From a virus: a DNA stretch of 64,000 nt. Shown here piece after piece: positions 1-64,000 of this stretch. Within the stretch, counting starts at the first letter, position 1, and every line of letters starts with the position of its first letter. Position numbers and translations under genes: made by a program. A model generated the notes under the pieces. It worked only from the letters and a program-made list of their open reading frames with translations, did no database searches and was not told where the DNA came from. The stretch lies in the IMG/VR virus record IMGVR_UViG_3300006341_000010, positions 1 through 64,000 of that record; one strand, written 5' to 3'.

Positions 1-824
1 TTATTACCCAAGTCCTTAGGTTATTCACTCAGTCTGACTGTCAGGTAGAGAATAACTACCTTGACTACCTCTTACCTAAGTTCAAGAATAATGAGATCAG
101 GATGATGTACCAATCATTCGCTAACCGTGAGGGTGAACACCAACGAGCATATGCCTTGTTGAATGATACCCTAGGTTTCCCTGACTCAGAGTATTCTACG
201 TTCCTTGAATACGAGGAGATGTCTGATAAGATTGACTTCATGAAAGACATTGATGTCCACTCCCTGTCTGGTACTGGATTGGCACTGGCCAATTTCATCA
301 TGTCAGAGGGTGTATCATTGTTTGGTTCATTCGCTATGCTCCTTAACTACCAGCGACGTGGCCTGATGAAAGGGATGTGTACTGTAGTTGAGTGGTCGAT
401 TAGGGATGAATCAGAACATGTTGAAGGACATGCCGAAGTGTTCAAGCAGTTATGTAAAGAACATCCTCGGATTGTTAACAACGAGTTCAAGAAGAAGATC
501 TATGCTATGGCCCGTCAGGTCTATGAGTTAGAATCTAAGTTCATTGACTTAGCCTATCGTGATGGTGGCCCTGAAGACCTTAAAGCCTCAGATGTCAAAG
601 AGTACATTAAGTATATCATTGATCGTCGCTTGATACAGATGGGACTTAAGGGGAACTTCGGGGTTAAGAAGAATCCTTTAGGTTGGTTGGATGAGATTAT
701 TGGTGCTGATGCATTAGATAATTTCTTTGAGAAAAAGGTAACGGAGTATTCGAATGAAGGACTCACAGGTGAAACATGGGCTTACGATAAAGCCTTTCGG
801 GCTTGGAAAGAGCCAGTGCAATAA
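1..824 (+). CDS. nrdB: Ribonucleotide reductase class I beta subunit, 5'-truncated by window
   Basis: The reading frame (codons from base 3) is open to the window edge, so the N-terminus lies outside. Visible residues match the NrdB four-helix ferritin-like fold: the segment VEWSIRDESEHVEGH carries the Glu and His ligands expected for the C-terminal half of the di-metal site, followed by long helices. NrdB makes the radical used by NrdA to reduce ribonucleotides for phage DNA synthesis. A thioredoxin-like gene three positions downstream could supply reductant. The catalytic alpha subunit is not in the window and presumably lies just upstream. Confident on family; the exact subclass is inferred. 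Confidence 0.9.
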   Translation, partial: ITQVLRLFTQSDCQVENNYLDYLLPKFKNNEIRMMYQSFANREGEHQRAYALLNDTLGFPDSEYSTFLEYEEMSDKIDFMKDIDVHSLSGTGLALANFIMSEGVSLFGSFAMLLNYQRRGLMKGMCTVVEWSIRDESEHVEGHAEVFKQLCKEHPRIVNNEFKKKIYAMARQVYELESKFIDLAYRDGGPEDLKASDVKEYIKYIIDRRLIQMGLKGNFGVKKNPLGWLDEIIGADALDNFFEKKVTEYSNEGLTGETWAYDKAFRAWKEPVQ

Positions 825-885
825 GAGCTTTGGGGTGGTATGTTACTGCCCCAAGTGTACTGATAATAATAGAGAGAAATAATAT

Positions 886-1026
886 ATGGCTAAACCAGTA
901 AACACAGTAGTAATTATGATTGACGGTAAAGTAGAAGTAATGAAATCTAAGGACATCCCTTGGAAATGTAAAGGTACTTCAGAAGTTAAAGCACAACGGA
1001 TTAAACAGGAGATTGAGAATGCCTAG
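886..1026 (+). CDS. Small conserved-looking protein, 46 aa, unknown function
   Basis: A 46-residue frame beginning MAKPVNTVVIMIDGKVEV, with an AGAGAG-type weak ribosome-binding site. It lies 60 bases after nrdB and its stop overlaps the start of the next gene, as in a coupled operon. A hairpin with a TTGGGG/CCCCAA stem (about 830-854) separates it from nrdB. No domain recognised; the short hydrophobic beta-strand start followed by a basic region resembles the 51-residue protein at 35419. Real gene likely from spacing and overlap; function unknown. Confidence 0.55.
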   Translation: MAKPVNTVVIMIDGKVEVMKSKDIPWKCKGTSEVKAQRIKQEIENA

Positions 1027-1336
1027 TGATAGGAATGATGTAACAATTAGTGATGAAGGGATGTCAGCTTTACGTAATGGAACTACTGGTAGCATTAGGT
1101 TGTTAGAGGATGCTGCTAGGGAGATGGAGTATCGACATAGAGACCTTCGATATGCTGTTATGTATGGTGGTAATCCTAGTAGACTACGTACTCAGAGCAT
1201 TGAGAGAGAACAGTTCGAGATACTTAAGCTCCGTTGGAACTCAATGTCCCCTGAGCAACGTAGGGAAGATGATGACTTTAAAGATGAATTAGTTAATGTG
1301 TTGTATGATTTATTAGATAATGGAGATTATTTATAA
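1019..1336 (+). CDS. Hypothetical protein, 105 aa
   Basis: The start was set at the ATG at 1019 because AGGAG (1007-1011) lies 7 bases upstream; an in-frame TTG at 1013 would sit almost on the Shine-Dalgarno. The product is hydrophilic and mostly helical (MPSDRNDVTISDEG... to DNGDYL) with no recognised domain. It overlaps the previous stop (ATGCCTAG) and its own stop shares bases with the next ATG (TAATG), so translation is probably coupled to the thioredoxin-like gene. Confidence 0.65.
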   Translation: MPSDRNDVTISDEGMSALRNGTTGSIRLLEDAAREMEYRHRDLRYAVMYGGNPSRLRTQSIEREQFEILKLRWNSMSPEQRREDDDFKDELVNVLYDLLDNGDYL

Positions 1337-1569
1337 TGGTAGAAGTTAAATTGTTTACTGCTGAATGGTGTTCGGCCTGTAAGAATCTTAAGAAAACTAT
1401 GACTGGGATGGATATCGTAGTAACAGAAGTTGATATTGATTCCATTGAGGGTGGTGAGGAAGCTATGAAGGCAGGTGTTCGGGGTATCCCTATGCTCCTT
1501 AAGCCTGATGGCTCTCGCTTGGTTGGTAATGCTAGCAAGCAAAAACTAGAGGAGTTCTTAAATGCGTAA
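1336..1569 (+). CDS. Thioredoxin / glutaredoxin-like protein
   Basis: A 77-residue protein with the thioredoxin-fold start VKLFTAEWCSACKNLKK: the redox motif is CSAC, placed after the first beta strand. The cis-proline loop follows as GVRGIPMLLKPDG. The size fits NrdH- or glutaredoxin-like proteins. Next to nrdB the natural role is electron donor to ribonucleotide reductase, which is inference. Start ATG overlaps the upstream stop as TAATG. A bidirectional terminator follows at 1611-1645. Confidence 0.82.
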   Translation: MVEVKLFTAEWCSACKNLKKTMTGMDIVVTEVDIDSIEGGEEAMKAGVRGIPMLLKPDGSRLVGNASKQKLEEFLNA

Positions 1570-1610
1570 TGAAGTAATGCCCGGCTGTGGTGACGGCTGA
1601 TAGATAACAA

Positions 1611-1645
1611 AAAGCCCCAAGGTTCCTAAGGTTCCGAGGGGCTTT
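1611..1645. terminator. Bidirectional rho-independent terminator between convergent genes
   Basis: AAAGCCCC at 1611-1618 pairs with GGGGCTTT at 1638-1645 around an AGGTTCC direct repeat in the loop; A-rich and T-rich flanks serve both directions. It separates the rightward nrdB-thioredoxin block from the leftward virion block, which begins at 1657. Confidence 0.8.
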
Positions 1646-1656
1646 AGTTTATTTAA

Positions 1657-1923
1657 TTACCACTTAACTTTATCAGCCCAATAAGCTGCTGACATTTTAC
1701 CTTTAGCTATATTCTTAGCATGTCTAGCTTTAAAAGATTTCTGTCTAGCTTTATCTTTAGCAGACTTAGGATTCTTACCAGCACCTGAAACACCTTGCTG
1801 GCCAAACCTAATAAGTTTAATGGTATCGCCTTCTTTCGCTAAGACCGCATGGCTCTTTGAGGCATTAGGTGTTCTTTTGGGTTTGTTATAGCCAGAGAAT
1901 TTTTCCCCTCTATATTCAATCAT
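1657..1923 (-). CDS. Small basic conserved phage protein, 88 aa
   Basis: Begins MIEYRGEKFSGYNKPKRTPN and contains RFGQQGVSGAG, then ends in a Lys/Arg-rich helical tail finishing MSAAYWADKVKW. This pattern is familiar from small proteins encoded near late genes of many marine podoviruses and cyanophages, whose function is not established. High basic charge suggests nucleic-acid contact. It is the last gene of the leftward block, after the holin, with an AGGAGG-type site upstream of the ATG. Confidence 0.7.
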   Translation of the reverse strand: MIEYRGEKFSGYNKPKRTPNASKSHAVLAKEGDTIKLIRFGQQGVSGAGKNPKSAKDKARQKSFKARHAKNIAKGKMSAAYWADKVKW

Positions 1924-1947
1924 ATCTATATCCTCCTATATTATCAT

Positions 1948-2340
1948 TTATTTAGATATACCTTTAAGTTTCTCTACAGTACGTAACCCTGCTAAGCCTA
2001 GCATCCCTAAGGTCATCTCCATAATGTATTCCATTGGGAGATCAGGTCCGGGTTCACCAGTAGCCCATGAGATCAAAGGGTTAATCACAAAGGCAAACCA
2101 CAATCCACAGGAACAGGCCCATAAGATTGAAGGTCTAGCGCCAGCTACAAACCAACTCCGATGGCGGGCAGCTATCTTGTTGGTCTCTGCTTGTATCATG
2201 TGGGGACGTTGTTGTAGTCTTAGTTTGATTTCTTCGTGGGTCAGACGTTCATCATCAGAGGTGAATAGATTATCAACAACATTCCCTACAGCTTCTATAG
2301 GTTCTGCTATATCTCTAGAGAACCACTTCAATATCCCCAT
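1948..2340 (-). CDS. Holin, 3-TM superfamily-like
   Basis: 130 residues. The N-terminal ~55 residues are polar and charged; then RSWFVAGARPSILWACSCGLWFAFVI and MEYIMEMTLGMLGLAGLRTVEK give hydrophobic membrane segments with the ARPSILW and GMLGLAGLRTxEK signatures of the GTA/phage Holin_3TMs family. It would oligomerise in the inner membrane and time lysis by releasing the endolysin, which is encoded far away at 63511 on the other strand. Neighbour 2345-2599 is probably a lysis partner. Confidence 0.8.
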   Translation of the reverse strand: MGILKWFSRDIAEPIEAVGNVVDNLFTSDDERLTHEEIKLRLQQRPHMIQAETNKIAARHRSWFVAGARPSILWACSCGLWFAFVINPLISWATGEPGPDLPMEYIMEMTLGMLGLAGLRTVEKLKGISK

Positions 2341-2344
2341 CTAT

Positions 2345-2599
2345 CTATACTCCTATTAGTTTAGGGATAAGCTTAATGGCTTCAGGAAATCCTATGGTAT
2401 CTGATATGACATAAAAGATACCTGCTCGGACTAGCCATTTAAGTTGATCCCCTATGGGTTGTAAGTCTTTATGTAGTTTCTTTACAGAATCACTTAATTC
2501 TCCTATTACTTTATCTGTCTGGTCAGCCCTATACTCTAAGAGTTTCTGTCCTGACTTTAAGGTGCTTAAGTCTTCTCTCATTTTATTGTTATCCTCCAC
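2345..2599 (-). CDS. Putative membrane-anchored lysis accessory protein (XhlA-like architecture)
   Basis: 84 residues: an N-terminal heptad-rich, charged coiled coil (about residues 1-55) followed by a hydrophobic segment, WLVRAGIFYVISDTIGFPEAIKL. A coiled coil with a C-terminal membrane anchor is the architecture of XhlA-type holin partners. It lies 4 bases upstream of the holin. Function is inferred from architecture and position only. Confidence 0.6.
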   Translation of the reverse strand: MEDNNKMREDLSTLKSGQKLLEYRADQTDKVIGELSDSVKKLHKDLQPIGDQLKWLVRAGIFYVISDTIGFPEAIKLIPKLIGV

Positions 2600-2622
2600 G
2601 GTTGTATTTCCTCCTTATTGAA

Positions 2623-2680
2623 CCGTTAAACATTGAGGGCAGAAAGTCCTAAGGGCAGTAAGGACTTTAGGGTTTAACGG
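2623..2680 (-). other. Nested inverted repeats after tail spike gene
   Basis: CCGTTAAAC (2623-2631) pairs with GTTTAACGG (2672-2680), and inside it AAAGTCCT (2643-2650) pairs with AGGACTTT (2661-2668). There is no clear T-run, so it is not a standard terminator; it could be an RNA processing site or a 3'-end protecting hairpin between the spike gene and the lysis genes. Confidence 0.6.
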
Positions 2681-2704
2681 ATATACTGTAAATTACGTGC
2701 TAAT

Positions 2705-5700
2705 CTAAGGAGCGCTGTTAACTAAATCACTTGACAGGAAATTATAACCTATGAAGTGTGCATTGCCTTCTAGGTCTTGTATAGAGGATACAGAAGTTTC
2801 TATCTCATAATAATGATCAGGAGGTAAGTAATTAGTATTCATATTACCTGAACCTGCTACTAATAAAGATATGTCTTGAGTGTTTCCGTTATTATACAAA
2901 CCAGATATATTAGATGATTGATCACTATTCCAAATAGCTAACTGATTTAGTAAGATGTCTTTAGGATAATTACCACTAGCAAATCTACCGAATCTATAGT
3001 TCTGACCTACAATAGATCCATTATATCCATTGTTATTATGGGTATTGTTTGTAGACTGTAGGACTCCATCTATATATATTTTAAATCTAGAATAGTAACT
3101 AGTAATACTACCAGATGCTACTCCTGTAGTACCTCCATTATAAGCAACAACAACATGTTGCCATTTAGTAGGATCTATTGAGGAGTTAGGGGTAGTTAAT
3201 TGTAAGTGATTAACGTTAGAACCATAACGTATCCTTAGACGTTTAAGTCCATTATTGTTAGTTTGCTTAATCTCTATGTGTCCATTATTAGTTGTGTCTT
3301 GAGCACCGAAGTAGAATAAAGTTTGACCTGTGTTAGATGCCGAGCCTTTAAACCAGAAGGCTATAGTCCAAGCATCGCTAGCTCCTGAACCATTAGATGA
3401 TCTCTCTAGCGCAGTTACTAATGAGGCATTACCTCCTAGATAAGAAGATACACCATCTTGAAACTGTAAGGATTTAGTGTTAGTATATACAGGCTCTACT
3501 ACATTTAATGTAACATTAAAATTAACAATACCTCCTAAAGGGTTACCAGCTTTACATGCAATCACATGAGTACCTGTAGTACTAGGTGCAGTACCGTAAA
3601 AGTAACCAGTAGATTGATTTAACACAGCCCATGAAGGTGCATCTAGCTCACCATACTGAGTCACTATGTCGCTACCAGAGTCTAGGGTTATAGGGACATT
3701 GAATGCTTGATTCTTAGTTATGTCAATAGTCTGGTCACTAATGTCAGGAGCAAAATTAGTAGTAGGTTGAGGCCCTTGTCCTATTTGTTGTACGGAAACG
3801 TTAGGGAGTAAAGTGGAGGTACTACTATAAGAGGTAGCTCCGTAATATAAACTAATAGGAGTACCATTAAGAGTACTGTCCCAAGTCATTATTACTTCAC
3901 CTCTATCTTCATCCCATAGTTCTAATACATTATTATTATTGTACCTTAAAGATACAGTTACGGAATTACCATCTGTCAGATTCCAGTATGGTTGACCGAA
4001 GGACGTATTATCATATAAACTATTAGATGTGTTTAGAGTCCATCCAGTAGCATTCCCAATTATTTCCTGAACATCCCAACGGAATCGTCCTGTCAAGAAG
4101 TTAATAGGGTTTGACTCTCCAGTTGCTGCTCCTGTGTAACCAATACCAAAACTCCTATTATTACCTGCTGCTGGTAGTTGCCATACTAGTTTATAATTAG
4201 GTTCGATCTCTAAGTTAGACTTGACGATAGTTTGTTGCTCTATACCATCTGACCATTCTCCGCCTTCAGAGTTATCAAAATCTGCAACTATAGTCCAAGT
4301 ATCTTTCCTTTTAATCATAACAGGGAACTTAGCATTGGGTTGGTTATCACCTCCAAAGAATATAGTTTGTGTGTTACCTACTAATGCCGTGTTTGACTTG
4401 CCTATGAGAACAGGTTCTGGATCTGATATATCAAATAAGTACAGGTAGTTATCATTACCATAACGTAACGACAGGGCGGTGTTATTTGAAATAGTGTATC
4501 CACTTGCATACCTACTAGCAACATCCACACCTACTGAAGTCTCCTTAACAGTAGTCCCAAACTTAAAGTTAGTAGACCATTTGTTGTTTAAGAAGATATC
4601 TACTTCATCGTTAGTTGCTTCACTACCTGAATAAACACCTAAGACGTATTCACCTCCTACCTCATGTGTCCATATATATTCCTCACCCTTCTCTAAGAAA
4701 TCCCCGTTGTAGAAAGGTTGTTTATCTTTAATTGCTGATACAACTGACGGATAAGTCACTACATCCCCTGAATTATTACCATAAGCTATGTACCAATCCT
4801 CTGCACGGGAAGGTAGACTAGACCCATTAATCATATTACTTGCATCAATAGTAATTATACTAGAGTCATTCATCGTTAGTTCTAAATTAGACCCATTTAA
4901 AGCACCACTAGTTACAAATTTATTTTCATCGACACCTAAGGTAGTTACATCTACAGTAAATGAAGTACCATCCTGTAAGGTAAGAGTTAGGTTGTTGTTA
5001 GTCAAGGCGAAGTTAGTAACTGGATTACCTCCTCCTGATGTAAACCCTACAGTGTTAGTAAATAAATCATTCAGCTGAGTTACAGCTAACGACTGTACTG
5101 AGTTAACAGCAACTCCATTGATAGTAGCTCCACTGACAGGGACTACGAATTGGATCTTGTCTGTTCCTTTAAGGACTACCTTGATTTCAGTCTTATGTGC
5201 TAAGGCTTGAAGTTCATTAACACTATAAGGGTTAATAAGGGTACCTCCTACACCTTCCCTAACTTCTACGTTGCCTGTGTTAGTTACATTAAAGTCAACA
5301 GCAGGGAATTTCATTGAGTGATTAGAGAAAGGTAACTCATGGTACGAACCAGCTAGAGGAGGGTTAATGGCTTTCTGTCCTATACTGTGATAGGAATTAT
5401 CCCCTAAAGCTACCCTAAGGTTTGTTAGATCTACGTCACTGAAGTCGATAGCATAGTCTTGACCGATGAAACCTACATCATCTATATTTATAATATTCTT
5501 ATCATTGTCAGCTAAGGCACTTAAAGTTGGGCTTAAGTATATACCAACCTTAGAAACATTAGATCCTAAACCTGTGTAATGGACTTGAGTATCTAGTATC
5601 TCAGCGATGAATCGGGCTGCTGGGTTTATAGAGATAGTAGTACCTAATAGATTATAAGCATCATTAATTTGAATACTAGCTTTAGCATCACCTACGTTAC

Positions 5701-6739
5701 CGATACCATTATAAGTTGAACGGTTATTATCAAACACGCCACCAGACCTCCAAGTAGCATTGCCTGATCCCCATACACACCATGCAGCATTCCAGTTACC
5801 ATTAGCATCATTGTGTGAGAACTTATTATTAAGACCACCTATGCACAAGTAACCATTGTTAGCGTTGTACGAGCTAGAGTTATTAGCTACTATTATGTTC
5901 TGGCAACCATAATGGGTAGAGCCAGCAGCCAAGTATATACCTGCCTCTATGTTCTGGCTTGAGCGATTACGAGTTACAACCCCTGCCCCTCCTACACCAC
6001 AATCTTGTATCCTAAGTCCCCTAAGATTTTTAGTTGCTTCATTACCTATCATCTCCACGAAAGTACTATTCTCTATCCTAGCAGCTCCTCCATCACTAGC
6101 AGCAGAGCTTGCATAGAATGCTTGAAGATCAGCAGCAGATGAGTCATAGCCTAAAAGACCTGAAGTACCTGAGGGGAGTATAGTGTTTAAGGAAGTACCA
6201 CTCCATCCATTATTAGTAAGGACACAATCTCTTAGTACTACATTTAAAGTATTTTTAGTATGGACACCGTAAGCACCTGAATTTTTTATGTTAAGATTAT
6301 TAAATGAATAAGACTTAGTATTATCAAGAGCATCTACATAAAAAGTACTACCATTGTTAGGGTCATAAGTAGTATAACCTACTAAGGTATCTTCTTGTCC
6401 ATAGAAGTGTAGGCTCTTGTCAGAAGGTAAAGTTATTTGTGAAGTACCTAGATTGCTACCTTTGATTAAAATACTATCACCATCTGATGCATTAGAGATA
6501 GCAGACTGGATGGTCTTGTAAGGTCTGATATCGGAACCAGTCTCTACACTACCTGTATAATCAGGGTCAACTACTAGGTTAAAAGAACCTGACGTAGACT
6601 CTAAGTCTGATATATCTAAGGTAGAGTATTTATTAGCTTTAATAGTAGCAGTTCTTTCCTGAACGCTGTCATAGATTATAAAGACATCATCGGAAGAATG
6701 GGATGAAATCTCTGGTAAGTCTGTTATTTTAGTTGCCAT
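2705..6739 (-). CDS. Large tail spike / fibre: beta-helix, Ig-like and LamG-like domains
   Basis: 1344 residues. The N-terminal ~100 residues (MATKITDLPEISSHSSDDVF) resemble a virion attachment region. Next comes RPYKTIQSAISNASDGDSI, a classic entry into a right-handed parallel beta-helix of pectate-lyase type, with Asn-rich coils to about residue 470. The middle contains beta-rich repeats and an Ig-like segment (PDISDQTIDITKNQAFNVPI). The C-terminal ~230 residues (SNGSGASDAWTIAFWFKGS... LNQLAIWNSDQ) look like a LamG/concanavalin-type carbohydrate-binding domain. Likely the main receptor-binding protein, possibly degrading surface polysaccharide. No catalytic residues could be assigned. Confidence 0.82.
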   Translation of the reverse strand: MATKITDLPEISSHSSDDVFIIYDSVQERTATIKANKYSTLDISDLESTSGSFNLVVDPDYTGSVETGSDIRPYKTIQSAISNASDGDSILIKGSNLGTSQITLPSDKSLHFYGQEDTLVGYTTYDPNNGSTFYVDALDNTKSYSFNNLNIKNSGAYGVHTKNTLNVVLRDCVLTNNGWSGTSLNTILPSGTSGLLGYDSSAADLQAFYASSAASDGGAARIENSTFVEMIGNEATKNLRGLRIQDCGVGGAGVVTRNRSSQNIEAGIYLAAGSTHYGCQNIIVANNSSSYNANNGYLCIGGLNNKFSHNDANGNWNAAWCVWGSGNATWRSGGVFDNNRSTYNGIGNVGDAKASIQINDAYNLLGTTISINPAARFIAEILDTQVHYTGLGSNVSKVGIYLSPTLSALADNDKNIINIDDVGFIGQDYAIDFSDVDLTNLRVALGDNSYHSIGQKAINPPLAGSYHELPFSNHSMKFPAVDFNVTNTGNVEVREGVGGTLINPYSVNELQALAHKTEIKVVLKGTDKIQFVVPVSGATINGVAVNSVQSLAVTQLNDLFTNTVGFTSGGGNPVTNFALTNNNLTLTLQDGTSFTVDVTTLGVDENKFVTSGALNGSNLELTMNDSSIITIDASNMINGSSLPSRAEDWYIAYGNNSGDVVTYPSVVSAIKDKQPFYNGDFLEKGEEYIWTHEVGGEYVLGVYSGSEATNDEVDIFLNNKWSTNFKFGTTVKETSVGVDVASRYASGYTISNNTALSLRYGNDNYLYLFDISDPEPVLIGKSNTALVGNTQTIFFGGDNQPNAKFPVMIKRKDTWTIVADFDNSEGGEWSDGIEQQTIVKSNLEIEPNYKLVWQLPAAGNNRSFGIGYTGAATGESNPINFLTGRFRWDVQEIIGNATGWTLNTSNSLYDNTSFGQPYWNLTDGNSVTVSLRYNNNNVLELWDEDRGEVIMTWDSTLNGTPISLYYGATSYSSTSTLLPNVSVQQIGQGPQPTTNFAPDISDQTIDITKNQAFNVPITLDSGSDIVTQYGELDAPSWAVLNQSTGYFYGTAPSTTGTHVIACKAGNPLGGIVNFNVTLNVVEPVYTNTKSLQFQDGVSSYLGGNASLVTALERSSNGSGASDAWTIAFWFKGSASNTGQTLFYFGAQDTTNNGHIEIKQTNNNGLKRLRIRYGSNVNHLQLTTPNSSIDPTKWQHVVVAYNGGTTGVASGSITSYYSRFKIYIDGVLQSTNNTHNNNGYNGSIVGQNYRFGRFASGNYPKDILLNQLAIWNSDQSSNISGLYNNGNTQDISLLVAGSGNMNTNYLPPDHYYEIETSVSSIQDLEGNAHFIGYNFLSSDLVNSAP

Positions 6740-6753
6740 TATATCTCCTTTAG

Positions 6754-7713
6754 TTATGGATTCTCTAGGGCAGTCACCCTAGCTTTTAGATTATTAAATT
6801 CTACTATATGTTTTTCATACTGAGTAGTTGTCTCGAATAGTATAGGTTCTTCATCAACATCTATAAATAAAGAACAATCCTCGAAATGTAATGTATTCTT
6901 ATCTGTCAAGCTAGCTAAAGAATACTCAGCACATAATAGCTCCTCTAGGTACGCTAGGTACTTAAAGCCATACTCCCTAGCTAACAACCTAGCGTAGATC
7001 TTATCAGGTTCTGCTTCTGAAGGACGTACCTTTAAAGGAGTCCATCTAGTTCTATCACCTTTATTACCTTTGTCTAATAACATCTCGACATGAAGTTGCA
7101 TACCTGCTGTCAAGTTACTATGCTCAGGGAAGCTCCAGTTAAAAGTATCTCCTATTTCTAGATCAACACCTTCTAAGATGTCATCATATATCCTTACACC
7201 TTCTGAACTAGTACCTAAGTATATAGCATAATGTAATCTATCTCCCCTAGATAAAGGTTCCTCAATGATTACATCAATCTCAAATATACTAATAGAAGTA
7301 TTGAGTACTGTATCTAATACGAAAGGGACAGAACCATGAGCAGCTGGTCCTCCCCTAGGTTCTAGGCCTCCACTGCCATCATCAATGACATCCCCAAAGT
7401 AAGAAGCAGTAGCTCTAATAACACCTGAGTCCCCTCTGTTACTTAAATCCCTATGGTCTCGTAGAACTGTAGATGCTGGATATGCCGATGAATTAGTAAC
7501 TAAGTTAGTAACCGCTATGTCAGAACCTGAACCTGAGATCTTAATACTCTTATCTAAGAATAAAGAAGATAAGGTAGTTTGTAAAGGTACATCACCTTCT
7601 AGTTGCTCTAGGTCTTCTGAGTATTTAAAGTTATCTAAGGTTTTATAATCTATTTTAGCTAAGGGGCTATTACCTTTCTGTAAACCATGTCTCCACTTAG
7701 TTATCTTAGCCAC
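6754..7713 (-). CDS. Putative tail/adhesion structural protein, 319 aa
   Basis: No recognised family. Beta-rich, with repeated Ser/Gly turns and a short C-terminal heptad segment, YEKHIVEFNNLKARVTALEN, typical of trimeric fibre-associated proteins. It lies 14 bases upstream of the spike gene in the same direction and overlaps the 103-residue gene before it, so it is probably an adaptor or baseplate-type component of the spike. Role is inference from position. Confidence 0.6.
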   Translation of the reverse strand: MAKITKWRHGLQKGNSPLAKIDYKTLDNFKYSEDLEQLEGDVPLQTTLSSLFLDKSIKISGSGSDIAVTNLVTNSSAYPASTVLRDHRDLSNRGDSGVIRATASYFGDVIDDGSGGLEPRGGPAAHGSVPFVLDTVLNTSISIFEIDVIIEEPLSRGDRLHYAIYLGTSSEGVRIYDDILEGVDLEIGDTFNWSFPEHSNLTAGMQLHVEMLLDKGNKGDRTRWTPLKVRPSEAEPDKIYARLLAREYGFKYLAYLEELLCAEYSLASLTDKNTLHFEDCSLFIDVDEEPILFETTTQYEKHIVEFNNLKARVTALENP

Positions 7714-8017
7714 TCAAAGTACCTCCTACATACGCAGGGGCTGAGGAACTATAAGCTACTAATGTGTTGACAGGGAAGTTAGCCATAATATAAACAGCTG
7801 TGACTGGAGGGCTTGAGGAACTATAAGATTCTCCGGGAGCTAAGGGTAACATTTCTGTTTCCTTATATCTTCGGTTCTCGTCACCTAAGCCTATATAAAT
7901 AAATTCTGTGTTTGATAAGTTGTAGATGTCTAACTCTGTCCTATTGGGATCTCTACCAAGAACCATAGTCGGAACAGGGTCAGCAATGTAGGGTTTTGTG
8001 TATGAAATTGATCCCAT
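7706..8017 (-). CDS. Small structural protein, 103 aa, unknown
   Basis: Short beta-strand-rich protein (MGSISYTKPYIADPVPTMVL... SSAPAYVGGTLSG) overlapping the start of the next gene by 8 bases. ATG preceded by an AGGAGAG site. First gene of the spike transcription unit as read from the right; about 150 AT-rich bases upstream could hold a late promoter, but none was recognised with confidence. Probably a virion component because of its neighbours. Confidence 0.55.
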   Translation of the reverse strand: MGSISYTKPYIADPVPTMVLGRDPNRTELDIYNLSNTEFIYIGLGDENRRYKETEMLPLAPGESYSSSSPPVTAVYIMANFPVNTLVAYSSSAPAYVGGTLSG

Positions 8018-8170
8018 TATCTCTCCTTTGTTGGTGTATTATATAGGGTTTGATAACAGGGGAAGGAAATAATTATAAAATAAATTAAAATAATTGAAAC
8101 TAAAGCATAAATAAAAGGTCTTAAACGTTGAACTTTTTAAATAGTTAATATAGTCTAATAAGGAGAACTA

Positions 8171-8713
8171 ATGAAAGATATTAAAGATTATGAAGATTTG
8201 TACGCAATAACTGAAGATGGTAAGGTTTGGAGCAAGCCTAGACATACAGGATATAGACATATTGGAGGATATTGGATGAAACCTCAGGTATACTCGGAAG
8301 GGTATGAGAGAGTTTTATTATGTAAGGAAGGTAAAGCTACTAGGAAATCTATACACAGGTTAGTAGCGGAAGCTTATCTAGATAGAATAGAAGGTCTAGA
8401 TGTAGTGAATCATAAAGATGAAGACAAGTTAAACAATCATTTTAGTAATCTGGAATGGTGTACTACTCAGTATAATGTAGAATATTCAGCAGCTAAACGA
8501 CGTAAGCTTGATTTAAGTTTTAAGAAGTGGTATGAATTTGAACACCCAGATCATGGAATAAAGAGAGTAAACAGGGTACAGAGATTAGCTGAGGAGTTTG
8601 GTATCAGTAAAGGACAACTAAGTGGTCTAGTTAATGGCAGACTAAAGTCAGCTAAGGGTTGGGTATTAAAAGATTTATATAAAAATTATATATGTCCTGT
8701 AACTTTTTATTAG
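8171..8713 (+). CDS. Free-standing HNH homing endonuclease (NUMOD4-type)
   Basis: 180 residues. The start IKDYEDLYAITEDGKVWS is a NUMOD4 signature; an HNH_3 core follows (HRLVAEAYLD then LDVVNHKDEDKLNNHFSNLEW, with N-H-K-D and N-x-L-x-W). The C-terminal part (RLAEEFGISKGQLSGLVNGR) is a helix-turn-helix NUMOD-like DNA-binding module. Opposite in strand to the flanking virion genes and AT-richer, consistent with an independently mobile gene. AAGGAG sits upstream of the ATG. Confidence 0.9.
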   Translation: MKDIKDYEDLYAITEDGKVWSKPRHTGYRHIGGYWMKPQVYSEGYERVLLCKEGKATRKSIHRLVAEAYLDRIEGLDVVNHKDEDKLNNHFSNLEWCTTQYNVEYSAAKRRKLDLSFKKWYEFEHPDHGIKRVNRVQRLAEEFGISKGQLSGLVNGRLKSAKGWVLKDLYKNYICPVTFY

Positions 8714-8772
8714 AACAGGGATCTAATACTATAGGTCCCTTAAGAAAAGTTTAATAAAAATTAAAATAAAGG

Positions 8773-8801
8773 TTGACAAATGAAAGAAAATATGATATAA
8801 T
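8773..8801 (+). promoter_or_regulatory. Consensus sigma70 promoter
   Basis: TTGACA (8773-8778), 17-base spacer, TATAAT (8796-8801): both hexamers are perfect. It faces the 70-residue gene at 8907, giving a leader of about 100 bases. Nearly the same sequence recurs at 39504-39532, suggesting duplication of a promoter cassette. Confidence 0.85.
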
Positions 8802-8906
8802 ATTAATATATACTAAAGTAAATTAACTTAAAGTATAAAGTTGTTATTGATATTGTGAAACAAGTTAATAAGATTCCTTAAGAGTCTTAAAGTATAAGGA
8901 ACAATA

Positions 8907-9119
8907 ATGACAAAGTTATCAGATATAATGAACTTAGATGAAGTAATTCTAAAATTAATTCTATTACATGATTCCAATAAATCCAAACCTAAACACCCTG
9001 TACCTCCTCTAGCCCTATTGTACGCAGAGTACCTAAGAGAAGGTAGAAAGAATAATGAACCTAATCTATACACCTTCGAAGAATTCTCCCAGATAGCAAA
9101 AGGCCCCAAGGAACCATAA
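8907..9119 (+). CDS. Small gene with its own host promoter inside the late region, 70 aa
   Basis: Hydrophilic helical protein MTKLSDIMNLDEVILKLILL... with no recognised domain. An AAGGAACA site precedes the ATG. It is transcribed against the virion genes from a perfect sigma70 promoter at 8773 and ends inside a strong terminator (9098-9142). Promoter, gene and terminator form a self-contained unit of the kind called a moron. Expressed independently of the phage sigma factor, possibly early. Function unknown. Confidence 0.65.
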   Translation: MTKLSDIMNLDEVILKLILLHDSNKSKPKHPVPPLALLYAEYLREGRKNNEPNLYTFEEFSQIAKGPKEP

Positions 9120-9142
9120 GGAACCAAGGGGCCTTTGTTGTT
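9098..9142. terminator. Bidirectional terminator
   Basis: AAAGGCCCC (9098-9106) pairs with GGGGCCTTT (9128-9136), followed by GTTGTTTT. It overlaps the last codons of the plus-strand small gene and abuts the end of the minus-strand internal virion gene, so it can stop transcription in both directions. Confidence 0.85.
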
Positions 9143-12100
9143 TTAGTCTAGTTCTTCTGCTAATTTCCCTACACCTTTATGGTATACAGGAGTTAGCTGT
9201 TTCATTAAACCACTTCCATTTATCTCACCTTCAGACATAAGCCTATTTAACTCTGTCCCTACAGCCACAGCATCACCTGCTGTTGGCCCTGCAAAGTTAC
9301 CTACACCATCATAGCCTGAGTATAATGGAGATACTAAGGCAGCACCCGGGGCAACCATAGAAGCTACACCTGTTGCCATCTTAACAGCTACATCCCTTTC
9401 GGACTCAGTGTCTTTAGGTTTAAAACCTTCGGAGTCATAAGCAGCCCAGTATGTCATGGCAGATGTTACACCTAACAACCCACCAATCTTATTCATAGCC
9501 TGAACTTTATTTCCCCTGTTCCACATCTTAGTAGCCTCATCAATAGTAGACATTGCTACCTCATTAGAGAATGTAGAGGTGAATGATTTAAACTGGCCCA
9601 TCATCCTTAAGGCACTAGAGTTACTTGATAACCACTTAGCTTTATTAAGTTTGTTAGGGTTAGCTACCATCTCATTAGCAAACCTAGCTGAACCACGCTT
9701 GATAGATAGATATATTTTATCTTCTACGTTAGCTCCATTCTTCATCCAATCAACTGCAAGATCAGGACTGATGTTCATCCTCGTAAGGAAGTCCCTTCTC
9801 CCTGCTGCATTCTTGTTGTCTGGATTCCTCATCAATCCTTTGATAGACTTTAAGATATCTTGGTTAGCTGCCTCATAAGCAATAGCCCTTGAGTGTTCAG
9901 TCCATTGATGTAAGCCAAATGCTTTCATTAGTTTAGTGTTGACCTTAGCTGGTAGTCCTTCAAGACCTTCACCTACTAGGGCTTCAAGTCTCTCCTGTAC
10001 CGCAGCTTCATGGATCAATCCCATCTCCATAGCTTCCTTCCGCATCTGAGCTGGTTGTTTACTCCCTGCTAATGATTTAAGTTTGTTACCACCATAAGCT
10101 TTCGCTAGGGCCTTAAGGGCTCCACCCTCATGCATCTTGAATAAGATAGTAGATGGTTCTAAGGCAGAGGTTAGTGTCACTAGAGGTAGCTTAGAGAAAG
10201 CTTGCCATGCTAATGCACCATCAGCCGCTGGTTTAAATTTACCTTCACCTCCATAAGAACCTTGAAGTAAGTTATATACATCCCTAATTCCTTCAACTTC
10301 CTTCTGGGTCATAAGTCTACCTGCTTCATCAGACTCTCTAGAGATCTGGTTTAACCAACCTGATAGCTTAGATCCATTATAACCAAACACCCTATCAACC
10401 TCAGTCCTCTTAACACCATTGTTTACATATCTGTTAATAGTAGCTAAGAAGTTTTCATCTAAGTATTCGTTAAGGATTTGGTCAGGGACATCCTTCCACT
10501 TCCTGTGGCCTACTGGCATTGTCTCATTAGTCTTAGAAGTAAACGTAAAGCCATCTCCCTCAACTTCTACATTAGTCCTTGCCTCATCCTTAACCTTATC
10601 TAAGTTCTCCGCTATAGCTCTTACAGAGGCTCTTACATCCTCATACTTATACTTAGGGGTACCATCTTTCTTAGTGACAGTCATGATAGAATCCACTAAG
10701 GCCTTTTGGCTCTCAGGAGTCTCTAGCTTTGTTCTATCATAATAACGTGGTAAGAAGTTAGGGGTCTTATCTACTTCCATTCCAGCATCAACCATGTATT
10801 CCCTTATGTCATCAAGTACCTTCCTAGTACTATCAGCTGACGCTTGGATGATAGGGTTATCAGATTCCTGTACTCCCCTCATGTGTAGCATAAGTTGTTG
10901 TTCACCACCTTCAACACCATCAACTAAAGTCTTAACCTCAAGTAACTTAGAGGCATACTCAGATTGCTTGAATGATGTATTCTCTTGGATAGTATACACA
11001 GGAGCCCTGCCTGCTTTACCATTAGAATCCCTAGGACTTAGGGTATCAATAAGTAACTTAGCTGTAGGGGATTGCTTAGTAAGTTTCCTTAATGGAGCAG
11101 TGGCACTTACCATATAGTTAGAGTACCAATGACCTAAAGCATTCTGAGCCTTAGTAGCTTTGAATTGCCCTGATAAGTCTTGTCCTACAATCCCTTCAAC
11201 ATTAACAATCCCTTCCTTAAGGAGGTCAGGGGTTAAGCGTCTTAGGGTATGTTCAGTTCCATCTGAGTCTGAGAACTTCATATAGTTCTGAGTGATCTTA
11301 GGTTCCCTGTTCGTAGATAGATGCCATCGTTGAGCAATATCATCAATCTCTGTTTGATCTCTCTTAGAACCTTTTAGTTCTTCAAGCTTAAGGTTTAAGT
11401 CATTGATCTCCTGCTCCCCTCTAGCTTCAGCCTTAGCAGCCTTGAGTTCTTCTTTGGCACTTTTGGTCTCAAGGTCTATCATGGCCATAGCTTCTTTATC
11501 ATCCTTGTACTTCTTCTTAGATTTCTCTAGTTGTTCTAGCTTGTAGTTCAGGTTATCCATTGTTTCTGTATTAACTATTTCAAAGTTATATACATTACCA
11601 TTCTGATCTACATAAGTCTCAGTAGCTGTGTCTGCTAGTTCCTCATTGATCTTAGACTTCTCTCTAGCTCTATCTAAGTTTAACTCAGTAGAAGATTTCA
11701 ATTCCTCTGCAAACTTCCTTGAATTATCTACGTCAGCTTGGTAGTCCATGTTCTCTGAGGTCCCACGGGTTAATACCTTACCACCTAAATGTAAGACAGC
11801 ACCAATAGTAGCATCTACCTTAGCTTGTTCTAAAGCCTTAACGTGATCTAAAGAACCTCTACCTTCCTGTGCTTGTTGTGCTAGGTTATCAATGTAACCA
11901 ATAGTACCACCACCCGCAGCAGCTCCTGTAGTGCCCGCTACGATCTTTGCAACTTGAGTAGTACGTTGGCCCGCCTTAAGAGTTTTAGCAGCTAAACCAG
12001 CCGTATAGGCCGCCCTACCGGCAGCTATCTCAGGTAGGAACACTAGCTCAGGTTTATTAATAACTTCTTGAACAAAACTCTTAGCTAACTTAGTTGGGTT

Positions 12101-12793
12101 ATCTTTGACTTGTTCATAGAACTCCCTCATTGTAGGCATTTCAGAATTAGCAAACTGATCTTGTAAGTAGTTCTGGTATTGCAGTTCATACTTCTGGTTC
12201 CATAGTTTCTTAGCTTGCCTAACTTGCTTATAGTCTGTAAGCTTTACGTTCCCTAGTTCCTTAAGGTTCCTATCAACAATCTCCATTGCCATTGCTCTAC
12301 CTTCAGACTTAGTGTACCCTAGTCTCATAGGATCTTCTATCCCTAGTTCTACTTGTCTTTCCTCATCAGCATAAGTAGAGTTATACCAAGACCAAGCAGC
12401 CCTATTAACTTTACCTATGAATGTTTCATTAGCTAAACTATTACCAACAAATCCAGTCCAGTCTAGGTCCTCGCCTTGTTGTTGTCTTTGTTCAGCATAT
12501 TGTTTAAATGATTGTGGTTCATAGAACTTTTCACCTTCAGCTTTAGCAGGGATTTGATCTACCCTGTCTTGAGTCCTACGACCCCTAGCTCTCTGTCTGG
12601 TAGTCCTTGAACTCCTCCGGCTCCTACGTTGTTTAGTTCTACGAGTTGATCTACGAGAACGACTAGAGGATGCCAAAGCATCCCCCATATATACATCCTC
12701 TTTGATCTCAAAAGGTTCTGAAGAAACCTCAAGGTTTGGTAGAGATTGCCCTACCATCCCTGTAGTTGTGAAATCAATTGCCGTTGTAGTCAT
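9143..12793 (-). CDS. Large internal virion / DNA-ejection protein, 1216 aa
   Basis: Very long, mostly helical protein in the position of podovirus internal core proteins. Residues about 40-76 form a protamine-like Arg/Ser-rich stretch (RSRRSTRRTKQRRSRRSS), likely DNA- or membrane-contacting. Around residues 235-310 there is a Gly/Ala-rich hydrophobic stretch (AAGRAAYTAGLAAK, GTTGAAAGGGTIGYI) that could insert into a membrane, then a long coiled coil at about 400-480. No lytic transglycosylase motif was recognised. Function inferred from size and gene order; family level uncertain. Confidence 0.65.
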   Translation of the reverse strand: MTTTAIDFTTTGMVGQSLPNLEVSSEPFEIKEDVYMGDALASSSRSRRSTRRTKQRRSRRSSRTTRQRARGRRTQDRVDQIPAKAEGEKFYEPQSFKQYAEQRQQQGEDLDWTGFVGNSLANETFIGKVNRAAWSWYNSTYADEERQVELGIEDPMRLGYTKSEGRAMAMEIVDRNLKELGNVKLTDYKQVRQAKKLWNQKYELQYQNYLQDQFANSEMPTMREFYEQVKDNPTKLAKSFVQEVINKPELVFLPEIAAGRAAYTAGLAAKTLKAGQRTTQVAKIVAGTTGAAAGGGTIGYIDNLAQQAQEGRGSLDHVKALEQAKVDATIGAVLHLGGKVLTRGTSENMDYQADVDNSRKFAEELKSSTELNLDRAREKSKINEELADTATETYVDQNGNVYNFEIVNTETMDNLNYKLEQLEKSKKKYKDDKEAMAMIDLETKSAKEELKAAKAEARGEQEINDLNLKLEELKGSKRDQTEIDDIAQRWHLSTNREPKITQNYMKFSDSDGTEHTLRRLTPDLLKEGIVNVEGIVGQDLSGQFKATKAQNALGHWYSNYMVSATAPLRKLTKQSPTAKLLIDTLSPRDSNGKAGRAPVYTIQENTSFKQSEYASKLLEVKTLVDGVEGGEQQLMLHMRGVQESDNPIIQASADSTRKVLDDIREYMVDAGMEVDKTPNFLPRYYDRTKLETPESQKALVDSIMTVTKKDGTPKYKYEDVRASVRAIAENLDKVKDEARTNVEVEGDGFTFTSKTNETMPVGHRKWKDVPDQILNEYLDENFLATINRYVNNGVKRTEVDRVFGYNGSKLSGWLNQISRESDEAGRLMTQKEVEGIRDVYNLLQGSYGGEGKFKPAADGALAWQAFSKLPLVTLTSALEPSTILFKMHEGGALKALAKAYGGNKLKSLAGSKQPAQMRKEAMEMGLIHEAAVQERLEALVGEGLEGLPAKVNTKLMKAFGLHQWTEHSRAIAYEAANQDILKSIKGLMRNPDNKNAAGRRDFLTRMNISPDLAVDWMKNGANVEDKIYLSIKRGSARFANEMVANPNKLNKAKWLSSNSSALRMMGQFKSFTSTFSNEVAMSTIDEATKMWNRGNKVQAMNKIGGLLGVTSAMTYWAAYDSEGFKPKDTESERDVAVKMATGVASMVAPGAALVSPLYSGYDGVGNFAGPTAGDAVAVGTELNRLMSEGEINGSGLMKQLTPVYHKGVGKLAEELD

Positions 12794-12805
12794 AATCCTC
12801 CTCTA

Positions 12806-14344
12806 TTAGTCTTCCTCCTTAGGCTCCGGTAGGAAATTAAGGAATGAACTTTCTTTATATTCTTTGAATAAGTCTTCGTTAGTTAGCTGTTCCCTAACGG
12901 CCTTGATGATGTCACTGTTGTCACCTTCAGGGGTGTCAAAGATCATAGGGTCTACTGCTTTAGCTTTAACTAACTTGATTAATGTTTCCATATCCCTAGC
13001 TGTGGAGATCCAAGCATTAGCTTTAATGTAATCTTCATAAGCTTCCTTACCACCACTAACTAAATCATCAGATGTAAACATACCATCTTGTAGTTCAGCA
13101 TTCCTAGCATTGAGATATTCTTTCATAAGTCTAGTCTTAAACGCTTGAGCATCTGGGATTGTGTCATCACCCTGAGTCTGGATACCAAAGAATGTATCAT
13201 TAGCAGCATTGTCGATTGCCTCAAGTTCTGAAGGATCCCAATCTGCAACCATCTGACCCGGTTGTTTCTTACTATCACCTTCGAACATATAGTCAGCAAG
13301 TGTTTCATCAGATACAAGCTTAAGAGGTTTCATATTATCAGCTAACTGACCCGGTGTTAATCCCTGTGATAGTTCTGTATTAACAGTGTATGTCCTACCA
13401 CCTAAGACTACATCTAAGTTATCTTTAGCTACATATTGTTCTTGGATAGTCTCTGAACCATCCTCATTAACAGTAACAACAGGATCTAGTTTAGCATAAG
13501 GCTTCTTACCAGTAGGGAACCTAACAACTTTAGTCTCACCAGTATTCTTATCAGTCATGTATAATACATCACTCTCTTTACCTTTACCATCAACAGACTT
13601 AGACCAATGACTATTGAATTCTTTCTTAGGCTTAGCTATGAATGAATCAAATGTAACACCACCACCTAATGCCTTGCGTTGTTCCATGCCACCTAGAGGT
13701 TGTAAGCTACCATTCTCAGAAGTATCAGAAGCTCCTAAAGGCTCCATAGTCCCTTCAACCTTACCATCCGCTAGGGCTTGTAGTTCTGGACTAGGACCTA
13801 AGGTCTGAGGGGCTTGAGCTGGACGTTCATCTGCCATTGGTACTTCTTGGAACTGAGAGGCTAGTTGTTGTCCATAGATTTCCTCTAATGCTTCCTTCCC
13901 TTTCTGTTCGATTGATTCAGGTTTATCAGAACCACGATAACCATTAACCCAATCTTCTATAGGGCTTGAGGCTTTCTTGATCCCTGAGAACTGAGGCATC
14001 TCGAAGATAGGTTCTTCCATATCCTTTGGCATCTCCCATCGTGCACCACCTTTAGCTAATAAGGCTACTTCCTCAAACTTCTTACCTGTTAAGATAGAAC
14101 CTAAGTGTACCTGACCGGCAGCTGTATTGATATCAGTATTCCCTAGCTGAGCTTTGATTTGTTTATTTCTCTCCCATTGATTATACCGTGCAGCATATTT
14201 AGATTTAGCATTCTCAACCTGTAGTCTATCCTGTAGTTCCTGAACCCTATTGAGTCTTAGCTGCCTACGTCGTTGTTCCTCATTGGAGTATTCTGCTACT
14301 CCGGCAGCACCAGCCAGCAAGGCCCTACCAAAACTTATAGCCAT
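12806..14344 (-). CDS. Internal virion protein, 512 aa
   Basis: Starts MAISFGRALLAGAAGVAEYS with a short hydrophobic helix, then a charged coiled coil (EEQRRRQLRLNRVQELQDRL), Pro/Gln/Glu-rich linkers and an acidic C-terminus ending FLNFLPEPKEED. Such a layout is common in ejection proteins that sit between the portal and the core in podoviruses. It lies 12 bases upstream of the 1216-residue protein. No catalytic domain seen. Confidence 0.6.
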   Translation of the reverse strand: MAISFGRALLAGAAGVAEYSNEEQRRRQLRLNRVQELQDRLQVENAKSKYAARYNQWERNKQIKAQLGNTDINTAAGQVHLGSILTGKKFEEVALLAKGGARWEMPKDMEEPIFEMPQFSGIKKASSPIEDWVNGYRGSDKPESIEQKGKEALEEIYGQQLASQFQEVPMADERPAQAPQTLGPSPELQALADGKVEGTMEPLGASDTSENGSLQPLGGMEQRKALGGGVTFDSFIAKPKKEFNSHWSKSVDGKGKESDVLYMTDKNTGETKVVRFPTGKKPYAKLDPVVTVNEDGSETIQEQYVAKDNLDVVLGGRTYTVNTELSQGLTPGQLADNMKPLKLVSDETLADYMFEGDSKKQPGQMVADWDPSELEAIDNAANDTFFGIQTQGDDTIPDAQAFKTRLMKEYLNARNAELQDGMFTSDDLVSGGKEAYEDYIKANAWISTARDMETLIKLVKAKAVDPMIFDTPEGDNSDIIKAVREQLTNEDLFKEYKESSFLNFLPEPKEED

Positions 14345-14345
14345 A

Positions 14346-14861
14346 TTATTCTCCTTGTGTTAGTTTATCAATCAGGGATTTAGATATGCCCTTAGGGGCT
14401 TTGATGTCTTTAATGTCTGGAGCTTTATCTCCCTCCCCAATCCTTTCACCATCTTGATTAAGCAATTCAACTTCTTCATCTTCATCAAGGTCGAAAGATT
14501 CTTCAGGGTATAATACTAAACCCTCAACCCCTGCCATCTGAGCTATCCCTATAAGTAAGTATATAGTTGGCTCGATCGCTAGGAGCTGTAGGTCTGTAGT
14601 GATTTTACCTTGAGAGAATGCAGTAAATAAGATTACCTGTGCTACATCTTCCACAGGGATCCCTTTCCTTAGGGGATCTAAGATACCATCTAGGTTATCT
14701 TCACTAGTTAAATTCATAAACATGTCATCAATAAATGATTTAACATCTGTATATTCAGGTGCTGTCTCATATGGTGCAGGGTTCTCGGGATCACTAGTTA
14801 AAGATTCTCCCGGGATTGGTGCATCAAACATGTTCTTCATCCTTGCTTCATCTGGACCCAT
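14346..14861 (-). CDS. Acidic virion-region protein, 171 aa
   Basis: Strongly acidic protein with central helices (VEDVAQVILFTAFSQGKITTDLQLLAIEP) and an acidic C-terminal stretch with LDEDEEVELLNQ. One base overlap with the 306-residue gene upstream and one-base gap to the next, so it belongs to the same operon. No family recognised; may be a chaperone or minor component for the neighbouring basic, hydrophobic internal proteins (inference from charge). Confidence 0.5.
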   Translation of the reverse strand: MGPDEARMKNMFDAPIPGESLTSDPENPAPYETAPEYTDVKSFIDDMFMNLTSEDNLDGILDPLRKGIPVEDVAQVILFTAFSQGKITTDLQLLAIEPTIYLLIGIAQMAGVEGLVLYPEESFDLDEDEEVELLNQDGERIGEGDKAPDIKDIKAPKGISKSLIDKLTQGE

Positions 14862-15781
14862 TAGTATCTACCTCCAAAACCTCGTTGCATTCTCATTGAT
14901 TGTTCTTGAATCTGTTTCCTCATTGCATCAGATAGGAACTCACCACCACCTGAACCAATACCACCTTGACCTTGAGCACCTACAGTACCAAAGAGACCCA
15001 TGCCTCCGCCAGATGTTATAGGTTGATAACCTGTCTGACCACCAGAGAAATCAGTCTGGAGTAAAGCACTACCTACATCAGCAACCTTAGATAACAAACT
15101 ACCTCCTGCTACAGAACCAGCCATTGTCTCAGCACCTACATTAGTAGCAGATTGTAAAGCTACCTGTGTAGTCCCTGTGCTTGATAAGCCTTGCATGGTT
15201 TGACTACCGCCCATAGGGACACCCATTGATTGTCCAGCAACTGGAGTAGCATCCATGAAACCTGTAGGAGCTTGAGAGAATTGAGTTACCGCAGAAGCAG
15301 CAGCATCTTTAAGAGCCATCTGAGTTGCAGCGTTAGCAGCCTCAGTCATTGCAGCACTACCAGCTTGACCGGTGAATGCATTAGAGAATCCTTGAACTAA
15401 AGAATCCCCTGCGGCCTTAAAGGAACCAGAGGCAATATTACCAATAGCCTCTGAGATACCTGAGGTCATTGAGCCTATAGTCCCTGATACAAAGTTACCT
15501 GCATTATATACAGCAGAACCTACTGAACCCCAGAAACCTCCGGCAGCCGCAGACGCAGCCCCGAAGGATTGCCACAGGGTAGCAGCGTAGGGCGCTAGGA
15601 CTGAGAGGCCTATCATTCCTAAGGGGCCTAGCTTGTCTGAGATCTTAGCTACTGCCCCTAAAGCTTTCTTCCCTACCTTCTTAACAGCCTTCCATGATTT
15701 AGATGCTAACTTCTTAACACCTTTAGCTGCTTTCTTAACTGTCTTCTTGATTCCCTTCCATGCTTTTGATAAGAGTCCCAT
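14861..15781 (-). CDS. Membrane-active internal virion protein, 306 aa
   Basis: The first ~45 residues are Lys-rich amphipathic repeats (KAWKGIKKTVKKAAKGVKKL), then GPLGMIGLSVLAPYAATLW and Gly/Ala/Ser-rich hydrophobic segments, then a Gly/Gln-rich tail with MRMQRGFGGRY at the end. The pattern resembles ejected proteins that form a channel across the envelope. Located among other internal proteins. Function inferred from composition. Confidence 0.55.
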   Translation of the reverse strand: MGLLSKAWKGIKKTVKKAAKGVKKLASKSWKAVKKVGKKALGAVAKISDKLGPLGMIGLSVLAPYAATLWQSFGAASAAAGGFWGSVGSAVYNAGNFVSGTIGSMTSGISEAIGNIASGSFKAAGDSLVQGFSNAFTGQAGSAAMTEAANAATQMALKDAAASAVTQFSQAPTGFMDATPVAGQSMGVPMGGSQTMQGLSSTGTTQVALQSATNVGAETMAGSVAGGSLLSKVADVGSALLQTDFSGGQTGYQPITSGGGMGLFGTVGAQGQGGIGSGGGEFLSDAMRKQIQEQSMRMQRGFGGRY

Positions 15782-15784
15782 ATA

Positions 15785-18091
15785 TTAATCTCCCCAATTA
15801 TCAAAGATACTAGCAGCAGCTTTAGCAAGAGATGTGATGTTACTAGCTGTCTGTGCATCTGTCATTGATTCATTACCTAGGGCAGCAATAGCCATCCTAG
15901 TCTTTCTTTCTTCCTCATTCTCACTAGCTTCAAAAGCCCACTTAGCTTTATCCCTATTCTCCTGCCACATGAATGTTAATGCTTGATTAGATAAGTTAAA
16001 GGCATTCATTGCATTGGCTTGGTTAATAGCATTCTCACCAGCAGTATTAGCTTGGTTCATCTGTCTCCTCCAGTTAACATTCGATTGTTCAATAGCCGTA
16101 GCATTCTGAACGTTGAACTGTTCCCTGTTGAAATCCATTTGAGAATTAAACTGTGATACTTGCATCTCCATCTGAGCATTGAACTTAGCAGTGTCAGCAG
16201 CTAGTTGCATATTAGCAATAGACATCTGTTGATCTAACTGAGCTTGACTAGTCTGTAATTGAGCTTGTGTTTGCTGATTAGCCATGCCAGCTTGTAGATC
16301 TAACTGAGCCTGAGCCTGAGCTTGTTGTGCAGATAATGAAGCACCTTGCATAGAGACTTCAGTTTCTAATTGAGCTTGTTGACTAAAGGCCTGTTGTTCT
16401 AATTGAGCTCTAGTAGCAGCCTGTTTGTTCTGCTCTGCTGTATTGAACTGAGCCATTGAGTTAGCTTGTTGAGCATTGAACTTATCCATCTCAGCTTTAA
16501 GGTTAGCGTTGAATTGATCAGCTTGTTGTTGAGAGGCAGCATTGAATTGTTTAGCAGCATTCTCAGCAGCTTGATTAGATAAAATAGTTTGTTGTCTATT
16601 CTGACTATCAAGTAAGTTAGCTTGTTGTTCAGCGGATAAGTTAGCTAAGTCCATCTGTAAGAAGTTCCTAGCATTCTCTATCTGAGCTTGTTGTTGTCTA
16701 TCAGCATTAGCCATATCCATAGCAGCGACTGTAGCAGCATTAGATAAAGCAGTTTGTTGTTGGTTACTTAAGTTCTGAGCTGTTAATGACTGGAAGAACT
16801 GAGCGTTAGCTAAGGTAGCTTGCTGTTCATTTGATATGTCTTGTTGGAATACAGCTAGCTTAGCCTTAGCGTCCTGTTGGGCTATAGGCATTGCAGAGTT
16901 AATAATAGCATTGAACATAGCTTGCTTACCTACAGAACTTGTAGATAATCCTCGGCTAGCCATCATTGCTTCTGCTTGAGCTACCGCAGGCTGTGCCCAT
17001 GTAGGTACATTGCCTTCCTCAAGATCTCCAAGTAAACTATCTAGTTGTCCTTTAACTGTAGCAGAGTTAGGGACCTCATGGGTCTTAGCTTCTACAAGGG
17101 CTTTAGGGTCTACTTGATCTAGTTCTTGGATAGCAGCCTTAGCTAGAGCATCATCACTTAATTCACCTGTTACAGCATCTACTAACTTAGTTACTGAACC
17201 TGATGCAACCTTAGTAGCAGCAGCCTGAGCAGCTAGAGCAGCTTCATACCTAGCCGCAGTAGTAGGAGACACAGAACCTGTAGCAGCTAACTCAGCTTGC
17301 CTTGCAGCTTCTAATTCAGCTACTTGTACACTAGCAGCAGTAGCTTCTTGGAATGGTTGTATAGTAGAAGCAGTTACATTATCAACACTTCCTATAGAAC
17401 CTGAAGATCCTTGTTGTGAACCTACAGCAGCAGGGGCTGTTACTTGTTGACCTCCACTCATCTGCCTGATGGTTTGTTCTTCGCCCTCTTGCATCTCAAT
17501 AGGTTTGTATGTTTGCTTAGCGGCATCAGGGATTGTAGGGTCTGTAATCTGATTCCCGATCATAGTCCTTAATGCCTCGTCTGATGTATCTACATTCTCT
17601 GCTACTGGGGTAGTAGGCATTGGACCTACTCCATCATTCAATCCTACCCTGTCCCTTAAGTCTGTCCCTGAGTTACTCTCTGCTGGATGCCAGATCTCTT
17701 GACCTCTTGAGTAACCAGCAAACTCCCTACCATCAGGGCCTATATCGCCTGAGGCCCATCTACCATTCTCACCTGATCCTCGTCCCGGTAAATCTACTTC
17801 TTCCCTAGTAATTTGTTTCATAGGATCAGCACCACCAATGCTTGTAGTCCTCATCATTTCTTGACTAGAAGGTAATGCTGTTGTCTTATATAATTTATCT
17901 TCACCAATATTAACAGTCCCTGTGCCTTTTACGGGATCTGACCTAAGTGCCCTATCTCGCATAGTAGGAGTTACTAACCCCTCATCAGCAGCTGACAGTT
18001 CAGTAGGCCGCTGTACTCCTACCTTTGAAGGGTCTAAAGTAACCCTTGTATTCATTTGCTCCTTATCGAGCGTTGATTCTTTAAGTGCCAT
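15785..18091 (-). CDS. Gln/Ala-rich coiled-coil internal virion protein, 768 aa
   Basis: N-terminal ~230 residues polar and Gly/Thr-rich; residues about 330-720 are an extremely Gln/Ala/Asn-rich run of near-repeats (AQAQLDLQAGMANQQTQAQL, QFNSQMDFNREQFNVQ) predicted to be one long helix bundle or coiled coil. The C-terminus (WQENRDKAKWAFEASENEEE) is charged. Similar low-complexity rods occur as internal or head-tail proteins in marine podoviruses. SD is a good AAGGAG. Role in ejection or genome spooling is inference. Confidence 0.6.
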   Translation of the reverse strand: MALKESTLDKEQMNTRVTLDPSKVGVQRPTELSAADEGLVTPTMRDRALRSDPVKGTGTVNIGEDKLYKTTALPSSQEMMRTTSIGGADPMKQITREEVDLPGRGSGENGRWASGDIGPDGREFAGYSRGQEIWHPAESNSGTDLRDRVGLNDGVGPMPTTPVAENVDTSDEALRTMIGNQITDPTIPDAAKQTYKPIEMQEGEEQTIRQMSGGQQVTAPAAVGSQQGSSGSIGSVDNVTASTIQPFQEATAASVQVAELEAARQAELAATGSVSPTTAARYEAALAAQAAATKVASGSVTKLVDAVTGELSDDALAKAAIQELDQVDPKALVEAKTHEVPNSATVKGQLDSLLGDLEEGNVPTWAQPAVAQAEAMMASRGLSTSSVGKQAMFNAIINSAMPIAQQDAKAKLAVFQQDISNEQQATLANAQFFQSLTAQNLSNQQQTALSNAATVAAMDMANADRQQQAQIENARNFLQMDLANLSAEQQANLLDSQNRQQTILSNQAAENAAKQFNAASQQQADQFNANLKAEMDKFNAQQANSMAQFNTAEQNKQAATRAQLEQQAFSQQAQLETEVSMQGASLSAQQAQAQAQLDLQAGMANQQTQAQLQTSQAQLDQQMSIANMQLAADTAKFNAQMEMQVSQFNSQMDFNREQFNVQNATAIEQSNVNWRRQMNQANTAGENAINQANAMNAFNLSNQALTFMWQENRDKAKWAFEASENEEERKTRMAIAALGNESMTDAQTASNITSLAKAAASIFDNWGD

Positions 18092-18169
18092 TATTTCTCC
18101 TTATTGTAAAGTCCCTAGATAAACGGGAAGGTATAGCTGGATGTGCTAGGCCTCTAGGTATAGCTATAG

Positions 18170-18406
18170 TCATTCTCCATTAAATCTATCCCATTCGATT
18201 GAGTTATAACAATGGTCTTTATCAAACCAGAATAGGGTGTTTATAATTTTCTCTAATGAGATCCAATACCACTTCTGGGTCAGGAGGGCTTTAGCGCCCA
18301 CCCTCCCAGAGATCGTATGGTCTTCATTACCATTGAAGATCAACACATTAAAGAATTGATCAATAGCTATCAGTAGCCTAAGTACGTAGGATTTCCGGGA
18401 CTTCAC
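18170..18406 (-). CDS. Small conserved phage protein, 78 aa
   Basis: Contains NEDHTISGRVG, KWYWISLEKIIN and DKDHCYNSIE, a His/Cys-spaced pattern I recognise from small late proteins of many phages, lacking a defined role. Overlaps the 137-residue gene upstream by 29 bases. Start at ATG 18406 is the only one compatible with the conserved part. Confidence 0.55.
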   Translation of the reverse strand: MKSRKSYVLRLLIAIDQFFNVLIFNGNEDHTISGRVGAKALLTQKWYWISLEKIINTLFWFDKDHCYNSIEWDRFNGE

Positions 18407-18791
18407 TGTCTACTCCATCCGCCAAGGCTTTAGTTACTGCTTCTGCTGAAAGAACCCCTTGGTCCTTAAGGCCTTCAAGTCCTAGTACTAAATCCTCATC
18501 ATCTAAGTCAATGTACTCCGAGTCAGCAATTGTTTCTAACTGGGCTTGTACTAAGCTAGATTGTTTAGCTAGTTCAATAAGAGCAGCTCGATTAGCTAGG
18601 CCAATCCGTTTCCAGAAGGCACCTTTAGTAATCTTCCTTATTACTTCAGGTACTGAAAGATCTTCATCAACCTTAGACTGATAACCTTTGATCTCATATA
18701 CATCCTTTGATAGTTCCTTTAGGACCCACTGGTGTTTAGTTTCATCAAAGCCTTGTTCAATCCAATAATCTTTATCACCTATTAATTTCAT
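18378..18791 (-). CDS. Virion-region protein, 137 aa
   Basis: Mixed alpha/beta N-terminus (MKLIGDKDYWIEQGFDETKH) with an acidic helical C-terminus (YIDLDDEDLVLGLEGLKDQG). No recognised family. It sits between the 127-residue beta protein and the small protein at 18170, all in the same direction with tight spacing and an AAGGAG-type site; probably a minor tail or head-completion component, on position alone. Confidence 0.5.
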   Translation of the reverse strand: MKLIGDKDYWIEQGFDETKHQWVLKELSKDVYEIKGYQSKVDEDLSVPEVIRKITKGAFWKRIGLANRAALIELAKQSSLVQAQLETIADSEYIDLDDEDLVLGLEGLKDQGVLSAEAVTKALADGVDSEVPEILRT

Positions 18792-18804
18792 TTAAATCTC
18801 CTTG

Positions 18805-19188
18805 TTACATAATTAAAGTATATTTAGATCTATTCCCGCCTACACCTGAGCCTACATTGTTACATGTTACCCTTAATGAGGTTTCAAAGGGAATCTGAAG
18901 ACCGTACTTAACCTGAGAACCTTCGTTTTCTATAACACCAAAGGCTCTCTGTAAATGATATACAGTGCCTGTCATAGTGACACCATCACACGTTATTGTT
19001 ACGTTATAAGTATAATTATTATTATTAACAATCATACCAAAGAGTCCTTTACCTGCAACATTAACAAGGTCCCCAGTAGTTGAGAAAGATTCATTATTAG
19101 TAACAGTTCGGGTTCCTGCTTCTAGTAGGTCTGATAGGTATGTAGCGCCTCCAGATCCTAAGAATTTATCTACGTTTATAATTGCCAT
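18805..19188 (-). CDS. Putative tail-fibre associated protein, 127 aa
   Basis: Beta-rich small protein (MAIINVDKFLGSGGATYLSD... NRSKYTLIM) encoded 12 bases after the 962-residue fibre. The repeated NNNYTYNVTITCDG region suggests strands and loops of a capping or adhesin tip domain. Its MAIIN start resembles the start of the 148-residue protein on the other side of the fibre. Function inferred. Confidence 0.5.
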   Translation of the reverse strand: MAIINVDKFLGSGGATYLSDLLEAGTRTVTNNESFSTTGDLVNVAGKGLFGMIVNNNNYTYNVTITCDGVTMTGTVYHLQRAFGVIENEGSQVKYGLQIPFETSLRVTCNNVGSGVGGNRSKYTLIM

Positions 19189-19200
19189 ATTTATTCCTCC

Positions 19201-22089
19201 TTATGAGAATGAGACCATGCAAGATACCTGATCATAGAAGTAGATCCTAACAATACCCGGCTTGGTTAGTAATAATTGATCACCAATTCCATAGTGTGTG
19301 CCATCAGGTACATACATGCTTCCTCCTATTGAATTCTCAATTAGTAAGCCTGTGCTAGGGTTATGACTTGAAATAGTAATAACATCACCTGTTGTAAACC
19401 CTGGCTGTAGTTTGATGGTATCACCAGCAGCACTCCATATCTGTAAGTCAGGATCAGTACCGCTATTTGCCCTACTTACTAGCCAATCACTGCCATTACC
19501 ATGACGATAGCTTACAGCTTTCTGAGAAGTCTTAGCCCTCATCCAATTAGCTACAGATGCTTTATCAGCAGTGGCTCGATTATAGTTATCAGAAGCTGCC
19601 TCATTCCTAAACATAATAGCAGCAGTGTCACCTATAAATGCATCGTTAGGATAAGAAGATCTAATTAGCCGACAACTTAAATCACCCTGCCCATCCCTCA
19701 AGGGCACAGTGTCATTAGTACCATAGTAACTTGTAGTATAACCATTAAGTAAACTAGAGTCAGCAGCTTTTTCAGTTTTCCCTAACTTACTATCATTAAG
19801 AGTCTTACCTGCTCCTGCTGATAGGGCTTGAGTGGAGCTACTGGTCGTTAGGTTATCAACTACATCACTCTGTAAGAGATACTTATCCTCTAAGCTTACT
19901 TCATTCTCTTTAAGCTCCTTAGCACTCAAGTAGTTCTTAGTGACCCTAACTACTTCTACTGGAATTACGTTAGCGTCCTTAACAGCGTCAGTTGTTTCAG
20001 CAGTGAAGTACATAAGATGTACAGGATTTAGGCCTTCGTTAGTAACAGTACTAATGAAAGCACCTCTGCCATCTTCTGTTGCTTTCCAAGCAGTACCATC
20101 ATAATATGCACCTAATGCTTTAATCAAAGTACCAGTACCATCAAGGATCCACTCAGACGCTCTACCATTATCAAGGAAGTAACCGTCATCGAAGTGTGCT
20201 AGGTTCTTACCGCCTACAGTTAACCTAGGGATTGAAGTTCCCGGAGGTGGTGGGTTAACAGATGAATAAACTTCTGAGGCAGCTACACCACCTACAGCTT
20301 GAGCATCATTAGATGTAATAGGCCATGTACCACCAAAGTTAGTAGAGTCTACCTGTAGCTGTAAAGAGCTATCGGAAACATGCCAACCAATGTGGATCTT
20401 ATTGCTTCCTTGGTTAGTACCACCACCTTGCTCGATTGGTTGATAACCTAAGCGGCTTACGATGTTTGTATAGTAGCTAGGCAGTTGACCGTCTAAACGA
20501 TCAGAGTCATATGCGGTATCAGTATTAGATATAGCATCAGTGATACCATAACCAGCTAAGGTATAAGGTTTACCTGTGACTTCTGACCAGTCACTCCTAG
20601 GCATTTCAATCCAGTCAGCATTCTTCCTAACGTAAATCAAATCATCCTGAGGGTTCTCAGGGACATAACCTGCACCTACGGAAGGTAAGTTAGCAAGCTT
20701 AGCTAGGTTAGTGTCATCAACAAAATTAATGTTCGATGTTGAGTTTACTGTATTGATTAGCTCTGGGCCTGAAGCCTTGAAGTCCGCATAGCCTTTAGCA
20801 GCTTGTTGTGTTACTAGTAATCTATCAGAGTCAGCAGCCATAGATCTATCGTTAGATACTACAGAACCTTTAACACCAAGGTTATCAATCTCTAATAAGT
20901 TACCTGATTCTTGGTCACCAATCTTAGGTATTAAAGCACCACCTGCTAAAGTACCGTCATGGTTGTGACCTGTTGATTCATGGAAAGCTCGGGCTAGCTG
21001 ATCGAACTCTAGGTTACCGTGATCCGCTAGGATTACATCACCATCCATGAAGGAAGCTTGTCTTGTATAACCTTCCACTTCTCCACTACCTCCTATAATT
21101 AAGTTAACGTTGTAAGGTTGTATCTTAGCGCTAACGTGTGTTGTTTCAATTAAGTTGAAATCAGTAAATGTTATAGTAGCATCATAACTAGTACCTCTGC
21201 CAACAACCGTTTGGACAAAAGATCCTAGGTTAGGGTTAGCTACTAAGTAAGGTGAATCTGATTTAACTTGGAAGTTCTTCTGGTCTTTAGCTACAAATAG
21301 GTCATCTTCATTAGTGATCTCTATGTCTTCAGCAGCTGAGTCAGTAGCATTGCCACTATTAGAAGTAACCAAAGCGTCAACATACTCAAAACCATTTGAT
21401 GTTTGTTTAAATTTAGTTAAAGATATATTGTTTTCTATCTCAGCCCTACAACCACCAAAGACTTTAATACCACTAAATCCATCTCTCTCAGAACTAGCAT
21501 CATACACTATGTTGTTCTTGACTTTAACATTAGGGAGACTGTGAGGAGGTAAGTTGTTATATACTTTAATCCCTTCCCTTGCAGCCCCGTAGCATACGTT
21601 AGCTTCAATGTTAATATCAACTGTTTCTTCATGAGTTATGATGTCAATGTTAGAAGCACCTACCCACTCAGTATCGGACTCATTGCCGATAGATTCAAAG
21701 AAGTTCTCGTGGATATCTATATCTAAGTTTAAGATGTTATCAGTTAGACGTGGACCTTCACCCTTATGTCTAAAGATGAATCCTGTAAGCTCTATAGGTT
21801 TCTTATTGCTAGGTGATTGACCTGAAGCTATAGAGAATACAATTGATTCATCAGACTGGAAGGTTAAGGTAGTAATTGCTTGTTGGTCATATACCCCATT
21901 GAATGCATTGTCCGCTTGGATCCTTAGGCCGTTAGGCCATTGACCAACAATGTTTAATCTCTGAGTGAATGCCTCACTATCTTTTACGATAGCTACAGCG
22001 GTACTACCTAAGTCTACATCCCTGACAGCATCTATCCATAACTGTAGGCTACCATAGGTATTACCATTGTTAGGACAATATACAGCCAT
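19201..22089 (-). CDS. Tail fibre protein with beta-helix and T4-gp37-like repeats
   Basis: 962 residues. N-terminal ~330 residues form Asn/Asp/Ile-rich repeats expected of a right-handed beta-helix (VNIEANVCYGAAREGIKVYN). The middle carries fibre-type repeats: WSEVTGKPYTLAGYGITDA is the shaft motif seen in T4 gp37-like and lambda Stf-like fibres. The C-terminal ~300 residues resemble a receptor-binding head ending YFYDQVSCMVSFS. With the 1344-residue spike the phage has two distinct adsorption proteins. Confidence 0.75.
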   Translation of the reverse strand: MAVYCPNNGNTYGSLQLWIDAVRDVDLGSTAVAIVKDSEAFTQRLNIVGQWPNGLRIQADNAFNGVYDQQAITTLTFQSDESIVFSIASGQSPSNKKPIELTGFIFRHKGEGPRLTDNILNLDIDIHENFFESIGNESDTEWVGASNIDIITHEETVDINIEANVCYGAAREGIKVYNNLPPHSLPNVKVKNNIVYDASSERDGFSGIKVFGGCRAEIENNISLTKFKQTSNGFEYVDALVTSNSGNATDSAAEDIEITNEDDLFVAKDQKNFQVKSDSPYLVANPNLGSFVQTVVGRGTSYDATITFTDFNLIETTHVSAKIQPYNVNLIIGGSGEVEGYTRQASFMDGDVILADHGNLEFDQLARAFHESTGHNHDGTLAGGALIPKIGDQESGNLLEIDNLGVKGSVVSNDRSMAADSDRLLVTQQAAKGYADFKASGPELINTVNSTSNINFVDDTNLAKLANLPSVGAGYVPENPQDDLIYVRKNADWIEMPRSDWSEVTGKPYTLAGYGITDAISNTDTAYDSDRLDGQLPSYYTNIVSRLGYQPIEQGGGTNQGSNKIHIGWHVSDSSLQLQVDSTNFGGTWPITSNDAQAVGGVAASEVYSSVNPPPPGTSIPRLTVGGKNLAHFDDGYFLDNGRASEWILDGTGTLIKALGAYYDGTAWKATEDGRGAFISTVTNEGLNPVHLMYFTAETTDAVKDANVIPVEVVRVTKNYLSAKELKENEVSLEDKYLLQSDVVDNLTTSSSTQALSAGAGKTLNDSKLGKTEKAADSSLLNGYTTSYYGTNDTVPLRDGQGDLSCRLIRSSYPNDAFIGDTAAIMFRNEAASDNYNRATADKASVANWMRAKTSQKAVSYRHGNGSDWLVSRANSGTDPDLQIWSAAGDTIKLQPGFTTGDVITISSHNPSTGLLIENSIGGSMYVPDGTHYGIGDQLLLTKPGIVRIYFYDQVSCMVSFS

Positions 22090-22100
22090 TGATTACCTCC

Positions 22101-22547
22101 TTAGAATGCTAGGTCGTAAATACCAGCTACGTTGAATGATACAGTGATATCACCCGCACGTAAAGATAAAGGTTGACCTCCAGACTTAAGGTCGATAAAA
22201 CCAATAGCCCTGCCTGATGTAGCATTTATGATAACAGCTGTTGCAATATCCTGAGGACCATTAGCATCTACTGCCCACGTTACATCTGTTAAGTCTAGGA
22301 CTGCTCGGTTGTTAGGGCTGATTGAGTGGACCCAACTAGCAGCAGACACTTTACCTCCTGCTGTGTAACCTGAACCTGACACTTCGTTAGCAGAGATAAC
22401 ATTATCACTTAAGTCTGTAGCGTCCCTACTTGGTGTATTAGTAATTAACTTAACCCTAATCTCATCAGACTCAAAGTTATGCTTACCAGTCCCTAGGTCC
22501 TGAGGGTGTCTATAAAAAATATTAACTGGTGAATTAATAATTGCCAT
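22101..22547 (-). CDS. Tail-associated structural protein, 148 aa
   Basis: Beta-sandwich-like composition (KHNFESDEIRVKLITNTPSR ... ITVSFNVAGIYDLAF) with repeated short strands. The pattern PVNIFYRHPQDLGTGKHNFESD is reminiscent of small tail proteins between hub and fibre genes in podoviruses. Lies 11 bases before the fibre gene and one base after the 540-residue protein. Confidence 0.55.
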   Translation of the reverse strand: MAIINSPVNIFYRHPQDLGTGKHNFESDEIRVKLITNTPSRDATDLSDNVISANEVSGSGYTAGGKVSAASWVHSISPNNRAVLDLTDVTWAVDANGPQDIATAVIINATSGRAIGFIDLKSGGQPLSLRAGDITVSFNVAGIYDLAF

Positions 22548-22548
22548 A

Positions 22549-24171
22549 TTAAATTCTTCCTCCTGTTATGAAATATAAATCAAACCCTTGAATACTAAAA
22601 GGGTCATTGTGTTTACCTGAAGGGAATATCCTGAGTGCAGCAGTTTTCCCTGATCCTTCAGTTAACGTAGATACTACCGGATTCCGTGTCGAACCAAACT
22701 TAACATTATTAGTATTATATCTTGCTTGTCTATAAACAGCAGGGGTTGCTATGTCTCCTGAGTTATACGGAAGGGGCTGATAGGCCTGAGGGCTCTCGTA
22801 GTCATACTTAACTTGGATGTTAAAGTTAGTCTCACCTTCGGGCTTTAGGTACGTTATGATCTTATGTAAGTTCTTCCTAAATGCTGCATCACCCATATCG
22901 AAGTAAGGGGTTTGGAATAGGAAGGGGATCTCTCTCCCATCAAAGTCACCACCCTCATTGTGAAAGTAAATACCTCCAGTGAAGTTACCTGATACAGTCC
23001 TCTCTACTCCCTTGTAATATCCGTTATCAATAGCAGATACTTCAAGTCCCCTGAGCTCTGAGAACTGAGGCATGATACCACCTTCCTCATAACCTAGATA
23101 CATAATGAAACCATATGTCGGTAAGTTAACATCGGGCTTAGCTTTCATAAACAATCTATATTGGGAACTATTCCTTATGACTACTGATCTTATATCATAA
23201 CCATCATGGTTCCTTACGATCTCTCGGATCTTGGAGTTGATGTCTGATGATAAGATATTGATATTGATGTCACCTATCCTTTGAGTTGCTGATAGAGTCC
23301 TTAGGCCATCAGGCGCTAGGAACACTAAGTCACCACCAATCTCTTGAATAGAGTTACCATCAACACAGCCTATCCTTTCAGTTACCTGTTCCCTTAGTGG
23401 GTTACCTGATTCTATCCCCGTGACCTTGTGGATAGTGTCTCGGCAGAATACATATAAGGTTCCCCTGAACATCTTTATCCCTACTACTTCATCATTGAAT
23501 CCTATAGCACCAGCATTAGCTCCTTCGAAGTTATCGGGCTTTAAGATGTCAGAGTAGTAGATCTCAGTAGGTGCATCTCTCATCCCTGCAATAACAAACT
23601 GATCTTTAAACTTCTCACAATACTTAGCACCTATCATTGTCCCTGTTTCTAAGTTCAGTTCCTTATATAAGAACTTAGCATTGTCCATTGAGTCTCCAGT
23701 CACTACAGCATAGAAAGGTTTACAGTTATCAGATACACCACATATAATTTTCTTAGTACCTTGATTGAATACCCTAAACTGATAGTGACCTGAGTTCTCC
23801 CTAGGGATTATAGGGGCTATGTTTAATTCATTCAATGTAATACCATCTGGTTCATTAACATAGTCAATAGATCTATTCAACAAAGCAAACTCAATACCAT
23901 CGAAGGTGAAGTATAAGTTAGATGACTTACCAATAAGGAAGCCATCATTATAGATCTTTAACCCATCAATAGAACTAGCACCACCAGCAGGGACTTCACC
24001 ATTACCTAGCTTTGTGTAACCGCTAATCCTACGGTAACCGCCATCTACTGCTGGTTCAAAGTTAACTAGCTCAACAGCCCACCCCGGTTTCTTAAGTAAC
24101 TCTTGGGTGTTTGATGTTAAGTCTAATCCACCACGACAGGAGATAGGGAATGTTTGTTCCTTTATCGCCAT
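22549..24171 (-). CDS. Tail hub / stabilisation protein, 540 aa (P22 gp10-like position)
   Basis: A beta-propeller-like tail hub: the start KEQTFPISCRGGLDLTSNTQELLKKPGWAVELVNFEP is the pattern of podovirus tail proteins that form the nozzle below the portal, followed by blade-like repeats (GLKIYNDGFLIGKSSNLYFT, FLAPDGLRTLSATQR). The C-terminus contains FFITGGRI-type strands. Overlaps the 236-residue tail protein by 10 bases. Role is assigned from pattern and gene order. Confidence 0.7.
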   Translation of the reverse strand: MAIKEQTFPISCRGGLDLTSNTQELLKKPGWAVELVNFEPAVDGGYRRISGYTKLGNGEVPAGGASSIDGLKIYNDGFLIGKSSNLYFTFDGIEFALLNRSIDYVNEPDGITLNELNIAPIIPRENSGHYQFRVFNQGTKKIICGVSDNCKPFYAVVTGDSMDNAKFLYKELNLETGTMIGAKYCEKFKDQFVIAGMRDAPTEIYYSDILKPDNFEGANAGAIGFNDEVVGIKMFRGTLYVFCRDTIHKVTGIESGNPLREQVTERIGCVDGNSIQEIGGDLVFLAPDGLRTLSATQRIGDININILSSDINSKIREIVRNHDGYDIRSVVIRNSSQYRLFMKAKPDVNLPTYGFIMYLGYEEGGIMPQFSELRGLEVSAIDNGYYKGVERTVSGNFTGGIYFHNEGGDFDGREIPFLFQTPYFDMGDAAFRKNLHKIITYLKPEGETNFNIQVKYDYESPQAYQPLPYNSGDIATPAVYRQARYNTNNVKFGSTRNPVVSTLTEGSGKTAALRIFPSGKHNDPFSIQGFDLYFITGGRI

Positions 24172-24872
24172 CTTAACCTCTGTATAGATTGATTACCATA
24201 TACCCTCTTCATATCCTTAACTCCCCTTTCGAACTTTTGGAAGCTGAAGGTAGCTTGGTCAATGTTCTCTCTGAATCTCCATACATAATGACTAGCACCA
24301 TCAACTAATACATTAGAGAACTGCTCAGGTAAAGGGACTACAGTAACAGCAGATGTAAACCTAGCTGGTCTTTCCCATGCTCTATAGTTAATGTTGTATG
24401 TCTTATCACTAGGTACTGGGTGTATCCCTATAGACCTACCATCTGCTGATTGATATATTAAACTAGGTTCACCTTTAAGACCTTCGGTAGATCTCCTTTC
24501 TAAATAGTCTTGGTACTCAGGCCAACTTAAGATCCCTATGTCTAAACGGTTACCTGCTTCATCTGTTAGGTAGATATTATCCCAATCTACTAAGTCTTTA
24601 TATGGATCTGTAAGAGGGATCTCATATAGTTCTTGATCAAAGATAGTAGGTAGTTTATTAATACCTGATAAGATAGCTTGTGTTTGCTGTTGATCTTGTG
24701 CCTGTAACCAAGGCCACTTAGCCTCAGGGGTATTAACTATATCTAGGTAAGCTCGGTTGACTGCATTCTTTGCATAGAGGTGTAACCCTCGGGCTGAGTC
24801 TAGCTGGCTGGATGTAAGAGGAACTTCATTAACTTCATTTAATACTAAGTTAACATAATCTAAGAATGTCAT
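24162..24872 (-). CDS. Head-tail connector / tail tube protein A-like, 236 aa
   Basis: The start MTFLDYVNLVLNEVNEVPLT followed by a helical Ala/Asn segment and WPWLQAQ is characteristic of the T7 gp11 / phiEco32-like tail adaptor family, which docks on the portal dodecamer. Length (236) fits. Encoded directly after the major capsid gene and its terminator. Confidence 0.7.
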   Translation of the reverse strand: MTFLDYVNLVLNEVNEVPLTSSQLDSARGLHLYAKNAVNRAYLDIVNTPEAKWPWLQAQDQQQTQAILSGINKLPTIFDQELYEIPLTDPYKDLVDWDNIYLTDEAGNRLDIGILSWPEYQDYLERRSTEGLKGEPSLIYQSADGRSIGIHPVPSDKTYNINYRAWERPARFTSAVTVVPLPEQFSNVLVDGASHYVWRFRENIDQATFSFQKFERGVKDMKRVYGNQSIQRLRWR

Positions 24873-24890
24873 TTATCCTCCTTTAGATAA

Positions 24891-24920
24891 CAAAAAGGGC
24901 CTAGGGAAATCCCTAAGCCC
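24891..24920 (-). terminator. Terminator downstream of the major capsid gene
   Basis: On the minus strand GGGCTTAGGG pairs with CCCTAGGCCC around an ATTT loop and is followed by TTTTTGTT. It lies 25 bases after the capsid stop codon, and would limit expression of the tail genes relative to capsid. Confidence 0.8.
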
Positions 24921-24944
24921 TAAAGGTTTTAGCTATTAACTATA

Positions 24945-26039
24945 TTAAGCTACAGCTTCAAATGCTACGTAACCACCTACTAATGCATCTTCACGTACCA
25001 TAGCACGACCGAATACATGTAAGCCACGAACTACATCAGCGAATGTCTTCTGTGAACGATACTTCTCAGTCTTAACGATTGAGTTAGCAGTAGCAACAGC
25101 AGACTTATGACCAGCGATCAAGAAGTGTGTTGCATCGCCAGCACTAGCAGCAGTAAGCTTAGGAGCGTTGTTAGTCTTATAGACCTTGAAGCCGCGAATG
25201 TCTTCAGCTACTAAACCATTACGTAGAGTGTTTGGACCTGAACCGTAGTCCATGTTCATTAACTTAGAATCTACGCGAGATAGTTGCTCAACGAACTCAG
25301 GTGGAACAACAATGTAACGACCTTCTTCTGGTACGTCTAGCTTATCTAGGTATAGAGCAAGCTGTGACATATAGTTAAGCGGATCAATAGTACCTGAAGT
25401 ACCTTTAACACCTAGTTTATAAGTGTTAGCTGCTTTAACTAATTCAGTCTCTACCTTAGCAGCAGTATCCGCTGAAGCTAATGCTGTAGGCTGTGCTACT
25501 TTACGGACTAAGATACCATTGTAAGCTGCACTAGATGCTCGGTTATCCGACTGGATCTTAAGCATTGTATCTTTGAAGTAAGTCAATACGTTTACATCAT
25601 ATGCCATCTTCATGTTGTATGTAGCTGCATTAGATGCTAACTGTTCCCAGTTTACGTGAGCTAGCTTAGTTTCAATGTCATCAATCTGGAATTGGAACTT
25701 GTAAGCTTGGTCAAGTACTAGCGTGTGTTCGCTATCTTGGAAATCAGTTGAAGTAATTTCTTCACCACGAGAGTAGCTTGAGATAGCAATCTGTGGTTCT
25801 TTGATGATTCGAACAGAGTCACCGAAGTTAGAAATCTCACCGAAGTAATCAGTGTTGGTAATTGCTTCTGCTACTGACTCACGACGGAATCGCATAAGTA
25901 CTGTCTTCGAAAAGATCTCTGGTACCCATACTGGATCAGTACCATTGCCCGCAGGGCCTTTAAGATCTGTAGTACTTGAACCGTAAAAATGACTCTGAGT
26001 TGCCGTTTGAGTTGGAAGCGAACCGTATAAACCTGCCAT
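24945..26039 (-). CDS. Major capsid protein
   Basis: 364 residues in the classic capsid position: after portal and scaffold, before tail adaptor, with its own terminator. The N-terminal region (VWVPEIFSKTVLMRFRRESV), NFGDSVRIIKEP and TDFQDSEHTLVLDQAYKFQFQIDD show the HK97-fold E-loop/P-domain pattern of podovirus capsids. Codon usage (many GCT, GTA, CGT; fewer AGG) looks tuned for high expression. Start ATG at 26039 has a GGAG site. Confidence 0.85.
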   Translation of the reverse strand: MAGLYGSLPTQTATQSHFYGSSTTDLKGPAGNGTDPVWVPEIFSKTVLMRFRRESVAEAITNTDYFGEISNFGDSVRIIKEPQIAISSYSRGEEITSTDFQDSEHTLVLDQAYKFQFQIDDIETKLAHVNWEQLASNAATYNMKMAYDVNVLTYFKDTMLKIQSDNRASSAAYNGILVRKVAQPTALASADTAAKVETELVKAANTYKLGVKGTSGTIDPLNYMSQLALYLDKLDVPEEGRYIVVPPEFVEQLSRVDSKLMNMDYGSGPNTLRNGLVAEDIRGFKVYKTNNAPKLTAASAGDATHFLIAGHKSAVATANSIVKTEKYRSQKTFADVVRGLHVFGRAMVREDALVGGYVAFEAVA

Positions 26040-26065
26040 ATTATAAATCTCCTTTATTTATTTAG

Positions 26066-26785
26066 TTATCGTACCATGCCAGCAGCATATGCTTTCATGA
26101 TATCATCATAATTAGCCTCATATTCAGCAGTACTCATCTTTTCGATTTGTTCTCGTGAGTATGCTTTAATGCCTTCAGTACCTGTAGGCGTTGGGGCTCC
26201 GCTATTAACATTAACTGCCTGTGCTGCGGGATCTACAGTAGGCTGGGCTGTAATAGGTTGTTGTTGTTGAGCTTGGGTTGCCAAGAAGTTCTTATAGAAC
26301 GTTAGGGCCCTGATAGGTTTGCTTGGATCTAGTTCCTCAGCTAACCAACTTGATAAACCTTCTGCTTCTGCCCAAGCTTTAAAGTTATCATCATTAGCAT
26401 ACTGAACGAAATCTGGATGTGCTTTCTGCAATTCCGCAACAGCAGCTTGGCGTTTAGCTTCGTGTAGTTCTGTCTGTAAAGGTTTGATTTGATCTTGAAC
26501 CATCATGTGTGCAACGGTCTCGATAGTACCGAAGTGTTCTGGGTTACGAGCTTTGAAGTCTTCAAGTTCTTCTTTAGTTCGTGGTAAGACAAATTCACCA
26601 GTCTTAGACTTAAGGTCACTTAGCTGTCGCTCTAAGTTGTTACGGGTCTTATCATGGTAGGACTGTAGGTCCTTGTAACGTTTCTCCCAATCTACATTAG
26701 GGGTATCCTGAATAGGGGCCTGTGCGTTAGGATCTTGAACACCAGTGTCTACGTTTGTAGGTTGGCCTTGGTTAAGTAAACTCAT
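26066..26785 (-). CDS. Capsid scaffolding protein
   Basis: 239 residues, hydrophilic and Gln/Pro-rich at both ends, with a central coiled coil (WEKRYKDLQSYHDKTRNNLE) and helical HPDFVQYANDDNFKAWAEAEG segment typical of phage scaffold proteins. Located immediately upstream of the major capsid gene. Scaffold directs procapsid assembly and then leaves or is degraded; no protease gene was identified nearby. Confidence 0.75.
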   Translation of the reverse strand: MSLLNQGQPTNVDTGVQDPNAQAPIQDTPNVDWEKRYKDLQSYHDKTRNNLERQLSDLKSKTGEFVLPRTKEELEDFKARNPEHFGTIETVAHMMVQDQIKPLQTELHEAKRQAAVAELQKAHPDFVQYANDDNFKAWAEAEGLSSWLAEELDPSKPIRALTFYKNFLATQAQQQQPITAQPTVDPAAQAVNVNSGAPTPTGTEGIKAYSREQIEKMSTAEYEANYDDIMKAYAAGMVR

Positions 26786-26827
26786 AAAATAATTTCTCCT
26801 TATAAATAGTTCCCACTATGGGGTGTA

Positions 26828-27040
26828 CTATAGTTTCCTGATTTGTTCTGGTAAGTCTTTTAATTGAGTGATTAACTCTAACTTACCTTGAATCATATTG
26901 ATAGATCGAATGTCCCTTGAAGTCTTGAGACATTCTATTGTTTCATCTTCGATGAATTCGATGTAGTCTAATAACCTAGACCACTTAGCGTCATCGACCA
27001 CTAAGATCGACAAGCGCTTAATTAATTCTTGTTTAGTCAT
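26828..27040 (-). CDS. Small helical protein between portal and scaffold, 70 aa
   Basis: All-helical, starts MTKQELIKRLSILVVDDAKW, no domain recognised. Sits between portal and scaffold with normal spacing, so probably a head-assembly factor. A 42-base gap to the scaffold contains the sequence CCCACTATGGGG as a small dyad (around 26811-26822). Confidence 0.5.
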   Translation of the reverse strand: MTKQELIKRLSILVVDDAKWSRLLDYIEFIEDETIECLKTSRDIRSINMIQGKLELITQLKDLPEQIRKL

Positions 27041-27059
27041 ATATACCTCTTAATATAAA

Positions 27060-29141
27060 TTAAATTTGAGGAGGTTGTTCTCCTGTGACTCCCTCGGAAT
27101 TACCAGCTCCTGCGGTATTCCCTGTAAATCCTTGTTCACCTGCCATAGGTGCTTCAGGTCCTTGAGGGTTTGGCGCTTGGCCTCCAGCTTGTTGTCCCAT
27201 GGTTGCCTGTAGCTGAGCATAAGCCATAGCTTCTTCAGGGCTGTTAAGTATCTCCTCCGGTGAGATCTCCATTTGGACTGCTAGGTCCTTCACGATTGTT
27301 TGTAGGCGAATGAACGGGGCCAGTGCAGGGTTTGTGCTTAATTGTAAGAATGTCTGTAATTTAGCAGCCTTCCGTTCCTTAGAGATTAGGTTATGAGAAC
27401 CTAGAGCTTTAACTTCTAAGTCACCTTTGATCTCAGGGAATTCCTTAGTCTTGAACTGCATGTTCCATTGGAAGTATGCCTGACCAATTGGCTTTAACAG
27501 GTGGTCATCAATATTCCTAATTACATTCTTAATTGACATTGAAGCTGAGTCCATTAACATAGCTAAACCACTTGATGTCCTGCCTGTACCTGATACACCA
27601 GTTTGTCCATGTAAGATAGATTGAATACCTGTAGCTTCATCTGTCATCTGCCTGAACTGAGAGAACATCTGCATATTCTGTTGTGATACGTTAGGGATGT
27701 TGATAGCATTAACTGCTTGTCCCTGTGCACCAGCTTGTCGTTCAAAGATCTTACCGGGATATACTGTCATATCTTCGTTAGCTCGTAAGGCAGAGGTATC
27801 TACATCTAAGATAACATTACCAGATAGCATAGCATTCTCTACTGCTAGCCTAGCCATCCCATTCATTAATACTTGTAAGTCTTCCATTAGTTCTGGTACA
27901 CCTACACCGTATATTGAATATGGGTCTTGTTCATATGGGAATATAAAGTAAGGGATCCTTGAAGGTTGGAATGGATTGACATTAACCCTTAAGATCTCAT
28001 CACCACATACCCATGCATTAACTTGAACAGTGTTCATTGTAAAGTCTGGGATATCTAAACCAAATTCTTCCCTAGCCATCTTAGCATCCATGTAACCCCA
28101 ATACTCTAATACCTCATACAACTCATGCTCGTTCTCATAGTTTGCATCTGGACGTAGAGAAGTCTCAAAGGACCTAAGGGTGTAGTTACCAGACTCATAG
28201 CATAGTTTCTCAATTGCCATAACATTAAAGCCCGGCATGTTAGATAGGTTTCTAAGTTGACTCTTATTGAAACGATGACGTTCAACTATATAACTAATAT
28301 CTTCCTGACAGAAAGCATTAGGGTCAATATATAAATCCCACATAGATACAAAGTCTAAGCGGGGTTTAAGTTTATATTCTGTAACAGGGCCTTGGTTGCC
28401 ATAGGTTACTACAGGGCTATTCTCTGTGAAGGGTCCTTTCATTGCACCAGTACCTAGCATACATGCTTCATAGATAGCTTTCCTTAATGCAGTCTTAGCT
28501 TTAGTTTCCTCTAACTGATCGAAGATAGTCTTCTCCATCATCCTAGCTGCTTGCTTAGCTGGCTGTAACTGAGTACCTTGTCCTGTTATATCAATCCCTT
28601 CTTCGAACATCTCAGGATTTAACTTCTTAGAATAAGCTTCACCTAATACATCTTGCATGTCAGCTTGTGTAGTACCCGGTGCTAGTTCTGCACCATCACC
28701 TTCATAGCCTACATCCAAAGGATTCTGAGGACCTGCTGCTTCTTGTTGCTCTTGTTTAATGTGAGCAAACTCTGCAATACCATCAGGCCTTGTAGTCGCT
28801 TGGATCGAAAGGGGGAAGTTATCATTACCTAGTAAAGCTTCTGATACTTGAGAGTATGCTGCCTTAGTCTTAGTAGATGTAGTCCTTACATAGATTGATT
28901 TTAATTCTGAATCAGGACGTAAGCCTGACCCTTTATCTTCCCCTCGCATAGCTTTAACATTATCTAGCCATTGATTTTGTTTTGTATTCCTTGATCTATC
29001 AGCTTCTTCTAACTTATCTTTAATGAAAGCAACCAGTGGATTCACTGGCTGTCCTTCGAGTTCTTGTTCTAATAGATCTTTTTCTTTCTTATCTTCTAAC
29101 ATATGTCTCCTTAACTGAAGTAACCGTTGTATCTCTCCCAA
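27060..29141 (-). CDS. Portal (head-tail connecting) protein
   Basis: 693 residues. Order terminase, portal, scaffold, capsid is canonical. Motifs such as FVSMWDLYIDPNAFCQEDIS, PYFIFPYEQDPYSIYGVGVP and FRQMTDEATGIQSILHGQTG are characteristic of podovirus portals of the P22/phiEco32 type; the C-terminal Gly/Pro/Gln-rich tail is disordered. Forms the dodecameric DNA channel. Overlaps the terminase large gene by 31 bases. Confidence 0.88.
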   Translation of the reverse strand: MGEIQRLLQLRRHMLEDKKEKDLLEQELEGQPVNPLVAFIKDKLEEADRSRNTKQNQWLDNVKAMRGEDKGSGLRPDSELKSIYVRTTSTKTKAAYSQVSEALLGNDNFPLSIQATTRPDGIAEFAHIKQEQQEAAGPQNPLDVGYEGDGAELAPGTTQADMQDVLGEAYSKKLNPEMFEEGIDITGQGTQLQPAKQAARMMEKTIFDQLEETKAKTALRKAIYEACMLGTGAMKGPFTENSPVVTYGNQGPVTEYKLKPRLDFVSMWDLYIDPNAFCQEDISYIVERHRFNKSQLRNLSNMPGFNVMAIEKLCYESGNYTLRSFETSLRPDANYENEHELYEVLEYWGYMDAKMAREEFGLDIPDFTMNTVQVNAWVCGDEILRVNVNPFQPSRIPYFIFPYEQDPYSIYGVGVPELMEDLQVLMNGMARLAVENAMLSGNVILDVDTSALRANEDMTVYPGKIFERQAGAQGQAVNAINIPNVSQQNMQMFSQFRQMTDEATGIQSILHGQTGVSGTGRTSSGLAMLMDSASMSIKNVIRNIDDHLLKPIGQAYFQWNMQFKTKEFPEIKGDLEVKALGSHNLISKERKAAKLQTFLQLSTNPALAPFIRLQTIVKDLAVQMEISPEEILNSPEEAMAYAQLQATMGQQAGGQAPNPQGPEAPMAGEQGFTGNTAGAGNSEGVTGEQPPQI

Positions 29142-31111
29142 GCTTTAGTCTTCTTCACGTTGTTCATCAAGAAGTCTTGTGTCACCGTTTGAGGTCTAGC
29201 CATACAAAGGTATCTCAATGTATCTAAAAGATCCCAGTGGTGCCTACGGCCTAGAGAGAACATCCTAGTATCATCAATATCGTTAGGGCTATTCTCTTTT
29301 GCTTGAGCTGTTTTAAGTTGGTCTATTAATTTTGTACAGGAGCTATGAACGTAGATCATTGGAGCTCCGTGCAAACCATCTAAAAGTCTCTGGTTCACTT
29401 GTTCCCACCCAGCTTCCCTGTTCCTATCAGCAGGTCGTAAGCGGAAGCCTAGTTTCTGCATAGTCTCAAGGTTTGAAGGGCCTGTATGTCCTGTCATCTT
29501 AAAGGCTGACCAGTCCATAACCCTATCTGTAATAGGAGTATAAACTTCTTTCTGTTCTAACTCTACAATCTTCTGGCCCCATTGCATTACAGTCTTCTGG
29601 ATCATCTCCAACTCCCTGTAGATATGGAAGGCCCCTGTGTCTGGATCAATAGCAGCCCATAAACATGTAGCTGGATCGTTCCATCCGTAGTCCATTGAAG
29701 TAATAACAGGCCAGTGTAAGGGAGGAAGTTCCTCTGTCACATGCTTATCTACTTCGAATCCAAAGAATCCATCCTCTACTGTGTCCCAATCACCATACAA
29801 TAACTGTCTCATCTTAGTTTCTGGTAGCTGACGTAGGATCTTTTCGTACTCACCGTCCTCTGAGAGGTAAGGGTTGTCGAACATCGTAGCAGGGATGAAC
29901 TTATAAGTAATATCATCTACTTTAAATGGTTTATTGTAGGGAGCTGGGTCGATAAAGCGTTGTTTAACCCATGGAGCACCGCCGGGGTTACCAGTACATC
30001 GGATATAACAGGTGATCTCTGGGTCTGTAGTCCTTAATCGGGAGAATAAGAAGTCAAATGCTTCTGGTGAACGTTGTAATTGGATCTCATCCCACCCAAT
30101 GTAGGAATATGGTAGACCAATGTAGCGTTCTTTATCATCTGGCTTGTCCATGTAACCAAATTCTAAGGTAGCTCCACTAGGGAAAGACCATATCATCTTT
30201 GATTCATTGAACTTAGCTCCCGGGAAAGCTTTGGGGTAAAGGTTCTTAGTAACAGATATTAGTTCTTTAAGCTCTGAGTTCCTCCGTCGAATGATCAAGC
30301 TCCTCATTGCTGCTCTATGAGCGAAGCGAACTGCATCAATAACAAGAGCATATGACTTACCACCACCTGCTGCACCACCATATAAGACTACTTTCTCGGG
30401 AGCTGCGAGGAATTCTGCCTGTTTAGGTGTAGGCTTAAAGAGGATTTGGTCTTCAGGGACCTCAGGTTCCTCAAAGTCTGCCTCCTTGGAGTTAGTTTTT
30501 GCTTTAGCGATTAACTCATCAAGGCCATTATTAACAGGTTTATCTAATTCCTTAGCTGTTAACATCCCTTCCTTAGCGTTCTTAACGATCTTCTTCTTTT
30601 CTTTAGCTTCTTCTTTCTGTAATTTCTTTATCTTAGCCCTACGTTCCTTCTGGATCTGGTTGTCCCTTTGGGCTTCCCTTCGTTGTCTCTTGACTTTCCG
30701 TTCCTCAGTAGCATTCTTAACCTTAGCTTTGACTGTCTTCGGTAGGGGCTTAAGGAACCCAAGGTCTTCCTCTAGCCTATCCAAAGCATTAACTACTGAT
30801 TGTTGTGATCTAATGTCAATACCATAGCTTTTGAATACATTCATTGCTTCCCTGTATGACATATTCCCTTTAAACCTTATCCTATCTAAACAACTAATCA
30901 TAGGGATCAATTGTTCCGCTACTGGTCGTGCTTCATGGACTCCATCAATCTTGGTGTATCCTAATGACACTGAACCGGTAGCTCGCTTATTCTTAGTAAA
31001 CAACTCAATAGCTGCTTCATTAAGTTCTGGATTAAGCTCTAACCACTCCTTCAGGGTAAATGGATCAATAGGTACTTGATGCTCACTGCCGTCGGGTAAT
31101 AATACTTTCAT
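29111..31111 (-). CDS. Terminase large subunit with long N-terminal extension
   Basis: 666 residues. ATPase: Walker A VVLYGGAAGGGKS (residues about 241-253), Walker B SYIGWDE (about 336-342) and coupling motif CTGNPGG. RNase H-like nuclease: SMDYGWNDP with downstream acidic residues. The first ~225 residues precede the motor and include a charged coiled coil rich in Lys/Arg/Glu (about 125-180), longer than usual for this family. Packages DNA through the portal. One-base overlap with the small subunit gene. Confidence 0.92.
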   Translation of the reverse strand: MKVLLPDGSEHQVPIDPFTLKEWLELNPELNEAAIELFTKNKRATGSVSLGYTKIDGVHEARPVAEQLIPMISCLDRIRFKGNMSYREAMNVFKSYGIDIRSQQSVVNALDRLEEDLGFLKPLPKTVKAKVKNATEERKVKRQRREAQRDNQIQKERRAKIKKLQKEEAKEKKKIVKNAKEGMLTAKELDKPVNNGLDELIAKAKTNSKEADFEEPEVPEDQILFKPTPKQAEFLAAPEKVVLYGGAAGGGKSYALVIDAVRFAHRAAMRSLIIRRRNSELKELISVTKNLYPKAFPGAKFNESKMIWSFPSGATLEFGYMDKPDDKERYIGLPYSYIGWDEIQLQRSPEAFDFLFSRLRTTDPEITCYIRCTGNPGGAPWVKQRFIDPAPYNKPFKVDDITYKFIPATMFDNPYLSEDGEYEKILRQLPETKMRQLLYGDWDTVEDGFFGFEVDKHVTEELPPLHWPVITSMDYGWNDPATCLWAAIDPDTGAFHIYRELEMIQKTVMQWGQKIVELEQKEVYTPITDRVMDWSAFKMTGHTGPSNLETMQKLGFRLRPADRNREAGWEQVNQRLLDGLHGAPMIYVHSSCTKLIDQLKTAQAKENSPNDIDDTRMFSLGRRHHWDLLDTLRYLCMARPQTVTQDFLMNNVKKTKAWERYNGYFS

Positions 31112-31503
31112 TAACTCTCCTGTTTCTCTACTACAATTGCTTCTGCTTGTTCTTGTTTAACTGGCATAAGGATAACAGGGGTTGCTGTTACCTGTTCAAC
31201 CTCACGGTACTTAGCACCTACACCAATCCTATCGAATGCTTCCTTAGCTGCGTTAAGCCTGATCTCACCCTTAGGGGTACTACCATCTTCATCCATAGCG
31301 TTTCGTAAAGTACTCACAGCCTTAGGGGCCAACAGGGATATCTCTGTCTCTGCCATGTCTGCTAATACTGATTTGTTTCTAGCTACTACTTTCCTTACAT
31401 GTCCTACAGACAGTTCGCAGCGTCTAGCTACTTCAGTTATTGAACCTAGTTCATAGATTAGTTCTAAGATTAGTAGGTCCTTTTCATTTACATCTTTAGT
31501 CAT
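31111..31503 (-). CDS. Terminase small subunit-like DNA-binding protein
   Basis: 130 residues, directly before the large subunit with one-base overlap. The N-terminal part LLILELIYELGSITEVARRCELSVGHVRKVVARN is a helix-turn-helix as expected for pac/cos site recognition; a central helical region and a Glu/Gln tail follow. The role rests on the motif plus location. Confidence 0.72.
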   Translation of the reverse strand: MTKDVNEKDLLILELIYELGSITEVARRCELSVGHVRKVVARNKSVLADMAETEISLLAPKAVSTLRNAMDEDGSTPKGEIRLNAAKEAFDRIGVGAKYREVEQVTATPVILMPVKQEQAEAIVVEKQES

Positions 31504-31595
31504 TAGTCTCTCCTTTAGATCTTTAGGACTCTCTAGGCCCTTTGTAAAATATATTAACTTATTACTTATTAATCATAGTAATAATAAATACATAT

Positions 31596-31630
31596 AAAAA
31601 AAGGAACTCTAGAGTGATCTAAAGTTCCTT
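31596..31630 (-). terminator. Terminator of the sigma factor gene
   Basis: On the minus strand AAGGAACT...AGTTCCTT forms a stem (31601-31630), followed by TTTTTAT. It separates the sigma gene from the terminase operon, implying that virion genes have a separate promoter in 31504-31600. Confidence 0.7.
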
Positions 31631-31682
31631 AAGAACTCCTAAGTTTTTAAAGGAGGAACGAGGTGGCAGTATTAATTTGTGC

Positions 31683-32207
31683 TTAAATAATTTGTTTTTC
31701 TTTAATTTTGTTTAATATGTTATAGAAAGATCTATGTGGGATACCTAATTCTTCATATATATCTTTACCCTTATCACCCCCTAAGGCCTTAAGGTATATC
31801 TCTTTTTCAACAGGGGTTAGGTATTTAAGATTATCAGTAAGGGATATTAATTTGAACAGGGGATCAGGTTCATTAGGATCATTATCTAAATGTTTATCTA
31901 CAGTAACATCTTCATCTTCATCATAATTATCACTACCTACTACAACGTTTAAATCTAAATCTCTTTGTTTCCTATACTGATCTATACATACAAACCTAAT
32001 AGCTTTCCTAATATAAGCTTTATTAACTTTACCTTGATTTGATTTAAATACCTTTAACAGGACTTCTTGAGTAATTTCATTAGCAGTCATTCTATTGTAG
32101 TGGTATAATATTTTATTAGAATTACTTTCATTGATATATTTTAATACTTCTCTAGTAGTATATTTAACAAGGTCATTATCAAAATTAAATAAATGTTCTT
32201 GGTTCAT
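31683..32207 (-). CDS. RNA polymerase sigma factor-like protein (phiEco32-type late regulator)
   Basis: 174 residues with two ECF-like domains. Region 2: TANEITQEVLLKVFKS followed by AYIRKAIRFVCIDQYRKQRD, the sigma2 helix that binds core polymerase and the -10 element. An acidic linker (DEDEDVTVDKHLDNDPNEPD) leads to region 4: LTPVEKEIYLKALGGDKGKDIYEELGIPHRSFYNILNKIK, a helix-turn-helix. It probably redirects host RNA polymerase to virion promoters, as gp36 does in phiEco32. It is the first leftward gene from the control region and has a perfect sigma70 promoter. Confidence 0.82.
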   Translation of the reverse strand: MNQEHLFNFDNDLVKYTTREVLKYINESNSNKILYHYNRMTANEITQEVLLKVFKSNQGKVNKAYIRKAIRFVCIDQYRKQRDLDLNVVVGSDNYDEDEDVTVDKHLDNDPNEPDPLFKLISLTDNLKYLTPVEKEIYLKALGGDKGKDIYEELGIPHRSFYNILNKIKEKQII

Positions 32208-32246
32208 GTTGTTAAGTTCTCCTTAATTACTTTAAGATATCTATAT

Positions 32247-32275
32247 ATTATAGCATACTTTTAATGATTTGTCAA
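32247..32275 (-). promoter_or_regulatory. Consensus sigma70 promoter for the sigma factor gene
   Basis: Minus strand: TTGACA at 32275-32270, 17-base spacer, TATAAT at 32252-32247. Both hexamers are perfect. Transcription would start near 32240, about 33 bases before the ATG. Confidence 0.88.
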
Positions 32276-32340
32276 GGATTATTTTAAATAAATCACTAAG
32301 AACTGTTATATAGATCTCTTACTCCCTGTTTATTACCCTT

Positions 32341-33020
32341 AGAGTCTTACAGTACTTACAGTAGAGATACAAGTACTACAAGGACTACAAGGTAACTACA
32401 GGGACTACAAGGTAACTACAGGGTAACCACAGGGTAACCACAGGGCCTAAGGGGATAGTGTAAGCAGTCAGTAGTGATCTAAGTTGGACACCATATGAAA
32501 TCTTATAAAATTTATATGTCCCTGTTAAACTGCATGGGGACCCCTACTGTCCCTTTAGACCCCTAAGCATCTCTAAGCCCACAAGTCTGTATGTATAAGC
32601 GTCTAGCGTTGTAGACACTTAGACGTCTATCTATCTAAGCATCTAGCGTTGTAGATACTTATCCATCCATCACCTAGAGATCTACAAGGCTACAAGGCTA
32701 CAAGGCTATAGGGCTATAGGTCTACAAGGCTAGACTGATAGACTGATAGACTTATAGACTTATAGACGTCTACAAGGCTTTAAGGGTAGACAGCTAGCCG
32801 CTTAAAGGGCCTTAGGGCTATCCTCCTAGCCTTAAAGCCCTCCAGCCCTCTAGCCCTCCAAGTATCTATAAGTCTCTACCTCTAGCCCTCCAGCCCTCTA
32901 GCCATCTACAAGGCTCTAAGGCTCTAAGAGCCCACAAGAGGTCTAGGGGCTATAAGTTTATCTATCTGCACGTACGTATACGCACACGTATATAACTAAC
33001 TAATAACTTCTAACAGGGTG
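32341..33020. repeat. Repeat-rich noncoding control region
   Basis: No credible gene. Contents: a 20-base tandem repeat GGACTACAAGGTAACTACAG at 32382 and 32402, then GGGTAACCACA twice; two hairpins 40 bases apart, GTCTA-GCGTTG-TAGAC (about 32601-32616) and ATCTA-GCGTTG-TAGAT (about 32641-32656), which covary at the stem end; CTACAAGG units repeated at 32682-32780; and pyrimidine-rich AGCCCTC repeats at 32836-32903. Lying between divergent leftward and rightward units, it is a candidate replication origin, packaging site or terminal repeat. Confidence 0.75.
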
Positions 33021-33231
33021 TTTAAGGGCTATAGGTCTGTAAGGGGTGAAATAAAAACATCAATAAAAACAACAATTAACAAACTATTTTAAATTTATTT
33101 CAATTTAATGCTTGCAATTAAAATAACATCTGGGCTACTATTTAAATCGTCAACGGGGCAACGCTTCAATAGGTTATCCCAAGGTGCTAAGCTAGACCTT
33201 AAAAGTTTTTCAATTAATTTTGATTTAACGG

Positions 33232-33259
33232 TTGACAAGGCAAACAGGTGGTTTATAAT
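33232..33259 (+). promoter_or_regulatory. Early rightward sigma70 promoter
   Basis: TTGACA (33232-33237), 16-base spacer, TATAAT (33254-33259). It is the last strong promoter before the first early gene at 33889 and probably drives the accessory early operon with a leader of roughly 620 bases. Confidence 0.8.
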
Positions 33260-33265
33260 GACCTC

Positions 33266-33888
33266 CACAAGCTGAGAAAACAGCTTTAACAATCCCTCAC
33301 TGGCTCATATGCTACAGGTGTTATTTAATAATTTAGGTTTATACTGGGTAGCTATCTACTCAGTTAGCAAGACTAGAAGCAGCTAGAGGTACAAACTAGC
33401 TCACTACTAGCAATTGCGTTAACTTTTAGCTGATTCCTCTAGGTAAGGCTATGATAAAGATAATTGCGTTGTGAACCCTGAGCGAGCCTTGATGAACTGA
33501 CTTACTTCTCTTAGCCCCTAAATTATTATTGCTCTTTAACAACTTGGTTAATTGATTCTTTCAATATATATTTCTTTTGTAGTAATACGATTAATGTATA
33601 TTGACCAATCCCCTTAGAACTTGAAGTTATCTAGTGGTAACACTAGACGTACTCCCTGTTTCATAGTATGAACTCCCTGTTTAGTCCAGTCCTAGAGGTG
33701 GATAATAGTATAAACGAATAGTCGTTGGTGGTTGGTTGAATCAGATAGTTAACCAATTAGTTAAAGTGTTAAACTATCAAGCCCTTAAGGCCATTAGGTC
33801 TTAGGGGTTTGGTGGTTTATTCAAAGTCTATTATCTTTAGTAGGCTTTGACACTTTAATTAACGTAAACACAATGTAAGGAGTCAGTT
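33266..33888 (+). promoter_or_regulatory. Long structured 5' leader of the early operon
   Basis: No gene is seen in these ~620 bases. They hold AATTGCGTT twice (33412 and 33462), a perfect boxA (33530-33542), ACTCCCTGTTT twice (about 33650 and 33671; a third copy lies at 32320), GATAGTT/AACTATC pairing (33744-33778), and a GC-rich hairpin (33781-33811) resembling the intercistronic family farther downstream. The combination suggests transcript processing or antitermination control. Confidence 0.6.
33530..33542 (+). promoter_or_regulatory. boxA antitermination element, rrn-type
   Basis: TGCTCTTTAACAA matches the boxA of enterobacterial rRNA operon leaders base for base. That RNA binds NusB-S10 and makes RNA polymerase resistant to Rho. 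Located about 265 bases downstream of the early promoter start and 350 before the first gene. No classical boxB was identified. Confidence 0.65.
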
Positions 33889-34542
33889 ATGACTACACAA
33901 GTAAATACTATCAATACTACCCTATCAGCGGCACAACTACTAGCTAAGATTGAAGAAGTAACAGCAGCGGAAAGAGTTACCAAAGCTGGCCTGTCAGTCT
34001 TATCACGTGAACTGTTAGCTCATGCGTACGAACACGGAGACGTACAGTTAATCAATACCTTAATGGGTACTGATGATTCTGGTAATTTCCGTTTAACACC
34101 TATGAACTGGCGTACAGCGGCTATGTATTTCAATAACTTCGTTGCTTTCACTAGCAACTATGAGAAAGACGTACAAGCATTTGCCACTAAAGGTCGTGGT
34201 AATCGTCAGGCATTAGTTTTCAATAAGAAATCTAAGGCTAAGTACGAGCGCTTATTGCCTACTGTTGAAGCATGGTTAGCAGAACCAACCAATGATATTT
34301 GGTCATGGTCTGATGAAAATGTAACAATGGATGATAAGCAGGTAGATTATCTTAAGAACATTGCTAATGATATTTCAAAAGCAATGGACGAAGAAAAAGG
34401 TAATCATAGTGCTGTAGAAGTATTAGCGACTATTATTGATAATACTGATATTGACCTAGCAACACTTAAAGCGTTCTTAGAGCGCCCTGTTGAAAGTCCA
34501 GCGGTACAAGGTGAACCAGAAACAACACAAGTAGCAGCATAG
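33889..34542 (+). CDS. First early gene, 217 aa, unknown function
   Basis: ATG with an AAGGAG site, the first gene of the rightward program. Helical N-terminal third (LSAAQLLAKIEEVTAAERVT), then LTPMNWRTAAMYFNNFVAFTS, a basic patch (TKGRGNRQALVFNKKSKAKYERLL) and an acidic C-terminal half. No family recognised. Position and codon choice suggest abundant early expression; a host-takeover role such as inhibition of a host enzyme is possible but unproven. Confidence 0.7.
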   Translation: MTTQVNTINTTLSAAQLLAKIEEVTAAERVTKAGLSVLSRELLAHAYEHGDVQLINTLMGTDDSGNFRLTPMNWRTAAMYFNNFVAFTSNYEKDVQAFATKGRGNRQALVFNKKSKAKYERLLPTVEAWLAEPTNDIWSWSDENVTMDDKQVDYLKNIANDISKAMDEEKGNHSAVEVLATIIDNTDIDLATLKAFLERPVESPAVQGEPETTQVAA

Positions 34543-34547
34543 CCTAG

Positions 34548-34603
34548 TGTTATACTCGAATCCCTTAAGGCCTTATAGGTCTTAGGGGCTTCTATGAATA
34601 ACA
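34548..34603 (+). repeat. Intercistronic ACTC/ATGA hairpin element, copy 1
   Basis: Outer stem TGTTAT (34548-34553) / ATAACA (34598-34603), internal loop ACTC on the 5' side and TATGA on the 3' side, inner stem GAAtCCCTTAAGGCC against GGTCTTAGGGGcTTC. It lies right after the stop of the 217-residue gene. Other copies keep the loop bases while the outer stem changes on both sides, which indicates a selected RNA structure. Candidate RNase III site or post-transcriptional control element. Confidence 0.75.
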
Positions 34604-34630
34604 TTAATTAACTAAATATGGAATATAACT

Positions 34631-34876
34631 ATGAATAACGTATCTTTCACGATTACGACTAAGCTAAATAATACCAGTGTATTAACTTATAAGGGTTTAA
34701 CTGCTAGATCTATGTTTATTAACTTCTATTGTGGGGTTAAAGGGACTGTAAGTCCATCTAGTACTATGCTAGATACAGCTAGTAAGATATTTGATATACT
34801 ACGAGATGGTAATGGTATATATGTTGATCCTGACGGTAATTCATACATGATGCTTGACTTAGATCAAGATAAGTAA
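34631..34876 (+). CDS. Early protein, 81 aa, unknown
   Basis: MNNVSFTITTKLNNTSVLTYKG... to LDLDQDK: small alpha/beta protein, no recognised domain. Flanked on both sides by copies of the ACTC/ATGA hairpin element, and its stop codon lies within the 5' arm of the next one. Confidence 0.55.
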   Translation: MNNVSFTITTKLNNTSVLTYKGLTARSMFINFYCGVKGTVSPSSTMLDTASKIFDILRDGNGIYVDPDGNSYMMLDLDQDK

Positions 34877-34928
34877 TAAACTAGTAGCCCTTTAGGTCTT
34901 TAAGTCCTAAGGGGTTATTATGATTATT
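34875..34928 (+). repeat. Intercistronic hairpin element, copy 2
   Basis: Outer stem AATAA (34875-34879) / TTATT (34924-34928); internal loop ACTA / ATGA; inner stem GTAGCCCTTTAGG / CCTAAGGGGTTAT. Outer stem differs from copy 1 but remains paired. Confidence 0.7.
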
Positions 34929-34960
34929 ATTTAATCCATTAACTACTAAAGGTAATAACT

Positions 34961-35143
34961 ATGCTAAATAATTTATATGATGAATACCCTATTGACTGTA
35001 AACCTAAAGTTCAAATCAAAGGTAATATTGTCATGAATAAACATGGTGATGTTGTATGTTCAGTTGGATGCTTAGAGGCTTATTTCTCTAATCAACTAAC
35101 ACCCAAGGCTAAAGAAGTAATAGAGAGTTATTTATATGTCTAG
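34961..35143 (+). CDS. Early protein, 60 aa, unknown
   Basis: MLNNLYDEYPIDCKPKVQIK... with VMNKHGDVVCSVGCLEAYF, resembling the core VLVMNKYGVVKSICQKADY of the 51-residue protein at 35419, so the two may be distant paralogues. Overlaps the next gene by 8 bases. No domain recognised. Confidence 0.5.
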   Translation: MLNNLYDEYPIDCKPKVQIKGNIVMNKHGDVVCSVGCLEAYFSNQLTPKAKEVIESYLYV

Positions 35144-35318
35144 TATATTTTATGTAATCACTGTTATATTGTTAGTACTTGCATTTATTGCCAACCTATT
35201 AAGTTCCATACCATTTTTAATTAAATCTAAGGAATTTCATCAAGGTTGTGCGGTAAGTTATGCAATTAGTGGGTTCATAGTCCTAATAATAGGGCTAATT
35301 CTCACTGTAAGCGTCTAG
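35136..35318 (+). CDS. Small inner-membrane protein, 60 aa, two TM segments
   Basis: MSSIFYVITVILLVLAFIAN (TM1, about residues 4-27) and AISGFIVLIIGLILTVSV (TM2, about 43-60), joined by a short loop with KSKEFHQG. Typical of early phage membrane proteins that may affect superinfection or host envelope; function unknown. Confidence 0.6.
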   Translation: MSSIFYVITVILLVLAFIANLLSSIPFLIKSKEFHQGCAVSYAISGFIVLIIGLILTVSV

Positions 35319-35393
35319 GAGCGCTTTTAAGAGGGTATCTGGTACAATGGTACTGGGTATCTTCCTAAAAGCTCTTACAATCCCGTATAGGGC
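35319..35393 (+). other. Intercistronic hairpins without the ACTC loop
   Basis: A long imperfect hairpin pairs GAGCGCTTTTA (about 35320) with TAAAAGCTCTT (about 35366), with an inner GGTAC-AATG-GTACTGG stem. A small CCC-GTATA-GGG hairpin followed by CTTTAT comes next and may act as a weak terminator. This junction replaces the usual ACTC/ATGA element. Confidence 0.55.
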
Positions 35394-35418
35394 TTTATAA
35401 CTAACTAAGGAAATAACT

Positions 35419-35574
35419 ATGAGCAGAAAAATGATTAATGTAACAATCCACCGTCCAGCAGTTTCTCAAATCCAAGAGATTCCTAAGGCTAAACAAGTTC
35501 TAGTAATGAACAAGTATGGTGTTGTTAAATCTATTTGCCAAAAAGCTGACTATAAGATGAGTTCAGCGGCCTAA
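35419..35574 (+). CDS. Early protein, 51 aa, unknown
   Basis: ATG at 35419 with an AAGGAAA site. Product MSRKMINVTIHRPAVSQIQE... ending MSSAA. Shares a short motif (MNKYGVVKSICQKADY) with the 60-residue protein at 34961. Good initiation signals and position between hairpins support it as a real gene. Confidence 0.55.
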   Translation: MSRKMINVTIHRPAVSQIQEIPKAKQVLVMNKYGVVKSICQKADYKMSSAA

Positions 35575-35909
35575 GTGCAGACTCGAAGCCCTTTAGACCA
35601 TCCAGCCTTGTTGCGTTCACCGTAATGGCTAAAAGGTCTGAGGGGTTTCTCTGGGTGTACTTTCCCATATTCCTTTAAATATATACTCAAAGCTATTTAA
35701 ATCTGTTGATTACCCAATAGTGGTGGTTTAAGTAGCTTTTATGAATATATTTCCATTCCTTATATTTATGTATGATATACTCAAAGTCCTTGTTGCAGCA
35801 GGGGCTTTTATGAATATCATAGATGTTCCTTTTAGTTAATGTTATACTCAAAGTCCTTAGGTTTTCGTAGATCTCTGATCTCTTCCTAGGGGCTTTTTTG
35901 AATAACATT
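35575..35909 (+). repeat. Four tandem hairpin elements in a gene-free stretch
   Basis: The 365 bases between the 51- and 184-residue genes hold no gene but four successive elements: 35575-35660 (GTGCA/TGTAC, loop ACTC, divergent 3' loop), 35677-35752 (AAATATAT/ATATATTT, ACTC/ATGA), 35772-35820 (ATGATAT/ATATCAT, ACTC/ATGA) and 35838-35909 (AATGTTAT/ATAACATT, ACTC/TTGA). Each outer stem is different and still perfectly or nearly perfectly paired. They could be remnants after gene loss or a source of small RNAs. Confidence 0.75.
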
Positions 35910-35939
35910 TCGTTATTTATTTAACTAATAAACAAAACT

Positions 35940-36494
35940 ATGAATGTATTTTACCTTAATCACGACCCTGAGCAGGCTGCATTAGATCATTGTAGTCAGC
36001 ATAGAGGTAAGATGATAATAGAATATTGCCAGATATTGAGTACAGCTCACCGGCTTTTAGATAACATTGATGATGATAACGAAGATTACTATAAAGTAAC
36101 TCATGTTAATCATCCCTCTGTTGTCTGGGCTAGGGAGTCTAAGTACAATTATATGTGGGTATATCGTTGTATGGCTAAATTAGCTCAGTTAATGCCTAAT
36201 ATAGCCCCTCAGCGCCTTGTGAAGCTATTATCTAAACCGCCGATGAATATACCCTCTACCCCATTCTTTTATCCTCCTGTAGCAGCTCCTAGTTGCTTTA
36301 AGGAGTTAGCTAAACGGAATGGTGTTGTGTATGCTTATCAACATTATTGTAACTACAAGTTCTTCGTTTGGAGAATTAGAGACTATAAGCAGCGGATATA
36401 TGTTTATTTTCATAATCGACCATCATGGTATGTTAGGCTTAAGAAACCTAACTGGGATTATGTTAATGAAGTTATAGAAGCTGATATGAAGTAG
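35940..36494 (+). CDS. Conserved phage protein of the MNxFYLxxDPxxAAxxHC type, 184 aa
   Basis: Starts MNVFYLNHDPEQAALDHCSQ, then GKMIIEYCQILSTAHRLLD and THVNHPSVVWARESKYNYMW. I recognise this pattern from a widespread phage family, where the first line usually reads MNIFxLDxDPxxAAxxxCDKHxxKM; conserved His, Cys, Lys and Arg residues suggest a nucleic-acid enzyme or binding protein. Its function is not known to me. About 30 bases after the hairpin array. Confidence 0.65.
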   Translation: MNVFYLNHDPEQAALDHCSQHRGKMIIEYCQILSTAHRLLDNIDDDNEDYYKVTHVNHPSVVWARESKYNYMWVYRCMAKLAQLMPNIAPQRLVKLLSKPPMNIPSTPFFYPPVAAPSCFKELAKRNGVVYAYQHYCNYKFFVWRIRDYKQRIYVYFHNRPSWYVRLKKPNWDYVNEVIEADMK

Positions 36495-36535
36495 CAAACT
36501 CGATGCAGTCTCATTAGGCTGTATTTATGATTGTT
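36493..36535 (+). repeat. Intercistronic hairpin element, copy after the 184-aa gene
   Basis: Outer stem AGCAA (36493-36497) / TTGTT (36531-36535), internal loop ACTC / ATGA, inner stem GATGCAG / CTGTATT. Inner stem sequence is unlike the GCCCTTA type of other copies, yet the internal loop is identical. Confidence 0.7.
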
Positions 36536-36561
36536 ATTAATCAAAACTAAGAGAGTTAATT

Positions 36562-37158
36562 ATGAAAAGTCAATTTAGAGCTGTCAATGAGATAACTTTA
36601 CCATATATCAATGGTGAGTTTTCTATGATCCCTTTCGACCTTGAGACTCTCTCAGGTTTACCCCGAGATTTACAAAAGGTTGCTAAGGATATGCTCCAAG
36701 GTCTTAAAACCCTCACTGGAACTGCTTATTTTACCATTCACGGTAAGACCTTGAAGGCCAAAGGGACTTTAAGACGTGGTGGGGCGCACATTGATGGCAA
36801 CTATGAGCCACACTTGATGTCCTTTGGGGGTTCAGGTGGTGGTAATGGTTGGAAAGTTGGTGAAAATGGCCCTGCTATTAACACTAACTTGCACGATAGA
36901 CAGTATAATAATCCTAACGGTGGTGTTATCTTGGCTACAAACTTCGCTAGCTGCTTAGGTTGGCAAGGTGAGTACGATGGTATGCCTAATGTTGGTGGTG
37001 ATTGTAGTCATATTAAGCTAGATCAGCCTGAATTGCTCAAAGAAGACCTAGTGTATTATGGTAATAACCACTTTATACATGAATCTTTGCCTGTTGACAG
37101 AGACGTCCACCGTGTATTTGCTCGGATAACGTTACCTGAAGACCATATATACCAGTAG
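36562..37158 (+). CDS. Putative 2OG-Fe(II) oxygenase-like protein, 198 aa
   Basis: RRGGAHIDGNYEPHLMSFGG supplies an H-x-D pair (about residues 74-76), and FIHESLPVDRDVHRVFARITLP near the C-terminus supplies a distal His (about 172) and Arg residues spaced as in double-stranded beta-helix Fe(II)/2-oxoglutarate oxygenases. Glycine-rich middle. If correct it could hydroxylate a base, a protein or a small molecule. The assignment is from motif spacing only. Confidence 0.45.
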   Translation: MKSQFRAVNEITLPYINGEFSMIPFDLETLSGLPRDLQKVAKDMLQGLKTLTGTAYFTIHGKTLKAKGTLRRGGAHIDGNYEPHLMSFGGSGGGNGWKVGENGPAINTNLHDRQYNNPNGGVILATNFASCLGWQGEYDGMPNVGGDCSHIKLDQPELLKEDLVYYGNNHFIHESLPVDRDVHRVFARITLPEDHIYQ

Positions 37159-37199
37159 CAAACTAGAAGCAACCCTACGGGGTTGTTTTTATGATTGTT
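37157..37199 (+). repeat. Intercistronic hairpin element
   Basis: Outer stem AGCAA (37157-37161) / TTGTT (37195-37199), internal loop ACTA / ATGA, inner stem GCAACCC-TACG-GGGTTGT followed by TTTT. The inner hairpin plus T-run could also work as a terminator. Confidence 0.7.
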
Positions 37200-37248
37200 A
37201 TTTATACAATCTAACACTTTGTTTAAACTAATATGGAGTTATTTAACT

Positions 37249-37437
37249 ATGAAATATTTTAAAGTTGTATCGAATGTTACTGGTAAAACGGTTGTATCAG
37301 GGATTAATAAGAAATCAACTGCTAAAGCTGACAGAGATAAACTGAACGCTGACGCAGGTTTTGTGTTTAATCCCGAAAAACCTAACGCCCCTATGCCTTT
37401 TAAGGTATCTAAGGACGTCGATCACCCTAAGTACTAG
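37249..37437 (+). CDS. Early protein, 62 aa, unknown
   Basis: Start placed at ATG 37249, preceded by TGGAGT, rather than at any farther upstream in-frame codon. MKYFKVVSNVTGKTVVSGIN, a Lys-rich centre and ...FKVSKDVDHPKY. No domain recognised; nine bases before the next gene. Confidence 0.55.
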   Translation: MKYFKVVSNVTGKTVVSGINKKSTAKADRDKLNADAGFVFNPEKPNAPMPFKVSKDVDHPKY

Positions 37438-37446
37438 GAGGCTATT

Positions 37447-38526
37447 ATGGCTAATTGGTACGATAAAGGTAATTTTGTCTTTAAGGACTTAGAGAGCTAT
37501 AAGATCTTCATTGATAAGGTAGTAGACTATTTTGAAATAGGATGTACTGATGAAGAACAGGATAGTCTCCTATCTTGGGAGTATTCTGAAAACGAATGGG
37601 AACGCATAACACAGACGTATGATGAAGGAGGTAATGCTTTTTCTAGATACCTCTGCTTTTCTTCCCCTTACGTTAAAGGAAAAATCAATGATAATGATGG
37701 TAGTTTAGACCTTTATGATTTAATCGTTGACGGTAATAGTACCTATACATACAGGAAAGTCCCTATCAACCAAAAGATCTTTAATGAGCTTATTGAAACT
37801 AAACACCTAGTTCCCAAAAAAGTTAACCCTAAACAGTTAACCTTTTGGAATGCTAAGGCAGGGATGTATATCACTAATGCAGGTGCTAGAAATTGTACCT
37901 TTAAACTCAGGGAAATAAGGCATGTATGCGGTAGTGAGATTGTTCTATGTAACGGTTCTAAGATCACTACAGATAGTCAGTGTAGTTATTGGTCAATCTT
38001 AGAGAACTCTGAAGTTGAGCCTCTATATAAGGAATACTTCGAAGCGTATGAAGATACCCATACTTTCTATAAGAAGTGGGTTGAAAAACAAATTAAAGCA
38101 GTTAAAGTTGAACCACCACAGGAAAATACAACAATGCAAAAGTTAAAACAAACAGCAGTAGCAACAGCAGTAGCAAACAAATCAGCGGGTATTGAAGCAG
38201 CTAAGTTAAAAGTAGGTAAAACTGCTAATAATGCAGCGGCTAAGATGATTAAGCCTAAACTCCCTATGGGTTTTAAAGGTGCAGCAGACCATCCCCTGTT
38301 TAAAATTGCAATTGCTAATGCAGCATCCTTCGCAGTCCAGCAGATAGGTTCTCAGAACCCTAAAGCTCTTGCGATTACCGAAGCCATGATGACCTCAGCT
38401 TACTATGAGCTAGTAGATCAGATTGACGTTGAGGGTATGCTTGATGAACTTCTAGGTAAGTTCAATGGCTCAGCGGTTGATAAGCTCGTAGAAGCTAAGG
38501 CCGAACAAATTACTATTGATGAGTAA
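37447..38526 (+). CDS. Early protein, 359 aa, two-part, unknown
   Basis: N-terminal ~215 residues are acidic and aromatic (MANWYDKGNFVFKDLESYKI, CTDEEQDSLLSWEYSENEWE). A Gln/Thr/Ala-rich linker (about 220-245) leads to a basic then hydrophobic Ala-rich C-terminal region (HPLFKIAIANAASFAVQQIG). No family recognised. Starts 9 bases after the previous stop with an AGGAGG site and ends within a hairpin element. Confidence 0.6.
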   Translation: MANWYDKGNFVFKDLESYKIFIDKVVDYFEIGCTDEEQDSLLSWEYSENEWERITQTYDEGGNAFSRYLCFSSPYVKGKINDNDGSLDLYDLIVDGNSTYTYRKVPINQKIFNELIETKHLVPKKVNPKQLTFWNAKAGMYITNAGARNCTFKLREIRHVCGSEIVLCNGSKITTDSQCSYWSILENSEVEPLYKEYFEAYEDTHTFYKKWVEKQIKAVKVEPPQENTTMQKLKQTAVATAVANKSAGIEAAKLKVGKTANNAAAKMIKPKLPMGFKGAADHPLFKIAIANAASFAVQQIGSQNPKALAITEAMMTSAYYELVDQIDVEGMLDELLGKFNGSAVDKLVEAKAEQITIDE

Positions 38527-38569
38527 TAAACTAGTAGCCCTTAAGTAATTAGGGGCTATTATGATTGTT
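38525..38569 (+). repeat. Intercistronic hairpin element before the tRNA
   Basis: Outer stem AATAA (38525-38529) / TTGTT (38565-38569), internal loop ACTA / ATGA, inner stem GTAGCCCTTAA / TTAGGGGCTAT. It lies 23 bases before tRNA-Arg, where cleavage could help tRNA 5' maturation (inference). Confidence 0.7.
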
Positions 38570-38592
38570 ATTCTTGGAGATTAACTAATTAA

Positions 38593-38669
38593 GTCCTCGT
38601 AGCTCAGATGGATAGAGCGACGGCCTCCTAAGCCGTAGGTCACTGGTTCGAATCCAGTCGGGGACGCCA
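38593..38669 (+). tRNA. tRNA-Arg (anticodon CCT)
   Basis: Full cloverleaf: acceptor GTCCTCG/CGGGGAC, D-arm GCTC...GAGC, anticodon stem ACGGC/GCCGT with loop CTCCTAA (anticodon CCT, reads AGG), T-arm ACTGG-TTCGAAT-CCAGT, discriminator G and encoded CCA (38667-38669). AGG is used frequently in the phage genes, which gives the tRNA an obvious purpose. Confidence 0.97.
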
Positions 38670-38670
38670 T

Positions 38671-38752
38671 ATTGTGAGTAAGCCTATCGCTATATAAGAT
38701 ATACGGCTGGGGTACAGCGATGTAACAGGTTCGAGTCCTAACCACAATACCA
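38671..38752 (+). tRNA. tRNA-like / degenerate tRNA sequence
   Basis: Two bases after tRNA-Arg. ATTGTG (38671-38676) pairs with CACAAT (38743-38748), followed by A and an encoded CCA (38750-38752); AGG-TTCGAGT-CCT forms a T-loop with only three clear pairs. AGCC/GGCT (38681/38705) and GCTG/CAGC (about 38706-38718) give other stems, but no standard D-arm and anticodon arm in the right order. Either a decayed tRNA or an unusual tRNA mimic; no anticodon assigned. Confidence 0.45.
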
Positions 38753-38779
38753 CATTAACTAACTAAAGAGGAATAGATT

Positions 38780-38923
38780 ATGATTATATTAGCAATGATA
38801 TTTTCTTTCATATTCGCCCTGTTTGCTATGGTAAATAGTGAAGAAGAAAACCATGTACGTTGTGTTATCTATTGGGCTTTGAGTCTTGTTTGTATCTCTT
38901 ATATTTACCTACAGACTAACTAA
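38780..38923 (+). CDS. Small membrane protein, 47 aa
   Basis: ATG at 38780 after AGAGGAAT. MIILAMIFSFIFALFAMVNS (TM1) and VIYWALSLVCISYIYLQTN (TM2) with a short acidic loop SEEENH. First of a run of about seven small membrane proteins. Function unknown. Confidence 0.6.
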   Translation: MIILAMIFSFIFALFAMVNSEEENHVRCVIYWALSLVCISYIYLQTN

Positions 38924-38936
38924 TAGAGGAAACATT

Positions 38937-39128
38937 ATGGAAATTTATTTAATAGGTTTAGTAGTTAGTCTCGTACTTTGTATTTTACTTGAGTTGTTCC
39001 TACCTAGTAAGGTTGATTCTGGGACTGTAGGTGGTATTATGTTTACCATGGCTATATTATCATGGGCAGGGGTATTACTTCTGTTTTGTGGGTGTATAGC
39101 TAAAGCCCTTAAGTACCTAAGGAGTTAA
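38937..39128 (+). CDS. Small membrane protein, 63 aa
   Basis: Start at ATG 38937, preceded by AGAGGAAAC; an upstream in-frame TTG would overlap the previous gene without a site. MEIYLIGLVVSLVLCILLEL is TM1, IMFTMAILSWAGVLLLFCGC is TM2, then a basic C-terminus. Confidence 0.6.
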   Translation: MEIYLIGLVVSLVLCILLELFLPSKVDSGTVGGIMFTMAILSWAGVLLLFCGCIAKALKYLRS

Positions 39129-39129
39129 C

Positions 39130-39354
39130 ATGTTCTCATTCTCAGTATATTTAATTTCAATAGCTATCATTTGGTTGTTTGGTTATGTATTTATACTCAC
39201 AGATAACCAAACTGAACCTAATGTTAAAGTATTATCTGTATCATTTGTATGCTTAATCCTCAGTACCCTAGGGCCTGTAGGGGCTTTATGGATGGTATTT
39301 TCTGTCTTACTTATCGTAACTCAATTATTATGGAACAAATATGTGCGAGGATAG
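39130..39354 (+). CDS. Small membrane protein, 74 aa
   Basis: Three hydrophobic stretches: MFSFSVYLISIAIIWLFGYV, VLSVSFVCLILSTLGPVGAL and WMVFSVLLIVTQLLW. Starts right after the previous stop and overlaps the next gene by 14 bases, so translation is coupled. Confidence 0.6.
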   Translation: MFSFSVYLISIAIIWLFGYVFILTDNQTEPNVKVLSVSFVCLILSTLGPVGALWMVFSVLLIVTQLLWNKYVRG

Positions 39355-39517
39355 CAGGGTATTAGAAGCAATAGCAACAGTGTTGTTGGTGGTTTTTGCA
39401 TTAGTATGTTATTTACACGAACCCTTTTACATTAAGTTAACAGGCGGAGTGTTAGTTGGTTTGATTATAATTATAAATATTATTGATTATTTCGAATCAA
39501 AGGTTGACAAGAAGTGA
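39341..39517 (+). CDS. Small membrane protein, 58 aa
   Basis: ATG at 39341 inside the end of the previous gene. MCEDSRVLEAIATVLLVVFA (TM1), GGVLVGLIIIINIIDY (TM2), ending ESKVDKK. The last codons contain the -35 box of the promoter at 39504, so coding and promoter sequence overlap. Confidence 0.55.
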   Translation: MCEDSRVLEAIATVLLVVFALVCYLHEPFYIKLTGGVLVGLIIIINIIDYFESKVDKK

Positions 39518-39532
39518 AAAGTGTGATATAAT
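39504..39532 (+). promoter_or_regulatory. Consensus sigma70 promoter
   Basis: TTGACA (39504-39509), 17-base spacer, TATAAT (39527-39532). About 75 bases before the first of three paralogous membrane protein genes. Flanks (GGTTGACAA... and TGATATAATATTAA) match the promoter at 8773. Confidence 0.87.
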
Positions 39533-39607
39533 ATTAAGTATACCTTAAGGTCTTTAGGTTTATTTATTATTTATATCTATAATATTAATTAATATAGGAA
39601 TATAACT

Positions 39608-40237
39608 ATGATAGATTATATCTTTAGTACCTTTGGGTACATACCTGTCCTTAAGAGTCTTGCAGTATTATTAATTACTATGATTCTCTTATCCATCCTA
39701 GCTTTAGTAGTTAATGCTATTGCTTACTTCGCTTTAGCTCAAGATGATTTAGACAAACCCCTGTTTAAAATCACTGGGTTATTCTCTAAGATCTTTAAGT
39801 TCTTAATGGTTCCTCAGATTAAATGGAACAGTAATTATTACTCTTATACTTGGGGTAATTTACTCCCTTTCCTATCTAATAAATTATTCACAAATCATGA
39901 ATATACCCAATGTTATCTACGGAAATATGGTGATGATTCAATTGGTGGTTGTTCAGATTATAAAAGAGCATTGGATTGCTACCTAGAACCTAATCACTCC
40001 TCAGCTACCTTAGGTATATCTTTTTGGCATATAGCTTGTTTGCTATTCCGCTTAGTACTTGCTGGTATATTCCTTGATTTATCTTTATTAGCTTTTACCT
40101 ACTCCCCTCTCGCAACTTTATCTGTCCTAGGTACTATCTCTACCCTGTTCGCTACCCGATTCATCTCTAAGAAGCTGTGGAAAGTTACGGCTAAAACTGA
40201 CAACCATGAAGACCGTATCTCTAAGTTAGAAGGTTAA
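39608..40237 (+). CDS. Membrane protein, paralogue 1 of 3, 209 aa
   Basis: N-terminal TM helix (SLAVLLITMILLSILALVVN), then QDDLDKPLFKITGLFSKIFKFLM, a soluble domain with Cys/Trp residues, two C-terminal TM segments (CLLFRLVLAGIFLDLSLLAF; LSVLGTISTLFATRFI) and a conserved cytoplasmic tail KLWKVTAKTDNHEDRISKLEG. The same layout is found in the next two genes. Function unknown; an envelope role such as superinfection exclusion is possible. Confidence 0.7.
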   Translation: MIDYIFSTFGYIPVLKSLAVLLITMILLSILALVVNAIAYFALAQDDLDKPLFKITGLFSKIFKFLMVPQIKWNSNYYSYTWGNLLPFLSNKLFTNHEYTQCYLRKYGDDSIGGCSDYKRALDCYLEPNHSSATLGISFWHIACLLFRLVLAGIFLDLSLLAFTYSPLATLSVLGTISTLFATRFISKKLWKVTAKTDNHEDRISKLEG

Positions 40238-40242
40238 TAATT

Positions 40243-40842
40243 ATGTCTGTGTTAGTAGCTTATTTATATTTAGCAGGGGCTTATATATCAGCCTCTTTTA
40301 TCTGCTTAGTTCTAGGGATAGTGGTTTACTACCTGTTGTCACAAGATAAACTCGATAAACCTCTGTTCGATAGCTTCACCTTGTTTAACAAGATCTTTAA
40401 GCCTTTCATGCAACCTTATGTTAGGGTAAATGGTGGTTGTTTTTATCTTGAAGAATTATCTGAAGATGATAAGAGGTTAGTGTTTAAAGAAGATACTGAT
40501 TACTTGCCTCGATATGCTTACTTAGATCGTGATGGTGATTTAGATTATACCACTAGGGAAATCCCTAAGATCTTTGAGTTCGCTAAGGACTATAAGGAAC
40601 ATGAGACAGAGATTTGCTTTGATATTATCAAGTTAATCAGGTGGTTCTTTATTGGTGCGTTGGTTGCTTGGGGCTGTGACTTTGGCTTTACTACCTTTGC
40701 TGGTTATCCAGTAGTAACCTTAAGTATCTTAGGTACTATAGTTGCTGGTGTTTCTATTAGATTCCTATCAGGTCGTCTCTGGAAAGTAACAGCTAAAACT
40801 AATAATCATGAGACCCGAATTAAGAAACTAGAAGGTGAGTAA
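40243..40842 (+). CDS. Membrane protein, paralogue 2 of 3, 199 aa
   Basis: Same architecture: N-terminal TM, LSQDKLDKPLFDSFTLFNKI, charged middle, two C-terminal TMs (VVTLSILGTIVAGVSIRFLS) and tail RLWKVTAKTNNHETRIKKLE. Starts 5 bases after paralogue 1. Closest to paralogue 1 in the LDKPLF and WKVTAKT motifs. Confidence 0.7.
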   Translation: MSVLVAYLYLAGAYISASFICLVLGIVVYYLLSQDKLDKPLFDSFTLFNKIFKPFMQPYVRVNGGCFYLEELSEDDKRLVFKEDTDYLPRYAYLDRDGDLDYTTREIPKIFEFAKDYKEHETEICFDIIKLIRWFFIGALVAWGCDFGFTTFAGYPVVTLSILGTIVAGVSIRFLSGRLWKVTAKTNNHETRIKKLEGE

Positions 40843-40844
40843 TT

Positions 40845-41546
40845 ATGTTAGAGTTCTTACAAAATTATTTAATGGTATCTATGTCTTGGGTAACTATCAT
40901 GATATCGTTGGTTACATTAGGAGCAAGTGGGGTGCTATTTGCTTGGCTTGTTAACTACTCCTTGAACCAAGAGGCTTGGGGTGAAGATAAGTTCTGCGCT
41001 ATTAAAACTGTATGTGATTTCATTGGTAATATTACATATTGTAAGGTTCCTAAGGCTATTATTGGTGATGATAGTTATGTCTTTTACTATAAAGGTAATG
41101 AGCTAGAGAAAGTACCATCGTATGAATATAGAGAGCAGTATCATTTATGGGATAGGATATTAGGTCAGTATTATTCTCCTCCTTGCGATGATCTTATCTC
41201 CCTGATGAGGGTACACCACTGCGAGAAAGTATCTACCTACGTGAGGAGAGCTGATGGAGGCTGTAACTTAACTTATAAGAAAATTAAAGGTCAGGTATCT
41301 ACTGAGATGGAAGTTAAGGCAAGGTCTTGCTTCACTTGGAGAGGTCTCTTAGCTGCTGTAGTTTTAGACTTAACATTCTATGTGTTTACTTTAGCTCCTG
41401 TAGCTACCTTGAGTATCTTAGGCTTAGCCTCTACGATATATTCAACCCGTTGGTTGTCAGGTAAGCTTGCTAAGACAACTCAAGCTAAGGATAATCACGA
41501 AGAACGGATAACTAAACTGGAGAAAGATGATGATAAAACCGAGTAA
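40845..41546 (+). CDS. Membrane protein, paralogue 3 of 3, 233 aa
   Basis: N-terminal TM (MVSMSWVTIMISLVTLGASG), Cys- and Tyr-rich middle domain, C-terminal TMs (LLAAVVLDLTFYVFTLAPVA; TLSILGLASTIYSTRWLS) and tail KTTQAKDNHEERITKLEKDD. The most divergent of the three. Overlaps the following gene by 20 bases. Confidence 0.7.
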   Translation: MLEFLQNYLMVSMSWVTIMISLVTLGASGVLFAWLVNYSLNQEAWGEDKFCAIKTVCDFIGNITYCKVPKAIIGDDSYVFYYKGNELEKVPSYEYREQYHLWDRILGQYYSPPCDDLISLMRVHHCEKVSTYVRRADGGCNLTYKKIKGQVSTEMEVKARSCFTWRGLLAAVVLDLTFYVFTLAPVATLSILGLASTIYSTRWLSGKLAKTTQAKDNHEERITKLEKDDDKTE

Positions 41547-41778
41547 GTTATTTTATTTGTGGTTAACAGTAGTATCTATTAATGCCGCAGTCTTAATCCC
41601 TACTGTCTTCTTGTTTAATTATTATGAAAGCATAGGCCATTGGTCATCAGGGGCTTGGGAGTTTATGTTAATCTGTGTTACGGCTACTAAAACTCTCCTC
41701 TGGATTATTGGTTTAGTGGGTGGTATATGCGATAAGAAATTCTTTACTGAGGTAGAGGGAGAGGGAGAGGGACGATGA
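41527..41778 (+). CDS. Small membrane protein, 83 aa
   Basis: Starts ATGATG within the end of paralogue 3. TM1 FYLWLTVVSINAAVLIPTVF, TM2 ATKTLLWIIGLVGGICD, and a tail EVEGEGEGR encoded by GAGGGAGAGGGA, which also supplies the ribosome-binding site for the next gene (ATGA overlap). Confidence 0.6.
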   Translation: MMIKPSKLFYLWLTVVSINAAVLIPTVFLFNYYESIGHWSSGAWEFMLICVTATKTLLWIIGLVGGICDKKFFTEVEGEGEGR

Positions 41779-41930
41779 AGACATTAGCTTTAGTTATCTT
41801 ATTCATAGCGATGTTAGTTGGCTTGGTATTAACTACTAAGTTATTATTAATTACTACCTCGATGGTGGTATTGATATTGCTTGGTCGTTATAGTACTAAG
41901 CTAATCCCTATGAAACAGAAGTGGGATTAA
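41775..41930 (+). CDS. Small membrane protein, 51 aa
   Basis: ATG at 41775 overlaps the previous stop as ATGA. MKTLALVILFIAMLVGLVLT and KLLLITTSMVVLILLG form two TM segments; basic C-terminus KLIPMKQKWD. Confidence 0.6.
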   Translation: MKTLALVILFIAMLVGLVLTTKLLLITTSMVVLILLGRYSTKLIPMKQKWD

Positions 41931-41933
41931 GGT

Positions 41934-42107
41934 ATGAAGCTATTTATCCTATCAGTTATATTCTTAGTAGTAGGTATTGTGATATTAATTTTAGCAATTA
42001 ATGCCTCACTAGGTACTACTAGAGACATAGAAGCTAGTCCTTTCTTGGGATGTGTTGGTGGTTTCTTTATTACCCAATCAATTAATATGTTTTACTCATT
42101 AATGTAG
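41934..42107 (+). CDS. Small membrane protein, 57 aa
   Basis: ATG at 41934, 3 bases after the previous stop. MKLFILSVIFLVVGIVILIL is TM1; a second, weaker hydrophobic segment (FLGCVGGFFITQSINMFYSL) follows TTRDIEAS. Last of the run of small membrane proteins; its stop lies beside a hairpin element. Confidence 0.58.
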   Translation: MKLFILSVIFLVVGIVILILAINASLGTTRDIEASPFLGCVGGFFITQSINMFYSLM

Positions 42108-42157
42108 TTGTAGACTCCATGTCCTTAAGGTTCTTAGGGGCATGTATGGTTGCAATT
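42106..42157 (+). repeat. Intercistronic hairpin element, last copy
   Basis: Outer stem AGTTGTAG (42106-42113) / TTGCAATT (42150-42157) with G-U pairs, internal loop ACTC / TATGG, inner stem CATGTCCTTAAG / CTTAGGGGCATG. This is the rightmost copy I could find; the ligase operon downstream has none. Confidence 0.65.
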
Positions 42158-42176
42158 GAAACCAAAAGGAGGTTAT

Positions 42177-42407
42177 ATGTTAGTAACCTTAGATGATGGA
42201 ACGGTTATAGAAATAGGTGGTACAGTCATGGTAGTAAGAGACTCAACCACGTTGTTCCCCTCTAACTTACCTATGGAAATCTGTAATATCTATAAGTCAG
42301 TAACTACAGGGACAGTAGCGGTGATGCTTAAGTCACCAAGGGGTGTAAGGATGAACTTTAAAATACAAAACTTAAGAGCAGGTACAATAAATGTTCACGG
42401 TAAATAA
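42177..42407 (+). CDS. Hypothetical protein, 76 aa
   Basis: Start at ATG 42177, preceded by AAGGAGG (42166-42172). MLVTLDDGTVIEIGGTVMVV... is a small beta-barrel-like protein (SH3-type composition) rich in Val/Thr/Gly. Overlaps the next gene by 17 bases. No family recognised. Confidence 0.55.
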   Translation: MLVTLDDGTVIEIGGTVMVVRDSTTLFPSNLPMEICNIYKSVTTGTVAVMLKSPRGVRMNFKIQNLRAGTINVHGK

Positions 42408-42621
42408 AAAGGTAGCACTTGTAGTATCTCAGGGTACAACCACTGAGTTAGCTACAGCTGATGGTGGATGTCATCTTGAGAAAGGTGAACGGGTAAGTGC
42501 ATTAGAGATCACATCAATCAGTGGTCAGATGTTCTATGCTCTACGTAAGAAGTCACAGAAGCTTATCTTATTTAAGCCTGAGACTTTCGGTTCTTTTAAT
42601 AATTTTTTAGGAGCATTTTAA
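42391..42621 (+). CDS. Hypothetical protein, 76 aa
   Basis: MFTVNKKVALVVSQGTTTEL... beta-rich with GMFYALRKKSQKLILFK-like strands. Its end carries TTTTTAGGAGCATTTT, the ribosome-binding site of the ligase operon. Possibly the same small beta fold as the gene before it; function unknown. Confidence 0.55.
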   Translation: MFTVNKKVALVVSQGTTTELATADGGCHLEKGERVSALEITSISGQMFYALRKKSQKLILFKPETFGSFNNFLGAF

Positions 42622-42622
42622 G

Positions 42623-43543
42623 ATGCCAAATGTTAGATTAGTTTTTGAAGGCGGTCAATCAGGCCGTGACTCAGGTGGTTGCTTTGGGTTCTCAGGTCGT
42701 CATGGTGATTGTCGTACTCGTTTCCGTAACGACTGTGGTGGAGTCCCTGTTACTAACTACATCTATGAGTTTTACAATAGTGTAAGAGGTGATCATTCTG
42801 CTGATAGTGATGCTAAGTTCATGCTTGATTACTTAGCTACCCAGTCACCTTGGCGTAAGTATGTTAATGGATTAAATATTGAACAAGGTAGATTGAACCG
42901 TGCAGGTAATGAAGTAGATATCAAGACAGACATTCCAGGCCATGCTGTGATTGGTACAGCTTCTATGTTCCGTTTTGTAGTTTACTTACACAATGGTAAC
43001 AAACACGTCCTCAAGGCCTTTAAAACTGCATGTGACCTAGGTTGTAATCCTAACATAGCTTTTGTTACTTGTGTCTTAGGTTACGGCTTGAACTCCCAGC
43101 CTCAGAACTCTGCTTATAGCACTTCGTTGAACGCTTACCCTGATATCGGTGACGACACTCCGTTTGATTTCAGCAGGATTGCTTTGTCAGATTTCCAAGC
43201 CATCATTGCTGGTACTTGGGAGTACAAAGATAATGATAGTAATCCTTTCCCTAAGTACCGAGACACTGGTCGTTATCAACAAGAGATCTTGAACTCTTTC
43301 AGGACTGGTAATTTCAGTTTCCCTCAGTATGTACAACGTCGTTTCTATCAGAGTGGTAGTTATGTAGCGCCTCGTAGTCAAGGCAGTCGTGGTTTAGGCA
43401 GAAGTACTAGCCAATCATTAACAGTGCACAACAACCAAGTCTGTATTGAACCTCTATCTCTTATCGGTGTAGCCTTACAGCTAGATGCAGAGGTTAAGAA
43501 GTTCGGGACATTCCAATCAATTAACTTACATCACGGGGTATAA
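42623..43543 (+). CDS. First gene of the ligase operon, 306 aa, unknown
   Basis: MPNVRLVFEGGQSGRDSGGC begins a Gly/Cys/Arg-rich N-terminus (about 10 to 40, with Cys at several positions), then globular mixed alpha/beta with VVYLHNGNKHVLKAFKTACD, and a Ser/Gly/Arg-rich segment RSQGSRGLGRSTSQSLTV near the end. No family recognised. One-base overlap with the GGCT-like gene ties it to the operon; it may be the substrate, scaffold or acceptor of the ligase enzymes (inference). Confidence 0.6.
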   Translation: MPNVRLVFEGGQSGRDSGGCFGFSGRHGDCRTRFRNDCGGVPVTNYIYEFYNSVRGDHSADSDAKFMLDYLATQSPWRKYVNGLNIEQGRLNRAGNEVDIKTDIPGHAVIGTASMFRFVVYLHNGNKHVLKAFKTACDLGCNPNIAFVTCVLGYGLNSQPQNSAYSTSLNAYPDIGDDTPFDFSRIALSDFQAIIAGTWEYKDNDSNPFPKYRDTGRYQQEILNSFRTGNFSFPQYVQRRFYQSGSYVAPRSQGSRGLGRSTSQSLTVHNNQVCIEPLSLIGVALQLDAEVKKFGTFQSINLHHGV

Positions 43544-43953
43544 TGATGTCAGTAACTCCAGCTTCAGTAATGGTAGGTGGCTTATGCTTTGTGTATGGGT
43601 CACTCAGAAAGGGTCTTGGTAACCACCGAGTTATCCAAGGTAGTAAACAACAAGATGATGGCGTGTTACCTAAGGGCTTCAGGATGCGTAGCCTTGGTGG
43701 TTTCCCTGCGATCTTTAAGACCGATGAGGAACATGAAACCCCTATCAAAGTAGAGGTGTATGAGGTAGCTGATAAACCTCAGGCCCAAAGGCTTGATAGT
43801 CTTGAGGGTTATCCTATGTTCTATAACCGTGAGGTTGTTACCCTTGAGGATGGTCGTCAGGGTTGGGTATACTTCATTGAGAATGAGGTAGGTTACTTAC
43901 GTAATCAGTTAGTAAGTGATGGTGATTGGTACAAATTTGTAATGGGAGGTTAA
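43543..43953 (+). CDS. Gamma-glutamylcyclotransferase-like protein
   Basis: 136 residues with the GGCT/AIG2 signature: FVYGSLRKGLGNHRVI (substrate-anion-binding YGSL loop), a barrel, and LDSLEGYPMFYNREVV where the Glu of LEGYP is the catalytic acid/base. Such enzymes release gamma-glutamyl or related amide-linked groups as cyclic products. In ligase operons they probably trim or recycle the isopeptide product. The start is ATGATG at 43543, overlapping the previous stop. Confidence 0.85.
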   Translation: MMSVTPASVMVGGLCFVYGSLRKGLGNHRVIQGSKQQDDGVLPKGFRMRSLGGFPAIFKTDEEHETPIKVEVYEVADKPQAQRLDSLEGYPMFYNREVVTLEDGRQGWVYFIENEVGYLRNQLVSDGDWYKFVMGG

Positions 43954-44373
43954 TTGCAGAAAGATTTAACAACAATCCTCAAACATACAGAAGAATGTAA
44001 CGGCTGTATGGTTTGGACAAGGGCTTTAAATACCGATGGGTATCCTCGTGCTTTGATCGAGGGCAACAGTAATGCTAAGGTTCATAGAGTTGTTTATGAA
44101 CTAGCTAATGATAAGGACATCTCAGGTTATGTTGTTAGACATACATGTGATGACCCTAAGTGTATTAACCCTAATCACTTAATCATTGGTACTCCTACTG
44201 ATAATGTAAGGGATAGATGTGAACGTGGAAGAACACACCATCAAGTCCTTGACGAGGAGAAGGAAGCTGTTAAGGTACTAAGGGAACAGGGTATTACCTA
44301 CCTTAGTATAGCCCAGCAGTTAGGTATCTCCTATAAAAGAGTAGAGTACATCGTAAATAAATTTATTAAATAG
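43954..44373 (+). CDS. HNH homing endonuclease inside the ligase operon
   Basis: 139 residues. HNH_3-type core: CNGCMVWTRALNTDGYPRAL, KVHRVVYELAN, VVRHTCDDPKCINPNHLIIG, then TPTDNVRDRCERGRT, followed by a C-terminal helix-turn-helix (YLSIAQQLGISYKRVEYIVN). Start TTG at 43954 with GGGAGG (43944-43949) four bases upstream, directly after the GGCT stop. Free-standing homing endonuclease; its insertion separates GGCT from the amidotransferase. Confidence 0.88.
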   Translation: MQKDLTTILKHTEECNGCMVWTRALNTDGYPRALIEGNSNAKVHRVVYELANDKDISGYVVRHTCDDPKCINPNHLIIGTPTDNVRDRCERGRTHHQVLDEEKEAVKVLREQGITYLSIAQQLGISYKRVEYIVNKFIK

Positions 44374-44399
44374 CCTTTAAAGAGGCGGAGGATAGTCCC

Positions 44400-45929
44400 A
44401 TTTGTGGTTTAGTAGGTGTAGCTGGTAACTTAATCCAGCGTGATGTAACTTTGTTTGGTCAGATGCTTTTAGCAGATGTGTTCCGTGGTAAACATGCAAC
44501 AGGTGTAATGCGAGTAGCCCATAATGGTCAGGCAATGTCTGTTCAACATGCCAAGTTAGCTATGTCATCAAAGTATTTCTTAGACTTACCTGTGTATGAT
44601 TTAATCACTGGCATTTCTCAATCATTAACAATCCTTGCAGGTCATAACCGCCATGCAACTAAAGGTGCATCAGACAATCATAAGTTTGCTCACCCATTTA
44701 AGCATGGTCACATTACCTTAATGCACAATGGTTCTTTAACTTCTCACTACAACCTAACACGTGGTACTAGTGAAACATTTACAGTAGACAGTGAAGCTAT
44801 TTGTTTTGCAATGTCTCGTGGTGAAGCACATGAAGTTATCCCTCAGCTTAACGGTGCCTTTGCTTTAGTGTGGGTTGATGAAGAAAAACAAACCCTTAAC
44901 TTCGTAAGAAACTCAGAGCGCCCACTCCACCTAGCATTTGATGAACGCTTAGGTAAGATCTACTGGGCATCAGAAAAAGATATGCTTAAGTGGTTACTTG
45001 ATCGTGACATGACGATGGCATCAGGTGGTTTCCGTTATGATCGTACAGAAGAACTGCCGGTGGGTGAGATCTGGTCTTTCCCAATCAACCAAAATTCTGT
45101 AGATCTTAAGGGCTGCGAGGTGACCTCAGTGGAAGTCTCTAAGCCCTTTACGTACACTGGCTATGGCAATTACGTCGGGGGTACTAACACAAAAAAAAGT
45201 CAGGGCGCAAACAACGCAAGCGCCAGCGCAAACAAGACAAGCGTCACCACAGGAAACTCAAACACCGGTAGTGTTAACAAAACTACTGGGACTAGCACTA
45301 CTGGTAACAGCAGTACTGGAATCCCTTGCCATGCAGCAGTGGATAACAGCGTTGGTACTGAGTACTTGCTTACTCCTAGTCTGGAAACGACTCTGAAAGC
45401 TTCATCTTCTAAGGTGTTAGACCATCTAGGTCGTCAGCAGATTGGTGTTCGCTCTTACATTAATGCCGCTGACCAGCAAGCAACTGAGTTAGATAAGCGA
45501 ATCCCTTTCTTCATCAAGAGCTTTGCTGTATATCCATCATCTGTTAACAAAGAACCTGAGAAAATATTGGGTTGTTTGAAAGGGAAGATGGTTGAGTATC
45601 CTTTCTCTGATATTATTATCCATGCTTGTACTAAGATGAAGTTTGATGAGTTGGTAGCTGAAGGTAACTCTATTGGTAGCTCTTACATTCAAGGCATCAA
45701 AGCTGAAGATACAGCTAAGCAGTTAGGTAAGTTGTCTGACTCACAAGCTAAGCTATTGTTTGATGTTGTCCTACGTGGTGATACTATTAAGCAGGTAGAA
45801 GAAGTAACTAACTACTTGTTTGATATGAATGAGATCCCTTCTTCATGGAAAGTATCTCAAGAACCTGAGGTCGTTAAGGGCATTGAGTTAGTAGTTGAGC
45901 AAGAGAAAGAACTAGCTCAAAAGAAGTAA
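44400..45929 (+). CDS. Class II glutamine amidotransferase with AUU start codon
   Basis: The protein begins (M)CGLVGVAGNLIQRDVTLFGQ: Cys2 is the N-terminal nucleophile of Ntn amidotransferases and must follow the initiator directly. That codon is ATT at 44400, with GGAGG (44387-44391) 8 bases upstream; the next possible start (44451) would delete Cys2. GHNRHATKGASDN and LMHNGSLTSH are further glutaminase motifs. A Thr/Ser/Asn-rich linker (about 250-310) leads to a C-terminal domain of unknown type (about 310-509). Likely supplies ammonia or transfers an amide for the ligases. Confidence 0.85.
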   Translation: MCGLVGVAGNLIQRDVTLFGQMLLADVFRGKHATGVMRVAHNGQAMSVQHAKLAMSSKYFLDLPVYDLITGISQSLTILAGHNRHATKGASDNHKFAHPFKHGHITLMHNGSLTSHYNLTRGTSETFTVDSEAICFAMSRGEAHEVIPQLNGAFALVWVDEEKQTLNFVRNSERPLHLAFDERLGKIYWASEKDMLKWLLDRDMTMASGGFRYDRTEELPVGEIWSFPINQNSVDLKGCEVTSVEVSKPFTYTGYGNYVGGTNTKKSQGANNASASANKTSVTTGNSNTGSVNKTTGTSTTGNSSTGIPCHAAVDNSVGTEYLLTPSLETTLKASSSKVLDHLGRQQIGVRSYINAADQQATELDKRIPFFIKSFAVYPSSVNKEPEKILGCLKGKMVEYPFSDIIIHACTKMKFDELVAEGNSIGSSYIQGIKAEDTAKQLGKLSDSQAKLLFDVVLRGDTIKQVEEVTNYLFDMNEIPSSWKVSQEPEVVKGIELVVEQEKELAQKK

Positions 45930-45934
45930 TAACG

Positions 45935-46083
45935 ATGGGGTATACTGTTGCGAGTGTGATGCACCATTCACCCGTGAAGATGCCCTGTCGTTTGGTATGT
46001 ACCTAGACGGAGATAAGAAAGAATTTATCTGTGACGTCTGTGTATTCTATGAAAAGAATCCTGAGATGGAGAAAAAATTATGA
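45935..46083 (+). CDS. Zinc-ribbon protein, start unresolved (possible frame disruption)
   Basis: The frame from 45943 reads YCCECDAPFTREDALSFGMY... FICDVCVFYEKNPEMEKKL with two CxxC knuckles, and its stop overlaps the next ATG as ATGA, typical of a real gene. No ATG, GTG, TTG or ATT lies in this frame before the first CxxC. ATG at 45935 is one base out of frame: ATGGGG followed by TATAC would be in frame with one extra G. Either an assembly homopolymer error, programmed frameshifting, or an unusual start. Role: probably binds zinc within the ligase operon. Confidence 0.55.
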
Positions 46084-46904
46084 GTACTATCATAGTAGAT
46101 GGTGTAGCAGTTGACTTAACTGTTGGGTGTGATCCTGAGCTGTTCGTAAAGGACGAGCAGGGTCTTGTTTCAGCACATGGTATGGTTGAAGGAACTAAAG
46201 AAGCTCCTAGTCCAGTAGAGAAAGGGGCTATCCAAGTTGACGGAATGGCCTTGGAGTTCAACATCAACCCAGCTGAAAGCCGTGAGGTGTTTATCGTTAA
46301 TACGATGTCTGTCATGCAAGACTTAGTAAAGAAAATTCCTCAGGGTCATACCCTAGTAGTAGCCCCAACTGCTAACTTTGGTAAAGCTTTAATTGACCAG
46401 CAGCCTGATGAAGCTAAAGAGCTAGGTTGCTCTGCTGATTACAATGCATACATGCAAGGTGCAGCTAACCCTAAGCCCAACGGCGACGTTGATTTCCGTA
46501 CGGCGGGTGGTCATATCCATGTGGGCTTCACTGAGAACGCTCACTCATCAGATCAGGAACACCAAGCTATCTGTCAAGAGATCATTAAGATGATGGACTT
46601 AATGCTCGGTGTTCCTTCAGTCCTTTTAGATGACGACAAGAAACGTCGTAGTCTTTACGGTGCTGCTGGTGCTTACCGCTCTAAGCCTTATGGTGTAGAG
46701 TATCGTTCGCTTAGTAACTTCTGGTTAAAGAGCAAGGAGTACATTGGTTGGGTCTATGACCAGACTGAAGTTACTATCAAGAAAGTCTTGGAAGGTTTAG
46801 ATGTTTCGGAAGATGCTGCTAAAATCCAAAGAGTTATTAACAGCTCTGATAAACAAGGAGCTAAAGAACTCATTCGTAAATACAACATTCAGTTACCAGT
46901 TTAG
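46080..46904 (+). CDS. phiEco32-like COOH-NH2 ligase, type 2 (glutamine synthetase-like fold)
   Basis: 274 residues. Family signatures: VGCDPELFVKDEQG near the N-terminus (metal/ATP-binding Glu), AIQVDGMALEFNINPA, RTAGGHIHVGF (His-x-His metal site) and YRSKPYGVEYRSLSNFWL (Arg/Glu site). This family forms amide bonds between carboxylates and amines using ATP. Start overlaps the zinc-ribbon stop. Product and substrate are unknown; probably a peptide or cell-wall modification. Confidence 0.85.
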   Translation: MSTIIVDGVAVDLTVGCDPELFVKDEQGLVSAHGMVEGTKEAPSPVEKGAIQVDGMALEFNINPAESREVFIVNTMSVMQDLVKKIPQGHTLVVAPTANFGKALIDQQPDEAKELGCSADYNAYMQGAANPKPNGDVDFRTAGGHIHVGFTENAHSSDQEHQAICQEIIKMMDLMLGVPSVLLDDDKKRRSLYGAAGAYRSKPYGVEYRSLSNFWLKSKEYIGWVYDQTEVTIKKVLEGLDVSEDAAKIQRVINSSDKQGAKELIRKYNIQLPV

Positions 46905-46914
46905 GAGGAAGATA

Positions 46915-47556
46915 ATGCCTGATATTAATATTAGTTCACGCTACCGTGGTTCAGGTGACATCTCTATGCGTCACAATGATACCTATGTAGGTGTAGTACA
47001 ACGTGATGGTTCGGTTACTCCTTATCGTTGTCATGGTGCTAGTAGCTCAGATAGTATCTCTATCTCTAAGGTCCAAGGGTTCCAAGGGGATAGTGATATG
47101 AACATCGGACTGAATGATGATCGCTTGTTACTTGATCGTCCTCAGTGTGGTTATGCTACCCTAAGGAATGTTGATGGTGATAAGACAGCAGTGTACTTCT
47201 GTACTCGTGCCCTTCGCCAGTACAAACGTTCTTTAGTTTACTCACACCTACATCGTACCCCTGCTGGTAGTGGCCGAGGGGTGGACTATAGTGACCGTGG
47301 GAACTTAGGGGCTGCCTTGTTTACATTCTTCAATGATGTATATTCTTCTGTTGAGAATGCAGTGAATGAACTCAAAGACACTGACGCTGTTTCAATAGCG
47401 ATTGGTAGTAAGTTTGCCTTAGCTAAGCATGAAGATAAAGGTATTGTCCTTTACTACAAGCGAGCAATAGTAGGTTGGTATGATCTTGAAGAAGAACAAG
47501 TCAAGTTAGTTAGTAGTTATCAACATCTTCAAGAACAATTAGAGGAGATCTCTTGA
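46915..47556 (+). CDS. Ligase-operon protein of unknown function, 213 aa
   Basis: Start set at ATG 46915 behind AGGAGGAAG; the long in-frame extension upstream overlaps the ligase gene and lacks a site. MPDINISSRYRGSGDISMRH... and YVGVVQRDGSVTPYRCHGAS form strands, then a helical C-terminus. No recognised family. Encoded between the two amidoligases, overlapping the second by one base (TGATG), so probably a partner or acceptor protein. Confidence 0.6.
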   Translation: MPDINISSRYRGSGDISMRHNDTYVGVVQRDGSVTPYRCHGASSSDSISISKVQGFQGDSDMNIGLNDDRLLLDRPQCGYATLRNVDGDKTAVYFCTRALRQYKRSLVYSHLHRTPAGSGRGVDYSDRGNLGAALFTFFNDVYSSVENAVNELKDTDAVSIAIGSKFALAKHEDKGIVLYYKRAIVGWYDLEEEQVKLVSSYQHLQEQLEEIS

Positions 47557-48458
47557 TGTTAGTCAGTGAAATTATTGGACGTAGTTCAGGTGGTTTAGCA
47601 GGTGAGTTGGGCTTAATGGTATCAGGTACTAAGGTAGGGGTAGAGATTGAGATCCAAACAAACTCTAGCTCCCATCCAGTGGATCGCTCAGAGTATTGGC
47701 GACCAGTATCTGAGGGTTCAGTACAGGGCTTTGAGATTGTTCTACGTGAACCTCAAGGCGGTACTGATTTAGTATCAGCTCTTGAGGAAGCTGAATCATT
47801 GGTTGATAGAATGGGTGGGAATGAGAAGTTCCCTGAGATGACTTCAGTCCATGTCCATGTTGATGTCCGTGACATGACAGAGATCCAGTTGTTTAACTTC
47901 CTCACATTAGCAATCATGTTCGAGCCTGTGTTATACAATTATGTAGAACCACATCGAAACAAGAACCACTTCTGTTTGCCAATGTCTGATGCTGATGATG
48001 TACTTGGTCGCTTGTATCGTTTGGTATCTCGCTACCGTCAGCATGGTAACATCAACCGTGATCAGTTACGATCTCTATTCTCACCAGATGAAGTTAAGTA
48101 TGCAGGTATTAACTTAAGTTCCATCCCGCACTACGGTTCCCTTGAGTTCCGAATGCACCATGGTACTGCAAGTTCTACCGCGTTGATCCGATGGATTAAT
48201 GTCCTGTTAAAGATGCATCAGTATGCTATGGAACCTAACCGTTCCCCTAATAACATCCTTGATACTAAGATTGAGGTTGGGATTGAAACAATATTCCAAC
48301 AAGTCCTTGGCCAATACTCAGGTGTGTTATCATACGAAGGCGTTGACGATGATATATTAGATGGGATCAGGAATGCACAGGACTTCGTTGCACTGTTCGC
48401 TCAGCCTGCGGGACGTAATGTCCTACAGGATATCCCTAATCAAACCCTAGGAGGATAA
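47556..48458 (+). CDS. Amidoligase (COOH-NH2 ligase, type 1-like)
   Basis: 300 residues, start ATG 47556 with AGAGGAG upstream. GVEIEIQTNSS is the first acidic motif of the amidoligase family, SVHVHVDVRDMTEIQLFNF the His-rich motif, and AGINLSSIPHYGSLEFRMHHGT the Glu/Arg/His motif, matching a glutamine-synthetase-like active site. Second ligase of this operon; two different types side by side suggest two sequential amide bonds. Confidence 0.85.
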   Translation: MLVSEIIGRSSGGLAGELGLMVSGTKVGVEIEIQTNSSSHPVDRSEYWRPVSEGSVQGFEIVLREPQGGTDLVSALEEAESLVDRMGGNEKFPEMTSVHVHVDVRDMTEIQLFNFLTLAIMFEPVLYNYVEPHRNKNHFCLPMSDADDVLGRLYRLVSRYRQHGNINRDQLRSLFSPDEVKYAGINLSSIPHYGSLEFRMHHGTASSTALIRWINVLLKMHQYAMEPNRSPNNILDTKIEVGIETIFQQVLGQYSGVLSYEGVDDDILDGIRNAQDFVALFAQPAGRNVLQDIPNQTLGG

Positions 48459-48459
48459 T

Positions 48460-50310
48460 ATGTCTAGGATTTTAATCATGGCACCTCGGGTTTCTGATGG
48501 TGCAAGGGCTTTAGCTGTAAGCTTATCTGAACTTGATGGTGTAGTAGCTCGTTATCGTCGCTTGGACCGAAGGGGTGTAGGCCGTTACAGTAATGTCAAC
48601 CTAGCTATCAACTGGGGCTGTGGGAATGGGGGTGAACCTGTAACCCCTTCTCAGTTCAATGCATTTGGTAGTCATCTGCAAGTGTTAAACCCAAGGACAT
48701 GGCGAGCTACTAATAAGCTTATGGCTTTCGAAACTATTAGGCGTTGGAATAGAGACCACTCTAATGATGAACAAATTAACATCCCTGAGTTTTGTACTAG
48801 CTTAGGGGGGGCTCGTGAATGGGCAGGGAATGGTGGTGTATTCTGTAGGACTCAGTTACGTGGTCACTCAGGAACAGACATTGTAGTTGCCCGTCATCCT
48901 CGTGATATAGTCGAAGCTCCCTTATACACCAAGCTAGTCAACAAGCGACATGAGTTCCGATTACATGTAGCAGGTGGTCAAGTTATTGATGGTGTAAGGA
49001 AGGCCTTTAGACAAGATGTCCCTGAAAGCCAACGGAACTATGATGTCAGGAACCATGCAGCAGGTTCAGTATTCATCCGTTCAGGTCGTTCATTGTCTTC
49101 CTTACAGATGGATCCTGTAGCTCAAGCAATGGCAGTCAATGCCTGTAGGGCTTTAGGTTTAGACTTCGGTGCAGTTGATATGATGACTGACCAAGAGGGT
49201 AACTTCTATATCCTCGAAGTCAATACGGCTCCGGGTCTTGAGGCTACTACCTTAGCTCGTTACACTGATGCATTCCATAAGATCTCCCGTGGTGAACGCG
49301 TTCTACGTTGGCAAGATCTTCCACTTAACCCTAACGCAACAACTGAAACACAAACTCAAACTCAAGAAACTAATAGTCAGGAGACTACTATGCCAGCACT
49401 AACTCTATCAATCCAAACATTACGTAATCACCGTGAAGCACGTCAGGCTCTAGAGGGTCAGACAGTTACACCTACTAATGAATTCCGTGGTTCTACTTTA
49501 ACAGCAGGTCGAGCTTATGAAGTCCGCCACTGTACTGTAGGTGACAACGGTCAGGTACGTTTGACTGTCCATAACGATCAAGGACGTGCCCAACGTTACA
49601 CTTTGAACACCAATAACTTCCGATTAGGTGGTCAATCAGCAGCCCCTCAGCTGCCTGAAGCTCAGGCTAACAACGAAGTAGATACATCACTACCTGTTGA
49701 TTCACCTTTACGTTGTGTACGTTTACAGGATGGCAGTCAGGTAAACGTAGGTGGTCAGGCTCAGTTCAATCTAAGCAATAGCCGATTCCTAAGCCAAGAT
49801 ACCCCATACACTGTTGCTGAGATCCGAGTTGGTTCTGAGACTGGTACTGCATTCTTAGGTATTAATGTTGAAGGTCGAGTCCGTCGCTGGCGTTTAGATT
49901 CTTTCTCTAATGGTGAGCGTGTAGCAGCAACAGCTCAAGCTACTACCTCTAACTCTAGTAGTCAGAATCGACCTAGTGAATCCCTTCAGACCTCAACAGG
50001 ACAACGAGTTGAAGTGGGTACGCTAGTACGAGTTAATAGCAGAAACGGTAACCACGGTATCCGAGTAGGTACTTCAGGTACTGTTCGATCTATTAATGTG
50101 AGCAATGGTACTTTAGTGATTGAAGGTCAGACTCGTGCTATCAATGTACGTCGAGTTGAAGTAGTTACTCCTGAGCAGGTTCAGCAAGAGAACCAAATCC
50201 GTGAGCAACAAAACAATACAGTGAGTGTTTCATTTGCTGGTACGAACTACCGAATCCGTAGTCGTGACCAACAACAAGTACAAACATTACTTAACCAATT
50301 AACTGTGTAA
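48460..50310 (+). CDS. ATP-grasp ligase with beta-rich C-terminal extension
   Basis: 616 residues, AGGAGG site. Residues 1-290 are an ATP-grasp enzyme: LRGHSGTDIVVA (nucleotide loop), LYTKLVNKRHEFRLHVAGGQ and YILEVNTAPGLEATTLARYT (Mg-binding E-x-N). A Thr/Gln linker (about 292-310) leads to three beta-rich modules (about 315-390, 410-490, 505-570) of SH3/KOW-like composition. In-frame ATG at 49390 with AGGAG six bases upstream could give the C-terminal half alone. The enzyme would activate a carboxylate as acyl-phosphate for peptide-type ligation. Confidence 0.85.
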   Translation: MSRILIMAPRVSDGARALAVSLSELDGVVARYRRLDRRGVGRYSNVNLAINWGCGNGGEPVTPSQFNAFGSHLQVLNPRTWRATNKLMAFETIRRWNRDHSNDEQINIPEFCTSLGGAREWAGNGGVFCRTQLRGHSGTDIVVARHPRDIVEAPLYTKLVNKRHEFRLHVAGGQVIDGVRKAFRQDVPESQRNYDVRNHAAGSVFIRSGRSLSSLQMDPVAQAMAVNACRALGLDFGAVDMMTDQEGNFYILEVNTAPGLEATTLARYTDAFHKISRGERVLRWQDLPLNPNATTETQTQTQETNSQETTMPALTLSIQTLRNHREARQALEGQTVTPTNEFRGSTLTAGRAYEVRHCTVGDNGQVRLTVHNDQGRAQRYTLNTNNFRLGGQSAAPQLPEAQANNEVDTSLPVDSPLRCVRLQDGSQVNVGGQAQFNLSNSRFLSQDTPYTVAEIRVGSETGTAFLGINVEGRVRRWRLDSFSNGERVAATAQATTSNSSSQNRPSESLQTSTGQRVEVGTLVRVNSRNGNHGIRVGTSGTVRSINVSNGTLVIEGQTRAINVRRVEVVTPEQVQQENQIREQQNNTVSVSFAGTNYRIRSRDQQQVQTLLNQLTV

Positions 50311-50325
50311 TAACTAGGAGGTAAT

Positions 50326-50562
50326 ATTAATTACAACTTCTCAAATCTATCCTTGAAACAGATAGTAGGGTTGTTATGGGCAGACCAGAACCTGAGAGAC
50401 TTTGGTGATCGTCATAGATTACTAACCTCTCAGGAAAGGAATAGCTGCTTTGCAATCCTAGGGAATCTTTCCGATGAAGAACTTGAAAGACTTCAAGGTG
50501 AGACCCCGTACTTCACATTGCTTGATTTACATCAGGCAAACCTAGACAACGTTACACTTTAA
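50326..50562 (+). CDS. Small protein with probable AUU start, 78 aa
   Basis: AGGAGG (50316-50321) stands 4 bases before ATT 50326, giving (M)NYNFSNLSLKQIVGLLWADQ... to DNVTL. A TTG at 50353 is the first ordinary codon but has no site and removes the amphipathic N-terminus. Helical protein with SDEELERLQGETPYFTLLDL; no family recognised. Between the ligase operon and SSB. Confidence 0.5.
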   Translation: MNYNFSNLSLKQIVGLLWADQNLRDFGDRHRLLTSQERNSCFAILGNLSDEELERLQGETPYFTLLDLHQANLDNVTL

Positions 50563-50603
50563 TTAATCTTTATTCTTTAATAATATAGGAGAACTATACA
50601 CAC

Positions 50604-51056
50604 ATGGCAAAGACAATCAAACAACGCGGTTCAGTTTTATTCTCAGCAATTGCAGACTTCGCTAAATTCAATAATCAATCAACAGGTAAGTATGAATTAG
50701 TACTTACATTGAATGACGATCAGCGAGCAGATGCAGAGAGTAATGGTGTAGGAATCAACGTTAAAGATTATCAAGGTCAAGAACAAGCAACTGCTAAGTT
50801 TAAATCTAAGTTCAAGCTAGAGAAAGGCATGGTAGTTGATCGCTTTAAGAATCCTTATGTGGATGCTGAAGGTAACATCAAGGAAATCCCTCGTGGTTCT
50901 GAAGTTGTTGTGTTCGCTACATCTAAGCCATACTCATTCGCTGGTAAGACAGGGGTTACAAACTACCTGAATGCTATCCAGATTATTGAGGAAGCTAACT
51001 CTATTGACTTCGAAGATTTCTCTGAGGAGTTAGAGGTGCAAGACGTTGAGTTCTAA
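50604..51056 (+). CDS. Single-stranded DNA-binding protein, T7 gp2.5-like
   Basis: 150 residues: an OB-fold-like beta-rich body (TGKYELVLTLNDDQRADAES, ATAKFKSKFKLEKGMVV) and an acidic C-terminal tail EDFSEELEVQDVEF ending in Phe, the hallmark of T7 gp2.5-type SSBs whose tail docks on polymerase and helicase. Encoded just before the primase-helicase, which also ends in an acidic tail with terminal Phe. Confidence 0.75.
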   Translation: MAKTIKQRGSVLFSAIADFAKFNNQSTGKYELVLTLNDDQRADAESNGVGINVKDYQGQEQATAKFKSKFKLEKGMVVDRFKNPYVDAEGNIKEIPRGSEVVVFATSKPYSFAGKTGVTNYLNAIQIIEEANSIDFEDFSEELEVQDVEF

Positions 51057-51249
51057 ACCAACGTATGAGGAGCTAGAGAGGGATCATGCGTTCCTCTTTG
51101 CTGCCTACAAGCAAACCAAACAAAAACTAGAGGAGCTTGAAGGAGAGTTCATTAAACTAGAGAGCTTGGTGGAGCATATCCATCAGGCCTCAGGCTCTTA
51201 CATTCAAGCTAAACTTGATAGTGTACCTGAAGCGGAGGATAAAGATTAG
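51046..51249 (+). CDS. Coiled-coil protein between SSB and helicase, 67 aa
   Basis: TTG start at 51046 (site AGAGG 8 bases upstream), overlapping the SSB gene by 11 bases. MSSKPTYEELERDHAFLFAA continues as a heptad helix. Its final codons include GCGGAGG, the ribosome-binding site of the helicase, and its stop overlaps the helicase ATT start. Function unknown. Confidence 0.55.
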   Translation: MSSKPTYEELERDHAFLFAAYKQTKQKLEELEGEFIKLESLVEHIHQASGSYIQAKLDSVPEAEDKD

Positions 51250-52957
51250 TAACTTTCTAGGATCAGGGTTCCCATGCCCTGATTGTGGTAGCTCTAACGC
51301 TGTGGCAGAATATCACAATGGTATGTTCTGTCATAAGTGTCAGAGTAAATTCCCTAGCAAGGAAAAGTATTTCCAAGCTACTGGTGTAGCCCCTAAGCAC
51401 CCTCAAGTAAACGATGGTGATCAGGCTATGCCTATGGACTCAGAGATTAAACAATCAACTCAGAGATTCAATATCCCTGAGGAGTTCGAGGGATCTAAAC
51501 AAAAGCATCGGGGTATTCAACCTGATGTATTGAACCGATATGGGATTAGGTTCAACGCAAGTGGTGACATGTTCACTATGATTAGGGACAAGGAAGGGAA
51601 TCCATCAGGCGCTCAGATCTGTAAGGGCCAAAGGGATGAGAAAGGTAGGAAGAAGATTACAGCTATGGGTGATGTCAAAGATAAGGCTCTTATCGGACAA
51701 CACTTAGCAGGTGGTAATGGTAATAGGTTAGTTATTACAGAGGGTTATCTAGATGCCTGTTCGGCTAGCATGATGCTAAATGGTAGATACCCTGTAGTCT
51801 CTGTCCTAAATGGTACAGGCTCAGCAGCTAAAGACTTTAAGAATAACATTGATTTCATTGAGCAGTATGATGAAGTTGTTATTTGTTTTGATAATGATAA
51901 ACCCGGTCGTGAAGCAGCTAAAGAATGTGCTAACTTAATTACTCCCGGCAAAGCTAAGATAGTACCATTGGCTAAGTACAAGGATGCCAATGACTTCCTA
52001 GTCCAAGGACAGGTAAAAGAATTTGTTAAGTATTTCTGGGAGGCTAAGCGTCATCAGCCTGACGGGATCATAAACCTAGCAGATATCTTTGACCAAGTGT
52101 TAGAGGAAGATGAGAAACCTTCAACCCCTTATCCTTGGGAAGGCCTGAATGAAATGCTAGATGGTATCAGGACATCTGAATTAGTTACAATAACGTCTGG
52201 TTCAGGTATGGGTAAGTCTAGTATCGTACGAGAATTAGAGTATCACCTATTAACTACAACAGAAGATAAGATAGGGATCTTGGCATTAGAAGAAACACCA
52301 GTAAGAACCACTCAAGGTATTATGGGTATCCATTGTAACTCTCAGTTGCATAGGAAAAAGTACAGGGATTTAGTTGACCCTAAGACCTATAAGGAAGCGT
52401 TCATGGCAACCGCAGGAACAGGTAGGTTAGTTGCTTATGATCACTTCGGTTCTACTTCTGGTGATAACTTGATTGCCCAGATCAGGTATATGATTAAAGG
52501 CTTAGGCTGTAAGCATGTAGTCTTAGATCACTTATCAATTGTAGTTAGTTCTCAAGAAGATGGTGGAGATGAGAGGAAGAACATCGACGCTATCATGACT
52601 AAGCTTAGGCAGCTAGTGCAAGAGACTGATGTCTCTATGTTCCTAGTGTCACACTTACGGAGAGCTTCAGGGGATAAGGGCCATGAGAATGGTGCTGAAG
52701 TTTCCCTTGCACAACTCCGAGGATCACAAGCTATTGCTCAGTTGAGTGATGCAGTGATTGCATTAGAGCGTGACCAGCAAGCAGAGAATGAGAAAGAAGC
52801 CAACCTTACCCGTCTCCGTGTACTTAAGTCTAGGTACACAGGACAGACAGGGATTGCAACCCACCTGTGGTTTGATCCTGATACTGGTAGGATGGTAGAG
52901 ATTGGAGATACTGAAAAGGTTAAGGAGTTTTTAGCACCAGATGTTGAGGAATTTTAA
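51245..52957 (+). CDS. Primase-helicase, T7 gp4-like, with AUU start codon
   Basis: Start set at ATT 51245: GGAGG lies 6 bases upstream and the protein then begins (M)SNFLGSGFPCPDCG as expected for gp4; the upstream TTG (51215) precedes the site. Zinc-binding domain CPDCG...CHKC (residues about 10-35); TOPRIM primase with VITEGYLDACS and VICFDNDKPGREAA; RecA-like helicase with Walker A SGSGMGKSS, LALEETPVRTTQG, HLRRASG and AQLRGSQAIAQLSD. The acidic tail ends APDVEEF. 570 residues, close to T7 gp4. Unwinds and primes at the fork. Confidence 0.92.
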   Translation: MSNFLGSGFPCPDCGSSNAVAEYHNGMFCHKCQSKFPSKEKYFQATGVAPKHPQVNDGDQAMPMDSEIKQSTQRFNIPEEFEGSKQKHRGIQPDVLNRYGIRFNASGDMFTMIRDKEGNPSGAQICKGQRDEKGRKKITAMGDVKDKALIGQHLAGGNGNRLVITEGYLDACSASMMLNGRYPVVSVLNGTGSAAKDFKNNIDFIEQYDEVVICFDNDKPGREAAKECANLITPGKAKIVPLAKYKDANDFLVQGQVKEFVKYFWEAKRHQPDGIINLADIFDQVLEEDEKPSTPYPWEGLNEMLDGIRTSELVTITSGSGMGKSSIVRELEYHLLTTTEDKIGILALEETPVRTTQGIMGIHCNSQLHRKKYRDLVDPKTYKEAFMATAGTGRLVAYDHFGSTSGDNLIAQIRYMIKGLGCKHVVLDHLSIVVSSQEDGGDERKNIDAIMTKLRQLVQETDVSMFLVSHLRRASGDKGHENGAEVSLAQLRGSQAIAQLSDAVIALERDQQAENEKEANLTRLRVLKSRYTGQTGIATHLWFDPDTGRMVEIGDTEKVKEFLAPDVEEF

Positions 52958-52959
52958 TA

Positions 52960-53127
52960 ATGGACGAAGATCGTTTAGAAGAATTGATAGCAAGAGCGAC
53001 GCAACTCAGAGAGCACCACCGGTCGATGGAGGAGTTCTTCACTAGTCAAGGCACTGAATATGTCACTTGGTCGTTCCCTGCTGAGGCAGATCTCCATGAA
53101 GAACTATGTGATGAGGACTTAATATGA
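52960..53127 (+). CDS. Tiny helical protein opening the gene ladder, 55 aa
   Basis: ATG at 52960 right after the helicase stop (TAATAATGG). MDEDRLEELIARATQLREHH... to CDEDLI. Acidic; ends in the EDLI motif shared by the following genes, and its stop overlaps the next ATG as ATGA. Unknown function. Confidence 0.6.
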   Translation: MDEDRLEELIARATQLREHHRSMEEFFTSQGTEYVTWSFPAEADLHEELCDEDLI

Positions 53128-53342
53128 GTAATGTAGTTAGGGTAATGTATTATGGTGCCTATTCCCGAGAGGTTGTAGGTGTTCCTTACTTTAATTCAGG
53201 CAGAGATCGGATTGATGAAGGAGACTGCGTGACTGAAGGGAAGGAAAACGATGGGTGGATTAACTTCCACCAAGACCCTGAGCACCTTTTAGGCAGTGGT
53301 ATACCTTGTAGATCTAATTGTCAATGGGAGTCTCTGATATGA
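53124..53342 (+). CDS. Ladder gene 1, 72 aa, QWExL family
   Basis: MSNVVRVMYYGAYSREVVGV... with DPEHLLGSGIPCRSNCQWESLI at the end. Paralogous to the next two genes by the shared pattern (M)SxVxxVMY, D-P/D-x-Y/H-L-L/I, and terminal QWExLI. ATGA overlap at both ends. Its terminal GGGAG codes for W-E and also serves as ribosome-binding site for the next gene. Confidence 0.7.
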   Translation: MSNVVRVMYYGAYSREVVGVPYFNSGRDRIDEGDCVTEGKENDGWINFHQDPEHLLGSGIPCRSNCQWESLI

Positions 53343-53551
53343 GTGATGTCAGGCGGGTAGTGTTCCGGGACGTGCAGATAGTAACGGAAGATTTTAATCA
53401 CAACATAGTTAATGGCCACACTATAAGACATGATGGTCTTACACTTTTCTGTGATTCTGATTGGGGTAGCTTAAATTATAGTGACGACCCTATGTATCTA
53501 ATAGGCTCTAGATCAACGAAGTGGGGCTGCCAGTGGGAGGACTTAGTATGA
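53339..53551 (+). CDS. Ladder gene 2, 70 aa, QWExL family
   Basis: Start at ATG 53339 (ATGA overlap). MSDVRRVVFRDVQIVTEDFN... DDPMYLIGSRSTKWGCQWEDLV. Clear sister of the genes on either side in both ends and in the DDPMYLIG segment. Function unknown. Confidence 0.7.
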   Translation: MSDVRRVVFRDVQIVTEDFNHNIVNGHTIRHDGLTLFCDSDWGSLNYSDDPMYLIGSRSTKWGCQWEDLV

Positions 53552-53781
53552 GCGATGTTATATCTATTATGTATAGGCAAACAAACTATATAGGTCCTGT
53601 TGATGAAGTGATCCATAGGAATAACGGTAGACATAAGGTAGAGGGATTCCATACATTACTAGCTTCAGGCGAGGAACGTCATGATGATGGTCAAATATTT
53701 TTCTACATGGATGATAGATACCTACTAAGAACAGGCACAATATGTCCTTATAGTGGAACTCAATGGGAGTATCTGATATGA
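53548..53781 (+). CDS. Ladder gene 3, 77 aa, QWExL family
   Basis: Start ATG 53548. MSDVISIMYRQTNYIGPVDE... MDDRYLLRTGTICPYSGTQWEYLI. Third clear paralogue; the YLLRTGT-CPYSGTQWEYL end aligns with HLLGSGIPCRSNCQWESL of gene 1. Confidence 0.7.
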   Translation: MSDVISIMYRQTNYIGPVDEVIHRNNGRHKVEGFHTLLASGEERHDDGQIFFYMDDRYLLRTGTICPYSGTQWEYLI

Positions 53782-53984
53782 AAGTCATGGCAGTTTATGA
53801 GAAACAAACTACTTACCTTGGGGATCAGATAGACCATTGGATGTCAGGGATCTTAGCTTACACCAATACTACCTTATCACAATTCACCTTGTTAGATTGT
53901 ATAGGCAATCATGCTATCTGTAGTAATAGTTTCTTAGTTGAGAGACCTGTTAACACAAACGTAATAGTGGAGGAATTAGTATGA
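53778..53984 (+). CDS. Ladder gene 4, 68 aa
   Basis: Start ATG 53778. MKVMAVYEKQTTYLGDQIDH... ends NVIVEELV. The start resembles ISIMYRQTNYIG of gene 3, suggesting the same family, but the QW is lost. ATGA overlaps at both ends. Confidence 0.65.
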   Translation: MKVMAVYEKQTTYLGDQIDHWMSGILAYTNTTLSQFTLLDCIGNHAICSNSFLVERPVNTNVIVEELV

Positions 53985-54172
53985 TTATTCAGGAAGATAA
54001 AGTAATTGCTGTTAAGAGACTTGATCAATCAATCCCCTCTAGGAGTTTCATTTATCATAGAGCTTATGATGTCCAACATTTTATAGCTAGTTGTGATGAA
54101 GATGATGAGACAAGGACATTGAAGAAAGACTCATCCCTTAACATGTTTAATTATGTGGAGGAATTGATATGA
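53981..54172 (+). CDS. Ladder gene 5, 63 aa
   Basis: MIIQEDKVIAVKRLDQSIPS... ends MFNYVEELI. GTGGAGGAATTGATATGA provides VEELI, the ribosome-binding site and the start of the next gene in one stretch. No domain recognised. Confidence 0.65.
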   Translation: MIIQEDKVIAVKRLDQSIPSRSFIYHRAYDVQHFIASCDEDDETRTLKKDSSLNMFNYVEELI

Positions 54173-54390
54173 CCATAGTATCAGTAGATGTAGAAGTAGA
54201 TCTAGATGACATTGACTTCGATGTTCTTAAGGACTATGTGTTAGAGGATCTAACGGACGATGAGATCTGTAGGGAAAGGGACTTGTATTCTGGGGAAGAC
54301 TATGAAAGTCTTGAAGAAGAACTTGAGGATCTTAGAGGTCTAATAGCAGAGCTTCGGAGAGATATGTCAAACATGGAGAGGTTAGAGTAA
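54169..54390 (+). CDS. Ladder gene 6, 73 aa, acidic coiled coil
   Basis: MTIVSVDVEVDLDDIDFDVL... then EEELEDLRGLIAELRRDMSN, a strongly acidic protein with a C-terminal coiled coil and no QWE motif. Unlike its neighbours in content but built into the same overlapping arrangement. Ends in MERLE with a TAATG junction. Confidence 0.65.
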   Translation: MTIVSVDVEVDLDDIDFDVLKDYVLEDLTDDEICRERDLYSGEDYESLEEELEDLRGLIAELRRDMSNMERLE

Positions 54391-54611
54391 TGAAGGTTTT
54401 CTTAGTTAAGTGGAGGGATAGATTTATAGTAGGGGAGGCGGAGAGAGATGTAGAAATATACAGTGAAACTTTCCAGTACTATAATATCCGAGGGGAAGGG
54501 GTAGACTATCAGACCGGTAGGATCTTAAACTCTAATGATGCCTTATGCTTCGACTATAGCTGGTTTGATAGATTCCCTGATCCCTTTTGGTATGCAGAGA
54601 GGTTGGTATGA
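54390..54611 (+). CDS. Ladder gene 7, 73 aa
   Basis: MKVFLVKWRDRFIVGEAERD... to FDRFPDPFWYAERLV. Start overlaps the previous stop by one base (TAATG). The ending GCAGAGAGGTTGGTATGA again carries the site for the next gene. The MKVFLV start and FPDP region echo genes 1-4. Confidence 0.65.
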   Translation: MKVFLVKWRDRFIVGEAERDVEIYSETFQYYNIRGEGVDYQTGRILNSNDALCFDYSWFDRFPDPFWYAERLV

Positions 54612-54835
54612 TATTAAGGAACGGTGATGTTGTTTCATTCTATGATGGTAATACTTATTATTACCCTAATAAACCCTTAGTCATAGAAGATTCTAGATCA
54701 GGAAACCCAGAGTTTTGCTCAGGGATTGCTGATGAAGATAACATAGCAGTTACTTCAGGCATGCTCAGGGATAGGGAAGAAGCCCAGAGGCGTTGGCTTA
54801 ATTCAAGTGATAGTATGATAGAGTATTTAATATGA
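54608..54835 (+). CDS. Ladder gene 8, 75 aa
   Basis: Start ATG 54608. MILRNGDVVSFYDGNTYYYP... DSMIEYLI. Its NGDVVSF start resembles DGDVIALIG in gene 9, so genes 8 and 9 form another pair. Function unknown. Confidence 0.65.
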   Translation: MILRNGDVVSFYDGNTYYYPNKPLVIEDSRSGNPEFCSGIADEDNIAVTSGMLRDREEAQRRWLNSSDSMIEYLI

Positions 54836-55029
54836 TAGTAGAAGATGGTGATGTGATAGCTCTTATAGGCTTTCATGGTAATAGGTTCTTTAGGGACTTA
54901 GAAGGACAAGCGTTTGAAGTAATTGGATATAACCTAGATTTATTTAGGTTCTCATTTCAAGGCCATAGTTACCCTTGGGCGCGAGATTCTAGAACGTGGC
55001 GAGTAGGAGGTTGTGAATTATTAATTTAG
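54832..55029 (+). CDS. Ladder gene 9, 65 aa
   Basis: MIVEDGDVIALIGFHGNRFF... WRVGGCELLI. Last of the ladder, 16 bases before DNA polymerase; the GGAGGTTGTGAATT and following AGAGGAGG lead into the polymerase start. Confidence 0.65.
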   Translation: MIVEDGDVIALIGFHGNRFFRDLEGQAFEVIGYNLDLFRFSFQGHSYPWARDSRTWRVGGCELLI

Positions 55030-55045
55030 AGGAGGTAATAGAAGC

Positions 55046-56926
55046 TTGCGGTTAAGCTTTGATATAGAAGGTAACGGTCTATTAGATCAAGTTACTACAA
55101 TCCACTGTATTGTTACAGAGGATATTGATACAGGTGAATGCAGAGAGTTTGAGCCTCATGAGATTGAAGAAGGTGTTAAGCATTTAATGCAAGCATCTAC
55201 TCTCATAGGACATAACATTCTTGGCTATGACTTACCTGCTATCAAGAAACTTTATGGTGAGGAGTTTAAAGGTGAGACCTTAGATACCTTAGTATTATCT
55301 AGGCTAGCTAGGCCTGACAGATCTTTACACCCTCAGTGCCCTGCGAAAGTATGGGATGAACACAACCAGAAAGATAAAGCTGTTGGCCCACATACCCTTA
55401 TGAACTTAGGGTACTACGCTGGTTTGAACAAAGGTGACTTTGGATCTGAAGCAGGGTGGGAGTATTACAGCAAAGAGATGTTAGAGTATTGTAAGCAGGA
55501 TGTATTAGTTACAACACGGATATATAACTATCTCAAGAAAGAACTTCAGGGCTTTAGTGATCAATGTATTTTACTTGAACACCAATTCAATTATAGAATC
55601 CAACAACAGATGGAACATGGTTGGTTCTTTGACATTGATAATGCTATGGAGTTAGAAGCAGAGTTAACTGAGAAGATGATGGAGCTAGAGGATGAGGTTC
55701 ATAAGACCTTTAAACCCATGGCTAAGTTCATTAGAGAGATACAACCAAGGGTGGTCAAGTCCGGTGGGTTATCTTCTGTTGGACTTAAGTTCCTAGAGAA
55801 CTACCAAAACGTAGTACCTATCCCTGATTGGATTGATGGGGAGTATGGTGTTGAATACATCAATGGTGAATTCTCAAGGATTGATTGGGTTGAATTTAAT
55901 CTAGGTTCAAGACAACAAATTGCTGATCAGTTACTCATGAGAGGATGGAAACCTAAAGAGTATACCGAGAATGGAAACATAATCGTAAACGAAAAGGTGT
56001 TGGGATCTATTGCTTCTAAGTTTGAGGAAGCTAAGTTGCTTGCTGATTACTTCATGATCTCAAAGAAAAAGTCTATGGTATCTTCATGGATTGAGAAATA
56101 CAATAGTGATACCGGTAGGATCCATGGGTATGTGAATACCTTAGGTGCTGCAACAAGACGTTGTACCCACTCCGGCCCTAACCTAGCACAAGTACCTGCG
56201 TCTAAGACAGACAAAGAGGGGCACTTGGTCTTTGGGTTTGAGGGAGGTTATGGCGCTGACTGTAGGAAGTTATTCACTGTACCTCGTGGTTATAAGCAGG
56301 TAGGTTGTGATGCTAGTGGCTTAGAGCTTAGATGCTTAGCCCACTATATGAACGACAAAGAATACACTGACTTAATCTTACACGGTGACATCCACTCATA
56401 TAACCAAAAGGCTGCTGGTTTACCTACCCGAAACAACGCAAAGACTTTCATCTATGGTTTCCTATATGGAGCTGGTGATGCTAAGATCGGAGAGATTGTT
56501 AATGGTACAGCTAAAGACGGTAAGAGATTAAAGACAGCGTTCCTTAATTCCCTGCCGAGTCTTAAGAAGCTGAAGGAAGGTGTAGCAGTAGCAGCAACAA
56601 GAGGTTGGTTGAAGTCAATTGATGGTAGTAAGATCAGGATTAAATCTGAACATGCTGCATTAAACTTCTTATTGCAATCAGCAGGTGCTATTGTTATGAA
56701 GCAATGGCTCGTGTTAGTCTGTGAACAGGCAGACAAAGAACAATTGGACTATCATCCCGTTGGTAATATCCATGATGAAGGCCAATTCGAAGTAGCAGAT
56801 AAGGATGTTAAAAGGTTCTGTGAGATCTGTGAATCATCTATGAATAAGGCTGGTGAAATGCTAGGCTTCCGTTGTCAGATTGATGGCGAGGCTATGGTAG
56901 GTTCATCGTGGGCAGCGACGCATTGA
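55046..56926 (+). CDS. DNA polymerase, family A (T7 gp5-like)
   Basis: 626 residues. Exonuclease domain: LSFDIEGNGLL (Exo I), IGHNILGYDLPAIKKL (Exo II), YCKQDVLVTTRIYNYL (Exo III). Polymerase: motif A GCDASGLELRCLAHYM, motif B RNNAKTFIYGFLYGAGDAKIG (Tyr at the nucleotide-selectivity position), motif C NIHDEGQFEV. Shorter than T7 gp5 (704). TTG start at 55046; AGAGGAGG ends 10 bases upstream, a long spacing, and no nearer in-frame start exists. The likely processivity factor is host thioredoxin or the protein at 1336, which is conjecture. Confidence 0.93.
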   Translation: MRLSFDIEGNGLLDQVTTIHCIVTEDIDTGECREFEPHEIEEGVKHLMQASTLIGHNILGYDLPAIKKLYGEEFKGETLDTLVLSRLARPDRSLHPQCPAKVWDEHNQKDKAVGPHTLMNLGYYAGLNKGDFGSEAGWEYYSKEMLEYCKQDVLVTTRIYNYLKKELQGFSDQCILLEHQFNYRIQQQMEHGWFFDIDNAMELEAELTEKMMELEDEVHKTFKPMAKFIREIQPRVVKSGGLSSVGLKFLENYQNVVPIPDWIDGEYGVEYINGEFSRIDWVEFNLGSRQQIADQLLMRGWKPKEYTENGNIIVNEKVLGSIASKFEEAKLLADYFMISKKKSMVSSWIEKYNSDTGRIHGYVNTLGAATRRCTHSGPNLAQVPASKTDKEGHLVFGFEGGYGADCRKLFTVPRGYKQVGCDASGLELRCLAHYMNDKEYTDLILHGDIHSYNQKAAGLPTRNNAKTFIYGFLYGAGDAKIGEIVNGTAKDGKRLKTAFLNSLPSLKKLKEGVAVAATRGWLKSIDGSKIRIKSEHAALNFLLQSAGAIVMKQWLVLVCEQADKEQLDYHPVGNIHDEGQFEVADKDVKRFCEICESSMNKAGEMLGFRCQIDGEAMVGSSWAATH

Positions 56927-57004
56927 TTTATATTTATTTACATTCTTGGTGTAACTTTCCCCAATTGATTAAGTCTAAATGGTTTTATAATTGATGGAGG
57001 TAAC

Positions 57005-57424
57005 ATGCAGAATAATCATTTAACAGGAATGGCTTCTGAGTATAAAGTAGCTGAGCATTATACTAGAGAAGGCTATGCCGTTTACTGGACTATGATGTCT
57101 CAATCTAGGGACGACATAGTAATAAGGAAAGGCAATGAGTTCACTAGGGTACAGGTGAAGACCGGTACTTGGGTTCAGTCTGGTAAGTATAAATATTTAC
57201 AATGTAGACTCAGGTCTGACAGAAGAAACGGAGGGACGTATGCCCCTTACACTCTTGAAGACTGTGACGTAGTAGTTATAGTTGAAGGGGATAGGCTATG
57301 GGAAATACCTGTAGCATGTGTTGCTGAAAGAACTAACATAACCTTGGATACTACTAACCCTACACCGAAAGCTAGTCAGAAAGATTACAACCCTGACGAC
57401 TGGCTAGTAACTAACGGGAGGTAA
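57005..57424 (+). CDS. PD-(D/E)XK homing-type endonuclease, copy A
   Basis: 139 residues. LTGMASEYKVAEHYTREGYAVY and SRDDIVIRKGNEFTRVQVKTGTW give the D...(E/Q)xK core (VQVKT) of the PDDEXK_5 group-I-intron-type nucleases. Located between DNA polymerase and exonuclease, common insertion sites for phage homing genes. It has a paralogue in tandem. Confidence 0.82.
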   Translation: MQNNHLTGMASEYKVAEHYTREGYAVYWTMMSQSRDDIVIRKGNEFTRVQVKTGTWVQSGKYKYLQCRLRSDRRNGGTYAPYTLEDCDVVVIVEGDRLWEIPVACVAERTNITLDTTNPTPKASQKDYNPDDWLVTNGR

Positions 57425-57426
57425 CA

Positions 57427-57816
57427 ATTAAAACTGGAACAACTAATGAGCTTAAGGCTATGAGTTACTATAGTTCTAAGGGGTATGATATTTATATCCC
57501 TGTAGACTCTAGTAGGATAGACTTCATTGCTCATAAGGACGAGGAACTATTAAAGATCCAAGTTAAAACTTGTTCAAAGAGGAGATACAAGGACACAGAA
57601 TATCGTGTTGCAATCTTATCTTCTCGTAGAGGTAACGGTAACGTTGGCAACTATAAGTTGTCTGAGATAGATGAGTGCTTTGTCGTTGATAAAGATGCAG
57701 CTTGGAGGATTCCATTCAAAGCTGTGTACCCTAACATCTCAGTAATGCTAGATTCAAATAGGAAAGAGTACAAGCCTAAGCATAATCTTCCAGTGGAAGA
57801 CTGGAGGGTGTACTAA
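57427..57816 (+). CDS. PD-(D/E)XK homing-type endonuclease, copy B, with AUU start
   Basis: Aligning with copy A (LTGMASEYKVAEHYTREGYAVY), the protein should begin (M)KTGTTNELKAMSYYSSKGYDIY, which starts at ATT 57427, four bases after GGGAGGT. Starting at the ATG at 57460 would cut the conserved first helix. Catalytic core SRIDFIAHKDEELLKIQVKT. Tandem duplication of copy A with strong divergence. Confidence 0.78.
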   Translation: MKTGTTNELKAMSYYSSKGYDIYIPVDSSRIDFIAHKDEELLKIQVKTCSKRRYKDTEYRVAILSSRRGNGNVGNYKLSEIDECFVVDKDAAWRIPFKAVYPNISVMLDSNRKEYKPKHNLPVEDWRVY

Positions 57817-58703
57817 TTCTTAGAGTAGCTATATTGGATGCAGATATCGCAGTGTATCATGTATCAATTTCATGTGAACGTGAATCAAGACTGGAGGTAG
57901 TCAAAGAGACTATGGACTTATACATCAAGAACTGGCTATCATGTGCTGGGGCTGATGAGTATGTAGGTTATATAACAGAGTCGAAAGCTAACTTCAGAAT
58001 ACAACGTGCTTCTACTTGGCCTTATAAGGGTCAAAGGAAGAAAGCTAAACCCAAATGGTACTTGGCGATGCGAGAGTATGTCCAAGAACAATGGGGGTTT
58101 CAGAATGTTATTGGGATTGAGGCCGATGATGCCTTGACTATAGCAGCTGAGAAACTTAAAGCTGAGGGTAAGGAGCCAGTGATTGTGACAGAGGATAAAG
58201 ATCTCTTACAATACCCTGCTCTCCATTACAACCCTAACAAATCACATAATGTGTTTAGGATCTCAGAGGCTGAGGGTCACTATAACCTATGGCATCAAGT
58301 CATAACAGGTGATAGGACTGATAACATTCCCGGTGTGTCACATGCCATTACCGAAACTAGGACAGGGACTTACAATAGATCTATCTCCGAGAGTGATTTA
58401 CTTCCCGAGGATAAGATTAAATTGTTTAAGAAATATCCTAGGCAAGAACAGTATGGTAAATCCAGTGCAGCTAAATACTTAGAACAATTTCCACCTGAGG
58501 AATATCCCCTCAGGGTCTGGGAGTTATATGTAGATAAGTATGAGGACTTAGAGGATGAAGGTTCCTATGGATATGGGGACTTAAGATTCCATGAGACCTT
58601 TGATTTAATCTACATGTTAGTCAAAGAACCTGAAGGGGTTGAGGTCTTGGTAGAACCTAAGAAACCTCCAGTCCCTGAGGGAATTAAATTTTTAGATTTT
58701 TAA
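57816..58703 (+). CDS. 5'-3' exonuclease (T7 gp6 / FEN-like), with AUU start
   Basis: Start ATT 57816 overlaps the previous stop (TAATT), with GGAGG (57803-57807) 8 bases upstream; it gives (M)LRVAILDADIAVYHVS, the required first strand and metal Asp. TTG at 57834 would remove the first strand. Further FEN motifs: GIEADDALTIAAEKL, VTEDKDLLQY and TGDRTDNIPG. Removes RNA primers and degrades host DNA in T7. About 295 residues. Confidence 0.88.
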   Translation: MLRVAILDADIAVYHVSISCERESRLEVVKETMDLYIKNWLSCAGADEYVGYITESKANFRIQRASTWPYKGQRKKAKPKWYLAMREYVQEQWGFQNVIGIEADDALTIAAEKLKAEGKEPVIVTEDKDLLQYPALHYNPNKSHNVFRISEAEGHYNLWHQVITGDRTDNIPGVSHAITETRTGTYNRSISESDLLPEDKIKLFKKYPRQEQYGKSSAAKYLEQFPPEEYPLRVWELYVDKYEDLEDEGSYGYGDLRFHETFDLIYMLVKEPEGVEVLVEPKKPPVPEGIKFLDF

Positions 58704-58720
58704 ATTAATATAGGAGGGAT

Positions 58721-59578
58721 ATGCCTATGGCTATCCGACATCATGGTAGGCCTAATGGTAGTGCCTTGCGACTGCCAAGTAGTAGTACTCAACACAACAG
58801 CACAGTTGCTGCTATCTTGGATGGGTTAGGTACCCAGATTAGACTTAACAACTTATATCTTAGAGAAAATCATGGTGTAGAGATTGACTTCCACATCGCT
58901 GGTAGTTATGCTTTATATGCTTGGCTGAGGCAGGGGTCTCATGAATCTAATCTTTTCATCCCTAATGACCTTGACATCTTTGTGGGTATTAGGATTGTAG
59001 ATGAGGAGAAGTTTAATGAGAGAGATGATACTTTCATTAACATAAGGGAAACACCTGATGGGTTTAGTGAGTTAGAAGCTTATAAGCTCCAGATTATAAA
59101 TGGCCGAGTAACTCATATGATAGGGTCTGTATTTCATGCCTTCCCTGCTAGTAGTTACTCATCTAGCCGTCTATCTGGGCTTCTCCATCGGAGAGATGCT
59201 ACTTCTGAAAGTTCGTATAATACTTTACCTGATGTATTCTCATGCTATAGACTCAATATGGAAAACGCTAATATTCCAGACGTGGGTACAGTCCTTCCTA
59301 ATTTAAATATCATATTCAGACGAGACTTGATAGGGAATGGCTTTGATGAGAACCTGACAACCTTGTTTGATTCCTTTGATTTGTCTTTAACTAAGGCTGC
59401 AATATCTATTACTAATACACGAGGTAGACCACATCAAATCTTTATGAGTGTTGATGATTCCTTCAGGGAATCTATACAACAAAGGGTATGTGATTTTACT
59501 CTTGAACCTCCTACAGGAGATAGGAAACAGAAGTATGAGGAGAGGTTGAGGGCTATGGGGTTTGACTGGACATGGTAG
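58721..59578 (+). CDS. Nucleotidyltransferase-fold protein, 285 aa
   Basis: FHIAGSYALYAWLRQ followed by PNDLDIFVGIRIV gives the G-S-x9-12-D-x-D pattern of pol-beta-type nucleotidyltransferases. Third acidic residue not assigned. SD TAGGAGGG. Lies between exonuclease and endonuclease I. Could modify a tRNA, protein or DNA end, or be an antitoxin/defence-type NTase; substrate unknown. Confidence 0.55.
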   Translation: MPMAIRHHGRPNGSALRLPSSSTQHNSTVAAILDGLGTQIRLNNLYLRENHGVEIDFHIAGSYALYAWLRQGSHESNLFIPNDLDIFVGIRIVDEEKFNERDDTFINIRETPDGFSELEAYKLQIINGRVTHMIGSVFHAFPASSYSSSRLSGLLHRRDATSESSYNTLPDVFSCYRLNMENANIPDVGTVLPNLNIIFRRDLIGNGFDENLTTLFDSFDLSLTKAAISITNTRGRPHQIFMSVDDSFRESIQQRVCDFTLEPPTGDRKQKYEERLRAMGFDWTW

Positions 59579-59685
59579 TATTTAGTCATATATACTCAGG
59601 GGATTGTTATGAGTTCAATCCCCAAACTCACCCTAGGACCATAAGGTCCTTAATGGAATTAATAGACTTCGAGATGTTAATATGA
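59572..59685 (+). CDS. Tiny ladder-like protein, 37 aa
   Basis: ATG 59572 lies in the last codons of the previous gene. MVVFSHIYSGDCYEFNPQTH... ends DFEMLI and overlaps the next ATG as ATGA. Clearly paralogous to the following 37-residue protein (VFxHxxSxxCYxF). Confidence 0.55.
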   Translation: MVVFSHIYSGDCYEFNPQTHPRTIRSLMELIDFEMLI

Positions 59686-59795
59686 ACATCAGAGTATTTA
59701 GACATCTATTCTCAGACCACTGTTATCAGTTTTGCTTTGGCAGTAACGCTTGTGCTATTATGATGGATAATAATAACTATGAGGAATTAATATAA
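59682..59795 (+). CDS. Tiny ladder-like protein, 37 aa
   Basis: MNIRVFRHLFSDHCYQFCFG... NNYEELI, ending in the same EELI motif as the 53-55 kb ladder. TAATG overlap with the next gene. Sister of the previous gene; function unknown. Confidence 0.55.
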   Translation: MNIRVFRHLFSDHCYQFCFGSNACAIMMDNNNYEELI

Positions 59796-59959
59796 TGGAA
59801 TATAGTTTGATGCTACCTGATAGCGTAGTAGATACAATTTTTAACGATCAATCTTTAATGGAGATGTTACCAAATGAAGAAACACTTATTGAAACAGAAG
59901 ACCTTGACCTTGTTGGTCTTGATACACCGAGGCTTCCTGACGAAGGAGCAATCGGCTGA
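59795..59959 (+). CDS. Acidic small protein, 54 aa, overlapping next gene
   Basis: MEYSLMLPDSVVDTIFNDQS... RLPDEGAIG. Acidic composition is typical of the neighbourhood. Overlaps the 88-residue frame by 86 bases in another frame, too long for normal coupling; the two may be one gene split by a frameshift near 59957. Confidence 0.45.
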   Translation: MEYSLMLPDSVVDTIFNDQSLMEMLPNEETLIETEDLDLVGLDTPRLPDEGAIG

Positions 59960-60140
59960 GCTGACAGATGAGCAGGTTTTAGAGAATGTACCGGAGAATC
60001 AAGGTACATACATCTATCGCCCTGATGATTCATCTGAAGCAAGAGTATCAGCATTCACATACCGTTGGGTTAAGCAACGGGTGAAACAAAACCCTGATGT
60101 GACAGCTGAGGAACTCCTAAAGTCTGCGGGGTTTAAGTAA
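59874..60140 (+). CDS. Small protein, 88 aa, start uncertain
   Basis: Residues after about 28 (ELTDEQVLENVPENQGTYIY... TYRWVKQRVKQNPDVTAEEL) look like a normal phage protein; the first 28 (MKKHLLKQKTLTLL) read like an overprinted frame of the acidic protein. No good alternative start near the AAGGAG at 59943. Two bases before endonuclease I. Confidence 0.5.
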   Translation: MKKHLLKQKTLTLLVLIHRGFLTKEQSAELTDEQVLENVPENQGTYIYRPDDSSEARVSAFTYRWVKQRVKQNPDVTAEELLKSAGFK

Positions 60141-60141
60141 T

Positions 60142-60579
60142 ATGACTAGGAAAAGGTTCTTCCCTGCAAGACCTAAAGGTCTACCAACAGGATACGACTC
60201 GTGGCCTGAGTATAATCTCCACCAAGGCTTACTTAAGGACGAGGAGTTCCACCCTCCCAAAGTAAGCTACGTGGTTGAACGGAAGTATGAACCTGACTTC
60301 AAGATAGAACATGATGATGGTGTGTATCTATTGGAGTTTAAGGGTTACTTCAGGGATAGTTCGGAGGCCTCTAAGTATGTATGGGTAAGGAAAGCTTTAC
60401 CTGAAGATCATGAGTTGTTATTTATATTTGACAACCCTAACAAACCAATCCACTTCAAACCCAAGAGACAGAAGTGTGGGACTAAGATGACCCACGGTCA
60501 ATGGGCTGAGAAGAATGGGTTTAATTATTTTGACGAACAAGGTTTCACCGAGTTCTATAAGGAATTAAAAGATGAATAA
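60142..60579 (+). CDS. Endonuclease I (Holliday junction resolvase), T7 gp3-like
   Basis: 145 residues, near T7 gp3 (149). SWPEYNLHQGL supplies the first Glu; RKYEPDFKI the Asp; YLLEFKGYFRDSS the E-x-K pair of the nuclease core. Resolves branched replication and recombination intermediates before packaging. Overlaps the next gene by 8 bases. Confidence 0.9.
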   Translation: MTRKRFFPARPKGLPTGYDSWPEYNLHQGLLKDEEFHPPKVSYVVERKYEPDFKIEHDDGVYLLEFKGYFRDSSEASKYVWVRKALPEDHELLFIFDNPNKPIHFKPKRQKCGTKMTHGQWAEKNGFNYFDEQGFTEFYKELKDE

Positions 60580-60859
60580 AGCAGTAGTAATTAATTTTAG
60601 TTGTGTGTTTAATTATGCTAAACGTGAGTTTGGTATTGAATGGAATGCATGTTGTGAATTGTTCCACGATTCAGGCTACTTCGAGTACCCTAGGTGCCAT
60701 GAGGTAGACTTATGCTTTGATGGTGATGAAGATACCCTCTCTAAGGAAGACATCTTAGCAATTGATGATAGTTATTCTAAAGCTAAGGTGATATTCTTTA
60801 AGTACTTAGAGACACAAGATATTCCTAAGGGCTTTGCTGTTATGGTGGATAATGACTGA
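60572..60859 (+). CDS. Hypothetical protein, 95 aa
   Basis: MNKAVVINFSCVFNYAKREF..., acidic, with FKYLETQDIPKGFAVMVDN. No family recognised. Overlaps both neighbours, so a real operon member. Confidence 0.6.
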   Translation: MNKAVVINFSCVFNYAKREFGIEWNACCELFHDSGYFEYPRCHEVDLCFDGDEDTLSKEDILAIDDSYSKAKVIFFKYLETQDIPKGFAVMVDND

Positions 60860-60974
60860 TAAACTTCAGAAGATGAATAAGCTAGACATTTTATTTTATT
60901 TAACAGGAGCTGTCGTGTGGGGCAGCCTATTAGGATTAGGAGCTATTGCATGTGTGATGTATGTGTTAAGTTAA
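60852..60974 (+). CDS. Single-TM small membrane protein, 40 aa
   Basis: ATG 60852 overlaps the previous gene. Polar start MTDKLQKMNKLD then one long TM with Gly repeats (VVWGSLLGLGAIACVMYVLS). Overlaps the next gene by 25 bases. Could be a lysis- or exclusion-related peptide; no direct evidence. Confidence 0.5.
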   Translation: MTDKLQKMNKLDILFYLTGAVVWGSLLGLGAIACVMYVLS

Positions 60975-61270
60975 AGAAAGAACAACAGAAAGAACCGGTG
61001 TCTATGTCACCATCAGACGCTATGAAGATTAACAAAGCCATACAGTTAGGTAAGTATGACAAGGTTATCATCGGTTCTACTGCGGTAGGTACGAAGCAGG
61101 AAGTTATTGTAGATGTCTATGATGTCTTACGAGCATTTAATGTGACAGACCCTGCCCTTGCCCATGGCATTAAGAAAGCCTTATGCCCGGGACAGCGTGG
61201 GTCTAAAGGTCCTAAGCAGGATATTGATGAAGCTATTAAGTCCTTGGAGAAATTCAAAGAGGTAGTGTAA
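60950..61270 (+). CDS. Conserved phage protein, 106 aa
   Basis: ATG 60950, site TTAGGAG. MCDVCVKLKKEQQKEPVSMS has an N-terminal CxxC. The C-terminal part VYDVLRAFNVTDPALAHGIKKALCPGQRGSKGPKQDIDEAI matches a module I recognise at the end of several phage nucleotide-metabolism proteins, where its role is unknown. Confidence 0.62.
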   Translation: MCDVCVKLKKEQQKEPVSMSPSDAMKINKAIQLGKYDKVIIGSTAVGTKQEVIVDVYDVLRAFNVTDPALAHGIKKALCPGQRGSKGPKQDIDEAIKSLEKFKEVV

Positions 61271-61488
61271 TGGCTATATATCTGGACGTGAGATATCCTA
61301 GAGTTCTATTCTGTGATTGTATCCAAGATATTTATAGAGATAGGAGAGGCTTTAGTTATATGAGGGAGGCTTCTCTAGTATTAGAGAGAGACCCTAACGA
61401 CCCTGAGCATTCGTTCAAGGTTCTTAAAGACCGGATGACTGGTGAGATAGGAATCTGGGTAGATGATTTATATTATAAGGAGTACTAA
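61270..61488 (+). CDS. Hypothetical protein, 72 aa
   Basis: MAIYLDVRYPRVLFCDCIQD... to DDLYYKEY. One-base overlap (TAATG) with the previous gene and followed 4 bases later by the MazG-like gene. No domain recognised. Confidence 0.58.
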   Translation: MAIYLDVRYPRVLFCDCIQDIYRDRRGFSYMREASLVLERDPNDPEHSFKVLKDRMTGEIGIWVDDLYYKEY

Positions 61489-61492
61489 CAAC

Positions 61493-61894
61493 TTGTCATT
61501 AGAACAACAGGTAATTCAATTCAACGAGACATACAAACCAGATCAACGAAACCTAGTAGCTGCAATCCCAGATCCTGAGGGGATGCAAGCGTGGGTATCT
61601 ATTGTAGGTGAGGAGTTCCAAGAACTTCATGAAGCCTATGAGGCTGGTGATATTGTCCAATACTATGATGCCTGTATTGATGTTATCTATGCGATGGCAC
61701 AACAGATGAACCTATATGGTTTCCCTATAGACCTAGGGTTACGTGAGGTTCAACGTTCAAACATGTCGAAGCTAGATGAGGATGGTAAGCCTATCATTCG
61801 TGAGGATGGTAAGGTTCTTAAGGGCCCTAACTTTAGTGAGCCTGATTTCAAGAAGATCTTGGAGGATCAAGTTGAAAACAATAGTACATGTTAA
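61493..61894 (+). CDS. MazG-like nucleotide pyrophosphohydrolase
   Basis: Start assigned to TTG 61493, after AAGGAG (61476-61481). GEEFQELHEAYEAGDIVQYYDACIDVIYAM contains the ExxE..ExxD helices of all-alpha NTP pyrophosphohydrolases, followed by SNMSKLDEDGKPIIREDGKV, typical of phage members. Removes non-canonical or excess NTPs, or lowers ppGpp; the substrate is not readable from sequence. Confidence 0.8.
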   Translation: MSLEQQVIQFNETYKPDQRNLVAAIPDPEGMQAWVSIVGEEFQELHEAYEAGDIVQYYDACIDVIYAMAQQMNLYGFPIDLGLREVQRSNMSKLDEDGKPIIREDGKVLKGPNFSEPDFKKILEDQVENNSTC

Positions 61895-62105
61895 TCAGCA
61901 TGTGATCAAGAAGAACAGGAAGGATGGGACTCAAGATCCTGTCCTTACCTGTAAGACCTATAAGGATAATAGGTATGGGATGGAAGCAATCATAAAGGAT
62001 GATCAAGGTAAGGAAGTCGGTAGGTTTATCTATAGCCCTGACAAACCTTTATCTTGTGGAGCCCATGTATGGTTTGAAACAAGGAATAGAGTTGAAGTTA
62101 TCTAA
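61872..62105 (+). CDS. Conserved phage protein, 77 aa
   Basis: TTG start at 61872 with GGAGG (61861-61865) 6 bases upstream gives MKTIVHVNQHVIKKNRKDGT..., with LSCGAHVWFET near the end. The HVNQHVIKxNRKxG pattern is common in small phage proteins of unknown role. Overlaps the MazG-like gene by 23 bases. Confidence 0.6.
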   Translation: MKTIVHVNQHVIKKNRKDGTQDPVLTCKTYKDNRYGMEAIIKDDQGKEVGRFIYSPDKPLSCGAHVWFETRNRVEVI

Positions 62106-62412
62106 GCTTAAGCATAGGAAAGCTAGGCTCGACCGGAACATTAGAGGTTGTTTATATGTAGCATACCATCGTAGATTAAAGAAGTACTACGTTGGTGTTA
62201 CATCTAAATCATTTAATGAACGGTACGAGAGGAGAGATCCTAAGCACCACTTCTCGAATGCATTTTATAAAGAGCCATGTGCCTTTGACATATGGATTTA
62301 TAAGTTCAATAACATTGAGAATGCATACAGGATGGAAAAGAAACTGGTAACTTGGAAGGAAGTTAACAGTGGTAAGTATTATAATAAGATTCCCGGAGGT
62401 AGGAATGACTAA
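62092..62412 (+). CDS. GIY-YIG homing endonuclease-like protein
   Basis: Start assigned to TTG 62092 behind AAGGAA. RGCLYVAYHRRLKKYYVGVTSKSFNERYER is a GIY-YIG core variant (first strand CLYVAYH, second YYVGVT, then the catalytic Arg), and the Glu of YRMEKKLVTW is the metal ligand. Small, single-domain, free-standing. Overlaps its neighbours. Confidence 0.72.
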   Translation: MKLSKLKHRKARLDRNIRGCLYVAYHRRLKKYYVGVTSKSFNERYERRDPKHHFSNAFYKEPCAFDIWIYKFNNIENAYRMEKKLVTWKEVNSGKYYNKIPGGRND

Positions 62413-62560
62413 ACAAGATCAAGCACTAACTGATTATGAGATTGAGAAACAACAGAAAATGGAAGAAGCTGAGGAACGTAAGGCAAAGAAGATCAAACTT
62501 CGTCAACGTCGGAAGACCCGTCATTACTTTGCAGGGACTGAGGGGCATGAGTGTGAATAA
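62405..62560 (+). CDS. Charged helical protein, 51 aa
   Basis: ATG 62405 behind GGAGGTAG. MTKQDQALTDYEIEKQQKME... KLRQRRKTRHYFAGTEGHECE; highly charged helix with a basic cluster, perhaps RNA or DNA binding. No family. Confidence 0.55.
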   Translation: MTKQDQALTDYEIEKQQKMEEAEERKAKKIKLRQRRKTRHYFAGTEGHECE

Positions 62561-62771
62561 AGATTCTAAATCAATGATAAAGGTTACTTTTGATGATGGA
62601 TATAGTTCCTTGTTTTTCCATGATGAATATCTAGATGATGTCTCAGCTAAAGAAATAGCAGAGATTAGGGTGAGAGAGCTTCAACTTCTAAGTGATCGTA
62701 GTTTAGAGATAGATAAAGTTAAACACACTAATATAAAACCATTAGATAAACTCAAAGGAGAACAATCATAG
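62547..62771 (+). CDS. Hypothetical protein, 74 aa
   Basis: ATG 62547, AGGGGC upstream. MSVNKDSKSMIKVTFDDGYS... small alpha/beta protein with RELQLLSDRSLEIDKVKH. Its last codons contain AAAGGAG, the site for thyX. Confidence 0.55.
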   Translation: MSVNKDSKSMIKVTFDDGYSSLFFHDEYLDDVSAKEIAEIRVRELQLLSDRSLEIDKVKHTNIKPLDKLKGEQS

Positions 62772-63427
62772 AACAGTCAGTTAAGTTAGTAGGTAAATCA
62801 GTACCAGTACTTGAGAACCTTAAAGACCTAAACGAACTCTTAGCCTACCAAGCTAAGGTGTCAAACCTTGAGACTCAAGACGATATGACAAGAGCACAAC
62901 GCCTGTTAAAGTATTGTGCGGAGCATGGTCACTGGTCTGTATTTGAAATGGGTAATATCAACTTCGAGATTGTGACTACCCGTGACATTAGTCGACAGAT
63001 CTTACGACACCGGTCATTCAGTTTCCAAGAGTTCTCACAACGATACAGTGAAGCACAACGATTCACTATCCAACGTGAGGCTAGGTTACAGGATGAAACA
63101 AACAGGCAGAACTCTATTGACTCTGAGAGCGACCAGCTACAGGATCAATTCAAGGAACTGCAAGCTATGACCCTAGCAACCGCAGCAAGGGCATACCACT
63201 CAGCCTTATCAATGGGGATAGCTAAGGAATGTGCAAGATCTCTGTTACCTGAAGGCCTTACAGAATCTAAGATGTATATGAATGGGACTGTGAGATCATG
63301 GATCCACTACATCAAGGTTAGGGAAGGTAATGGTACCCAGAAAGAACACATGCAATTAGCTAACATGATTAAGAAAATATTACTTGAAGAACTACCAGTA
63401 CTTAAGGAGGTACTAGAAGATGAGTAA
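62768..63427 (+). CDS. thyX: Flavin-dependent thymidylate synthase with AUA start
   Basis: RHRSFSFQEFSQRYSEAQRF is the ThyX signature (RHRxxSxxxxSxRY). The conserved N-terminus reads (M)EQSVKLVGKSVPVLENLKDL and is encoded upstream of the first ordinary start (GTG 62858, which would delete 30 residues). The best initiator is ATA 62768, with AAAGGAG ending 7 bases upstream; ATC at 62765 is the alternative. LATAARAYHSALSMGIAKECARSLLP is the helical dimer region. Makes dTMP using FAD and NADPH, complementing the ribonucleotide reductase. Confidence 0.9.
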   Translation: MEQSVKLVGKSVPVLENLKDLNELLAYQAKVSNLETQDDMTRAQRLLKYCAEHGHWSVFEMGNINFEIVTTRDISRQILRHRSFSFQEFSQRYSEAQRFTIQREARLQDETNRQNSIDSESDQLQDQFKELQAMTLATAARAYHSALSMGIAKECARSLLPEGLTESKMYMNGTVRSWIHYIKVREGNGTQKEHMQLANMIKKILLEELPVLKEVLEDE

Positions 63428-63497
63428 ACGTAACAATAATGGTGACGGTGGATTGATTTTCTTTGCAATCGCCTTGATTGTATTATGTATGTTATAA
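63420..63497 (+). CDS. Tiny single-TM peptide, 25 aa
   Basis: ATG 63420 overlaps the end of thyX. MSKRNNNGDGGLIFFAIALI plus VLCML: a basic, polar N-terminus and one TM. It sits directly before the lysozyme and could be a small holin-like or spanin-related peptide; inferred from position only. Confidence 0.45.
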   Translation: MSKRNNNGDGGLIFFAIALIVLCML

Positions 63498-63510
63498 GAG
63501 GATAATATAA

Positions 63511-63984
63511 ATGAATAACTACCATGAAGCATATGATTTAGAGGGAGAGTTAAAGGTCAGCCTTGAGTTGGCCTGTGACTTCGAGGGGTTCAAGGAAGAT
63601 TATTACCTATGTCCTGCTGGCTACAAGACCATAGGCCACGGCAGGAACTGTGAGGCTTATCCATTAACAGATGATGAGCCTTATCCGATGACAGTCGAGT
63701 ACTCTAAGGAATGGACATTAGATTTCCTTAAGACCGAGAGGCGATTAGCTATTGCTAAGTGGCCTTGGTTAGTAACTCAACCACCTAGTGTCAGGATTAT
63801 TATTACTGACATGGCATTTAACTTAGGGATCTCTAAGCTCTCACGCTTCAGGAAGATGTTAGCAGCTATAGCAGCTGGTAGTTATCTTGAGGCAGCTGAG
63901 GAGCTGAAGGATTCCTTGTATTATGTCCAGACAGGTCGTCGAGCTAAGACCCATTATGAATCTTTAAAATATTTAGGAGCATAA
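63511..63984 (+). CDS. Endolysin, T4-type lysozyme (GH24)
   Basis: 157 residues. CDFEGFKEDYYLCPAGYKTIGHGRN holds the catalytic Glu (FEGF) and the Thr of TIGHG in the GH24 pattern; AFNLGISKLSRFRKMLAAI and TGRRAKTHYESLKYL complete the fold. No signal peptide, so release depends on a holin (candidates: 1948-2340 or the peptide at 63420). Hydrolyses peptidoglycan. Confidence 0.9.
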   Translation: MNNYHEAYDLEGELKVSLELACDFEGFKEDYYLCPAGYKTIGHGRNCEAYPLTDDEPYPMTVEYSKEWTLDFLKTERRLAIAKWPWLVTQPPSVRIIITDMAFNLGISKLSRFRKMLAAIAAGSYLEAAEELKDSLYYVQTGRRAKTHYESLKYLGA

Positions 63985-63987
63985 AGA

Positions 63988-64000
63988 TTGTTTAAGATTG
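63988..64000 (+). CDS. Possible start of next gene, cut by window end
   Basis: TTG at 63988 stands 8 bases after TTAGGAG at the end of the lysozyme gene and would begin MFKI. Too short to identify. Confidence 0.3.

What the first reader, a model, noticed from the sequence alone, without database searches (positions are those of the whole stretch)
34548..42157. Family of intercistronic hairpins with conserved ACTC/ATGA internal loop and covarying stems
About ten copies between early genes share one design: outer stem, 5' loop ACTC or ACTA, inner stem often GAAGCCCTTA/TAAGGGGCTTC, 3' loop (T)ATGA, outer stem. Outer stems change on both sides together: TGTTAT/ATAACA, ATGATAT/ATATCAT, AAATATAT/ATATATTT, AATAA/TTATT, AGCAA/TTGTT. 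That covariation shows selection on RNA structure with fixed loop bases, as for a protein or RNase recognition site. They occur only in the 34-42 kb early region.
Basis: partly seen in the sequence, partly recalled or inferred. Interest (0 to 1): 0.82.

Follow-up and report, generated by a model that had tools for sequence, protein, structure and literature searches.

The report
T7-type RNase III sites, marine phage
Ten RNA hairpins between the early genes of a marine phage have the same design as the places where the host enzyme RNase III cuts phage T7 messenger RNA, so this phage very probably has its long early message chopped into single-gene pieces by its host, although it lacks T7's own RNA polymerase.

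Summary
Exactly ten copies lie at 34546-42157, all on the + strand, and a covariance-model scan of the whole record finds no other. Both stems covary strongly: 13 of 18 pairs show changes on both sides, and none of 500 shuffles reaches that. The identity of the hairpins can be settled. A model built only from the ten window copies hits the T7 RNase III processing sites R0.5, R1.1, R4.7, R6.5 and R18.5. It also hits six T3 stem-loops that the T3 record annotates as RNase III recognition sites (R0.3 only weakly). It hits 12 copies in the related Pseudoalteromonas phage Slicky01, and nothing else in 336 kb. ACTC/TATGA is the 4-nt/5-nt asymmetric internal loop of T7 R1.1, whose published cut at nt 5887 falls at TAT|GA. 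The hairpins follow upstream stop codons and precede the next gene. So these are T7-type RNase III sites that cut the early transcript and leave a hairpin on each 3' end. Cutting itself was not tested. What is new is the setting: the sites are dense in a roughly 65-kb marine phage lineage with no single-subunit RNA polymerase and no RNase III gene.

The parts
34546..34605 (+). Site 1: outer AGTGTTAT/ATAACATT, loops ACTC/TATGA; predicted RNase III cut between 34595 and 34596 (TAT|GA)
   Evidence: 4 nt after the stop of ORF 33889-34542; next start at 34631; cut position inferred from T7 R1.1
34872..34931 (+). Site 2: outer AGTAATAA/TTATTATT, loops ACTA/TATGA; predicted cut 34921/34922
   Evidence: stop codon of ORF 34631-34876 lies in the 5' arm
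35573..35662 (+). Site 3 (most divergent): outer AAGTGCAG/GTGTACTT, loops ACTC/TCTGG, long apical part; predicted cut 35652/35653
   Evidence: stop of a 51-aa ORF overlaps the 5' arm
35677..35752 (+). Site 4, first of three tandem sites with no gene between them: outer AAATATAT/ATATATTT, loops ACTC/TATGA; predicted cut 35742/35743
35771..35821 (+). Site 5, tandem: outer TATGATAT/ATATCATA, loops ACTC/TATGA; predicted cut 35811/35812
35838..35909 (+). Site 6, tandem: outer AATGTTAT/ATAACATT, loops ACTC/TTTGA, T run next to the stem; predicted cut 35899/35900
   Evidence: next start at 35940
36490..36538 (+). Site 7: outer AGTAGCAA/TTGTTATT, loops ACTC/TATGA; predicted cut 36528/36529
   Evidence: stop of ORF 35940-36494 in the 5' arm; next start 36562
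37154..37202 (+). Site 8: outer AGTAGCAA/TTGTTATT, loops ACTA/TATGA; predicted cut 37192/37193
   Evidence: stop of ORF 36562-37158 in the 5' arm
38522..38572 (+). Site 9: outer AGTAATAA/TTGTTATT, loops ACTA/TATGA; predicted cut 38562/38563; tRNA-Arg starts about 20 nt downstream
   Evidence: stop of ORF 37447-38526 in the 5' arm
42106..42157 (+). Site 10: outer AGTTGTAG/TTGCAATT, loops ACTC/TATGG (as in T7 R18.5); predicted cut 42147/42148
   Evidence: stop of a 57-aa ORF overlaps the 5' arm
33770..33819 (+). Related leader hairpin upstream of the first early gene: 23 consecutive base pairs without the internal loop; weak model match. Possible RNase III substrate cut on both strands; not counted as an eleventh site
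   Evidence: 14.7 bits; fold -34.5 kcal/mol, z -8.2
33232..33259 (+). Perfect sigma-70-type promoter match (TTGACA-16-TATAAT) upstream of the early region
   Evidence: consensus match only
39504..39532 (+). Second perfect sigma-70-type promoter match (TTGACA-17-TATAAT, preceded by TG) inside the early region
   Evidence: consensus match only

Best explanation
The ten hairpins are T7-type (R1.1 class) RNase III processing sites. Host RNA polymerase transcribes the early genes as a long message (inferred from promoter matches and the absence of a T7-type RNA polymerase gene). At each gene junction the RNA folds into about 20 bp of double helix, split by an asymmetric ACUC/UAUGA internal loop (shown by covariation). 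Host RNase III binds the helix, and the internal loop restricts it to one cut on the 3' side at UAU|GA (inferred from T7 R1.1). The upstream mRNA then ends in the intact upper hairpin, which protects its 3' end. The downstream mRNA starts a few tens of nt before its start codon or tRNA. Three tandem sites without genes (35677-35909) would release short hairpin RNAs.
For: A model from the window copies alone finds T7 R0.5, R1.1, R4.7, R6.5 and R18.5 at E 1e-8 to 5e-6. It finds T3 R0.5, R1.1, R4.7, R6.5 and R18.5 at E 2e-8 to 8e-6, and T3 R0.3 at E 0.29. All six T3 hits coincide with stem-loops annotated 'RNase III recognition site'. There were no other hits at E<=1 in 336 kb outside this phage and Slicky01. 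T7 R1.1 has a 4-nt/5-nt internal loop with a primary cut recognised in vivo and in vitro (PMC6121014). That cut is at nt 5887 (PMC8708148). In V01146 the R1.1 loop ACTC starts at 5857 and TATGA is 5885-5889, so the cut is TAT|GA. Covariation. In 7 of 10 sites the upstream stop codon lies at the base of the 5' arm, against a background of 4%; T7 and T3 show the same, 3 of 5 each. N4, phiKMV, phiEco32, RIO-1, HMO-2011, lambda and Aeromonas phage 1233 have none.
Against: No transcript ends or cleavage data exist for this phage. The host and its RNase III specificity are unknown; Sinorhizobium RNase III, for example, cuts R1.1 partly at an atypical site (PMC6121014). ACTA copies can pair more of the loop than ACTC copies, which could change single to double cutting. 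The 3'-end protection step rests on T7 knowledge, and the literature disagrees on single or double cutting of R1.1 (PMC6993053).
Confidence: 0.93

Rival explanations
1. The hairpins are binding sites for a phage or host RNA-binding protein other than RNase III, for example a translational repressor or antiterminator acting on early genes, with the ACTC/TATGA loop as its recognition element.
For: Fixed loop bases with free covarying stems fit any structure-specific binder. No cleavage data are available.
Against: The same element occurs in T7, T3, VP4 and SP6, and in T7/T3 it is the known RNase III site. These phages share no obvious early RNA-binding protein with this one (inference). Sites sit at gene ends rather than over start codons.
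Confidence: 0.03
2. The hairpins are intrinsic transcription terminators or attenuators that grade early expression.
For: Three of them are flagged as terminator-like, and TTTGA variants such as 35838-35909 carry a short T run.
Against: Terminator-like matches are not enriched over shuffles (10 against 7.4 +/- 2.7). Most copies have no T run (for example GGGGCTTCTATGA). Terminators need neither a conserved internal loop nor an 8-bp outer stem that closes downstream.
Confidence: 0.02
3. The hairpins are chiefly recombination or repeat elements (a mobile cassette boundary), and their RNA structure is incidental.
For: Slicky01 has similar tandem early genes, each preceded by a nearly identical hairpin and start region. 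Tandem sites without genes occur in all three relatives.
Against: Compensatory changes at 15 of 18 pairs show selection on the folded RNA; a DNA repeat would keep its sequence rather than its pairing.
Confidence: 0.02

Closest known systems
Phage T7 RNase III processing sites R0.5, R1.1, R4.7, R6.5, R18.5
   Same: 8-bp outer stem, 4-nt ACTC / 5-nt TATGA internal loop, upper stem of about 10 bp, intercistronic position, upstream stop codon often in the 5' arm; matched by a model trained on the window alone
   Different: T7 upper stems start AAGG rather than RAAG. T7 sites serve early and late transcripts, several under the T7 RNA polymerase, whereas here all ten are early and no such polymerase gene is present.
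Phage T3 RNase III recognition sites (annotated stem-loops in NC_003298)
   Same: Six of the ten annotated sites are hit by the window model, R0.3 weakly
   Different: T3 R1, R1.3, R3.8 and R13 are not hit.
Sites in Vibrio phage VP4 (7), Salmonella phage SP6 (2) and Vibrio phage CHOED (1)
   Same: Same loops and stems
   Different: All three phages have a single-subunit RNA polymerase gene.
Hairpins of Pseudoalteromonas phage Slicky01 (12) and IMG/VR contig 3300032274_000058 (8)
   Same: Same family and, in Slicky01, the same early-region layout; tandem sites in both; Slicky01 is the closest isolated relative
   Different: The number and position of the genes between sites differ.

Membership tests
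T7-type RNase III processing site (R1.1 class) | About 20 bp of helix with outer and inner stem kept by selection | tested here: met
   98.9% of cells paired, 13 of 18 pairs with changes on both sides, 0/500 shuffles
T7-type RNase III processing site (R1.1 class) | Asymmetric 4-nt/5-nt internal loop ACTC/TATGA | tested here: met
   30 marine-group and 27 other sites compared; CT and G invariant, ACTC/TATGA majority in both groups; 4/5 loop of R1.1 from PMC6121014
T7-type RNase III processing site (R1.1 class) | Scissile sequence TAT|GA in the 3' loop | tested here: met
   Sequence present as TATGA in 7 of 10 sites, as TATGG, TTTGA or TCTGG in the rest. Sequence only; the cut itself is not shown.
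T7-type RNase III processing site (R1.1 class) | Recognition by a shared sequence-structure model | tested here: met
   Window-only model R1 hits T7 and annotated T3 sites
T7-type RNase III processing site (R1.1 class) | Intercistronic position in a polycistronic early transcript | tested here: met
   7 of 10 sites have the upstream stop at the base of the 5' arm; the others form a tandem noncoding run. That it is one transcript is inferred.
T7-type RNase III processing site (R1.1 class) | Cleavage by RNase III, lost in rnc mutants | not testable with these tools
   needs RNA-end mapping or an in vitro assay
T7-group phage (Autographiviridae) | Single-subunit RNA polymerase gene | tested here: not met
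   No PF00940 match in the whole record or in complete Slicky01; found in T7, SP6, VP4, CHOED and MQM1
Phage with its own RNase III | RNase III domain gene | tested here: not met
   No PF14622 match in G000 or Slicky01; the control rings in E. coli and other bacteria
Rfam family | Match to a curated RNA family at gathering score | tested here: not met
   only the tRNA at 38593 matches

The most novel reading that the evidence does not exclude
A phage lineage without a T7-type RNA polymerase has made RNase III cutting the organising principle of its early operon. Many early gene junctions carry a T7-type site placed on the upstream stop codon, so that translation termination and processing are coupled. 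Tandem gene-less sites release small hairpin RNAs with their own role.
Probability: 0.15. Interest if true: 0.6.

Novelty: new member of a known kind. Interest (0 to 1): 0.36.

Why it matters
T7-type RNase III sites are known from the T7 group of phages. Finding a dense set with the same loop bases in a distantly related marine phage lineage shows that the ACUC/UAUGA element is a transferable, or repeatedly evolved, RNase III signal rather than a peculiarity of T7. It gives 30 naturally covarying new substrates for defining what RNase III reads. It also gives a covariance model that separated seven phages with sites from seven phages without at E<=0.001 (MQM1 has only weak matches), so such sites, for which the Rfam scan returned no family, can be annotated in phage genomes.

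Tried and rejected
Strict pattern search of viral contigs: none. Relatives through the terminase in viral contigs: none. Genome-wide bacterial pattern scan: 2 hits, about the number expected by chance (own estimate about 2), each scoring only about 20 bits; rejected. Kink-turn idea: only one strand carries GA, so the tandem sheared pairs are missing; rejected by inspection. Promoter reading of TATACT at the 5' loop: no consistent -35 element and no enrichment of promoter matches; rejected. The 39.5-kb AT-rich stretch (39528-39580) folds no better than shuffles (z -0.9); not a copy. Literature searches for RNase III sites in Pseudoalteromonas phages or for Slicky01 found no paper.
Full report
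WHAT IS THERE. The window is part of a 66.4-kb virus record. Its closest isolated relative is Pseudoalteromonas phage vB_PtuP_Slicky01, with primase 76% and terminase 69% identical. Structural-type genes run on the - strand up to about 32 kb and early/replication genes on the + strand from 33.9 kb. Between the early genes lie ten hairpins of one design: an 8-bp outer stem, a 5' loop ACTC or ACTA, an inner stem of at least 9-10 bp with a variable apex, a 3' loop usually TATGA, and the closing outer stem. A covariance model scan of the whole record finds exactly these ten, all on the + strand, between 34546 and 42157 (the unfiltered scan shows no further copy above 15 bits).

IS IT MORE THAN CHANCE. 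On the ten window copies 98.9% of pair cells are standard pairs, 13 of 18 pairs show changes on both sides and the covariation score is 0.794. No shuffle of 500 reaches any of these values, and sliding the partner by 1-3 columns drops pairing to 43-55%. Adding 12 Slicky01 copies gives 15 of 18 pairs with changes on both sides. The alignments used a fixed-length core with the variable apex cut out. The copies are paralogues and orthologues, so the shuffle counts are not strict probabilities. The slide control keeps relatedness and still falls far short.

WHAT IT IS. A scan with the loop bases hit T7 at 862, 1437 and 36826, which are RNase III sites R0.3, R0.5 and R18.5 (T7 site names and positions were recalled from memory). 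To test this without circularity I built model R1 from the ten window copies only. Over 336 kb it hit the 12 Slicky01 copies, five T7 places and six T3 places, and nothing else at E<=1 besides the window copies. The T3 record annotates ten stem-loops as 'RNase III recognition site'. All six T3 hits coincide with annotated ones: R0.5, R1.1, R4.7, R6.5, R18.5 and, weakly (E 0.29), R0.3. The T7 hits are R0.5, R1.1, R4.7, R6.5 and R18.5. R1.1 is described as having an asymmetric 4-nt/5-nt internal loop with a primary cleavage site used in vivo and in vitro (PMC6121014), and its cleavage is at nt 5887 (PMC8708148). In V01146 the 4-nt loop is ACTC at 5857-5860 and the 5-nt loop TATGA at 5885-5889, so the cut falls at TAT|GA. 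The window hairpins have the same 4/5 loop with the same bases.

DISTRIBUTION. Model R3 (window, Slicky01, T7 and T3 sites) found 7 sites in Vibrio phage VP4, 2 in SP6 and 1 in CHOED. It found none in N4, phiKMV, phiEco32, RIO-1, HMO-2011, lambda or Aeromonas phage 1233, and two weak matches in MQM1 at one palindromic place. An IMG/VR contig from the same metagenome as another relative carries 8 sites. Four IMG/VR contigs of 41-43 kb with a T7-type polymerase gene carry one or two each. A looser T7-type pattern matched 118 stretches in viral contigs; most of the 80 listed come from contigs of 38-45 kb, consistent with T7-like phages. Across 57 collected sites the loop bases C10, T11 and G4' are invariant, and the A-U pair at columns 7/42 is U-A in one. 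Neither this phage nor complete Slicky01 has a single-subunit RNA polymerase gene, while T7, SP6, VP4, CHOED and MQM1 do. None of these records has an RNase III gene, so the enzyme would be the host's.

ANATOMY AND MECHANISM. In 7 of 10 window sites the upstream gene's stop codon lies within or next to the 5' arm, against 4% of positions in the region. The same holds for 8 of 12 Slicky01 sites, 3 of 5 T7 sites and 3 of 5 T3 sites. In four window sites the stop occupies columns 3-5 of the arm, the same register as T7 R0.5 and R18.5. The next start codon or tRNA follows within about 20-50 nt where there is one. Perfect sigma-70 promoter matches lie at 33232 and 39504, consistent with host transcription. 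The steps shown here are structure selection, identity of design with RNase III sites, and position. The steps inferred are one transcript, cleavage by host RNase III at TAT|GA, a protective hairpin on each upstream mRNA, and a short leader on each downstream mRNA. A single cut that leaves a folded 3' end stabilises mRNA, but reports disagree on whether R1.1 is cut once or twice (PMC6993053).

DETAILS LEFT OPEN. C10 and G4' can pair, and minimum-energy folds often form that pair. ACTA copies can close further pairs, so their cutting mode may differ. Sites 3 to 6 are spaced 104, 94 and 67 nt apart with no gene of 45 aa or more ending at sites 4-6, and Slicky01 and contig G003 also have close tandem pairs. 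Processing would release short hairpin RNAs there. The leader hairpin at 33770-33819 shares the upper stem of site 1 but is paired through 23 consecutive base pairs without an internal loop, which would suit double-strand cutting. Whether the sharing with T7 reflects descent, transfer or convergence on what RNase III reads cannot be decided from these data.

VERDICT. The kind is known (T7-type RNase III processing sites). The lineage, the density and the absence of a phage polymerase are the new points. Novelty here is judged against the held papers and collections; subscription papers were not available.

Noticed in passing
window 33765-33824 (+): Uninterrupted 23-bp hairpin in the leader of the first early gene (z -8.2), sharing the upper stem of site 1 but without the internal loop; could be a double-cut RNase III site or a decoy.
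   Followed up: partly
window 35677-35909 (+): Three tandem sites with no gene between them; similar tandem pairs in Slicky01 (L010 4023-4123) and contig G003 (L056 458-560).
   Followed up: partly
window 38670-38753 (+): After tRNA-Arg(CCT), a tRNA-like stretch with TATTGTG...CACAATACCA ends and a TTCGAGT T-loop that neither ARAGORN nor Rfam reports; perhaps a degenerate tRNA.
   Followed up: no
L010 2600-5100 (-), Slicky01: Several early genes share a repeated protein-coding motif, and each is preceded by a nearly identical hairpin plus start region, as if gene and hairpin duplicate together as a cassette.
   Followed up: no
window 44451-50310 (+): Cluster of glutamine amidotransferase, phiEco32-like COOH-NH2 ligase, amidoligase and ATP-grasp (RimK-like) genes, function in the phage unclear.
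   Followed up: no
window, whole record and Slicky01: No single-subunit RNA polymerase although the related phages CHOED and MQM1 have one; how middle and late genes are transcribed is unknown.
   Followed up: partly

What the first reader, a model, noticed from the sequence alone, without database searches (positions are those of the whole stretch)
44400..57816. Recurrent AUU start codons in a phage operon
Five genes appear to begin at ATT, each 4-8 bases after a GGAGG-type site: amidotransferase (44400), 78-aa protein (50326), primase-helicase (51245), second PDDEXK nuclease (57427) and exonuclease (57816). In four of them the ordinary alternative start would delete a conserved or catalytic N-terminal part, and two overlap the upstream stop as TAATT or ATTAG in place of TAATG. 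AUU initiation is very rare in bacteria (E. coli infC and pcnB are the textbook cases) and is sensed by IF3. Repeated use suggests an evolved regime, perhaps linking translation to IF3 activity.
Basis: partly seen in the sequence, partly recalled or inferred. Interest (0 to 1): 0.85.

Follow-up and report, generated by a model that had tools for sequence, protein, structure and literature searches.

The report
Phage genes starting at AUU/AUA/AUC
A small group of marine bacterial viruses starts many of its DNA-replication genes at the codons AUU, AUA or AUC instead of the normal AUG, each behind a strong ribosome-binding site; such starts are known from a few isolated bacterial genes, but I found no report of one virus lineage using them repeatedly, and standard gene finders miss or truncate these genes.

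Summary
All five ATT starts are present, each 4-8 nt after GGAGG, and thyX (62768) starts at ATA (or the adjacent ATC). The window is nearly all of a 66.4-kb marine podophage-like genome. Four relatives, including the isolate Pseudoalteromonas phage Slicky01, do the same: 29 curated starts in five phages (16 ATT, 9 ATA, 4 ATC). In 24 of 29 no ATG/GTG/TTG lies between the upstream in-frame stop and the AUH codon. The next conventional start is 3-117 codons inside the gene and, with two weak exceptions, has no Shine-Dalgarno match. An annotation-free test found such starts in 26/202 conserved ORFs of this clade against 2/700 in seven control groups. The 78-aa protein and the second PDDEXK nuclease use AUH in 5/5 phages, never AUG, which suggests selection. 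The anatomy (strong SD plus AUH) matches E. coli infC and S. aureus infC/cvfC1/ccpN, so deliberately weak, IF3-sensitive initiation of mainly replication genes is the best explanation. The IF3 step is inferred and untested. No phage IF3 or extra initiator tRNA was found. Verdict: real, clade-wide, a new variant of a known mechanism.

The parts
44387..44402 (+). GGAGG (44387-44391), 8-nt spacer, ATT start (44400) of class II glutamine amidotransferase
   Evidence: orthologs in L002, L020, L041, L124 and L003 have ATG TGT at exactly this position and Cys2 is invariant
44400..45929 (+). glutamine amidotransferase (GATase_6, phrog_4736); the nucleophile Cys must follow the initiator
   Evidence: Pfam PF13522 8.5e-16; phrog_4736 matched from profile position 2
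50317..50328 (+). GGAGG (50317-50321), 4-nt spacer, ATT start (50326) of 78-aa protein
   Evidence: in-frame stop 5 codons upstream, no conventional start between; orthologs ATC, ATC, ATA, ATA
50326..50562 (+). 78-aa conserved protein, function unknown, predicted four-helix (pLDDT 80); AUH start in 5/5 phages
   Evidence: no fold match
51234..51247 (+). GGAGG (51234-51238), 6-nt spacer, ATT start (51245) of primase-helicase, overlapping the upstream stop as ATTAG
   Evidence: orthologs ATT, ATA, ATA, ATG
51245..52957 (+). T7-type primase-helicase (Zn finger, Toprim, DnaB_C)
   Evidence: Pfam; invariant C11xxC14 of the alignment
55046..56926 (+). DNA polymerase A; TTG in this genome, but ATT/ATT/ATA/ATT in the four relatives
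57417..57429 (+). GGAGG (57417-57421), 5-nt spacer, ATT start (57427) of second PDDEXK nuclease
   Evidence: orthologs ATT, ATT, ATC, ATT; upstream paralog at 57005 has near-identical SD but ATG
57427..57816 (+). PDDEXK_5 nuclease; AUH start in 5/5 phages
   Evidence: Pfam PF11645 7.6e-10
57803..57818 (+). GGAGG (57803-57807), 8-nt spacer, ATT start (57816) of 5'-3' exonuclease, overlapping the upstream stop as TAATT
   Evidence: more distant phages L015-L018 have ATG at exactly this position
57816..58703 (+). 5'-3' exonuclease (phrog_107)
62757..62770 (+).
   Evidence: Slicky01 ortholog also ATA after AAGGAGA; next conventional start 30 codons (window) or 41 codons (Slicky01) inside
62768..63427 (+). 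flavin-dependent thymidylate synthase ThyX
   Evidence: Pfam PF02511 4.4e-39

Best explanation
The AUU, AUA and AUC codons are genuine translation starts read by the ordinary initiator fMet-tRNA, through A-U pairing at the first two positions and a mismatch at the third. A strong Shine-Dalgarno sequence holds the 30S subunit in place, while the weak codon makes commitment slow and dependent on initiation-factor proofreading, as at infC. In this phage clade the arrangement has been kept, mainly on replication and nucleotide-metabolism genes, as a way to keep output low and tunable with the IF3-to-ribosome ratio or the physiology of the infected cell. Shown here: the AUH positions are the starts by conservation, SD placement and lack of any alternative; the trait is clade-wide; two genes never carry AUG. 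Inferred: use of fMet, lowered output, IF3 dependence, and the benefit to the phage.
For: Orthologs alternate ATT/ATA/ATC/ATG/GTG/TTG at the same boundary. Amidotransferase ATT sits where five relatives have ATG, immediately before invariant catalytic Cys2. In 24/29 curated cases no conventional start is available upstream, and the next internal ones lie 3-117 codons in; 27/29 of these have SD runs of 4 nt or less, and the other two (44451 in the window and the polymerase of 3300032274_000049) have 5. Clade 26/202 against controls 2/700. First residue of the 78-aa family is AUH in 5/5 although its N-terminus varies in length. SDs are strong: runs of 5 nt or more in 28/29, up to a perfect 13 nt before an ATC. 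E. coli infC has the same layout, GGAGGAATAAGGT ATT AAA. In S. aureus, AUU/AUA starts behind extended SDs were mapped by Ribo-Ret and gave about 10% of the AUG reporter level, up to 30% for ccpN in rich medium (PMC13009471). No phage IF3 domain; the only tRNA found is Arg-CCT.
Against: No expression, proteomic or IF3 data. Only five genomes, one of them an isolate. Some single sites are ambiguous: window primase (TTG/GTG upstream), Slicky01 PDDEXK2 (in-frame ATG abutting the SD), Slicky01 78-aa protein (far-upstream ATG/TTG), two starts in 3300037081_000045 (GTG or ATG upstream), and Slicky01 exonuclease (TTG), which I did not count. Start choice drifts between phages for most genes, so drift compensated by strong SDs could explain all but the two always-AUH genes. 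The hits are concentrated on the early strand but the excess there is modest in the three complete-length genomes (12/92 early against 3/69 late ORFs).
Confidence: 0.7

Rival explanations
1. Neutral drift: AUH codons are real but merely tolerated. Strong SDs and coupled translation make the third base of the start nearly free, so ATG decays to ATH in a 40% G+C phage without regulatory benefit.
For: Most families switch between AUG, GUG, UUG and AUH among close relatives; G+C is 40-41%.
Against: The 78-aa gene and PDDEXK2 are AUH in 5/5 phages with third base T, A or C but never G, although ATG is the commonest start elsewhere in these genomes. Control phages with equally good SDs rarely show AUH (2/700).
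Confidence: 0.2
2. The phage changes start-codon fidelity of the infected cell, for example by an inhibitor of IF3 or a change to the 30S subunit or initiator tRNA, so that AUH becomes efficient after the first minutes and acts as a time switch for replication genes.
For: AUU, AUA and AUC are all used, as expected when IF3 discrimination is relaxed; the trait belongs to one phage clade and is not shared by Pseudoalteromonas phage RIO-1, so it is not simply a host trait.
Against: No IF3-like domain, no extra initiator tRNA, no candidate factor identified; no CTG starts stood out (CTH class 2 orphan ORFs), though relaxed fidelity would be expected to allow other near-cognates.
Confidence: 0.12
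3. The AUH codons are internal isoleucines; the genes are entered by another route, such as frameshifting from the upstream gene, an unannotated upstream start, or reinitiation at a downstream conventional codon.
For: Three of the six window cases abut or overlap the upstream stop; primase has TTG/GTG upstream; a few relatives have an in-frame ATG upstream.
Against: 24/29 have no conventional start upstream before an in-frame stop, in some cases directly adjacent; downstream starts would remove Cys2, the zinc finger, the FDIE motif or whole strands and, bar two 5-nt runs, have no SD; SD-to-AUH spacing is 3-9 nt throughout.
Confidence: 0.05
4. Sequencing or assembly error (ATG misread as ATH).
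For: Four of the five genomes are metagenome contigs.
Against: Same starts in independent contigs and in the isolate Slicky01; three different third bases; flanking protein divergence is normal.
Confidence: 0.01

Closest known systems
E. coli infC (AUU start, IF3 autorepression)
   Same: AUH start behind a GGAGG-type SD; here GGAGGAATAAGGT ATT AAA GGC, phage examples TAAGGAGGAAAT ATT AAA and GGGAGGTAACA ATT AAA
   Different: one host gene with a feedback loop; here many phage genes, no IF3 gene in the phage, IF3 dependence untested
S. aureus infC, cvfC1, ccpN and citZ AUA/AUU starts with extended SDs (PMC13009471)
   Same: extended SD plus AUU/AUA, conserved across species for ccpN, lowers initiation to about 10-30% of AUG
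   Different: four isolated chromosomal genes in a Gram-positive; here about five or more genes per phage genome, including AUC
Streptomyces sigR GUC start repressed by IF3 (PMC5472188)
   Same: rare start codon proposed as a regulatory device through IF3
   Different: GUC rather than AUH; a single regulatory gene
Vibrio phage CHOED / Aeromonas phages MQM1 and 1233 (nearest cultured outgroup)
   Same: homologous polymerase, primase and exonuclease
   Different: conventional starts (primase and polymerase), 1/146 orphan AUH call in the test
Salmonella phage f18SE, whose paper states that ten genes begin with AUU (PMC4599075)
   Same: the only literature claim of multiple AUU starts in a phage that I found
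   Different: 52 of the 53 deposited CDSs checked (the one crossing the record start was left out) start 45 ATG, 5 GTG, 2 TTG, so the statement is probably a slip

Membership tests
AUH-initiated, IF3-controlled genes (infC type) | AUU, AUA or AUC is the start codon | tested here: met
   conservation boundary, no alternative start in 24/29, SD placement
AUH-initiated, IF3-controlled genes (infC type) | strong or extended Shine-Dalgarno at normal spacing | tested here: met
   anti-SD runs of 5-13 nt in 28/29, spacing 3-9 nt
AUH-initiated, IF3-controlled genes (infC type) | non-AUG start conserved among orthologs | tested here: met
   5/5 for the 78-aa protein and PDDEXK2, 4/5 for polymerase and primase; drifting for others
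AUH-initiated, IF3-controlled genes (infC type) | expression falls with IF3 and rises when start is changed to AUG | not testable with these tools
   needs reporters or infection experiments
Phage-encoded initiation machinery | own IF3 or own initiator tRNA | tested here: not met
   PF00707 absent in the own genome; only tRNA-Arg(CCT) found in the window, Slicky01, G001 and 3300037081 records; a degenerate tRNA-like at 38670-38752 is not conserved
Termination-reinitiation at overlapping stop-start | start overlaps or abuts the upstream stop | tested here: not met
   only 3 of 6 window cases overlap; others lie 2, 15 and 26 nt after the stop

The most novel reading that the evidence does not exclude
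A phage lineage uses AUH start codons as a programmed translational regulon for its replication module and lowers the start-codon fidelity of infected cells by an unidentified factor, so that these genes switch on with infection.
Probability: 0.12. Interest if true: 0.92.

Novelty: new variant of a known kind. Interest (0 to 1): 0.72.

Why it matters
AUH initiation is treated as an oddity of infC, pcnB and a few other genes. Here a virus lineage puts it on polymerase, primase, exonuclease, nuclease and thymidylate synthase genes, several times per genome, so the question whether IF3-sensed starts can serve as a regulon becomes testable with a cultured phage (Slicky01). It also shows that gene finders limited to ATG/GTG/TTG give wrong N-termini: the Slicky01 record starts its polymerase 23 codons late, losing the FDIE exonuclease motif, and thyX 41 codons late.

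Tried and rejected
Initiator-tRNA idea: the tRNA-like stretch after tRNA-Arg (38670-38752) folds poorly, is not called by Rfam, and is absent next to tRNA-Arg in three relatives. Phage IF3: none. Host effect: Pseudoalteromonas phage RIO-1 uses ATG for amidotransferase and polymerase. BLAST-edge criterion for missing starts: too fuzzy, flagged 71/149 control ORFs, dropped in favour of the SD-anchored test. Decoy triplets: AAH gave 16 hits, but 12 of these ORFs also carry an AUH in the window and in-frame AAH neighbours are common there. Function of the always-AUH 78-aa protein: no Pfam or PHROG hit, confident small helical model, no fold match. More relatives: two further viral-contig scans and one genome scan returned only the same clade members or distant sequences.
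Full report
WHAT WAS CHECKED. The window is bases 1-64000 of a 66,406-base IMG/VR virus record with T7-like replication genes, a P22-type coat-protein module like that annotated in Slicky01, and one tRNA, Arg-CCT. The overlaps TAATT and ATTAG are real. A sixth case, thyX at ATA 62768 (or ATC 62765), was not in the finding.

WHY THESE ARE STARTS. In the glutamine amidotransferase the codon before the catalytic cysteine is ATT here and ATG in five relatives; Cys2-Gly3 are invariant, and the PHROG profile aligns from position 2. In class II amidotransferases this cysteine must become the N-terminal residue (established knowledge), so initiation elsewhere would give a dead enzyme. In the exonuclease, four more distant phages have ATG at the same position. 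The tandem PDDEXK paralogs have nearly the same SD (GGAGGTAAC), one with ATG (57005) and one with ATT (57427).

RELATIVES. Protein and DNA searches found four relatives: the isolate Pseudoalteromonas phage vB_PtuP_Slicky01 (OQ508958), and contigs 3300021197_001180 (64.8 kb), 3300032274_000049 (19.4 kb) and 3300037081_000045 (22.3 kb). Order below: window, Slicky01, 3300021197, 3300032274, 3300037081. 78-aa protein: ATT, ATC, ATC, ATA, ATA. PDDEXK2: ATT, ATT, ATT (or the ATA before it), ATC, ATT. Polymerase: TTG, ATT, ATT, ATA, ATT. Primase: ATT, ATA, ATG, ATT, ATA. Exonuclease: ATT, TTG (uncertain), GTG, ATT, ATA. ThyX: ATA in window and Slicky01. MazG-like: ATT in Slicky01 and 3300037081. SSB-like: ATT only in 3300037081. 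An endonuclease homologous to window 60142: ATA only in 3300037081. 3300021197 also has AUH on two late-strand genes, one with a perfect 13-nt anti-SD match (TAAGGAGGTGATC, then T, then ATC). Exonuclease ATA in 3300037081 and MazG ATT in Slicky01 were read from the alignments and are not among the 29 curated sites.

STATISTICS. For 29 curated AUH starts (16 ATT, 9 ATA, 4 ATC), 24 have no ATG, GTG or TTG between the upstream in-frame stop and the AUH codon. The next conventional codon lies 3-117 codons downstream with an anti-SD run of 4 nt or less in 27 of 29 and 5 nt in the other two. An annotation-free test over all ORFs conserved within a group asked for a >=6-nt anti-SD match 3-10 nt before AUH with no better than 4 nt before any ATG/GTG/TTG. 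It found 26 of 202 in this clade. The controls gave 1/146 (CHOED, MQM1, 1233), 0/37 (RIO-1, VpV262, ICP2), 0/63 (T7, MmP1), 1/343 (15 contigs with about 46% identical primase), 0/69, 0/22 and 0/20, that is 2/700; Fisher p about 1e-15. A few of the 26 are doubtful on inspection (for example Slicky01 11021, where ATG follows two codons later, and 3300032274 2829). Decoy triplet classes in the clade gave 0-6 except AAH (16), of which 12 share an ORF with an AUH hit. Among 34 orphan ORFs with a strong SD, 26 have AUH in the window against 5.1 expected. ORFs within a group are homologous, so these counts are not fully independent.

SELECTION OR DRIFT. The start codon drifts in most families, but the 78-aa gene and PDDEXK2 are AUH in all five phages, with third base T, A or C and never G, while the proteins have diverged to about 50% identity and the 78-aa N-terminus even changes length. 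Since ATG is the commonest start elsewhere, this suggests that the weak codon is maintained on these two genes. For the others compensated drift remains possible.

MECHANISM. E. coli infC reads GGAGGAATAAGGT ATT AAA GGC, and the phage sites have the same layout. In S. aureus, AUA (infC, ccpN, citZ) and AUU (cvfC1) starts with extended SDs were mapped by Ribo-Ret; AUH gave about 10% of the AUG reporter level in poor medium and up to 30% for ccpN in rich medium (PMC13009471). sigR in Streptomyces is repressed by IF3 through a GUC start (PMC5472188). I therefore infer that the phage genes are deliberately weak, IF3-sensitive starts held by strong SDs. Shown: position, conservation, SD context, clade restriction. 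Inferred: fMet initiation, low output, IF3 dependence. No phage IF3 and no candidate initiator tRNA were found, so a host-fidelity switch is possible but unsupported.

LITERATURE. Full-text searches found no phage with repeated AUH starts except a sentence on Salmonella phage f18SE (PMC4599075) that its own deposited annotation does not bear out. The library holds open-licence papers only, so an earlier report in a subscription journal cannot be excluded.

CONSEQUENCE FOR ANNOTATION. In the Slicky01 GenBank record the polymerase is annotated from a GTG 23 codons inside the gene (losing the FDIE exonuclease motif), thyX from an ATG 41 codons inside, and the primase from an ATG three codons inside.

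Noticed in passing
window 45900-46083; L031 near 13504; L020 near 20073; L041:3129-4946; L124 (RIO-1) amidotransferase C-terminus: A conserved zinc-ribbon ORF just after the amidotransferase stop has no start codon in the window, Slicky01 or 3300032274 and is out of frame with the amidotransferase (after an A-run in Slicky01), but is fused in frame in 3300037081 and RIO-1: candidate programmed frameshift.
   Followed up: partly
contig 3300032274_000049, about 2868-4952 (L023, L031): DNA polymerase gene is interrupted near residue 575 by an insert that carries a relative of the window's HNH_3 ORF (43954-44373): probable homing-endonuclease insertion.
   Followed up: no
G000 bases 1-415 and 65992-66406 (approximately): The record's ends repeat each other over 415 bases at 96.4% identity, so the record is probably near complete.
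   Followed up: partly
window 38593-38669; also Slicky01, G001 and 3300037081: tRNA-Arg(CCT), reading AGG, was found in the window and three of four relatives (not in the 19-kb fragment 3300032274); a degenerate tRNA-like stretch follows it only in the window.
   Followed up: yes
window 53124-55029: A run of tandem small ORFs (about 63-86 aa) just before the polymerase; perhaps a duplicated family of small early proteins.
   Followed up: no
window 32300-33000: Non-coding region rich in short direct repeats (such as ctacaagg and agactgatag) between the divergent early and late modules; possibly an origin or regulatory region.
   Followed up: no
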